Source: a virus. From it: a stretch of DNA of 26,539 nucleotides. How positions within the stretch are numbered: the first letter of the stretch is position 1; each line of letters starts with the position of its first letter. The notes below the pieces were generated by a model. That model had not been told where the DNA came from and ran no database searches. It worked only from the letters and a program-made list of their open reading frames with translations. The stretch spans positions 1 to 26,539 of the IMG/VR virus record IMGVR_UViG_3300025894_001524. One strand, written 5' to 3'. The position numbers were made by a program, and so were the translations under genes. This document shows, piece after piece, positions 1 to 26,539 of the stretch.

Positions 1-296
1 CTGCATCTAAAGTAGAAACTTTGCTCAGTGACCTAGAGCAAGGAATGCATTTTCGTGTGTTTATAACAGGCGGTGGTTGTTCAGGGTTTGAGTATGGATT
101 TACTTTTGATGAAGATCCAGAAGAAGATGATATTGTTATAGAAACTTCTGTGCCCATGTTAGTTGACAATCTAAGTTATCAATATTTAGATGGATCAATT
201 GTAGATTATAGAGTTGACTTACAGGGTGCAAGATTTCTTATTGTAAATCCTAATGCAAAAACAACCTGCGGATGTGGAAACAGTTTTAGTATATGA
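1..296 (+). CDS. A-type iron-sulfur cluster carrier (IscA/ErpA/HesB family), 5' end outside window
   Basis: The reading frame is open from the first base of the window, so the true start lies upstream; the TTG at 21 is only the first possible start inside it. The protein has the family signature: [11 protein letters not shown] in the first half and CGCGNSFSI at the C-terminus, giving the three cysteines (CSG and CGC) that bind the Fe-S cluster or iron in IscA, ErpA and HesB. About 97 codons are visible; these proteins are usually 105-120 aa, so only some 10-20 residues are missing. Family members pass Fe-S clusters to apo-enzymes in the cytoplasm. Such genes are known as auxiliary metabolic genes in marine phages. 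Which subfamily it belongs to cannot be decided. The stop overlaps the next gene's ATG (ATGA at 293-296), so the two are probably translationally coupled. Confidence 0.93.
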
Positions 297-496
297 AAAT
301 AACATTTAAACATTTAAAAACAGGCGAGACGGTAGTAAAAGATTGTAAAAAAATGCCCGATCATTTTAACAACCCAAACAGTGATAAAATGCTAGTTTGG
401 AGTTATACTGATGGTTGTATTATGGATATAGAAAAGTCTACAATAATTAGCATAGAGGAAAATAAAAGTGGAAAAAGTAAGAAAAAACGTAAATGA
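293..496 (+). CDS. Small hypothetical phage protein (67 aa)
   Basis: This is a 67-residue ORF starting inside the ATGA overlap with the Fe-S carrier gene, which supports co-translation. It begins [15 protein letters not shown] and ends in a very basic tail (GKSKKKRK). The middle has a WSYTDG segment that could be a small beta fold. I recognise no family. Coding is supported by the tight coupling and the lack of any competing frame. The position next to an Fe-S carrier gives only weak grounds for guessing a role, and none is assigned. Confidence 0.65.
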
Positions 497-500
497 TATT

Positions 501-596
501 ATGGTTAAATTTAACTGGGATGAAACTGATTTAGTGATAGCTTCAGCGTCCATTAGTTTTGTTCTTTATGCTGTAATAGACTACTTGGTGTTCTGA
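501..596 (+). CDS. 31-aa single-pass membrane microprotein
   Basis: ATG at 501 opens a 31-codon frame whose TGA (594-596) overlaps the ATG of the next gene at 596 (TGATG). It fills what would otherwise be a 100-base gap. The peptide starts MVKFNWDETD and continues into about 20 hydrophobic residues (LVIASASISFVLYAVIDYLV), so a single membrane helix with a short acidic N-terminal end is likely. There is no clear Shine-Dalgarno sequence; it begins only four bases after the preceding stop, so translation by reinitiation is plausible. Function is unknown. Support comes from the junctions on both sides and the clean hydrophobic pattern. Confidence 0.55.
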   Translation: MVKFNWDETDLVIASASISFVLYAVIDYLVF

Positions 597-829
597 TGAG
601 CTGGAGCTATAGAGTAGTTAAAAAAGAAGACATATATGGTATACATGAAGTCTACTATGATGACGATGGTAAGCCTGACATGTGCACAGAAAATTCAATC
701 ACAATGGATGCTGACTCTGCTGATGACTTAGAATGGATGATCAAGCAATTCAAAATTGCAATGAATCAACCTTGGTTAAACTACACAGATTTTTGCGAAG
801 AAACAGATGACCCCACAACAAATAACTGA
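596..829 (+). CDS. Conserved small hypothetical phage protein (77 aa)
   Basis: The protein starts MSWSYRVVKKEDIYGIHEVYYDDDGKP and is strongly acidic toward the end (EETDDPTTNN). From memory, small proteins with a similar N-terminal pattern (MSW-YRV, YGIHEVYYD-DG) recur in T4-like marine phages, where they have no known function. The N-terminal half reads as a short antiparallel beta unit and the second half (DDLEWMIKQFKIAMNQP) as an amphipathic helix. Its ATG overlaps the stop of the upstream microprotein, and its own end overlaps the next gene by 23 bases. No catalytic motif is visible. Confidence 0.75.
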   Translation: MSWSYRVVKKEDIYGIHEVYYDDDGKPDMCTENSITMDADSADDLEWMIKQFKIAMNQPWLNYTDFCEETDDPTTNN

Positions 830-1037
830 GCACAAACGCCAATGGAGACCTGGTTACGCTGTAAGATTACACAGCGATCTAGAAACTCGTGGCAAGGACT
901 GGTGTAAGCGACAGTGTTCTCAAGAAGAATGGCATTTTCTGAAGTATACTAATGTATATGAGCATACATTTCAATTTGAAAATATAATGGCAGCACAAAA
1001 TTTTGAAATGGAATTTGCCCCTTACACAAATCAATAA
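807..1037 (+). CDS. Small hypothetical protein (76 aa)
   Basis: This ORF begins within the last 23 bases of the preceding gene in a different frame and encodes MTPQQITEHKRQWRPGYAV onward, a mixed-charge soluble protein. It is rich in aromatic residues (four Trp/Tyr and several Phe in the second half: CSQEEWHFLKYTNVYEHTFQF) and has two cysteines near the centre (DWCKRQCSQ). No signal peptide or membrane segment is present. I do not recognise the family. Position and overlap suggest it is co-transcribed with the genes before it and the dehydratase that starts 16 bases later. Confidence 0.65.
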   Translation: MTPQQITEHKRQWRPGYAVRLHSDLETRGKDWCKRQCSQEEWHFLKYTNVYEHTFQFENIMAAQNFEMEFAPYTNQ

Positions 1038-1052
1038 CACAACAGGATACAC

Positions 1053-2075
1053 ATGAAAACAATACTAGTAACAGGCGGTGCAGGATTTATTGCACATCAT
1101 TTTATAGACACAATTTTAAAAACAACCGATTGGCGCATAGTGTGCTTGGACAGATTGGATTACAGTGGAAACCTCAACAGGCTACATGAAGTTGTGTCTG
1201 CATATCCAGTAGAGACTCGCAAGCGTGTGCGTATTGTGCATCACGATCTAAAAGCAGAACTTAACCCGCAAATTGTTAGCACTATAGGCAAAGTGGATAT
1301 TATTGCACACCTAGCAGCAGGCTCACATGTGGATCGCAGTATTAGTAATCCCATGGAATTTGTAATGGACAATGTTGTAGGCACCACAAACTTGTTAAAC
1401 TATGCTCGTAACTTAGACAGTTTAGATCAGTTTATTTACTTCAGCACAGACGAAATATTTGGACCAGCGCCAGATGGTGTAAAGTATTCTGAAAACGATC
1501 GTTATAACAGTACCAATCCATACAGCGCAAGTAAAGCAGGTGGTGAGGAGATGGCGGTTGCATTTGAGAACACTTATGGCTTGCCAGTTATTATTACTCA
1601 CACTATGAATGTGTTTGGTGAAAGACAGCATCCAGAAAAGTATATTCCCATGTGCATTAAGAGAACCAGAGATGGTGAACTTATCACAGTGCACAGTAAC
1701 TCAGCTAAAACCAAAGCAGGTAGTAGACATTACATTCATGCTGAGGATGTTAGCAGTGCAGTAATGTTTTTATTGAATGCAGATTTAAGCAAGCTGGAAC
1801 CAGACTATGGTAATGCAAAATGCCAGAAGTTTAATATTGTGGGTTCAGAGGAGTTAGACAATTTACAACTAGCACAGTTTATTGCTGATGTGCAAGGCAA
1901 ACCTCTTAACTATGAGATGCTAGATTTCCACAGTGCTAGACCTGGACATGATTTACGTTATGCACTTAGCGGCGAAAAAATGGAACAAATGGGCTGGAAA
2001 CCTCAACCTGTGTTTGATAGACTAGAGCAAACGGTAAAATGGACACTTGACAACAACCGATGGTTAGTTATATAA
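1053..2075 (+). CDS. NAD-dependent sugar-nucleotide 4,6-dehydratase, RmlB-like (extended SDR)
   Basis: A 340-aa protein of normal RmlB length. The Rossmann NAD-binding motif VTGGAGFIAHH is near residues 5-15; the usual third glycine of GxxGxxG is alanine here. The catalytic triad region STDEIFG (around 130) carries the Thr-Asp-Glu set diagnostic of 4,6-dehydratases rather than simple epimerases. The YSASKAGGEE segment supplies the YxxxK catalytic pair, and the HYIHAEDVSSAV block is typical of the C-terminal substrate domain. Family enzymes convert dTDP- or UDP/GDP-hexose to the 4-keto-6-deoxy sugar, an early step of deoxysugar and surface polysaccharide synthesis. In phages such genes are thought to alter host LPS or supply sugars for modification. 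The exact nucleotide sugar cannot be told. A Shine-Dalgarno sequence (AGGA, 1043-1046) precedes the ATG. Its stop codon lies inside the -10 hexamer of the next gene's promoter. Confidence 0.92.
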   Translation: MKTILVTGGAGFIAHHFIDTILKTTDWRIVCLDRLDYSGNLNRLHEVVSAYPVETRKRVRIVHHDLKAELNPQIVSTIGKVDIIAHLAAGSHVDRSISNPMEFVMDNVVGTTNLLNYARNLDSLDQFIYFSTDEIFGPAPDGVKYSENDRYNSTNPYSASKAGGEEMAVAFENTYGLPVIITHTMNVFGERQHPEKYIPMCIKRTRDGELITVHSNSAKTKAGSRHYIHAEDVSSAVMFLLNADLSKLEPDYGNAKCQKFNIVGSEELDNLQLAQFIADVQGKPLNYEMLDFHSARPGHDLRYALSGEKMEQMGWKPQPVFDRLEQTVKWTLDNNRWLVI

Positions 2076-2076
2076 T
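2047..2076 (+). promoter_or_regulatory. Sigma70-type promoter for the Pol III-like gene
   Basis: A perfect -35 TTGACA (2047-2052) and a perfect -10 TATAAT (2071-2076) are separated by 18 bases. The predicted transcription start, 7 bases past the -10, is position 2083, exactly the A of the downstream ATG. The -10 covers the dehydratase stop codon. This looks like an early promoter read by unmodified host polymerase. Confidence 0.8.
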
Positions 2077-2082
2077 ATACAT

Positions 2083-2670
2083 ATGAAATATGATTTTGAT
2101 GTAGACATTGACTTAGCAGATCGATCTGAAATATTAAACATACTGGATCATACCCCAGCTAGTATATTAAAGGATGGCAAGTATACAAAACACAATACAG
2201 GTGTATACTTGCAAAATATTCCTGTAATGCCGTTGGAAGGATATAGTTCAATAGATCATAAACGTGCCGAAACAGAAGGCTGGTTTAAAGTAGACTTTCT
2301 TAACAATAGCATATACAAAGATATACGTAACGAAGATCATTTAGATACACTGCTAAACAGAGAACCTTTATGGGAACTGTTACAACATGAGGAAGTTGTC
2401 AACCAATTGTTTCATATTAATAAGTATATTGACTTAATGCAAGAGTATAAGCCTAGTAGCGTAGAACACTTAGCCATGCTGCTAGCAATTATCCGACCAG
2501 CCAAGCGACACTTACGGGGCTTGGACTGGTCAAATGTTACCAAAACTGTATGGCAAGCCCCAGTAGATAACTCCTACTATTTCAAGAAGTCTCACGCCAT
2601 AAGCTATGCAATAGCTATTTGTGTTCAATTAAATTTAATTTGTGAGAAACTAAGTAGTTTTGCGGATTAG
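2083..2670 (+). CDS. Small protein with DNA polymerase III alpha-like motifs (195 aa)
   Basis: The motifs of bacterial Pol III alpha (C family) appear in the right order. DFDVDIDLADRSEIL at residues 4-18 resembles the catalytic PDxDxDF block. GWFKVDFL near 66 resembles KFDFLGL. YKPSSVEHLAMLLAIIRPAK near 126 resembles the LKP...RPGPM block. YYFKKSHAISYAIA near 170 resembles FNKSHA-AYA. True Pol III alpha is about 1,160 aa, so this is at most a skeleton of the palm and fingers, without PHP, beta-binding or tau-binding parts, and is unlikely to be a full polymerase. I recall similar ~200-aa proteins of unknown role in marine T4-like phages. It has no Shine-Dalgarno site and its ATG coincides with the predicted start of its own sigma70 promoter. 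The 3' end overlaps a convergent minus-strand gene by 21 bases. Homology to Pol III is inferred from motifs only. Confidence 0.85.
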   Translation: MKYDFDVDIDLADRSEILNILDHTPASILKDGKYTKHNTGVYLQNIPVMPLEGYSSIDHKRAETEGWFKVDFLNNSIYKDIRNEDHLDTLLNREPLWELLQHEEVVNQLFHINKYIDLMQEYKPSSVEHLAMLLAIIRPAKRHLRGLDWSNVTKTVWQAPVDNSYYFKKSHAISYAIAICVQLNLICEKLSSFAD

Positions 2671-3021
2671 TTGGATACTGCGGCGTTTGATACGTTTCTT
2701 TAAAAGTGTTTGCATGCTAGTTACTGGACCAAAAAGTATTTTTACATCTTTGTTTGAAAATGTTTTGATACATTCCTTGAATCCAATCATTTCGTGCCTA
2801 AGAAAAATGTCAATAGGGATTTGCCGGTTACTTTCCCACCACCATAATTCTCCAAGTTCTAAGAATTTTTGTTTAAGATTTACTGAATGAATTGACTCTA
2901 CGTCGTAAAATGTAGTAATTTGGTTATCTTGATTTATTACAATCCCTACATATTCTTTTCCTGCATAGGAAATACCAGTTAGAAACTCTAAATTCTCGTA
3001 ATTATCATTGTCGCCTGCCAT
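2650..3021 (-). CDS. Conserved hypothetical phage protein, the only minus-strand gene
   Basis: A 123-aa reading frame on the minus strand fills a 380-base interval with no credible + strand gene. The protein has ordinary composition, an N-terminal beta-rich half (EFLTGISYAGKEYVGIVINQ), a central ELWWWESNRQIPIDIFL segment and a very basic C-terminus (KKRIKRRSIQLIRK). From memory the WWWESNR-IPI and FGPVTS...KRRSIQL patterns are conserved in T4-like marine phages, where no function is known; the basic tail hints at nucleic-acid binding. It converges on the Pol III-like gene with a 21-base overlap and is divergent from the gene at 3053, 31 bases separating the two start codons. No Shine-Dalgarno sequence is seen. 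A + strand ORF over the same bases is judged a shadow. Confidence 0.78.
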   Translation of the reverse strand: MAGDNDNYENLEFLTGISYAGKEYVGIVINQDNQITTFYDVESIHSVNLKQKFLELGELWWWESNRQIPIDIFLRHEMIGFKECIKTFSNKDVKILFGPVTSMQTLLKKRIKRRSIQLIRKTT

Positions 3022-3039
3022 GTGTATTTATTTAGCAAA

Positions 3040-3047
3040 GATAAATA
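3040..3047 (+). promoter_or_regulatory. Late promoter GATAAATA for the gene at 3053
   Basis: The octamer matches the NATAAATA late element of T4-like phages. With T4 spacing (element at -13 to -6) transcription would begin at 3053, the first base of the ATG, leaving no leader. Confidence 0.65.
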
Positions 3048-3052
3048 TAGTT

Positions 3053-3856
3053 ATGAGTAATACTGACAATAAATTATATCTCTATGAAAACAGCATTGAT
3101 TTAGTTGTAACAACTGATCATATTTATGTGGATAACAGGCCTATGAATTCAAGATATCTAAAAATACACAAAGGTGTATCAAATGAACTTATTTTTAATG
3201 TAAGAAATAGGGATAGGAAGTTGCAAAATGTAGCTCCCGACACAATAAGAGCTTACATAGTAGATCCTACTACCGGTACTAGAGTGGTAACTAAAATATT
3301 AGAAAACACACTAGATTTAGGTAAAGTTAAACTGTATATCTTTGAAGGTGACATACAAAATTTATCTCAGGGTTTATATCATATGTTCCTAACTCGTTCT
3401 ACCGTAGAAAACGAAGATACGCCGTTTTACGCTGATCAAAACAACAACATGCGCTTTACTATAGAAATCAGTGATCAAGGTTACGCAAGTCCTATTGCTA
3501 CACAGGAACAAAACACTTTTGTACAAACATCTAACACTTTGTTAGGCGATGATGCAAATATTTTTGTAACAAATGCATTACTAGGTAATCTAGAGAAGAA
3601 CTTTCCTAACGCATCCCACACTGCTGCATTCTATCTGGATGGCTTTACAGGAAACATCACAGTGCAAGCAAGTTGTATGCGATCAACTCCTGACTTAGAG
3701 GACCTAAGTACTGACTGGTTCGATGTAAACAGCTTGTCAATTTCAGACGCTAATATAACACTAGCCCACACTAATTTTCAAATTAACTGTAATTGGATTC
3801 GGGTAGTTAGCGAACCAATAACAGGTGATGTTTCTAAAGTACTACTTCGCAATTGA
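3053..3856 (+). CDS. Putative virion structural protein (267 aa)
   Basis: The chosen start is the ATG at 3053 (MSNTDNKLYLYENSIDL). A longer frame opens at 3008 but would run through the late promoter and the divergent gene's start. The 267-aa protein is soluble, beta-rich and has no signal peptide. It contains an Ig-like stretch in the middle (KLYIFEGDIQNLSQGLYHMFLTRS) and a C-terminal part (INCNWIRVVSEPITGD) of a type I recall from structural proteins of T4-like marine phages. Late promoter control supports a virion role, although it sits between replication genes. Its stop overlaps the -35 box of the primase promoter. The precise location in the particle is unknown. Confidence 0.75.
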   Translation: MSNTDNKLYLYENSIDLVVTTDHIYVDNRPMNSRYLKIHKGVSNELIFNVRNRDRKLQNVAPDTIRAYIVDPTTGTRVVTKILENTLDLGKVKLYIFEGDIQNLSQGLYHMFLTRSTVENEDTPFYADQNNNMRFTIEISDQGYASPIATQEQNTFVQTSNTLLGDDANIFVTNALLGNLEKNFPNASHTAAFYLDGFTGNITVQASCMRSTPDLEDLSTDWFDVNSLSISDANITLAHTNFQINCNWIRVVSEPITGDVSKVLLRN

Positions 3857-3880
3857 CAAAATAATAAATTGTGCTATACT
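3853..3880 (+). promoter_or_regulatory. Sigma70-type promoter with extended -10 for primase-helicase
   Basis: The -35 TTGACA (3853-3858) and -10 TATACT (3875-3880) are separated by 16 bases, with TG one base upstream of the -10 (extended -10, TGCTATACT). The predicted start, 7 bases past the -10, is 3887, the A of the primase ATG. The -35 overlaps the stop codon of the upstream gene. Confidence 0.78.
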
Positions 3881-3886
3881 AGTTAA

Positions 3887-4864
3887 ATGCTAGAAGAAAT
3901 AGTTTCATCTGTACACAGTCTACTAACAGAACATTTGCCAATACGCAATTCTAAAACGCCTAGTGGCTGGATAACCTTTGACTGTGTTATGTGTCCAGAC
4001 AAACGCAAACGTGCAGGAATTATACAGCAAGGTCCTCGTATAAGTTATAATTGTTTTAATTGCGGGTTTAAAACTGGCTGGAGTCCTAGTCCATTCTTAG
4101 GCAAAAAGTATAAGGAAATTGCGTCTAGGTTAGGCGCAGACAATAAAGCAGTTCATGCAGTTCAATTAGATCTTTTGAAGTACAGTGAAGAATTAGAATC
4201 GGCAGAAATAGACACATCGTTTAATTATATAAACAAAAAGTTTGATCCAGTTGAACTACCTGACAGTGCTATAAGTATAGATGACTTGCCTTCAAATCAC
4301 GAACTTGTAGAATATGCTAAAAGCAGAGGAATATATGGACTGTACCCGTTATTACATTTTACAGATTTGCTAAACAAACGTAGAGTAATAGTACCTTTTA
4401 TGTTTAATAATGAACTTGTGGGTTGGAGCGGTAGACATATAGCTCCCCCTGATAAAAACACAGCAAAATATTTACATAATCTGCAACCAGGATATGTGTT
4501 TAACATAGATCAATTTACAGCACAGGAACGAGAAATAATTATTGTGGTAGAAGGCATATTTGATGCTTTGCTTGTAGACGGAGTAAGCATTCTAGGTAAT
4601 AAGGTTACAGCAGAACAGGCACATCTAATAACACAATTAAACAAGCGAGTAATCGTGTGCCCTGACAAAGATGAAGCAGGAAAAGAGTTAATTAAGCAAA
4701 GTATAGCATTAGGTTGGGAAGTAAGTTTTCCTCCCTGGGCACCTGACATAAAAGATGCAGCAGATGCTTGCGCCAAATACGGAAGGCTCGCAACTGTGGC
4801 AAGTATAATTAAACATGCAACAGACAATGATATTAAAAAAGAAGTTAAGATGAGGATGATGTGA
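3887..4864 (+). CDS. DNA primase, T4 gp61-like (zinc finger plus TOPRIM)
   Basis: At 325 aa it is close to T4 gp61 (about 340). An N-terminal zinc-binding domain has CVMC (Cys33, Cys36) and CFNCGF (Cys56, Cys59), which in this family helps recognise the priming site. A TOPRIM catalytic core follows: IIVVEGIFDALLV near residue 218 provides the conserved Glu and VCPDKDEAGKELI near 257 the DxD metal-binding pair. It synthesises the RNA primers for lagging-strand replication and acts with the helicase encoded directly downstream. The helicase GTG start overlaps this gene's TGA (GTGA, 4861-4864), implying coupled translation of the two primosome parts. No Shine-Dalgarno sequence is present; the position is taken up by the promoter -10, so a leaderless mRNA is likely. 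Confidence 0.94.
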   Translation: MLEEIVSSVHSLLTEHLPIRNSKTPSGWITFDCVMCPDKRKRAGIIQQGPRISYNCFNCGFKTGWSPSPFLGKKYKEIASRLGADNKAVHAVQLDLLKYSEELESAEIDTSFNYINKKFDPVELPDSAISIDDLPSNHELVEYAKSRGIYGLYPLLHFTDLLNKRRVIVPFMFNNELVGWSGRHIAPPDKNTAKYLHNLQPGYVFNIDQFTAQEREIIIVVEGIFDALLVDGVSILGNKVTAEQAHLITQLNKRVIVCPDKDEAGKELIKQSIALGWEVSFPPWAPDIKDAADACAKYGRLATVASIIKHATDNDIKKEVKMRMM

Positions 4865-6231
4865 GCGAAATTACAGAATACACAGAAGAAATACAGCATT
4901 TGTTTTTACAATTTTTAGTGAGTGACCCTGATTTGTTTAGCAGATGTCTAAACATCGTGGATGCTGATAATTGGAATCGTAAATTTAAACCCACAATAGA
5001 ATTATTAATGAATCATAGTAAAGACTATAACACGATTCCAACACTGGAGCAAATACGTGCTGTGGGCAAAATTGATATTGAGGTAATACAGAATGTAACA
5101 CCTGAGCATCAAGACTGGTTTCTTAACGAGTTTGAGACTTTTTGTAGGCACAAGGCATTAGAGAAAGCAATCATAGAAAGCACTGATGATTTGGAAAAGC
5201 AAAATTACGGTGCAGTAGAAGACAAGATTAAGAAGGCAGTTCAAATTGGGCTAGTGAAAGACTTGGGACTAGACTATTTTGACAATCCCAAAGAACGTTT
5301 AGAGTGGATTAAAGCACAGAGTGGCGCAACCAGTACGGGCTGGAAAGGCATTGATCAGAAGCTGTATGGCGGCGTAAACAGAGGTGAGATCACAATATTT
5401 GCAGGTGGTTCAGGTTCGGGCAAAAGTTTGTTCCTGCAGAACTTTGGTGTTAACTGGGCATTAGCAGGATTAAATGTTGTTTACATTAGTTTAGAGCTCA
5501 GTGAGCAGTTAGTAAGTATGCGTTTAGACAGCATGGTAAGTGGATATGCAGCAAAAGACATTATGCGTAACATGGATGATGTTGATCTAAAAGTGCGTAT
5601 GAAAGGCAAAAAGTCTGGAAAATTGCGTGTTAAGTATATGCCTAGCGGAATGACAACAAATGATATACGTGTGTTTTTGCGAGAGTATGAGATTCAAAGT
5701 GGTATAAAAGTAGATTGTTTGTTAGTTGATTACTTAGACTTAATGAGTCCTATCAGTGTTAAGATTTCAGCAGAGAATATGTTTGTTAAAGACAAGTATG
5801 TGAGTGAAGAATTGCGTAATTTAGCAATGGAACGTAACCTATTAATGGTAACAGCAAGCCAGTTAAACAGAAGTGCAGTAGAAGAAATAGAGTTTGACCA
5901 CAGTCATATTGCGGGTGGTATTAGTAAGATTAACACAGCAGACAATGTTGTGGGTATTTTTACTAGTAATGCTATGCGTGAGCGTGGTAGATATCAGATA
6001 CAGTTTATGAAAACCAGAAGCAGTAGTGGTGTAGGACAAAAAGTAGACTTAAAATTTGACAAGGATACACTGCGTATTGAGGATTTGGAAGAAGGTGATG
6101 AGGACGCAATGAGTATGACTACAAGCAGCCTTATGTCTCAACTTAAAAAATCAGGCACAATCAAAGATGAACCCAAAGAGGAAAGTGTTGAGAGCAGCTT
6201 GCAGTTAAGAGATTTTCTTAAAAGAAAATGA
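4861..6231 (+). CDS. Replicative DNA helicase, DnaB-like (T4 gp41 type)
   Basis: 456 aa, similar to T4 gp41 (475 aa). The N-terminal ~150 residues are helical as in DnaB-type N domains. The RecA-like motor follows with Walker A FAGGSGSGKSLFLQN near residue 182, an ISLELSE segment (motif H1a, catalytic Glu), Walker B CLLVDYLDLMSP near 289 and the motif H3-like VTASQLNRSAVEE with Gln and Arg near 335. It should form a hexamer unwinding DNA 5'-3' ahead of the fork and recruit the primase. The start is GTG at 4861: it overlaps the primase stop, AGGATG just upstream can serve as ribosome site, and no alternative ATG fits. A late promoter begins within its stop codon, separating the replication operon from the late genes that follow. 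Confidence 0.95.
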   Translation: MSEITEYTEEIQHLFLQFLVSDPDLFSRCLNIVDADNWNRKFKPTIELLMNHSKDYNTIPTLEQIRAVGKIDIEVIQNVTPEHQDWFLNEFETFCRHKALEKAIIESTDDLEKQNYGAVEDKIKKAVQIGLVKDLGLDYFDNPKERLEWIKAQSGATSTGWKGIDQKLYGGVNRGEITIFAGGSGSGKSLFLQNFGVNWALAGLNVVYISLELSEQLVSMRLDSMVSGYAAKDIMRNMDDVDLKVRMKGKKSGKLRVKYMPSGMTTNDIRVFLREYEIQSGIKVDCLLVDYLDLMSPISVKISAENMFVKDKYVSEELRNLAMERNLLMVTASQLNRSAVEEIEFDHSHIAGGISKINTADNVVGIFTSNAMRERGRYQIQFMKTRSSSGVGQKVDLKFDKDTLRIEDLEEGDEDAMSMTTSSLMSQLKKSGTIKDEPKEESVESSLQLRDFLKRK

Positions 6232-6237
6232 TAAATA
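6230..6237 (+). promoter_or_regulatory. Late promoter GATAAATA for the gene at 6266
   Basis: GATAAATACTG overlaps the helicase TGA stop. The expected transcription start near 6243 leaves a 23-base leader containing an AGAGGG ribosome site (6253-6258). Confidence 0.65.
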
Positions 6238-6265
6238 CTGTTAACTATAGCTAGAGGGAATTGCT

Positions 6266-6505
6266 GTGCGTAAAAGTAGAAGCATTCTGGAAGAACTTAA
6301 CCAGATATCAGTTGACAGAGACAGACATCAGGTATTACAGAATCGTGGTGAACACGTTATTATTAGTGCTATTCATCTCATTGAACAGATTGAACAAAAC
6401 TATGACGAACAAACAGCGAAAGATCTAACTAACAGGCTTATTAACAGCATTCGAGGAAGAGACAGCAATAAATTTGCTCGAGGAGTTAAGAAGACTCTCA
6501 ATTAA
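6266..6505 (+). CDS. Conserved small helical phage protein (79 aa)
   Basis: The GTG start at 6266 is preceded by AGAGGG at 6253-6258 with proper spacing, and a late promoter lies 29 bases upstream. The protein (MRKSRSILEELNQISVDRDRH...) is largely alpha-helical and basic, with a C-terminal block NSIRGRDSNKFARGVKK. From memory, proteins with the same beginning (MRKSRS-LEELN) and the same NSI-GRD--KF-RG-KK ending are common in T4-like marine phages. No function is known; late expression points to assembly or the virion. No membrane segment or enzyme motif is visible. Confidence 0.8.
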   Translation: MRKSRSILEELNQISVDRDRHQVLQNRGEHVIISAIHLIEQIEQNYDEQTAKDLTNRLINSIRGRDSNKFARGVKKTLN

Positions 6506-6514
6506 GGCATTGTT

Positions 6515-7033
6515 ATGGCTAAAAACGACAATCTATCTATAAGCGATGATTCTTCCATAACAATTCCATTACGTAACCTTATTGGATTAATTGCTACAGC
6601 AGGTGTTGTAGTAATGGGCTATTTCCAATTAACTGAACGAATCACAATGTTAGAACGTGATTTACATTTAGCAGAACGTTATATAGAACAAAACAGCGAA
6701 TTCCGCATTAAATGGCCATTGGGTGAACTAGGTTCATTGCCTGCTGATGTAATGCAAGACAGCCAAATACTTGCATTAAATAAAGTAGTAACAGCCAATT
6801 CTGACTTTCGTATTAATTGGTCACCACCACCCGAAGTTCAGGAATCAGTTAGAACAAATCACGAACAAGAAATTAGAATTTCTTTCCTTCAAGACCGTGT
6901 AGCAGTTGTAGAAAAGCAACTGTCGTCTATAGGTCAAATGGCAGTAGTTCAAAGTGGACACGAAGCAGAAATTCGAACTCAGGGTGAAAAAATAGAAACA
7001 CTGTTTGATCTCTGGAATTCTAAACCTCAATAA
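6515..7033 (+). CDS. Membrane-anchored coiled-coil phage protein (172 aa)
   Basis: After a short N-terminal region there is one membrane helix (NLIGLIATAGVVVMGYFQL, about residues 21-40), then a long heptad-rich helix running into a NSEFRIKWPLGELGSLPAD block. A near-repeat, NSDFRINWSPPPEV, follows about 40 residues later, and another coiled coil closes the protein. I recall the TEFRIKWPRGE-GSLPAD motif from conserved hypothetical proteins of T4-like marine phages. The topology (N-terminal anchor, extended periplasmic or cytoplasmic rod) would suit a spanin-like or virion tube-associated role, but neither can be shown. It lies nine bases after the previous gene and lacks a strong ribosome site. 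Confidence 0.8.
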   Translation: MAKNDNLSISDDSSITIPLRNLIGLIATAGVVVMGYFQLTERITMLERDLHLAERYIEQNSEFRIKWPLGELGSLPADVMQDSQILALNKVVTANSDFRINWSPPPEVQESVRTNHEQEIRISFLQDRVAVVEKQLSSIGQMAVVQSGHEAEIRTQGEKIETLFDLWNSKPQ

Positions 7034-7037
7034 TTAG

Positions 7038-7066
7038 TTGACACAATATAAAAATTGCTGTATAAT
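7038..7066 (+). promoter_or_regulatory. Consensus sigma70 promoter for the tRNA genes
   Basis: Perfect -35 TTGACA (7038-7043), 17-base spacer, perfect -10 TATAAT (7061-7066). The predicted start is about 7073, two bases before mature tRNA-Pro. This is the ideal host-type promoter layout. Confidence 0.85.
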
Positions 7067-7074
7067 AATTATAT

Positions 7075-7151
7075 CGGAGTATAGCTCAGCTTGGTAGAGC
7101 ACCTGCTTTGGGAGCAGGGGGTCGTTGGTTCGAATCCAGCTATTCCGACCA
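7075..7151 (+). tRNA. tRNA-Pro (anticodon UGG)
   Basis: A complete cloverleaf: acceptor arm CGGAGTA (7075-7081) pairs with TATTCCG (7141-7147) with one G-U; anticodon stem CCTGC/GCAGG encloses loop TTTGGGA with anticodon TGG at 7109-7111; the T loop GGTTCGAATCC is canonical. The 3' CCA is encoded (7149-7151) after discriminator A. It reads CCA and wobble proline codons. It is transcribed with the tRNA-Gly eight bases downstream. Confidence 0.96.
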
Positions 7152-7159
7152 ATTTAACT

Positions 7160-7233
7160 GCGGGTATAGCATAGTGGTAATGCTGCGGCCTTCCAAGCCT
7201 CAGAGTGGAGTTCGATTCTCCATACCCGCTCCA
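7160..7233 (+). tRNA. tRNA-Gly (anticodon UCC)
   Basis: Acceptor arm GCGGGTA (7160-7166) pairs perfectly with TACCCGC (7223-7229), discriminator T, encoded CCA (7231-7233). The anticodon loop is CTTCCAA with TCC at 7192-7194, and the T arm GGAGTTCGATTCTCC is canonical. The anticodon stem GCGGC/GCCTC has one C-U mismatch in its second pair. It reads GGA and GGG glycine codons, of which GGA is favoured in AT-rich genes. Confidence 0.94.
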
Positions 7234-7253
7234 ATAATTAAGAGTTGAACTCA

Positions 7254-7364
7254 ATGAGTTTTTTATTAGAAGCAATAGCGATAATCATTGTAGTAACGTT
7301 GACATTGTATGCAGTCGCTTGGGCTGTTATAAACGATGATTCGGATTCACTAGACGATAAATAA
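7254..7364 (+). CDS. 36-aa single-pass membrane microprotein
   Basis: ATG at 7254 opens a 36-codon frame, MSFLLEAIAIIIVVTLTLYAVAWAV then an acidic tail INDDSDSLDDK, ending with TAA at 7362-7364. The hydrophobic core of about 20 residues predicts one membrane helix with an N-out or N-in short end. It lies between tRNA-Gly and the giant gene, and the late promoter of that gene overlaps its stop codon. The clean hydrophobic-then-acidic pattern supports coding. Function unknown; small lysis or membrane regulators look like this, but nothing proves it. Confidence 0.6.
   Translation: MSFLLEAIAIIIVVTLTLYAVAWAVINDDSDSLDDK
7356..7363 (+). promoter_or_regulatory. Late promoter GATAAATA for the giant gene
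   Basis: GATAAATA lies across the stop codon of the preceding microprotein; AGGAGA follows at 7371-7376 as ribosome site for the ATG at 7383. Confidence 0.65.
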
Positions 7365-7382
7365 AAATACAGGAGAATGGTT

Positions 7383-10300
7383 ATGGAAATAAGTAACAAT
7401 TCGTCTGGACAGGATGTTCTCGTAATCAGCAAGGATGCTGAAGACAGGATAAAAGAATTATTAACACCTGAATTACTGGGGCAACTTGGTATTTCAGTAA
7501 ATGCAAACATACAAGATATTGTAGGTTTTTTATTAAAAGAATTTGATTTAACTCTGGAAGAATTACTAGAGTTATCTTCATCAGAATTATATGACTTACT
7601 TGCACTAGCTGTAGTATTACCTGCATTTAACCAGCAGTTTTCTGATAAAGAATTACTAGCAGAATTACTACCGGATGACGTAGCAGAATTTGATTTTGAT
7701 GCGTTAGATCTAAATAACTTAGAAGCAACAGCGGCAGGTGGTTCAGAGGAAACTGGTGAAGGTGGTAGCACAATTGTTCAAGCTGAACGAATAGACACAG
7801 CAGGTGACGAAACCTCTGCACTAGCACAGGAGTTGCTCAACACAGAGCAAACACAAAACAATGATAATACACTATTACAACCAGACCAAACTACTCCTAC
7901 AGATAATAATAACAGTGACAATAGTGTTATTGATGATTCTGCTGAGGGAACTAATGAGACTACTCAGACCAATGTGGAAGCAGAAAATACAACCGTTGAT
8001 GAATCTAGTGAAAGCACAGGTACAGAAACAGCGAGCGAAACTGAGACAACTGAAAGCGCAGTAACGGAGGAAGTCAGCGATGAAACGTCTGATACTAATA
8101 CTGAAACAACCGATAGTACTAATGTCAATAGTGATAATACTGCTAGTACTGGAGGTAACGATAGCAACGATGGATTAACAACTGACACATCGGACACTGT
8201 AGAGGATAATACAAATGAAGACACTAGCACTGAATCTACTGCTGGGGACACTGACAATACTAGTGATAGTGGGGATAATAGCACTGAGCAATCAGTTGTG
8301 GACACTAACGAATCCGCCTCAGACAGCACAACTGACTCAGAATCAAATACAAACACTGAAGGATCTGGACAGAATGATGCAGACCAAAATACAGCAGGCG
8401 CAAGCGCAGGCACAGACACGAGCGAACCAGAATCAACTACACCGGATACCGGACCTACCGATAGTACCACCACTGAATCTGAGCAGCAAGCAGATACAGG
8501 AACAGATACTGAGTCATCGGGACAAACAGACAATAGTGATACTTCACAACAAGAAGAAGTATCATCAGGAGCAGATACAGAAAGCGGAACGTCAGATCAA
8601 ACAAATACAGACCAGACAAATGTTATAGAGGATAATAATGATAATGCATCTCCTATTGAAACTGATCAGGAAGATTCCTCGGGAACCGTTCCACTGGATG
8701 GGACTAATGTTGATACCGTTGTCGATGGCGGCACTAATGATGCTGGGAGTGATGATTCCACTACTAATTTGGAAGGCAATGTAAATGATACAACAGATCA
8801 AACTAATGACACACCAACTGATACAGGAACTGCCACTGATACTGGATCCCAAAGCACTGAAGATAATACTTCAGATAATAGCGGGACAAATGATGTTGAT
8901 GGGAACAATAGCTCTAATGATACAGGCTCACAAGATACTGTAGAGATCCAACCTGTTGTAGAAACAAATCGCACAGAACAAACGGTTGTTACAGAAGAAA
9001 TAACTTTTGGTGAATCAGTAACCCAAACAGAGTTTGAAGATACTACCCGAGATAATTTAGAGTTACGAGTTTATACTGATACAATTACAACTCCTGTTAC
9101 AACAACATCCACTAGCATAACCAGCACAACTATTTCTTACAGTGATGGTACTACAGAAACAATTCAACAAGAGCCAGTGGTTACAGCAAGCACAACTGAG
9201 AATGTGGAAATAGTTTCCAGAGAAGATATTACGAATGCAACTCCATTATTAGTAGAGCAATCTTTCACTATTGACGCAGGACAATCTATTACAGGTAATA
9301 TTTTTGAAGGTGGTGCGCCAGGTGATGGACCGTTCACTGTAGAGATTTTAAATTCCACAACTTCCTCATCATTAGAAATTGATGAACAGGGTAATTTTGT
9401 ATATACTCCTGATGAAAATTACAGTGGCCTAAACAGAACACAGATCACAGTAACTGATGCAGATGGTGAAACCAGTGTTGCTAGATTTACCTTTAGTGTT
9501 ATAAGTAACACCTTTAGTGCAAACTTGGCATCCGATTTACCTGACACAATACCAGATGCAGCAGACGACAACTATACTATAGTTGAAGGGACACAAGTTA
9601 CTAGTAATCTATCTAGCAACGACAGCATTGAGGATCCTGACTCTGTTTTCGAACTGCTAACTCAGCCGGAAGTTGGTACGGTAACATTACGACCAAATGG
9701 TGTTTTTCTTTATACTGTTGACGAAGGTCTTACAGGAACACATACTTTTACATACCAAATAGTTGACTCTAACGGCGATACTAGTTCTGCAACTGTAACA
9801 ATGACTGTTCTAGAGAAATCAGTGACCAGTGTTGTTGACGAGATAGTGTTATTAGATCAAACAGTAATTGATTTAAATCCTGTAGTAACAACAGAAGAAA
9901 CAGACGTAATTTCGGTTACAGAAATTAACACAGAAGATCGTACTGAAGTGACAACTCAAACAGGTTATTATGCTGATACTAGCACTATTGAAACTGTTAC
10001 AACCACTATTACGAAAACCGTTACTACTGTTTCATACAATAATAACACGCAAGACGTAAGCGAAACTGACCCAGAAACTGTGATTACTTCAGAATTCACA
10101 GCTACCACTGCTGACAGAGAAGAAGTATTGTCAGTAGAAACACTGGAAGTAGAGCCTGTTATTACTTATGAGGAAACTGTAGATGTTACTGTGGGAGACA
10201 CGCTAACAGAAACCACTTACGAAGACGTAACAACCAGAGAAAACGATTTAGAGAACAATGTAGAAAACGTAACCATAACACGTAACTACACTGACGTTAA

Positions 10301-13300
10301 CAATACTGATACAACTACCGTTACAACCACAACTCCTGTGTACACGTATACATTTAGTGATGGGACTGAAGTAGTTGAACTGGGTGAACCTGACATATTA
10401 ACAGAAGTAACAACTGAAACCACAACAGATTCCCGCAGTGAAGAGATTTTTACTGGCACTGAAGAACCTGTTATTACTACTGAAGACGAAGTAATTACTG
10501 ATGTTGTAGTGAGTGAACCAGTGCTTACAACAACCAGTAGCGAGCTAGTGACATCAGAAGTTAATAATGAAGATCGTACTTATGTAACAACAACTGACAT
10601 AACTTATGTAGATACAACATCAGTAACTACAACAACAACTACAACTATTACGCCAGTGTTTACTATTACATATTCAGATGGCACAACAGAAACAGAACGT
10701 GGCGAAAGTGTAGTCACAGAAACAGCAGATGTAGCGGAGACGGCAGAGACTAGAACAGAAAGCGAAACTGTAACAGTGGATGCGGAAGTGACAGTTACAA
10801 CTGCAACAACCACAGAAGTTATTCCTGGCGAGCCTACATCAGTTACTGAAAGAGGTGAAGGTGTTACTGTAATTGAAAATGATTTGGAAAATCAAATAGA
10901 AAACATAACGGTTAGTTACTCGCCAATTACCACAACTACTACGCCTGTAACAAATATAGAAACCACTGTTACAACAACAGTGTATACATATCCAGATGGC
11001 ACTACCACAACTGTAACTGAAAGTGTTGCAAGCACCACATACGATCAAACTGTGGTAGTTGATCAGCAAGCCACAGAATATGAATACAGTTCACGACAAC
11101 CTGAACTAGTAGTTACTTATGAGGAAGTTTCTGAAACTGTTGTAGGCGACACCACACTGGAAACAAGTTATGTGGATGACACTGTTACAGAAAATGATCT
11201 AGAAAACAATGTAGAGAATGTGACTGTTACTAGAACGCACACTGATGTAAATTCGACACCTACAACTGTGATCATCACTGTTACTCCAATTAGCACTTAC
11301 GCTTACAGTGACGGCACAGTTGACGTGCAACGCGGTGATCCTGCTATTACTGAAACTGTTAGCACAGAGATAGTCACAACAACCAGGGAAGAAATCATAT
11401 TTACTGGTGTTGAACAACCTGTTATTGAGACTGCATACACTGTGGTAGTAGAGGAAACTCAGGGAGAAAGTGTTACAGAAACCACATACGTTGACACGCC
11501 TGTTACTGAGATCGACCTTGAGGCTAAAACTGAGACAACCACTACTACTAGAACATACACGGATGTAACTACAACTCCTGTCACAACAACCACAACTACT
11601 ACTCCAGAATATACTATTACATATTCGGACGGCACTGTGGAAACAGAAACTGGCGAAGCTGTGCAAGAAATTAGCACAACTAATGATGTATTTACAGCAG
11701 AAAGATCAGAAGATAGTGTTTCAGAAATTACAGTTACGCCTGTGACAACAATAGATGTTGTGGAAGAAGTTGCTGTTACTGTTAGTGAACCAGAACGGGT
11801 ATCTACTGATACAACCACCGTTAGTCAGGATTACGAAGCTCACACGGAAACAACTACAGTAACCAGAGATTATACGGATACTATTGTAACAACTACAACA
11901 ACAAACATATTTTTAACGCCTACAGATACTTATACCTTCACTGACGGACAACAGGTTGTGATAGTAAGAGACACTGTAAGCAATCAACAAAATGTTGGTG
12001 TACCAACTACAACTGAAGGGTCTTTTGTGGTTAGTGAAACCACTGTGGACATTGAGCCTGTGATTACTTACACTACAGTAGTAGAAGAAGTTGTAGGCGA
12101 TCCTGTTACTGAAACAGTGTACCAAGATGTTGAAGGTAAGCAAATTGATTTAGAAAATAATATAGAGAACGATACTGTTACTCGCAATTTTACTGACACG
12201 ATTACCACAACAACCACAACAACAGAAACAACCACAAGCCTATTGACTTACACTTATTCAAACGGCGAAGTTAGAACAGTTCAGGGCGAAACAACACAAT
12301 CAGTTAGCACTTCAGATAGTGTGGATGTTGTTGAGCGTAGCGAAGTAATTTACGAAGGCACAACACTACCAGAAATAGAAACTACCTATATTACCGCAGT
12401 TACAAATGAAACAGGTGAAAGTGTTACTGAAGGTGTTTATAATGACGTAACCACAGTCCAAAACGATACAGTAGCACACACTAGTACTACAACTGTTACT
12501 AGAAATTACACTGACACGATTACTACCCCTAATACTGAAACAACAACTATTACGCCTGTGTATACACTTACATATTCAGATGGGTCAACAGAAACAGAAT
12601 ACGGTACGCCTGTTGTTACAGAAGTTGTAACCAATTCAGTTGAAGTAGTAGAGCGCTCAGAGACTATTAACGAAACTACAGCAGATGCAGTATTAGTTAT
12701 TACTGATACAGTGACAACTGAAAGTGTACCAGGAACTCCTGTTACTGAAACAACTTTTAGTGATGCATCCGAAACAGTTAAGGATACGGAAAAATTAACC
12801 GAAACTACAACTGTCACTAGATCATATACTGATAACATTACTACGCCAACAGTTACCACAGTAACAACTGTACTCACATACACATACACTTATGCAGACG
12901 GTGAAGTGCAAAGTATTGAAGGCGATCCCACTGTTGGCAGCAGCACAACGTATGCAACTGAAACTGTGGAACGTTCAGAAGTAATATCCACAACCACAGT
13001 GAACGTCCAACCTGAAACAACTTACGAACAAACTGTTACCACAGTGGTAGGTGATCCAGTTATTGACACAGTGTTGATAGATTCAAGTACAAGTAGATTC
13101 ATAGACACTGACAACAACAGGGAAGATGTTATCACTGTTGATACATATCAAACTACTACCACAGTAACAACTGTGGTTACAACAGAAACAACACCTATTT
13201 ACACTTATACCTTTAGTGATGGCACTGTGATAGTTACTAACGGAGAGATCACAACTCAAGTTGAAACCAGTAACGCTGTGGATGTTGTGACCAGCACAGA

Positions 13301-15023
13301 ATCAGACACAGTGTATGAGCAGCCAGTAATTACTGAGGAAGTTATATCCACAGTGGAAGTCACCAAGGACACAGGTGAAATTGTTACCACTTACACTGAT
13401 GAGATTGTGGTTGAAAATGATCTGGATGCTAATAAGGAGATTATTACAACGACCAGGACGTTTACAGATGAGACGACTACTCCTGTAACAACAACTACTA
13501 CCACGTACACTGAATACACATTAACCTATTCAGATGGTACTGTAGAGAAAGAACAGGGTGTTAGCACAGTTGAAGCAGTTAATAGTTCTGAAGTAACAAC
13601 TGCTACTAGACAGGAAGTTTACACTGATACTGATGTGCCTGATTTGGTAGTTACTTACGACGTGGTCACGGAAGTTACTTCTGGCGAAACTGTTAGTGAA
13701 ACAGTTGACACTGATACAGTTACTAGAACAATTGATTATGATAGCAATCAAGAGTCAGTGGTTACTGTTACAGTAAGTGTAACAACAAACACAACTCCAG
13801 TAACAACAACTGTTACCACAACACCAGTCAACACTTACACTTACAGCGATGACACAATAGAAGTTGAACGTGGAACCAGTGTGGTTGAAAGCACAACTGT
13901 TGACACTGTTACACAGGATACAACAACTACCAGTGATACTGAATACGAGCAGCCAGTTATAACGACCTCTGAGCAACAGGTAGTTACAACTGTGGTTGGA
14001 GATACAACCACTGAAACAACCAGTTCTGATGAAACAGTAACATCAAAAGATGTACCTAACAAAACTGAGACTACCACAGTTACTAGGTACTTCACAGACG
14101 TTGCTACAACTCCTACAACTGAAACTACAACTGTGACTCCTGTTTATACGTTAACATACTCAGACGGATCAACAGAAACAGAATACGGTACTAGTACCAG
14201 CACAGATGTGGTTACTACAGACAGTGTGACTACCAACAGAGAAACTGTAATATCAGAAAGCACAGTTAATATTGCACCTGTTGTCACGTATACTGTAACA
14301 GAAACTGAGGTAACATTAGATCCAGTGTTAACTGATACACAGGAATCTACCACAGTAACAACAGTAGAGGACGAAGAAAACGAGCGGGATGTTATAACAA
14401 CCACCGTAACAACAACGGAAACGTTTAGCACTGAAACACAAACCACAACAGAAACAACACCCGTAAGCACTTACACTTACAGTGACGGCACTGTGGTTGT
14501 TCTAACGGGTTCTACCACAAGTGAAACAATCAGCACTTATGAAAGTTCTCAAACAGTTACTAGCGAGGACACTGTTACCTATGAAGAATGGCCTGATGAT
14601 GAAGGCGATGGCAACAATGGTCACGGTAACGATGAGGATGGTACTGACGAAAGCAATCCTGGCAACAGCAACGGCAACAACGGCAACAACGGCGACAATA
14701 GCAACAACGGCGGCGGATCAGATGCTAACAATGGTTTTGGAAACGGAGACCAAGAAGCACCTGGCGGCAGTGAAGACAATAACAATGCTGAAAACTCCTC
14801 AGATGATGACACAGAAGAGGAAGAGGAAGACGAAGAAAGTAAAGGCAACGGCAAGGACAAAGACAAAGACAACGGTAAGGGCAAAATGAGTTACAATGAC
14901 TTAATAGAAGAGGAGGCAGACGAAACTGTCCCTACTGGTACTGGCTTTGATGCAGGTTTAGAGGCTGCCATATACACAGATTTGCCAAAGTTTGAAACTT
15001 ACACAGATCCCGATATAATCTGA
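7383..15023 (+). CDS. Giant repeat protein (about 2546 aa), putative virion fibre/adhesin
   Basis: Two ATGs lie downstream of AGGAGA (7371-7376); the second, at 7383, has proper spacing, the first (7377) directly abuts it. Layout by residue: 1-118 acidic and helical (leucine-rich LEELLELSSSELYDLL); about 119-520 a low-complexity acidic Ser/Thr/Asn/Asp/Glu linker; about 520-600 one copy of a Thr-rich unit; about 622-810 two cadherin/Ig-like beta domains (NFVYTPDENYSGL, DADGETS, then FLYTVDEGLTGTHTFTYQI, DSNGDTSSA); about 810-2400 fifteen further units of ~106 residues, each with a poly-Thr run and a Y-[ST]-DG-T hairpin; then a Gly/Asn/Asp-rich stretch, a K/D-rich stretch and a distinct C-terminal tail. 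No cysteine was noticed. Late promoter and strong ribosome site suggest an abundant late product. A long surface filament binding host or particles is the best guess; location in the virion is not shown. Confidence 0.9.
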   Translation: MEISNNSSGQDVLVISKDAEDRIKELLTPELLGQLGISVNANIQDIVGFLLKEFDLTLEELLELSSSELYDLLALAVVLPAFNQQFSDKELLAELLPDDVAEFDFDALDLNNLEATAAGGSEETGEGGSTIVQAERIDTAGDETSALAQELLNTEQTQNNDNTLLQPDQTTPTDNNNSDNSVIDDSAEGTNETTQTNVEAENTTVDESSESTGTETASETETTESAVTEEVSDETSDTNTETTDSTNVNSDNTASTGGNDSNDGLTTDTSDTVEDNTNEDTSTESTAGDTDNTSDSGDNSTEQSVVDTNESASDSTTDSESNTNTEGSGQNDADQNTAGASAGTDTSEPESTTPDTGPTDSTTTESEQQADTGTDTESSGQTDNSDTSQQEEVSSGADTESGTSDQTNTDQTNVIEDNNDNASPIETDQEDSSGTVPLDGTNVDTVVDGGTNDAGSDDSTTNLEGNVNDTTDQTNDTPTDTGTATDTGSQSTEDNTSDNSGTNDVDGNNSSNDTGSQDTVEIQPVVETNRTEQTVVTEEITFGESVTQTEFEDTTRDNLELRVYTDTITTPVTTTSTSITSTTISYSDGTTETIQQEPVVTASTTENVEIVSREDITNATPLLVEQSFTIDAGQSITGNIFEGGAPGDGPFTVEILNSTTSSSLEIDEQGNFVYTPDENYSGLNRTQITVTDADGETSVARFTFSVISNTFSANLASDLPDTIPDAADDNYTIVEGTQVTSNLSSNDSIEDPDSVFELLTQPEVGTVTLRPNGVFLYTVDEGLTGTHTFTYQIVDSNGDTSSATVTMTVLEKSVTSVVDEIVLLDQTVIDLNPVVTTEETDVISVTEINTEDRTEVTTQTGYYADTSTIETVTTTITKTVTTVSYNNNTQDVSETDPETVITSEFTATTADREEVLSVETLEVEPVITYEETVDVTVGDTLTETTYEDVTTRENDLENNVENVTITRNYTDVNNTDTTTVTTTTPVYTYTFSDGTEVVELGEPDILTEVTTETTTDSRSEEIFTGTEEPVITTEDEVITDVVVSEPVLTTTSSELVTSEVNNEDRTYVTTTDITYVDTTSVTTTTTTTITPVFTITYSDGTTETERGESVVTETADVAETAETRTESETVTVDAEVTVTTATTTEVIPGEPTSVTERGEGVTVIENDLENQIENITVSYSPITTTTTPVTNIETTVTTTVYTYPDGTTTTVTESVASTTYDQTVVVDQQATEYEYSSRQPELVVTYEEVSETVVGDTTLETSYVDDTVTENDLENNVENVTVTRTHTDVNSTPTTVIITVTPISTYAYSDGTVDVQRGDPAITETVSTEIVTTTREEIIFTGVEQPVIETAYTVVVEETQGESVTETTYVDTPVTEIDLEAKTETTTTTRTYTDVTTTPVTTTTTTTPEYTITYSDGTVETETGEAVQEISTTNDVFTAERSEDSVSEITVTPVTTIDVVEEVAVTVSEPERVSTDTTTVSQDYEAHTETTTVTRDYTDTIVTTTTTNIFLTPTDTYTFTDGQQVVIVRDTVSNQQNVGVPTTTEGSFVVSETTVDIEPVITYTTVVEEVVGDPVTETVYQDVEGKQIDLENNIENDTVTRNFTDTITTTTTTTETTTSLLTYTYSNGEVRTVQGETTQSVSTSDSVDVVERSEVIYEGTTLPEIETTYITAVTNETGESVTEGVYNDVTTVQNDTVAHTSTTTVTRNYTDTITTPNTETTTITPVYTLTYSDGSTETEYGTPVVTEVVTNSVEVVERSETINETTADAVLVITDTVTTESVPGTPVTETTFSDASETVKDTEKLTETTTVTRSYTDNITTPTVTTVTTVLTYTYTYADGEVQSIEGDPTVGSSTTYATETVERSEVISTTTVNVQPETTYEQTVTTVVGDPVIDTVLIDSSTSRFIDTDNNREDVITVDTYQTTTTVTTVVTTETTPIYTYTFSDGTVIVTNGEITTQVETSNAVDVVTSTESDTVYEQPVITEEVISTVEVTKDTGEIVTTYTDEIVVENDLDANKEIITTTRTFTDETTTPVTTTTTTYTEYTLTYSDGTVEKEQGVSTVEAVNSSEVTTATRQEVYTDTDVPDLVVTYDVVTEVTSGETVSETVDTDTVTRTIDYDSNQESVVTVTVSVTTNTTPVTTTVTTTPVNTYTYSDDTIEVERGTSVVESTTVDTVTQDTTTTSDTEYEQPVITTSEQQVVTTVVGDTTTETTSSDETVTSKDVPNKTETTTVTRYFTDVATTPTTETTTVTPVYTLTYSDGSTETEYGTSTSTDVVTTDSVTTNRETVISESTVNIAPVVTYTVTETEVTLDPVLTDTQESTTVTTVEDEENERDVITTTVTTTETFSTETQTTTETTPVSTYTYSDGTVVVLTGSTTSETISTYESSQTVTSEDTVTYEEWPDDEGDGNNGHGNDEDGTDESNPGNSNGNNGNNGDNSNNGGGSDANNGFGNGDQEAPGGSEDNNNAENSSDDDTEEEEEDEESKGNGKDKDKDNGKGKMSYNDLIEEEADETVPTGTGFDAGLEAAIYTDLPKFETYTDPDII
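9000..14600 (+). repeat. Protein-level tandem array: 16 Thr-rich units, ~317 bp period
   Basis: The Y-S-D-G-T hairpin codons recur at about 9138, then at 10034, 10352, 10670, 10987, 11304, 11622, 11937, 12254, 12572, 12891, 13211, 13527, 13841, 14157 and 14477. From the second copy on, spacing is 314-320 bases, so the unit is about 106 codons. Between copies 1 and 2 there is an excess of about 580 bases holding the two Ig/cadherin-like domains. Nucleotide identity between units is only partial. Each unit shows ENDLENN--N-T-TR-YTD, a Thr run, Y-Y-DGT, an acidic strand and TY-E---V-GD. Confidence 0.85.
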
Positions 15024-15029
15024 TAAATA
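15022..15029 (+). promoter_or_regulatory. Late promoter GATAAATA for the gene at 15062
   Basis: GATAAATA overlaps the stop codon of the giant gene. The start expected near 15035 gives a leader of about 27 bases with GGGAGA (15051-15056). Confidence 0.65.
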
Positions 15030-15061
15030 ACACTAAGTTAAGTTAGTTGTGGGAGACAAAC

Positions 15062-15400
15062 ATGGCTGGTAAAAAGAAACACACGGTAAATCTACCTGAA
15101 AGTGCCGATACCAATGGTGACGGGCACATATCTGACGAAGAATTAGAATCACATTTAAACCTAGAGCATAGACGTAAAGAACTTGAAGATTTAGATGCAA
15201 TGAGAGATGCCCAACGCAAGATGACATGGTTTGCGTTATTCGGTTTATTGTTGTATCCATTCTGTGTAGTGCTTGCAGTTGGATTCGGGTTATCAAGTGC
15301 AGCAACAATTTTGGGCGATATGGCAGCAACGTACTTTGTGTCAGTTGCAGCTATTGTAGCAGCATTCTTTGGCGGACATGCTTACACAACTAAGAAATAA
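15062..15400 (+). CDS. EF-hand-bearing membrane protein (112 aa)
   Basis: The start is ATG 15062, five bases after GGGAGA; an upstream TTG would place the ribosome site inside the gene. The protein begins MAGKKKHTVNLPES and then has DTNGDGHISDEE, a complete EF-hand loop with Asp1, Asn3, Asp5, Gly6, Ile8 and Glu12 of the canonical calcium site. After a charged helix come two membrane helices (WFALFGLLLYPFCVVLAVGF and TYFVSVAAIVAAFFGGHAY). I recall similar MAGKKKHTVNLPESADTN proteins in T4-like cyanophages, function unknown. A single EF-hand beside a two-helix hairpin could mean calcium-sensitive membrane insertion, a holin-like role or a structural one; none is shown. Late promoter controlled. 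Confidence 0.88.
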   Translation: MAGKKKHTVNLPESADTNGDGHISDEELESHLNLEHRRKELEDLDAMRDAQRKMTWFALFGLLLYPFCVVLAVGFGLSSAATILGDMAATYFVSVAAIVAAFFGGHAYTTKK

Positions 15401-15403
15401 ATA
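15396..15403 (+). promoter_or_regulatory. Late promoter AATAAATA for the gene at 15434
   Basis: AATAAATA begins within the last codons of the previous gene and lies 30 bases before the ATG, with AAGGAAA (15421-15427) as ribosome site. Confidence 0.5.
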
Positions 15404-15433
15404 ATTAGACAGTATACATAAAGGAAATACACA

Positions 15434-16147
15434 ATGTACAGAGTAATCATAGGAATTATACTATGCTTCTCTACTATGTACACACACGCAGAGCCAATAA
15501 TTGATCCGCCGTTGCCAGGTGAGTTGCCAGGTGATGAAAGAGAATCGCAACCGGCTCCAAATGATAATCGCCAGGAAGGTGATTTGAATACTAACACACA
15601 AAATTCTGTAGTAGACAGCAATAATAAAAGTACCACAAACATAGGTGCAGGCGCAGGCAGCCCGACACCAGTCACAACAGCCATAGCACCATCTCTTATG
15701 AGTAGTGGCAGCGATACGTGTTTACAAAGCAAGTCAGGCGGCATGCAATTATTAGACATGGGTTTATCAGCTGGTGCATACAAACAAGATGAAGAGTGTA
15801 ATAGACGCAGGGATGCGAAAATGTTTAAAGATCTCGGTATGACTGTTGCAGCATTAAGCCGTATGTGTCAAAATGACGAGAACTGGAAAGCAATGTTCAT
15901 GTCAGGTTCTCCATGCCCGATTATGGTGAACGGCAAATTGGTGTTTGGTAAACGTGCTGTTTTAGCAATGAAAACAAACCCAGAAGTGTACATCCCTCAG
16001 TATAAAAACAGAAAAAATAAAGCCTTCTATGACGCCGTATTAGGCATAGGGAATGAGGAATCAACTAATGGGAACGAAAATGAAAATGTTGCTACTGTTA
16101 GTGTTAGCGAGCGTTTCAGGACAAGCTCACGCAAATCAGTGGAATAG
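15434..16147 (+). CDS. Secreted phage protein with conserved cysteines (237 aa)
   Basis: A Sec signal peptide is clear: basic start, hydrophobic VIIGIILCFSTMY and cleavage at THA-EP. The mature protein has a Pro/Asn/Ser-rich linker for about 75 residues, then a domain with several cysteines: DTCLQSKSGG, DEECNRRRDAKMFKDLG, SRMCQNDENWKAMF and GSPCPIMVNGK. Two disulfides in the periplasm would fit. The C-terminal part ends in a low-complexity Asn/Glu run. From memory the QDEECNRRRDA pattern is shared with proteins of other T4-like marine phages, sometimes annotated as structural. Export is odd for a virion component, so envelope association or a role at lysis or exclusion is possible. Its last 80 bases overlap the next gene in another frame. 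Confidence 0.85.
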   Translation: MYRVIIGIILCFSTMYTHAEPIIDPPLPGELPGDERESQPAPNDNRQEGDLNTNTQNSVVDSNNKSTTNIGAGAGSPTPVTTAIAPSLMSSGSDTCLQSKSGGMQLLDMGLSAGAYKQDEECNRRRDAKMFKDLGMTVAALSRMCQNDENWKAMFMSGSPCPIMVNGKLVFGKRAVLAMKTNPEVYIPQYKNRKNKAFYDAVLGIGNEESTNGNENENVATVSVSERFRTSSRKSVE

Positions 16148-16970
16148 TATTGATCAGCTAGTAACAGCTAGTGGAGACATCAGAGACACATTTGATATGG
16201 GTATTAAAAGAATAGCTGGCCTCGGGTCGTTAGCAGCAACAGGTGAAATACACACAACAGACGGTATGTTAGATACTGACGCCGCAATTACTGAACAAAA
16301 ACGTGTAGCTTATAATGCAGCTCTTGAAGCAGTACAAGCTGATATTTTTTCTAAAACTGCTGCTGAATATTTTACTGAACAAGCAGATAATAAGGCTGTC
16401 GACTTTGATAATGCGGTTAATGCATTCGTATCAGCAACAACCCCAGTTATCATGGCCACTGAAATCAGTGTACGATCATCAGAAGCACAACTTAGTGGTG
16501 ACAACGCAGTTGCTAAAGAATTACAACAGGTAATTAATAATGATCCTGCATACATTTTAACAACCACTGAAGTAGTTGCCTACAACGATTCGCTTACAAC
16601 AGTTGAACTTAGAGCAGAGCAATATGCAACTGCTGTAGCAATCAGAGATAACCAACAGTTTGTTGACAATTTTCAATCTCAGGCAGATGCATTTGGTCTT
16701 GACTTTATTGATGCAAGTGATCTAGTATTATCACGATTTGGTAATGATGCACCGGAGATTGATTATCCAGCAGCACATGTTTCATTTTTAAACGCAGCAA
16801 TGACATTAACACAAGACGTAACTGCTAACTTCACAGCAACAACTGAATTGGTAGAATCGTGGGGAGAAGCAGATTCGTTTTATACTACTGGTCCTACAGC
16901 AGATCAATGCTTTTTTGCTACGGAAGTACAAAGAAATGACCCTGGTCATCCTTGTTACATACCATCATAA
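16068..16970 (+). CDS. Secreted hypothetical phage protein (300 aa)
   Basis: Possible ATGs lie at 16053, 16068, 16080 and 16086. 16068 is chosen because GAGGA (16055-16059) is well placed and MGTKMKMLLLLVLASVSGQAHA makes a standard signal peptide cut after AHA. The mature protein is Ala/Thr/Asp-rich and largely helical (EQKRVAYNAALEAVQADIF, VAKELQQVINNDPAYIL), with only two cysteines, both near the C-terminus (DQCFFATEVQRNDPGHPCYIPS). It starts inside the preceding gene, 80 bases of which are read in two frames; both products carry signal peptides, so they may act together outside the cytoplasm. No family is recognised and no catalytic motif seen. Confidence 0.82.
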   Translation: MGTKMKMLLLLVLASVSGQAHANQWNSIDQLVTASGDIRDTFDMGIKRIAGLGSLAATGEIHTTDGMLDTDAAITEQKRVAYNAALEAVQADIFSKTAAEYFTEQADNKAVDFDNAVNAFVSATTPVIMATEISVRSSEAQLSGDNAVAKELQQVINNDPAYILTTTEVVAYNDSLTTVELRAEQYATAVAIRDNQQFVDNFQSQADAFGLDFIDASDLVLSRFGNDAPEIDYPAAHVSFLNAAMTLTQDVTANFTATTELVESWGEADSFYTTGPTADQCFFATEVQRNDPGHPCYIPS

Positions 16971-16976
16971 TAAATA
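16969..16976 (+). promoter_or_regulatory. Late promoter AATAAATA for the gene at 16996
   Basis: AATAAATA overlaps the preceding stop codon; AGGAG (16984-16988) lies seven bases before the ATG. Confidence 0.5.
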
Positions 16977-16995
16977 ATACAACAGGAGAACACAC

Positions 16996-17538
16996 ATGGC
17001 AATAGAAGATATGGAATTAGACGTTGGCGGTACCAAGATTAAAGGAGTTTGGATCGCCATCCTCTTTTCATTTGCAAGCACAATAGGCGGCGGCATTTGG
17101 GCCGCCTCTGAATTCTTTTCCCGCTTATCAGCATTAGAAGAAACAGTCCAACAAGCACTTACTCAAAGCGAAATAACTAGCACTCGTTTTGATGATTTTA
17201 AAGAAGTTATTGATAAACAAGTTAACACTGTTAATGTTCAAATGGGTCAGGTATCACAAGAACTAGAGGACAACGATGTTAGTGGACTTCAGGGAAAACT
17301 TGCTACACTGGGCGCTAACTTAGAAACTATCATGGAACGTCAACGTGAACTGATTGCTATACAAGAACGTGTTGTACAAGTGGAAAAACAAATCACTGAA
17401 ACAGCAACGTTAGTGCAAAAAGCAGAAAACATGATGCAAGATGCTGACAAAATAAACAATAAATTAGAACGTATACAAAAAGAAATAGAAGAAATTTGGG
17501 AAGGCATGGATTTTTTAGCTAATCCGTACTCTTCCTAG
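16996..17538 (+). CDS. Membrane-anchored coiled-coil protein (180 aa)
   Basis: An acidic start (MAIEDMELDVGGTKIKG) is followed by one membrane helix (VWIAILFSFASTIGGGIWAA, about residues 18-37). A long helical rod with heptad patterns continues to the end (LEETVQQALTQSEITSTRF ... VEKQITETATLVQKAENMM). There is no signal cleavage site, so it is an anchored protein with one bulk domain. Similar one-helix coiled-coil proteins are encoded at 6515 and 25794. The gene has a late promoter and a strong AGGAG site. In T4-like marine phages such genes are found among structural genes. It could be a spanin-like or tail-associated protein; the function is not established. Confidence 0.85.
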   Translation: MAIEDMELDVGGTKIKGVWIAILFSFASTIGGGIWAASEFFSRLSALEETVQQALTQSEITSTRFDDFKEVIDKQVNTVNVQMGQVSQELEDNDVSGLQGKLATLGANLETIMERQRELIAIQERVVQVEKQITETATLVQKAENMMQDADKINNKLERIQKEIEEIWEGMDFLANPYSS

Positions 17539-17545
17539 ATAAATA
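17538..17545 (+). promoter_or_regulatory. Late promoter GATAAATA for the gene at 17576
   Basis: GATAAATACATAC overlaps the previous TAG stop; AGGAGA at 17564-17569 is the ribosome site for the ATG at 17576. Confidence 0.65.
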
Positions 17546-17575
17546 CATACATAACTAACACACAGGAGAAGCAAT

Positions 17576-19066
17576 ATGCCTTCCAGCATACCATTTGACT
17601 CTAGTTTAGTACTAGGGGAAATTATCAAAAAAGACAGAATCGAAGCGTTAATGAAGATTTCCGCAGCACAAGCACCAATTGATGCAGCACAAGAAAAACT
17701 TAACAACTATTTAAAAACCAAGCGTAGTTTAGACATGACTCGATTAGAGTTAGTAAATCTAAATATTGACGACAAAGCATTAAAAGAAATTGATGATGCA
17801 ATGGTTGCGCTTGATAAAGATATTGCTGACGCCGCCAAAGATTACGTAAAAAAATCAGCAACAGGACTAAAAAACGTTGCGGAAGCAAAAACAGCAGCAG
17901 GCGCACAAGCAAATGGATCAATGATTGCTTACTCAGTTGAATCACCAGTTGATTGGGATAAATCATCACTTAAGACGTTTCCTATCAGTTCCGACTCAAT
18001 GATATTAGATGCACAATACATACGTAACGAGTCACAAGCAGATGGCAGTGAAGCTCACGCAAAAGAAATTGCCAGTCATGCAAGCATACAGATATCAAGT
18101 ATATTTGGTGGCAAGGTAGCCAGCAGTGCAGCATCAAGTGTAGCAAGTACAGCATTATCTCAAGTAAGCAAACATACGGTTGCTGGTACTTTAGTTATTA
18201 CAGCAGTATGTACACATAAAAATGCACAGTTGTTTGCACCAATGGTACTGACCCCAGAGAAAGCAGTTGATGCCTGGAACTTCTGCAGAGAAGATGACAA
18301 ACTGGATACAGATTATGCTGGTCTAACTGCGGCGATTGAAGAAGGCGAGACTAAAGCAAAATCTCCACCTATTAATGTATTGAGCGGTGTTACATATGGT
18401 TCTAGCTTTGTAGGCATGGTTCACGTATTACAAGCAGAAGCAACAACCAGTTCACAAACTTCAGAAGCAATGACTGCTGCCATGGAAACACAGTTTAAAG
18501 CAGGCATGTGGTTTAGTAAAGCACAAGGCAAGTTTGGTTTAGATCAGCAGTTTAGCAATAATATCAAGGACATGTTAAGCACCAGTGACGTTGAAACACA
18601 TTGTAGTGTTGTAACAATGGGCTTGATTCCAACTCTCAAGAGCAATGCTATTAAGACATCTATCAGCCAATTGCAACCTAGTGCAGATGAAATCATGAGT
18701 CAAATAAATGCAATTCAGGGCGCCACTAACAAGCGTGTTGGCACAATGGGTTCAGAAGCAAACGACGGCAAAGTTGGGGCAGGATTTAAAGACCTTAATC
18801 AAGACTATACTAGTAGTGTTGTATCATCATTAAGCAAAGTAGACAATGAAAATAATCGTATTATTGACACCAACAGCTTGATGACTGCGTTTGATGACTA
18901 TGTTGATCTTGCACACAACAGCGAAATTGGTGTGCCCATTAACTTTTATCTCAAGCCTATATCTAAAGCAGAAGTTGCACGTATCTACCAAAATGAATTT
19001 CAGGTACCTAATCCAGCACAAGATGTAGAAGCACCAGTTGTGCCAGCACCAGCTGATGGCAACTAA
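17576..19066 (+). CDS. Conserved virion structural protein of T4-like marine phages (496 aa)
   Basis: The N-terminal third is helical: FDSSLVLGEIIKKDRIEALM, AQAPIDAAQEKLNNYLKTKRSLDMTRLELVNLNI. This pattern (S-LVLG-I, AQAPIDAA, KRSLDMT) is one I recall from predicted structural proteins of T4-like cyanophages. The middle is Ala/Ser-rich and beta-like (SSIFGGKVASSAASSVASTALSQVSKHTVAGTLVITAVCTHKNAQLF), and the C-terminal part again helical. No signal peptide or membrane helix. Strong AGGAGA site and late promoter imply abundant late expression. A Rho-independent terminator follows, closing this transcription unit. Its exact location in the particle is unknown. Confidence 0.85.
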   Translation: MPSSIPFDSSLVLGEIIKKDRIEALMKISAAQAPIDAAQEKLNNYLKTKRSLDMTRLELVNLNIDDKALKEIDDAMVALDKDIADAAKDYVKKSATGLKNVAEAKTAAGAQANGSMIAYSVESPVDWDKSSLKTFPISSDSMILDAQYIRNESQADGSEAHAKEIASHASIQISSIFGGKVASSAASSVASTALSQVSKHTVAGTLVITAVCTHKNAQLFAPMVLTPEKAVDAWNFCREDDKLDTDYAGLTAAIEEGETKAKSPPINVLSGVTYGSSFVGMVHVLQAEATTSSQTSEAMTAAMETQFKAGMWFSKAQGKFGLDQQFSNNIKDMLSTSDVETHCSVVTMGLIPTLKSNAIKTSISQLQPSADEIMSQINAIQGATNKRVGTMGSEANDGKVGAGFKDLNQDYTSSVVSSLSKVDNENNRIIDTNSLMTAFDDYVDLAHNSEIGVPINFYLKPISKAEVARIYQNEFQVPNPAQDVEAPVVPAPADGN

Positions 19067-19087
19067 ATCCTAGTTGTAAAAAACATA

Positions 19088-19131
19088 AATCCTGATAAAT
19101 AGTATTAACTATTATTTGTCAGGATTTTTTT
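19088..19131 (+). terminator. Rho-independent terminator enclosing a late promoter
   Basis: AATCCTGA (19088-19095) pairs with TCAGGATT (19119-19126), an inner ATAGT/ACTAT stem (19099-19103, 19108-19112) closes an ATTA loop, and a run of T residues follows to 19131. The late promoter GATAAATA (19094-19101) lies in the left arm, and the AGGA that serves the next ATG (19132) is in the right arm. Confidence 0.75.
19094..19101 (+). promoter_or_regulatory. Late promoter GATAAATA for the gene at 19132
   Basis: The octamer lies in the left arm of the terminator hairpin. Transcription from it should start near 19107, after that arm, so the resulting RNA lacks the 5' half of the hairpin. Confidence 0.6.
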
Positions 19132-21750
19132 ATGACTTCAAGGACTGTACTAACAGAAAGCGTATGGCAAGCGCTCAATGAAGATACCCAAAATTACTTA
19201 ACCGAATGGGACCAGTTGGGTTTATATCTTCAAGAAAATGCTCATATATTTGAAGCAGAATTAACGCCACAGCAAATTAATGATATCTTTACTAATGCAG
19301 AACAGTATGCTGTCGATAGCGGCAGTTTCCAAACTAAATTAGGCAAAGTAGGCAATAAAGCAGCAGATGCTGGTAAAGCAGCAGTGGGCGGTGTTAAAGT
19401 TGCTGCTGATGTAATGGCTAAAGCTAATGCCCAACTTAATAAACTGGGAGCTGCAATACAAGATACTGCCCCCATTAAAGGCATTGATGCGGCATTTGAA
19501 AAAGCAAAAAAAGATTTATATGTAAAGCTAGGCGGTAAAGATTCTAAAGTAAATCAGGTAATAATGAAAGCAAGCCAACTGGCAAAAGATCATCCTGGCA
19601 AAACAAAGTTTTTAGTTGGTGCGTTAACAGTAGCAGCATCATTAGCAGCAGGCCCGGCAGGCGGCGCCGCAGCAGGTTATGTATTAAGAGGCGCAAGTGA
19701 TTTAATTGCAGGTGAAAAACTCAGCACAGCAGTAGGCAAAGGTTTGAAGACAGCAGCAATGGGTTACTTGTCAGGCAAAGCATTTGAATTTGCAAAAGAA
19801 GTATTTCAGGATATAGCTAGTCCAGAAGATATAGCAGCAGTAGCAAACGATCCAGAACAAGTTGCAGCAGCCGCCAAAAAAGCAGGAGAAGCACTTCCTC
19901 CTAGGATGCCTTACCAGCAGTTTAGTAGGCAAGGGCGTATGATGGATTTGCAAGACATGAATGATACCATGAAAGATGTAGGCGGGCAGATGGGATTAAA
20001 ACCACCGTTTGAGGCTAATTTTCAAATGGGAGTGCCTGTAGAAATTAATGGCGTGCCGGTGCCTCAAGATATATTAAGCGGAGTAGATCCCGTAATTCCT
20101 GGAGAGAACTTCAACGAGTTAAGGGATGCTTGGCGTGCCGAAAATGGAGTAGCTGCACCGCCTGCAGGAAGTGCGTTTGATAAGTTAGATGCAGCAGGTA
20201 TGGAAGATGACTTTGCAGGCCCGGCAGTCGGCGCAGCAGATGCGGCAGGCGGAGCAGCAGATGCGGCAGGCGGAGCAGCAGATGCGGCAGGCGGAGCAGC
20301 AGATGCGGCAGGCGGAGCAGCCGGTGCAGCAGCAGACGCTGGATCTGCAATAAACATTGAAGATATACCTATGAAAGGAAATGGCAGGTTTGACGATCTG
20401 TCTGATGCGTTTACTTCATTAAGTTCAGATCAACAGGCAGTATTGTATGCTGATGAAATGGGATTAATGCCAAGCCCAGAGTTTGCACAGGGTTTAATTA
20501 ATAACGATATTTTGCCAACAGCAACGGGTGGTGAAATACTTAATGTAATGAAACAAAACAGTGTAAATCCATTGGAGTATTACAAAGAATTAGAAGCAGT
20601 TGGTAAAATTGACGCCAATATATATACTAAAATTAGACAAAGTCTCGACAGTCTTAAGGCGGCAGGTAAATTAGATAATGATTATATGTGGGCAGAAAGC
20701 ATAGATGTTGATAAACATAATGCATTGTATGAAACTGCTAAACTAAAATATATGTCTGGCATGCTACTTACAGAAACAGAACAACAAGTTTTAAATGAAG
20801 GCCCGTTAGATGCTATTAAGAAAGGCGCCGCTAAAGCTGCAAGCGCAGTTGGTGGTGCAGTAGCAAAAGGTGCTGCCAAAGTTGCACAGGGCGCGAAGTC
20901 TGCAGGCCGTGAACTTGGACAGCAAGTAACTGCTAAAAAATTAAACAGTTTATGGAAAAATGCAGGTGCTCCAACAGATGCTCCTAGCGTTTCTAGTATT
21001 TTAGCAAAAGCAGGTTTAGATAGCCAAGGCATATCAGCAGTTAGCACAGCCTCAAAAGTTGAGTTGCCAGCACCAGCAGCAACGCCAGCAGCAGCAACGC
21101 CAGCAGCAGCAACGCCAGCAGCAGCAACGCCAGCAGCAGCAACGCCAGCAGCAGGACAAGCAGCACCAGCAGGACAAGCAGCAACAGCAGAGCCTAAGAA
21201 GCAAGGCGCCATAAGTAAAATAGGTAAAGCAATCGGTGGTATGGCTAAAGGAGCTGTAGCAGGCGCTAAAGGAGCAGCACCAGCAGGACAAGCTGCACCA
21301 GCAGGACAAGCAGCACCAGCAGGACAAGCAGCACCAGCAGGACAAGCTGCACCAGCAGGACAAGCAGCAGGATTAAAAGGACGTATGCAAGGTGATCTCG
21401 ACGATATGACCAAAGCACGAGCAGCCGCCGGATTAGACAATGAACCTGGACAAAAATCAGCCAGAGGAGCAGCACCAGATGCTAAAGGGGTTGCACAAGT
21501 TAAACCTAAAGCAGCACCTAAAGCAAAATCAGCAGGACCACAAAGTAGTGCAGATTTACCCAGAGGAACGTCATTTACTATTCCACAAAGTGGAGGCACT
21601 ACTAAAGCATATCGTTGGGAAGGCGGAATGTGGAGTGAATTATCTCCTGGGGGCAAATGGCAAACAGGAAAAATTAAAAATGATTTAGCATTTAAGTTAT
21701 ACTTAGGTTCTAAAAAGAATGCAGCAGCAGATGCTAAGGCAATAAGCTGA
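19132..21750 (+). CDS. Large Ala-rich repeat protein, putative head-associated (872 aa)
   Basis: The N-terminus MTSRTVLTESVWQALNEDTQ carries LTE and LNE sites that match the T4 prohead-protease consensus. A helical region to about residue 150 is followed by a Gly/Ala hydrophobic stretch (KFLVGALTVAASLAAGPAGGAAAGYVLRG, about 160-188) that may enter a membrane. Three tracts are low complexity: ADAAGGA repeats near 369, AATPA repeats near 649 and GQAAPA repeats near 717. A second leader-like block MLLTETEQQVLNEGPLDAIKKGA lies near 544, followed by GRELGQQVTAKKLNSLWKNAGAP, a pattern I recall from T4-like marine phages. The C-terminal ~70 residues (SFTIPQSGGTTKAYRWEGGMW) look like a folded domain. 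It starts a four-gene operon (next ATG overlaps its stop). The exact role is unknown. Confidence 0.82.
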   Translation: MTSRTVLTESVWQALNEDTQNYLTEWDQLGLYLQENAHIFEAELTPQQINDIFTNAEQYAVDSGSFQTKLGKVGNKAADAGKAAVGGVKVAADVMAKANAQLNKLGAAIQDTAPIKGIDAAFEKAKKDLYVKLGGKDSKVNQVIMKASQLAKDHPGKTKFLVGALTVAASLAAGPAGGAAAGYVLRGASDLIAGEKLSTAVGKGLKTAAMGYLSGKAFEFAKEVFQDIASPEDIAAVANDPEQVAAAAKKAGEALPPRMPYQQFSRQGRMMDLQDMNDTMKDVGGQMGLKPPFEANFQMGVPVEINGVPVPQDILSGVDPVIPGENFNELRDAWRAENGVAAPPAGSAFDKLDAAGMEDDFAGPAVGAADAAGGAADAAGGAADAAGGAADAAGGAAGAAADAGSAINIEDIPMKGNGRFDDLSDAFTSLSSDQQAVLYADEMGLMPSPEFAQGLINNDILPTATGGEILNVMKQNSVNPLEYYKELEAVGKIDANIYTKIRQSLDSLKAAGKLDNDYMWAESIDVDKHNALYETAKLKYMSGMLLTETEQQVLNEGPLDAIKKGAAKAASAVGGAVAKGAAKVAQGAKSAGRELGQQVTAKKLNSLWKNAGAPTDAPSVSSILAKAGLDSQGISAVSTASKVELPAPAATPAAATPAAATPAAATPAAATPAAGQAAPAGQAATAEPKKQGAISKIGKAIGGMAKGAVAGAKGAAPAGQAAPAGQAAPAGQAAPAGQAAPAGQAAGLKGRMQGDLDDMTKARAAAGLDNEPGQKSARGAAPDAKGVAQVKPKAAPKAKSAGPQSSADLPRGTSFTIPQSGGTTKAYRWEGGMWSELSPGGKWQTGKIKNDLAFKLYLGSKKNAAADAKAIS
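20236..20319 (+). repeat. Four exact 21-bp tandem repeats
   Basis: Four identical units run back to back in frame, each encoding ADAAGGA, then decay into AGAAADAG. Exact identity indicates recent slippage or unequal exchange. Confidence 0.95.
21076..21150 (+). repeat. Five exact 15-bp tandem repeats
   Basis: GCAGCAACGCCAGCA is repeated five times without change, in frame, encoding AATPA. It lies 70 bases from the next repeat-bearing linker in the same gene. Confidence 0.95.
21277..21366 (+). repeat. Five 18-bp tandem repeats
   Basis: GCACCAGCAGGACAAGC(A/T) is repeated five times in frame, encoding APAGQA; only the last base varies. A further single copy and a half occur near 21151-21180, just upstream of a basic segment. 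Confidence 0.95.
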
Positions 21751-22463
21751 TGAGATTATACGAGGTATATCAAAATATTCGTAAACCCATAATGGAAGGC
21801 GGCAATGTATTTTCTGATGCTGTGCAGTTTGATCATTCAAACATAGACAGCATACTAGCAACAGTTAATAAGTACATGCAACCTACCGGTGCTAAACTAA
21901 TTCCAATTGGATCAGGCGCTACACCTACAGCAGGCAAAAAGTCTGGTGACTTAGATGTAATTGTAGACCAAGGCACTATGAGCGAATATTTTCAAACAGA
22001 TAAGCCCAAAGAAATTAAACAAAAAATACAAGGCTTGTTTGATGCAGCAGGGTTTGATACCAAAATGATAGGCATTAATGTGCATGTACGTGTACCACTA
22101 GAGCAAGGCAGTGCACAAGTAGACATTATGCTTGTGCCAGATGCAGAGAATATTTCCAAGTTTCATTTACATGATATACCAAAAGATTCTCCTTACAAAG
22201 GTAAACACAAGCAGATCGCAATGAGCAAGCTGGCTAATGCTAGCGGCATGATGTGGAGTGGATTTCAGGGGCTATTTGCCAGAGATGATGCAGGAAAAAA
22301 AGCAGAATTAATTAGTTCAAACTTAGATGAGATTGCAAAAGCATTAATAGGACCACAAGCAACTGCTAAAGACTTAGGCAGTGTGGAAAGCATATTGGCA
22401 GCGTTAGACCCACAACGTGCTGATCAATTAAAAGCAGAACTTGAAGCGGACCCTGCAGCATAA
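21750..22463 (+). CDS. Nucleotidyltransferase-fold protein with a capsid-targeting-like leader (237 aa)
   Basis: The ATG overlaps the previous stop (TGATG). The sequence PIGSGATPTAGKKSGDLDVIVD (about residues 49-70) is the Pol beta-type nucleotidyltransferase signature GS-x(n)-DxD, and VDIMLV near 126 supplies the expected third acidic residue. Such enzymes transfer an NMP to RNA, protein or a small molecule; the acceptor cannot be told. The first 16 residues, MRLYEVYQNIRKPIME, end in IME, an (I/L)xE site like those cut by T4 gp21 in head-internal proteins such as Alt. That would make it a candidate protein packaged with the DNA. The C-terminal part is helical. The next gene starts on its stop codon (TAATG). 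Confidence 0.86.
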   Translation: MRLYEVYQNIRKPIMEGGNVFSDAVQFDHSNIDSILATVNKYMQPTGAKLIPIGSGATPTAGKKSGDLDVIVDQGTMSEYFQTDKPKEIKQKIQGLFDAAGFDTKMIGINVHVRVPLEQGSAQVDIMLVPDAENISKFHLHDIPKDSPYKGKHKQIAMSKLANASGMMWSGFQGLFARDDAGKKAELISSNLDEIAKALIGPQATAKDLGSVESILAALDPQRADQLKAELEADPAA

Positions 22464-23212
22464 TGGAATTAACCTTAATAGATCAAGAGCTTTCAGAATC
22501 TAAACTATACAGACATAGTCGTAAGTTTGGTGCATTAACGGGCGAAGAAATTGCTAATTTAGTTTATTTGCAAACAATGAGCGTTTATATGCTAAAAATG
22601 CAGCAAGATACAGATCATTTAGCTAAAGGATACGCTAAACATACTACTCAGTACGGCACTTATGCATTATTTAGAAGTCATGCAACCGACTTGTATACAC
22701 TTTGCTATGCTGTATTGCATCCTGATAGCGATAGAATTGAGCTAAAAAATACAATAAGTAGTAAAAAGTTTCTGAGCAGTTGTAAATTTGCTAGTAAAGA
22801 ACATATTACGTTTTTACGACAAATAGCTGACGGCAGTTTGCAAGATAGTAGATTAAACACTTACATGTTTCGATTAGAGTCGCAACTAAAAATATCTAAC
22901 GGCAGGTACAAACAATGGCGTCGATATATTGTTAATTGGCCTAATGTAACCAAGAAAGCACAAGATAAAATTAAAAGAGCAATGCTAATGGAAATGGCTA
23001 GAATGGGCAGCGGCACAGTTAAAGCATCCGAATTATTTCCTATAATACGTAAATCCGTTAGCGGCACTCCTAAAAGAAACCAGTTAGACCACCCTTCTAC
23101 AGCAAGTAGTGTAGCTGGCACAAGTGCTGGTGCGTCGGTAAGAAGATACACGGCAAGTAAGTTATTGGGGATTAACAACATTGCAGATTATTGGTCAGGA
23201 AATAAAAAATGA
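22463..23212 (+). CDS. Hypothetical basic helical protein (249 aa)
   Basis: Coupled to the nucleotidyltransferase through TAATG and to the next gene through ATGA. It begins MELTLIDQELSESKLYRHS; LSE at 10-12 is a possible prohead-protease site. The body is helical and basic (YKQWRRYIVNWPNVTKKAQDKIKRAM), with Tyr-rich segments and a Ser/Ala/Gly-rich linker (STASSVAGTSAGASVRR) before a short C-terminal motif KLLGINNIADYWSG. No signal peptide or membrane helix. I recognise no family; the strong basic charge and operon position fit a nucleic acid-binding head protein or a partner of the nucleotidyltransferase. Confidence 0.78.
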   Translation: MELTLIDQELSESKLYRHSRKFGALTGEEIANLVYLQTMSVYMLKMQQDTDHLAKGYAKHTTQYGTYALFRSHATDLYTLCYAVLHPDSDRIELKNTISSKKFLSSCKFASKEHITFLRQIADGSLQDSRLNTYMFRLESQLKISNGRYKQWRRYIVNWPNVTKKAQDKIKRAMLMEMARMGSGTVKASELFPIIRKSVSGTPKRNQLDHPSTASSVAGTSAGASVRRYTASKLLGINNIADYWSGNKK

Positions 23213-23679
23213 AAATTAATGAAATAGTAGTAGCAGAACAAATAAGAACATGGCAAGACATGGAACAAGAGATAATCCAGGATATTACACTAAAAACTGG
23301 AGATAGACCAGCACATTTAATGAAAATTAACACGCAGAAGGCAGCACAAGATGCTTTTGCTCTTTATTCCCAGGGCAAACCACAAAAAGATGCAATCTCT
23401 TCTGCGCTAGAAGCACAGGGTGTAACTAACAAAAAAATTCCTAAACATAAGGAAGAGCCTGCTACTACTCCTATAGTTCAGCCGCCCAAGATAAAAAAAG
23501 CAAGCAACCCTGAGAAAGCCCAACGCAACAAAGCACCAGTAAAGAAGTCTACACGCGGTACTACAGATTTTGACCAAATGATCAAAAAAGTACGTAAAAA
23601 AGGAAAAGAGTTAACTGATCCAGTAACAATACCTTTTAACCGAGGTAGGGAACTAGCTAATAGGTTACTACAATTTTAA
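23209..23679 (+). CDS. Small basic protein, capsid-internal-protein-like (156 aa)
   Basis: The leader MKINEIVVAEQIRTW resembles the short N-terminal leaders of T4 internal head proteins, though the likely cut site is VAE rather than a strict (I/L)xE. A helical N-terminal domain (to about residue 75) is followed by a Lys/Pro/Thr-rich linker (KKIPKHKEEPATTPIVQPP) and a basic C-terminal helix (DFDQMIKKVRKKGKELTDP). Composition and length resemble T4 IPI-III (basic, DNA-associated, injected). Family is not recognised. The ATG overlaps the previous stop (ATGA). It is the last gene of the operon started at 19132; a late promoter follows. Confidence 0.78.
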   Translation: MKINEIVVAEQIRTWQDMEQEIIQDITLKTGDRPAHLMKINTQKAAQDAFALYSQGKPQKDAISSALEAQGVTNKKIPKHKEEPATTPIVQPPKIKKASNPEKAQRNKAPVKKSTRGTTDFDQMIKKVRKKGKELTDPVTIPFNRGRELANRLLQF

Positions 23680-23685
23680 AAAAAT

Positions 23686-23693
23686 GATAAATA
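23686..23693 (+). promoter_or_regulatory. Late promoter GATAAATA for the gene at 23724
   Basis: GATAAATA directly follows the previous gene. Leader includes TAGGAGAATTAA, the ribosome site shared by three successive genes. Confidence 0.65.
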
Positions 23694-23723
23694 AAAGTAA
23701 TATACTTTTTTAGGAGAATTAAA

Positions 23724-24035
23724 ATGGCACAAGTAGATAGAAGAGCAGCCGGAAACGGATCAGGCTTAGGCCCAGTAACAAAAATCATCACAATCACAGA
23801 TGGTGCTGATAATATTACACCAGCAGAACTTGCATCAGCAATTGCGTTTGTTGAGCAGTCTAAAGGTACTAATGGTACTGGCGATTCAGCGTTTTCAGTA
23901 GTAGGCGTTGCAGGAGCAGGAACAACAGTTGTACACCTTGCATTACAAGGTAGTGGTGATCTCACAGTTGGCGGCAACTTTAATGGCGTTGGCGATCACA
24001 CCGCAGCATTAGTAGTTGATTTCGATAACTCATAA
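23724..24035 (+). CDS. Small virion-type protein, first of three related late genes (103 aa)
   Basis: MAQVDRRAAGNGSGLGPVTK opens a Gly/Ala/Val-rich, cysteine-free beta protein of 103 aa. A helix (TPAELASAIAFVEQSKG) is followed by beta strands (FSVVGVAGAGTTVVHLALQGSGDLTVGG). The segment VVHLALQG aligns with MHVALEG of the gene at 24888 and the helix with its AVEKALELIAGAG, so the two are probably distant relatives. The AGGAG site sits seven bases before the ATG, and a terminator follows, so a separate strong late transcript is likely. Abundant capsid decoration or tail protein is a reasonable guess. Confidence 0.8.
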   Translation: MAQVDRRAAGNGSGLGPVTKIITITDGADNITPAELASAIAFVEQSKGTNGTGDSAFSVVGVAGAGTTVVHLALQGSGDLTVGGNFNGVGDHTAALVVDFDNS

Positions 24036-24056
24036 TACAAATTAAGAGTAAATATT

Positions 24057-24081
24057 AAAGCACTCTTCGGAGTGCTTTTTT
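24057..24081 (+). terminator. Rho-independent terminator with TTCG loop
   Basis: AAAGCACTC and GAGTGCTTT form a perfect 9-bp stem closed by TTCG, followed by more T residues. It ends the transcript of the 103-aa gene. Confidence 0.92.
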
Positions 24082-24102
24082 ATGATTAAAATTACTTCAT
24101 TA

Positions 24103-24110
24103 GATAAATA
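24103..24110 (+). promoter_or_regulatory. Late promoter GATAAATA for the gene at 24142
   Basis: GATAAATACTAG lies 22 bases after the preceding terminator; AGGAG (24129-24133) precedes the ATG. Confidence 0.68.
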
Positions 24111-24141
24111 CTAGTAACATAAATTTTTAGGAGAATTAAAA

Positions 24142-24771
24142 ATGGCACAATCAAAAGGAAACGGCTCTGGTGTAGCAGAATTTGCAACAGGTACATTAGT
24201 AGCTAAATCAAACCTTAAAGCAATCAAAGTAGATTTGGGATTTGACATCTCAGGCGAAGACGATGCATCAGGCGAAGCTGTAGAAACAGCATTACAATTT
24301 GTTCAACCATTGATGTACATGGGTGTATCAGCTGATGCGACATCAGATGTTATTAACGGTCAAACTGAAGCAGCATATGACGGCGCTGGTTCAAACGGTA
24401 GTTTTGTTGGTGGAACAGGTTATGCAGCAGCAGAAGTTATCACTCTAAGCGATGGCTCTACTGTAACAGTTGATACAGTTGACGCTGGTGTGGTTACTGA
24501 GTTTACAATTTCTTCAGTTGGTGGCGCAAATTCAAGCGAAGGTGCTACACTAACAACTGCTAGTTCAACTGTAGCAGGTAACGATGACTTTACACTAACA
24601 CTAGGTGGCGACAACGTTGCAGGCGGTGGCGGTGTATTCCATTGCATCGTTGATGGTTCACAATGTGATGTTGCAGCATTGCAAGCACAAATTCGTGCTG
24701 TAGGCACTGTAGCTGGTAACAACTTTGCTGGCGCAACAGTAGCATTAGGTTCAAGTATTACTGTAGCTTAA
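24142..24771 (+). CDS. Virion-type protein with inserted GGTGY-type domain (209 aa)
   Basis: Begins MAQSKGNGSGVAEFATGTL. The C-terminal ~45 residues (FHCIVDGSQCDVAALQAQIRAVGTVAGNNFAGATV) align with the end of the 123-aa protein encoded next (MHVALEGTFGTDTYDG...LIAVAATIDGVNFANILV), as does the GEAVETALQF segment with GGAVEKALEL. Between them lies an extra ~80-residue Gly/Thr/Val-rich stretch containing FVGGTGYAAAEVITLSDGSTV, a beta motif often seen repeated in phage and secreted beta proteins. So this looks like a paralogue with a domain inserted. Two cysteines in the C-terminal part (CIVDGSQC) could pair. Strong ribosome site, own promoter and terminator: an abundant late product, possibly capsid decoration or fibre. 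Confidence 0.82.
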   Translation: MAQSKGNGSGVAEFATGTLVAKSNLKAIKVDLGFDISGEDDASGEAVETALQFVQPLMYMGVSADATSDVINGQTEAAYDGAGSNGSFVGGTGYAAAEVITLSDGSTVTVDTVDAGVVTEFTISSVGGANSSEGATLTTASSTVAGNDDFTLTLGGDNVAGGGGVFHCIVDGSQCDVAALQAQIRAVGTVAGNNFAGATVALGSSITVA

Positions 24772-24810
24772 ATTTATGCAATAGCGTAAATTGAATTTAC
24801 ATAATTACAT

Positions 24811-24838
24811 AAAAAGCACTCTTCGGGGTGCTTTTTTT
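24811..24838 (+). terminator. Rho-independent terminator with TTCG loop
   Basis: AAAAAGCACTC pairs with GGGTGCTTTTT around a TTCG loop, one T-G wobble in the stem, then a T run. Nearly the same sequence as the terminator at 24057. Confidence 0.92.
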
Positions 24839-24849
24839 GACTAGAAAAA

Positions 24850-24857
24850 GATAAATA
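24850..24857 (+). promoter_or_regulatory. Late promoter GATAAATA for the gene at 24888
   Basis: GATAAATACG lies 12 bases after the terminator; the same TAGGAGAATTAA ribosome site follows (AGGAG 24876-24880). Confidence 0.68.
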
Positions 24858-24887
24858 CGTATAATATATTAATTTAGGAGAATTAAG

Positions 24888-25259
24888 ATGGCACAAACAA
24901 AAATACATGGTGGAGTACAAATTAGCCAAGGTTTAACAGGCTCATTAACTCACGTAACATTAAGTTTTAATAGCATTGACGTTTCTGGAAAGTTAGCAGT
25001 GGGCGGCGCAGTAGAAAAGGCACTCGAACTAATCGCAGGCGCTGGTTTTAACCCAGTAATCATCGGTACACCTTTTGATTTAAATGCAACAGCAGACGCA
25101 ATGCATGTAGCGTTAGAAGGCACGTTCGGTACTGATACATATGATGGTACAAACGCAGAAACAGTAGCGGCTCACTTGGAAGATGTTCTTATAGCAGTAG
25201 CAGCAACAATCGACGGCGTTAACTTTGCAAACATTCTTGTAACAGCGTTCGTATACTAA
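24888..25259 (+). CDS. Small virion-type protein, third of three related late genes (123 aa)
   Basis: MAQTKIHGGVQISQGLTGSL opens a cysteine-free alpha/beta protein of 123 aa with a central helix (GGAVEKALELIAGAG), a MHVALEG strand and a C-terminal LIAVAATIDGVNFANILVTAFVY. It shares its start (MAQ), its ribosome site and its C-terminal half with the 209-aa protein upstream. Absence of the ~80-residue insert makes it the likely simple form of the fold. It has its own late promoter and terminator, so it should be strongly expressed. Virion decoration or tail role is inferred only from context. Confidence 0.82.
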   Translation: MAQTKIHGGVQISQGLTGSLTHVTLSFNSIDVSGKLAVGGAVEKALELIAGAGFNPVIIGTPFDLNATADAMHVALEGTFGTDTYDGTNAETVAAHLEDVLIAVAATIDGVNFANILVTAFVY

Positions 25260-25308
25260 AAGAATCCTTACTACCTTAGGGACCGTGACAACGGAAGGCG
25301 TCACAACT

Positions 25309-25337
25309 AAAAGCACACTTTGGTGTGCTTTTTTTTT
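25309..25337 (+). terminator. Rho-independent terminator
   Basis: AAAAGCACAC and GTGTGCTTTT pair around a TTTG loop, followed by a run of T residues. It ends the 123-aa gene; a further inverted repeat (GTGAC/GTCAC, 25285-25303) lies just upstream. Confidence 0.92.
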
Positions 25338-25357
25338 GATTTAAAAGTATGTAATCA

Positions 25358-25365
25358 GATAAATA
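25358..25365 (+). promoter_or_regulatory. Late promoter GATAAATA for the gene at 25390
   Basis: GATAAATACTG lies 20 bases after the terminator; the predicted start near 25371 is only 4 bases before the first ATG (25375) and 19 before the second (25390). Confidence 0.65.
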
Positions 25366-25389
25366 CTGTAAACAATGGGAACACACACA

Positions 25390-25794
25390 ATGGCATTACC
25401 AAGATCAGGCGCTATGGGTAGCCAGGAAGTAGTTACTGGCAACATAGAATTTTACACACTTTATACTACATTAGACATAACACGCACAGGAGATTTTTCA
25501 GACAACTCTCAAAAAGATTTTGAAAGCGTTGTCCAAGTAATAGGGTTAAGAGCTATGCCTATTATTATGAATAATCCTGTAGAATTAAATGGTGTAGGTG
25601 GTAATGTTTTAGAAAATTATGGTGCGCAAACTGTTACAGGTCCAGGATGGATATTTAAGTTTGCATTCGAAAGATCAGAAGTGCACACTATACAAACACT
25701 AACTGACGAATTACACGGCATTGTTTTAAATGCTGGAGTTATAGATACAAAAAATACTGTAAATACAGAATTTGATAAACAGGACTTATTGTAA
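25390..25794 (+). CDS. Putative virion protein (134 aa)
   Basis: ATGs occur at 25375 and 25390. The second is preferred: it is 19 bases after the predicted late transcript start and has GGGA (25378-25381) as weak ribosome site, giving MALPRSGAMGSQEVVTGN. The first would give a transcript with a four-base leader and adds only MGTHT. The protein is a soluble beta/alpha fold: IEFYTLYTTLDITRTGDFSD, FESVVQVIGLRAMPIIMNNPVEL, GPGWIFKFAFERSEVHTIQTL. No cysteine or membrane helix. Family not recognised; the late promoter suggests a virion role. The next gene begins on its stop codon (TAATG). Confidence 0.78.
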   Translation: MALPRSGAMGSQEVVTGNIEFYTLYTTLDITRTGDFSDNSQKDFESVVQVIGLRAMPIIMNNPVELNGVGGNVLENYGAQTVTGPGWIFKFAFERSEVHTIQTLTDELHGIVLNAGVIDTKNTVNTEFDKQDLL

Positions 25795-26033
25795 TGGCAG
25801 ACAAACAGACTAAAACAAGTACACAAAGATATGTTGAAAACAATAATATGGAAGCACATATTATTGCTGATATGTTACGTATAGAAGGGATCACTACTGA
25901 GTTACGAGAATTTAAAGATGATACAAAACAAAGATTAAATAAATTAGAGGGTTGGATAGTAACTATAGTAGGAGTTACTGTTACTACATTAATTGCAACT
26001 GTAGGATCATTACTCTTTAGGATAATTGGATGA
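25794..26033 (+). CDS. Small protein with C-terminal membrane helix, XhlA-like layout (79 aa)
   Basis: Coupled to the previous gene through TAATG. An N-terminal hydrophilic region and amphipathic helix (TTELREFKDDTKQRLNKLEG) lead into a single C-terminal membrane helix (WIVTIVGVTVTTLIATVGSLLF). This layout, a short coiled coil followed by one C-terminal membrane segment, matches the XhlA hemolysin family that works with holins in some phages, but also many unrelated tail-anchored proteins. No sequence signature settles it. A lysis accessory or virion-associated membrane protein is possible. Confidence 0.75.
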   Translation: MADKQTKTSTQRYVENNNMEAHIIADMLRIEGITTELREFKDDTKQRLNKLEGWIVTIVGVTVTTLIATVGSLLFRIIG

Positions 26034-26491
26034 AAATAGAACAAATAATTAGTGAAAAGAAACCAACAGACATGAAGTGTTGGGACGGATATAAAAAACA
26101 AGGCACTAAACCAGGTACCGGCAAAAACAAAGGTAAGAGAGTCAATAACTGTGTACCCGAAGAAGTATCTATTGATGATGACAATGCATTCTTTGAAGAG
26201 TTCGGTTGGGTTGAGGATAACCTAGAAGAAGCAGAATATCAAGGACGCAAAGTCAAACTTAACAAGCCCATGCAGGGCGATGTTAAAAAATTCAAAGTGT
26301 ATGTAAAAGATCCTAAAACTGGCAATGTCAAGAAAGTAAACTTTGGGCACGGTGGTAGCAGTGTTAAAGGCAAAGCTATGCGAATACGCAAGAGCAATCC
26401 AAAAGCACGTAAGAGCTTTAGAGCAAGACATAACTGTGATAACCCAGGACCTAAAACAAAGGCTAGATATTGGTCATGTAGGAAATGGTAA
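26030..26491 (+). CDS. Conserved basic phage protein with capsid-targeting-like leader (153 aa)
   Basis: The leader MKIEQIISEKK carries an ISE site that fits the prohead-protease (I/L)xE consensus. It is followed by DMKCWDGYKKQGTKPGTGKN, a Cys-containing block ending NNCVPE, an acidic linker (DDDNAFFEEFGWVEDNLEEAE) and a very basic C-terminal domain (GHGGSSVKGKAMRIRKSNPK) ending RARHNCDNPGPKTKARYWS. I recall that last pattern (RARHNCDNPGPKTKARYWSC) as highly conserved in many phage proteins without known function. Basic charge and leader fit a DNA-associated head-internal or scaffold-related protein. It overlaps the previous gene by ATGA. Confidence 0.88.
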   Translation: MKIEQIISEKKPTDMKCWDGYKKQGTKPGTGKNKGKRVNNCVPEEVSIDDDNAFFEEFGWVEDNLEEAEYQGRKVKLNKPMQGDVKKFKVYVKDPKTGNVKKVNFGHGGSSVKGKAMRIRKSNPKARKSFRARHNCDNPGPKTKARYWSCRKW

Positions 26492-26492
26492 T

Positions 26493-26539
26493 ATGAGATT
26501 AGATGAGTTGGGAGACGATATCACAGAAGCCAGAATGGT
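26493..26539 (+). CDS. Start of a gene cut by the window edge
   Basis: An ATG one base after the previous stop opens a frame reading MRLDELGDDITEARM to the window end. It cannot be identified from 15 codons, but MRLDEL...ITE again matches the short leader with an (I/L)xE site seen in neighbouring genes, so it probably belongs to the same class of proteins. Confidence 0.6.
   Translation, partial: MRLDELGDDITEARM

Follow-up and report, generated by a model that had tools for sequence, protein, structure and literature searches.

T4 late promoters consist of the octamer TATAAATA, work with gp55, gp33 and gp45, and start transcription at the sixth base past the octamer. The phages described here share with T4 both this octamer and its distance to the expected start; they differ in that T4 has no ORF start at 5 nt and its late genes have leaders of ordinary length. 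Leaderless genes are an already known kind. The Thermus phage phiYS40 is a lytic phage whose middle and late transcripts are leaderless, with most mRNAs of one temporal class made without a leader and translation factors said to be involved (PMC3594737). However, its Thermus host is itself widely leaderless and its promoters are different, whereas the present phages combine a T4-type late octamer with sigma70 promoters, and genes led by a Shine-Dalgarno site (SD-led) coexist with the others within the same class. The cI mRNA of phage lambda, transcribed from PRM, begins on a leaderless AUG (PMC9031893, PMC3160421) and likewise joins a host sigma70 promoter to a transcription start on the AUG, but it concerns a single repressor gene, whereas several replication genes are involved here, conserved over great distances. 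TA-led (leaderless) genes of bacteria are marked by a -10-like signal some 12 bp upstream of the start (PMC3160421). The sigma70 cases below have the same promoter-to-start geometry (a gap of 6 nt at 2083 and 3887), with a -10 at a 6-7 nt gap, no Shine-Dalgarno site and a preference for AUG over GUG and UUG. The TA-led survey differs in covering cellular genomes only, in finding few such genes in alpha- and gamma-Proteobacteria, and in having no phage late promoter of this kind (PMC3160421).

Reading from sequence comparison, we conclude that marine relatives of T4 place both early and late promoters such that the mRNA should begin on the start codon itself; the arrangement is shared by many genes and kept between very distant phages. 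A lineage of the T4 superfamily very probably expresses a defined share of its genes from leaderless mRNAs, using sigma70 and late promoters both. In the literature searched, which included few subscription journals, no paper linked T4-type late promoters, jumbo-phage primases or cyanophages to leaderless mRNA; the genome-wide use of leaderless starts by a T4-type late promoter and the deeply conserved leaderless primase were, within that search, undescribed.

Promoters and start codons in the window

The whole stretch of DNA analysed (the window) is a 26.5 kb fragment of a virus record, with a G+C content of 39%. By its genes, it comes from a relative of PA5oct, Atu_ph07 and RaK2 within the T4 superfamily. 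The nearest cultured relatives of its primase, helicase and polymerase-like ORF are T4-superfamily jumbo phages (PA5oct, Phosso, Atu_ph07, SCTP-2, RaK2 and their kin), and it holds a gene block whose order is kept in PA5oct/Atu_ph07/RaK2-like phages. This block comprises a DNA polymerase-like ORF of 195 aa (2083-2670, + strand; PHROG 11778, DnaE/PolIII-alpha-like in phage Phosso), a conserved opposite-strand ORF (2650-3021, - strand; PHROG 11637), a virion structural protein ORF of 267 aa (3053-3856, + strand; PHROG 14467), a DNA primase predicted to be leaderless (3887-4864, + strand; PHROG 47, Toprim), and a DnaB-like replicative helicase with a GTG start (4861-6231, + strand), which overlaps the primase end as the downstream member of the same operon.

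The initial annotation had predicted transcription starts exactly on the ATGs at 2083, 3053 and 3887, and the bases, spacings and overlaps it gave are all correct to the base. Before ORF 2083, a sigma70-type promoter (2047-2076, + strand; score 15.8, among the window's three best) consists of TTGACA at 2047-2052, an 18-nt spacer and TATAAT at 2071-2076; 6 nt follow, and the ATG begins on the seventh base past the -10. Before the primase, the second sigma70-type promoter (3853-3880, + strand) has TTGACA at 3853-3858, a 16-nt spacer and TATACT at 3875-3880, preceded by the TGC of an extended -10, again with 6 nt to the ATG at 3887. The late site is the T4-type octamer GATAAATA (3040-3047, + strand), from which 5 nt lead to ATG 3053, the sixth base past the octamer and the expected late start. 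None of the three genes has a Shine-Dalgarno site, as had been noted, and both early promoters do overlap the previous gene's stop, which lies at 2073-2075 inside the first -10 and at 3854-3856 inside the second -35. Base -1 is T at 2083 and 3053 and A at 3887, so that a transcription start at A3885, giving a 2-nt leader, is as plausible for the primase as one at A3887; a primase start codon upstream of 3887 is excluded by the in-frame stop TAA at 3884-3886.

Sigma70 matches scoring at least 15 number three in the window: those before ORF 2083 and the primase, and a third (7038-7066, + strand) that stands 8 nt before tRNA-Pro (7075-7151) and serves as an in-window control that sites of this kind are genuine promoters. 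In 40 simulated windows (first-order Markov, window composition), no promoter of this score stood 6 nt before an ATG. The T4-type late octamer NATAAATA is found before virion genes in the window (virion families by PHROGs), with 12 forward ATAAATA octamers in all. The other 11 have ordinary geometry, most about 18-35 nt before a start codon and usually with a Shine-Dalgarno site, as at 24103-24144 (+ strand), where GATAAATA is followed by AGGAG and ATG 24142; the octamer at 3040 is therefore an exception among the window's late promoters.

That octamer is one of two at 3025-3047 that lie 7 nt apart, diverge (AATAAATA on the - strand, GATAAATA on the + strand) and serve a divergent gene pair. 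For ORF 2650-3021, the gap between AATAAATA (3032-3025) and the ATG is 3 nt; some relatives have a GTG at a 5-nt gap. Elsewhere in the window, ORF 7377-15023 (2548 aa), behind an SD-led late promoter, opens with a long stretch in which codons for Thr, Ser, Asn and Asp abound, and ORF 19132-21750 contains the short in-frame repeats GCAGATGCGGCAGGCGGA, CAGCAGCAACGCCAG and CACCAGCAGGACAAG at 20216-20340 and 21060-21370.

Directly upstream of the polymerase-like ORF lies a nucleotide-sugar epimerase ORF (1053-2075, + strand), in the place that another small gene occupies in other phages of the group; its arrival may have forced a new promoter at 2047. The geometry at ORF 2083 occurs only in the window's nearest relatives, one with identical sequence and one that is 69% identical and has a 5-nt gap. 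More distant relatives have no such promoter there, and the gene mostly overlaps or follows the upstream gene. We thus reject any generality of the 2083 case beyond near relatives, and chance is a possible explanation for this single case.

The primase promoter across related phages

The initial annotation had proposed surveying related phages for promoter-to-ATG spacing at the primase gene. We took primase relatives from IMG/VR and from cultured phages, and defined leaderless geometry as a gap of 4-9 nt with a promoter score of at least 11. The spacing is conserved: 93 of 104 distinct primases have the leaderless geometry, nearly always with a gap of 6, while nine are SD-led (mostly from cultured jumbo phages) and two are neither. 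The proteins with the promoter geometry diverge to about 30% identity, and on the primase tree, where resolution of the deep branches is poor, leaderless primases cluster strongly and extend over very long branches. Nearly all IMG/VR relatives show a TTGACA/T-like box, a spacer of 15-18 nt (20 in one group), a TATAAT-like box, 6 nt, and then a start codon to which there is no alternative; the stop of the upstream gene often lies within one of the promoter boxes. Between the -10 and the ATG the length is constant and the sequence freely variable. One group, with TTGACA-N17-TAATAT, has its -35 also constrained by the upstream gene's coding end and its -10 by that gene's stop codon, which makes promoter conservation in this group not wholly independent.

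Cultured phages fall on both sides. The PA5oct primase reads TATAAT-GTGCGC-GTG (in the PA5oct record, the predicted leaderless starts are this GTG at 145890 and the structural gene's ATG at 144985), those of XacN1 and SCTP-2 have a gap of 6 and that of RAS14 a gap of 7; gaps of 7-8 nt occur in some relatives (L006, L017, L022 and RAS14). RaK2, 121Q, GAP32, BF, SE_PL and XaC1 have the same gene order in the primase block, and most have a sigma70-like promoter at the primase, but they differ by a leader of 24-32 nt with a Shine-Dalgarno site; the Atu_ph07 primase has a 28-nt leader. In three cultured phages the primase start appears to be misannotated (locus positions): ATG 2492 against an annotated 2588 in SCTP-2 (L168), 2489 against 2642 in XacN1 (L170), and GTG 5435 against 5429 in PA5oct (L163), where the annotated start is 6 nt too early and abuts the -10 box.

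Why should these phages use such starts? The initial annotation had argued from Alphaproteobacteria, which are known for many leaderless mRNAs. That argument is unneeded and unproven: the cultured phages whose primases show this geometry have Pseudomonas, Xanthomonas, Stenotrophomonas and Salicola as hosts; an alphaproteobacterial host as the sole cause is likewise not supported. The late geometry is present in a phage of Pelagibacter, HTVC008M.

Spacing and start-site signature of the two promoter classes

Spacing was counted over the window, the fetched loci and whole contigs pooled. In related contigs the distance from ATAAATA to an ATG peaks at 5 nt, with 85 ORFs there against 1 at 4 nt and 10 at 6 nt, and a separate broad hump of SD-led ORFs lies at 16-30 nt. 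Start codons at the 5-nt gap are ATG in 85 cases, GTG in 10 and TTG in none, and among all 6-mer/distance pairs TAAATA at 5 nt ranks first in enrichment (116 versus 9.5 expected). Homologues of ORF 3053 keep the 5-nt gap in L003, L006, L014, L017, L023, L055, L089, L160 and PA5oct; in most other relatives the octamer stands 16-24 nt before the ATG, mostly with a purine-rich, Shine-Dalgarno-like site. PA5oct has three late starts at 5 nt, and in HTVC008M all nine ATAAATAN5ATG sites fall at annotated CDS starts (eight by the ORF rule). By PHROGs, the late leaderless genes include the terminase large subunit, head-tail adaptor, head closure, PAAR and other virion proteins. PA5oct, SCTP-2 and HTVC008M encode a gp55-like late sigma factor; none was found in the marine contigs searched, which are partial.

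The sigma70 class also has a one-base peak, with 68 ORFs at 6 nt from -10 to ATG, 7 at 5 nt and 6 at 7 nt; start codons at this gap are ATG in 68 cases, GTG in 3 and TTG in none. Once the primases are set aside, 13 ORFs are left at 6 nt, with 6 and 5 at the neighbouring distances. These other genes comprise helicases, exonucleases, a dNMP kinase and the window's polymerase-like ORF, and a UvsW-like helicase is repeatedly of this type, with a gap of 5 or 6. Outside the primase and the UvsW-like helicase, the case for an early leaderless class is thinner.

The genomes are AT-rich, and composition by itself might yield promoter-like strings before ATGs. We regard this as exceedingly improbable, as the peaks are one base wide, are missing at ATGs that open no ORF (2 cases only), and are absent in T4, KVP40, phiM12 and RaK2, and the late peak was reproduced in held-out contigs, fetched later for another reason (27 ORFs at 5 nt, none at 4 or 6 nt). 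Sharpness, the non-ORF, mirror-pattern and T4 controls and the held-out set together rule out chance in AT-rich sequence for the set. We also rejected the geometry as a property of all T4-like phages, since T4, KVP40 and phiM12 have none and syn9 and P-SSM2 do not exceed the control, and as a property of all jumbo relatives, since RaK2, 121Q, GAP32, Phosso and Atu_ph07 are not clearly enriched.

Shine-Dalgarno pairing is absent from both sets. Median anti-Shine-Dalgarno energies are +0.1 and +0.6 kcal/mol in the two leaderless sets versus -5.7 and -6.4 for promoters further away, and a core Shine-Dalgarno tetramer occurs in 1.5% of the sigma70 and 6% of the late leaderless cases. Could the start codons simply be wrong, with the true starts, and their Shine-Dalgarno sites, downstream? 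Two cultured phages are indeed annotated with later primase starts, but those starts would lose aligned N-terminal residues, and an SD-led start within 50 codons downstream is present in only 6 of the 85 late and 5 of the 68 sigma70 cases, about the rate for SD-led genes. We rejected downstream SD-led starts on this ground and give them almost no probability; together with the upstream stops, their scarcity leaves little alternative choice of start codon.

The position of the transcription start is suggested by the bases around it. A pyrimidine at -1 and a purine at +1 form the usual initiator. Base -1 is T in 73 and C in 12 of the 85 late cases, and a pyrimidine in 91% of the 68 sigma70 cases. 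The SD-led promoters of these phages have a pyrimidine/purine step at +5/+6 past the octamer, and past the -10 they have a T/A step at +6/+7; because they show the same -1/+1 step there, the start can be placed independently at octamer +6 and -10 +7. In the leaderless sets this initiator step coincides with base -1 and the ATG. An alternative is that transcription starts 1-4 nt before the ATG, the spacing serving only to leave a 5' end too short to fold. The position of sigma70 starts can shift by a base or two, gaps of 7-8 nt exist, as noted above, and the window primase has A at -1, all of which would suit very short leaders; the late peak, however, is one base wide and a purine at -1 occurs in 0 of 85 cases, and we think this alternative improbable.

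It is still less probable that the promoters act solely for genes further downstream or in other phases, while the adjacent gene is translated from a longer read-through mRNA. The genes do lie close to the upstream gene's end, and behind the primase comes a helicase that has its own start. Yet the longer mRNA would also be without a Shine-Dalgarno site, because the promoter boxes occupy its place, and the exact spacing would go unexplained. Alongside leaderless mRNAs, read-through from upstream genes could deliver leadered copies too.

The initial annotation's reading of deliberate leaderless mRNAs thus gains strong comparative support for the primase and late geometries, well beyond its three cases, but is weaker at 2083, which only the nearest relatives share. 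Loss of the promoter from relatives that keep the ORF, named there as evidence to the contrary, is seen in distant relatives of ORF 2083, while the primase and most close relatives of ORF 3053 keep theirs.

Proposed translation route and its meaning

From these patterns we infer where transcription starts and how the messages are translated. Host RNA polymerase with sigma70 would begin transcription on the first base of the start ATG in early replication genes, the primase above all, and the phage late-promoter machinery, recognising the octamer, would do so at many virion genes. The 5'-terminal AUG would then be recognised directly by the 70S ribosome, or by the 30S subunit with initiator tRNA, without a Shine-Dalgarno helix, and other genes in the same phage would retain ordinary Shine-Dalgarno leaders. 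Kasugamycin spares mRNAs of the leaderless kind.

IF3 and bS21 both bear on start-site choice. A family of marine phage contigs encodes a full-length IF3, both Pfam domains included (L197:6647-7177, - strand, in G008; also L273-L308); in G008 the IF3 gene adjoins bS21, a small heat-shock protein and ClpS. Two of the IF3 contigs, G008 and G012, also carry a leaderless primase. Most relatives searched yielded no IF3, but their records are fragments; bS21 is present in 7 of 23 records, including HTVC008M and PA5oct, and was not found in the window's own record, likewise a fragment. The presence of IF3 and S21 in huge phages is already known (PMC7162821), and a review covers the translation of leaderless messages to which 70S, or 30S together with initiator tRNA, binds directly (PMC9031893). 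We speculate that these phages might run leaderless and Shine-Dalgarno programmes side by side and steer host ribosomes with their own factors (IF3, bS21), the promoter-to-ATG spacing acting as a phage code for ribosome state at each gene. We consider this unlikely as it stands. On leaderless mRNA, IF3 reportedly can work in either direction (PMC9031893), and its link to the leaderless genes is therefore hypothetical.

T4-like gene expression is usually read as promoter, leader, Shine-Dalgarno site and gene. An abundant marine branch appears to have dropped the leader for replication and virion genes, in both temporal classes, and to have kept it elsewhere. This would account for gene callers misplacing starts, as at the primases of XacN1 and SCTP-2 and, by 6 nt, of PA5oct, and it yields a simple rule for finding such starts in marine viral data: octamer +6 and -10 +7. 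These phages would thereby offer a natural, testable system for how viruses that infect bacteria exploit leaderless translation.

Follow-up and report, generated by a model that had tools for sequence, protein, structure and literature searches.

A giant threonine-rich repeat protein in the late region of a marine phage, with relatives in three other phage lineages

The DNA analysed here, referred to below as the window, is a 26,539-nt fragment from a marine relative of the jumbo phages, known from a single metagenomic contig (IMG/VR record IMGVR_UViG_3300025894_001524). A large part of it is given over to one gene on the + strand (7383..15023), which the initial annotation had already picked out and which proves to be one uninterrupted open frame encoding a giant Thr-rich repeat protein of 2546 amino acids plus the stop codon. 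A second in-frame ATG is found at 7377, and the spacing of an AGGAG site fits a start at 7383. By composition the product has a net charge of about -449, contains no cysteine and is poor in lysine, and its start does not resemble a signal peptide.

The protein is laid out in clearly distinct blocks. A Leu-rich N-terminal region of about 121 residues (aa 1-121; 7383..7745) matches no family; beyond this record, it is known from just two nearly identical contigs that belong to the same virus. It is followed by an acidic linker made up of T, D, S, E, N and G (aa 122-515; 7746..8927), whose 394 residues include 99 D+E and a single K+R, in good agreement with the acidic linker of some 400 residues described earlier. 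A detached repeat unit (aa ~517-617; 8931..9233), recognised by profile and by its Y-x-DGT anchor at aa 586, stands before two Ig-like domains at 9330..9810 (Pfam Big_9, E 2.5e-23, and Cadherin_5, E 1.6e-13; NCBIfam tandem-95). Domains of this kind are frequent both in adhesins and in phage structural proteins. A degenerate first unit (aa ~827-915; 9861..10127), in which SYNNNT (aa 885) replaces YSDGT, leads into the array proper, defined by anchors and profile as 14 contiguous units of about 106 residues (aa 917-2395; 10131..14567). The region after the array is acidic and rich in Asn and Gly; it contains the motif ANNGFGNGDQEAPGGSEDNNNAENS (14715..14801) and ends in an acidic KDKDKDNGKGK-rich stretch and a short C-terminal tail (14802..15020). 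The proposal that this end of the protein is conserved holds for ANNGFGNGDQEAPGGSEDNNNAENS, which is common to a homologue in another phage (79% identity over 29 aa, 23/29), but not for the last residues, for which the viral scan returned no relatives.

The array keeps time with considerable regularity. Its Y-x-DGT anchors fall at aa 991, 1097, 1203, 1308, 1414, 1519, 1625, 1731, 1837, 1944, 2049, 2154, 2259 and 2366, a spacing of 105-107 aa or 315-321 nt, where 314-320 bases had been noted from the sequence. The 16 units originally counted are made up of these 14 good ones, the degenerate unit one period upstream and the detached unit. Autocorrelation of the array peaks at lags of 317, 106 and 212 aa (z 8.7, 6.5 and 6.2 against other lags), and threonine accounts for 30% of its residues. 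Pairwise identity between units is only 18-53% at the amino acid level and 33-56% at the nucleotide level, and Tandem Repeats Finder detected no array of ~106-residue period; taken together, these two results indicate that the array is not the product of recent duplication, the conclusion already drawn in the initial annotation. Two further contigs match the giant-gene stretch at 99.9%, up to 8428 and 9278. Since both end before the main array, only one assembly supports the exact number of copies. Three sequence differences fall within the gene, one of the three nonsynonymous; these few sites all lie before the array.

No family for the unit emerged from Pfam, NCBIfam or PHROG, in line with the first impression that it belongs to none. 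A weak Big_2/LigB match (E 0.25) was lost with a larger alignment, and a Gp5_trimer_C match (E 0.017) seen in 1 of 22 units was treated as chance. Profile-guided viral scans did recover homologues in three other phage lineages, with 8, at least 4 and 3 units (loci L006, L007-L010 and L109/L110). Profile-based scans were needed for this: a first viral scan with a single unit found no homologues, and tblastn queries with the whole giant protein, two units and the N-terminus matched none of 50,697 phage records, a null result that does not show absence because low-complexity filtering hides Thr-rich sequence. Two scans of genome contigs yielded 58 and 244 pattern matches, none of them confirmed, and the family may have bacterial members. 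As an independent control, a profile was built from the eight L006 units alone, without window sequences. It matches 12 window units with domain E values of 5e-10 to 1e-19, and its maximum over 400 composition-matched shuffles (200 whole-region and 200 local, using the window's own residues) was 3.8 bits. The units are homologous across phages, and their likeness is not a composition effect. The suggestion that the period is under selection is likewise upheld, the same ~106-residue period being found in three other phage proteins.

The homologues differ considerably in size and in what accompanies the repeat. On the 359-kb contig of L006, the protein has 1330 aa, eight units, a Cadherin_5 domain and a Gly-rich C-terminus. 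L007-L010 comprise four contigs, 100-230 kb in size, whose sequences at the locus are identical; their homologue carries at least 4 units, a Big_9 domain and a GKDKD-rich tail, plus a frame break at ~9780-9850 that is identical in four contigs of different sizes and may represent either a shared assembly/repeat collapse or a real disruption. The L007 contig also holds, at 12663-13733, a UDP-glucose/GDP-mannose dehydrogenase-like frame that continues into an intein splicing domain. The third homologue (L109/L110, contigs of 42 and 89 kb) is a 731-aa protein with three units and a ANNGFGNGDQEAPGGSEDNNNAENS-type post-array motif. The 89-kb contig is T4-like by its gp19-like tail tube, baseplate, gp32 and gp59 genes, and the homologue gene adjoins gp32, gp59 and a baseplate gene; the L006 and L007 homologues are not among recognisable tail genes. 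Across these proteins, the repeat is retained together with Ig-like or Gly/Asn-rich parts in varying combination, and the N-terminus differs between phages. Phage C48C1, considered as a further relative, has only a cadherin-like domain in common and was set aside.

The L110 protein has a FecR domain (Pfam E 2.1e-7) at its very N-terminus and no signal peptide. This domain matches the LapA retention-module model in NCBIfam with E 1.8e-7, below the model's cut-off, and PDB entry 5ix9, 'Antifreeze protein', with E 3e-4; it is 34-36% identical to FecR proteins in the curli clusters of phages HTVC008M and Melnitz. Two loci, L111 3946-8347 and L112 3948-8026, hold FecR proteins inside phage curli clusters and share the FecR domain with the L110 repeat protein.

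AlphaFold2 models were obtained for single chains, with one unit on a 15-row alignment and two units on 13 rows; most phage fibres are trimers. In the one-unit model (pLDDT 92.1) strands occupy residues 12-41, 46-76, 82-86 and 90-109, and in the two-unit model (pLDDT 93.8, pTM 0.51) residues 12-23, 27-41, 46-76, 82-113, 116-129, 133-147, 152-182, 188-192 and 196-216. Since strand 82-113 leads into 116-129, the third strand of one unit would continue into the next. The unit is thus modelled as three very long strands (~30 residues each), and the predicted assembly is a stiff, continuous thin rod running head to tail. Estimated from strand lengths and not from coordinates, its length would be roughly 10 nm per unit, or 130-160 nm for the array.

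Fold comparison gave no strong library match for the unit (Z 4-5 at best). G5 rows of SasG, Aap and IgA1 protease recur at Z 3.4-4.8, tied with pore-forming hairpins, and the G5-E matches comprise 3tiq (Z 4.0-4.3), 4wve (Z 4.3-4.8) and 8deo (Z 3.7-4.0). MACPF/perforin matches were rejected, as nothing but long hairpins is matched and the rmsd runs to tens of angstroms. The best viral fold matches are A0A6J5R861 and A0A6J5L9T3 (25% and 21% identity, probability 1.0), two 'Autotransporter beta-domain' proteins of ~610 aa from uncultured Caudovirales phages; that name may stem from automatic annotation, and the two are probably further members of the repeat family. SasG is built of single-layer triple-stranded sheets in which G5 (78) and E (50) modules alternate (PMC4458895). 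Like the G5-E stalks of SasG and Aap, the giant protein is Thr/Val/Glu-rich and is predicted to place tandem all-beta, long-strand units in an extended stalk; unlike them, it has a single 105-107-residue period with no alternation of modules of 78 and 50, is encoded by a phage gene and lacks a sortase anchor. A G5 match was found in none of 22 units at E up to 1, and in no single or triple units at E up to 5. The modelled arrangement is SasG-like, but no unit matches the G5 model, and Z values below 5 are no proof of a shared fold.

A T4-type late-promoter-like motif, GATAAATA, is located at 7356..7363 on the + strand, 27 nt before the ATG at 7383. RATAAATA occurs at 13 sites in the window against 4.15 expected, a count that 0 of 100 shuffles reach, and 12 of the 13 are + strand sites. 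Each of these 12 precedes a start codon by 13-39 nt, and positions in that zone make up ~3.7% of the window. Late-promoter-like sites are found at 3040, 6230, 7356, 15022, 15396, 16969, 17538, 19094, 23686, 24103, 24850 and 25358. The recurrent form of the motif is GATAAATAc.taTAA, with G (or A) where the T4 consensus has the first T, and no exact TATAAATA is present upstream of the giant gene. Among the homologues, AATAAATA lies 25 nt before the start of the L110 gene, and no late-promoter-like motif was found directly before that of L006. The reading of this element as a phage late promoter is well supported by the site counts. Because of the late-motif statistics and the flanking homologues of PA5oct virion proteins, the giant gene is predicted from its sequence context to be expressed late, together with virion genes. 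A small ORF of ~35 aa with one membrane segment (7256-7363) separates the tRNAs from the giant gene and has a stop that overlaps the motif.

The surroundings of the gene are those of a known group of large phages. Window positions 2083-6505 are colinear with Pseudomonas jumbo phage PA5oct and Sinorhizobium phage Phosso, and the homologues of 3053-3856 and 25375-25794 are the MS-detected PA5oct virion proteins EST35_0222 and EST35_0234. An antisense gene at 2650-3021 (-), between overlapping + genes, is kept in PA5oct, Phosso and 62 relatives. The repeat is absent from PA5oct and Phosso, and likewise from the contigs of 20 relatives. A helicase scan identified 180 related viral contigs. At 47 of 78 loci examined, homologues of 6266-6505 and 22463-23212 lie only 1.2-4.4 kb apart, compared with 15.96 kb in the window, and at nine loci the homologue of 19132-21750 follows the first flank directly or with overlap (-85 to -13 nt). 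The 47 relatives' loci keeping both flanks contain none of the island protein genes, and no tRNA was found in 25 loci tested. The short flank spacing and the missing genes mark 6506..19131 as a lineage-specific island of ~12.6 kb in the late region, containing two tRNAs, the giant gene and several membrane/signal-peptide genes. A search of its edges for direct repeats of at least 9 nt found none.

In the left part of the island, at 7038-7233, a perfect sigma70 promoter (TTGACA-17-TATAAT) directly precedes the tRNA-Pro(tgg)/tRNA-Gly(tcc) pair. The next gene after the giant gene (15053..15400, +) encodes a small protein that gives a weak EF-hand-like match and seems to contain two membrane segments. 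Further on are a signal-peptide-like protein of the marine-phage family PHROG 20531 (15434..16147, +), whose relatives in roseophages CRP-207 and CRP-810 are encoded two genes ahead of lysozyme, and a membrane and coiled-coil protein with a weak Rz-like spanin match (16996..17538, +). Judged by such matches, the other island genes look envelope- or lysis-related. To the right, the 872-aa gene at 19132 contains Ala/Gly/Pro minisatellites (20222-20332 and 21074-21369; 15-, 18- and 21-nt units) that are 94-100% alike, in contrast to the diverged units of the giant gene. Relatives also have other giant genes downstream, variable in size and encoding up to 1663 aa (L039 16445-21374, L078 10799-15790), with PHROG matches almost all of unknown function.

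The best explanation of the protein starts from what is directly supported, namely the gene, its period, unit homology across four lineages, the late-promoter motif, the island and the flanking virion genes. We give an even chance to a late-made extender stalk, an end-to-end beta-rod that is adhesive or reaching outside the cell and slightly likelier to sit on the virion than on the infected cell. The gene would be expressed late, when virions assemble, and its 14-16 units would be linked in series to give a single thin, uninterrupted beta rod, the third strand of each running into the first strand of the next; this head-to-tail joining of long-strand units is an AlphaFold2 prediction, and we infer the extracellular place, adhesive role, length and virion attachment. 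Attachment and display would fall to the two ends, one with the Ig-like domains and acidic linker close by, the other formed by the acidic Gly/Asn-rich tail, and the rod would most likely act extracellularly, as a fibre that adheres or reaches out. An adhesive stalk outside the cell is probable because distant versions occur in three phage kinds, one of them fused to an adhesin-like anchor.

A virion fibre is favoured by the late timing, the length, the lack of a signal-peptide-like start, the flanking virion genes and the example of MIJ3, a sister of PA5oct with long, thin, kinked tail fibres (PMC6892783). It is placed slightly ahead since tests for a retention module and RTX were negative for the window protein and no exporter was found in the possibly fragmentary records. 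The likeness to PA5oct/MIJ3-like jumbo myovirus tail fibres lies in the replication and structural genes around the island, which are colinear with PA5oct; the giant protein differs in having no sequence relation to any tail-fibre family (no match for the whole protein in PHROG or Pfam), and PA5oct is without the giant gene.

That said, a secreted adhesin is suggested just as much by the adhesin-like N-terminus of L110 and by homologues that do not lie in recognisable tail clusters. Such a phage-encoded surface adhesin, plausible if somewhat short of an even chance, would be released late in infection, either by a type I-like route of the host or when the cell lyses, and would tether infected cells, debris and new hosts, much as in the 'sibling capture' proposed for pelagimyophages, whose curli genes lie between replication and structural modules (PMC7029224). 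It draws on the resemblance of the L110 FecR domain to the LapA retention module and 5ix9, on the relation of that domain to FecR proteins of phage curli clusters and on the position of the L110 gene, which occupies a similar kind of place to those curli genes, next to gp32, gp59 and a baseplate gene. RTX-type exported proteins are usually acidic, Lys-poor and Cys-free; the giant protein is very acidic and shares these traits, and the island also carries signal-peptide and spanin-like genes. The window protein itself, however, has no retention module or FecR domain, and its C-terminus matches no known secretion-signal family. Neither an ABC-transporter/HlyD family nor CsgG was found in the window, L110, L006 and L009 records, which may be fragments; controls were positive, with CsgG detected in HTVC008M and Melnitz. 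A surface adhesin would depend on a host transporter.

The adhesin-like layout seen at the outset is supported by comparison with RTX/LapA-type adhesins such as MpAFP, which are likewise very long, acidic, Cys-free proteins with an extender repeat of ~104-106 residues and bacterial Ig-like domains in tandem (here two Big_9 at 9330-9810); the retention-module-like N-terminus of the L110 homologue is a further point of likeness. The repeats of MpAFP are near-identical Ca2+-bound Ig folds (PMC4083281), whereas neither model nor sequence makes the unit here Ig-like, and searches of the window protein for RTX repeats and a C-terminal type I secretion signal gave no family match. The curli/FecR clusters of pelagimyophages and methylophages (HTVC008M, Melnitz) are alike as phage-encoded genes for fibres of extracellular type, but their FecR proteins have no repeat array. 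It is conceivable, though we hold the idea only tentatively and think it rather unlikely, that phages have domesticated a LapA/MpAFP-like adhesin plan with a stalk fold of its own, 3 to 16 units long and island-borne between unrelated large phages. The late protein would then be displayed by the dying host or borne on the virion, keeping neighbouring cells within reach, and the island would move within hypervariable late regions.

Much less probable is an acidic decoy, acting inside the cell or after lysis as a DNA-mimic-like or polyanionic sink, in which the repeats supply only charge and length. The net charge and the linker would suit it, but unit spacing and beta pattern are conserved across lineages and the fold is confidently predicted, neither of which a charge sink needs, and the late-promoter motif suits virion or lysis genes better than an early defence against the host. 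Least credible of all is that the array is unfolded, drifting low-complexity sequence whose period is left over from old duplications, for which its Thr content and unit identities as low as 18% might speak. Against it stand the detection of units by profile across phages, with clean shuffle controls, a spacing kept strictly at 315-321 nt while the units diverged, a single 7.6-kb frame and only one nonsynonymous change among the three differences in the gene (few sites, all before the array).

For the extender stalk, then, what is new is the repeat family; the kind of device is already known. Absent from the libraries searched, the family spans four lineages of large aquatic phages, and the continuous long-strand rod predicted for it is unusual and confidently modelled (pLDDT 92-94). 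The empty site in 47 relatives indicates that the giant gene island is optional cargo, which is probably tied to host or lifestyle. The locus links phage late genes to parts of bacterial adhesins, and provides a clonable object for asking whether such phages make very long virion fibres or sticky infected cells.
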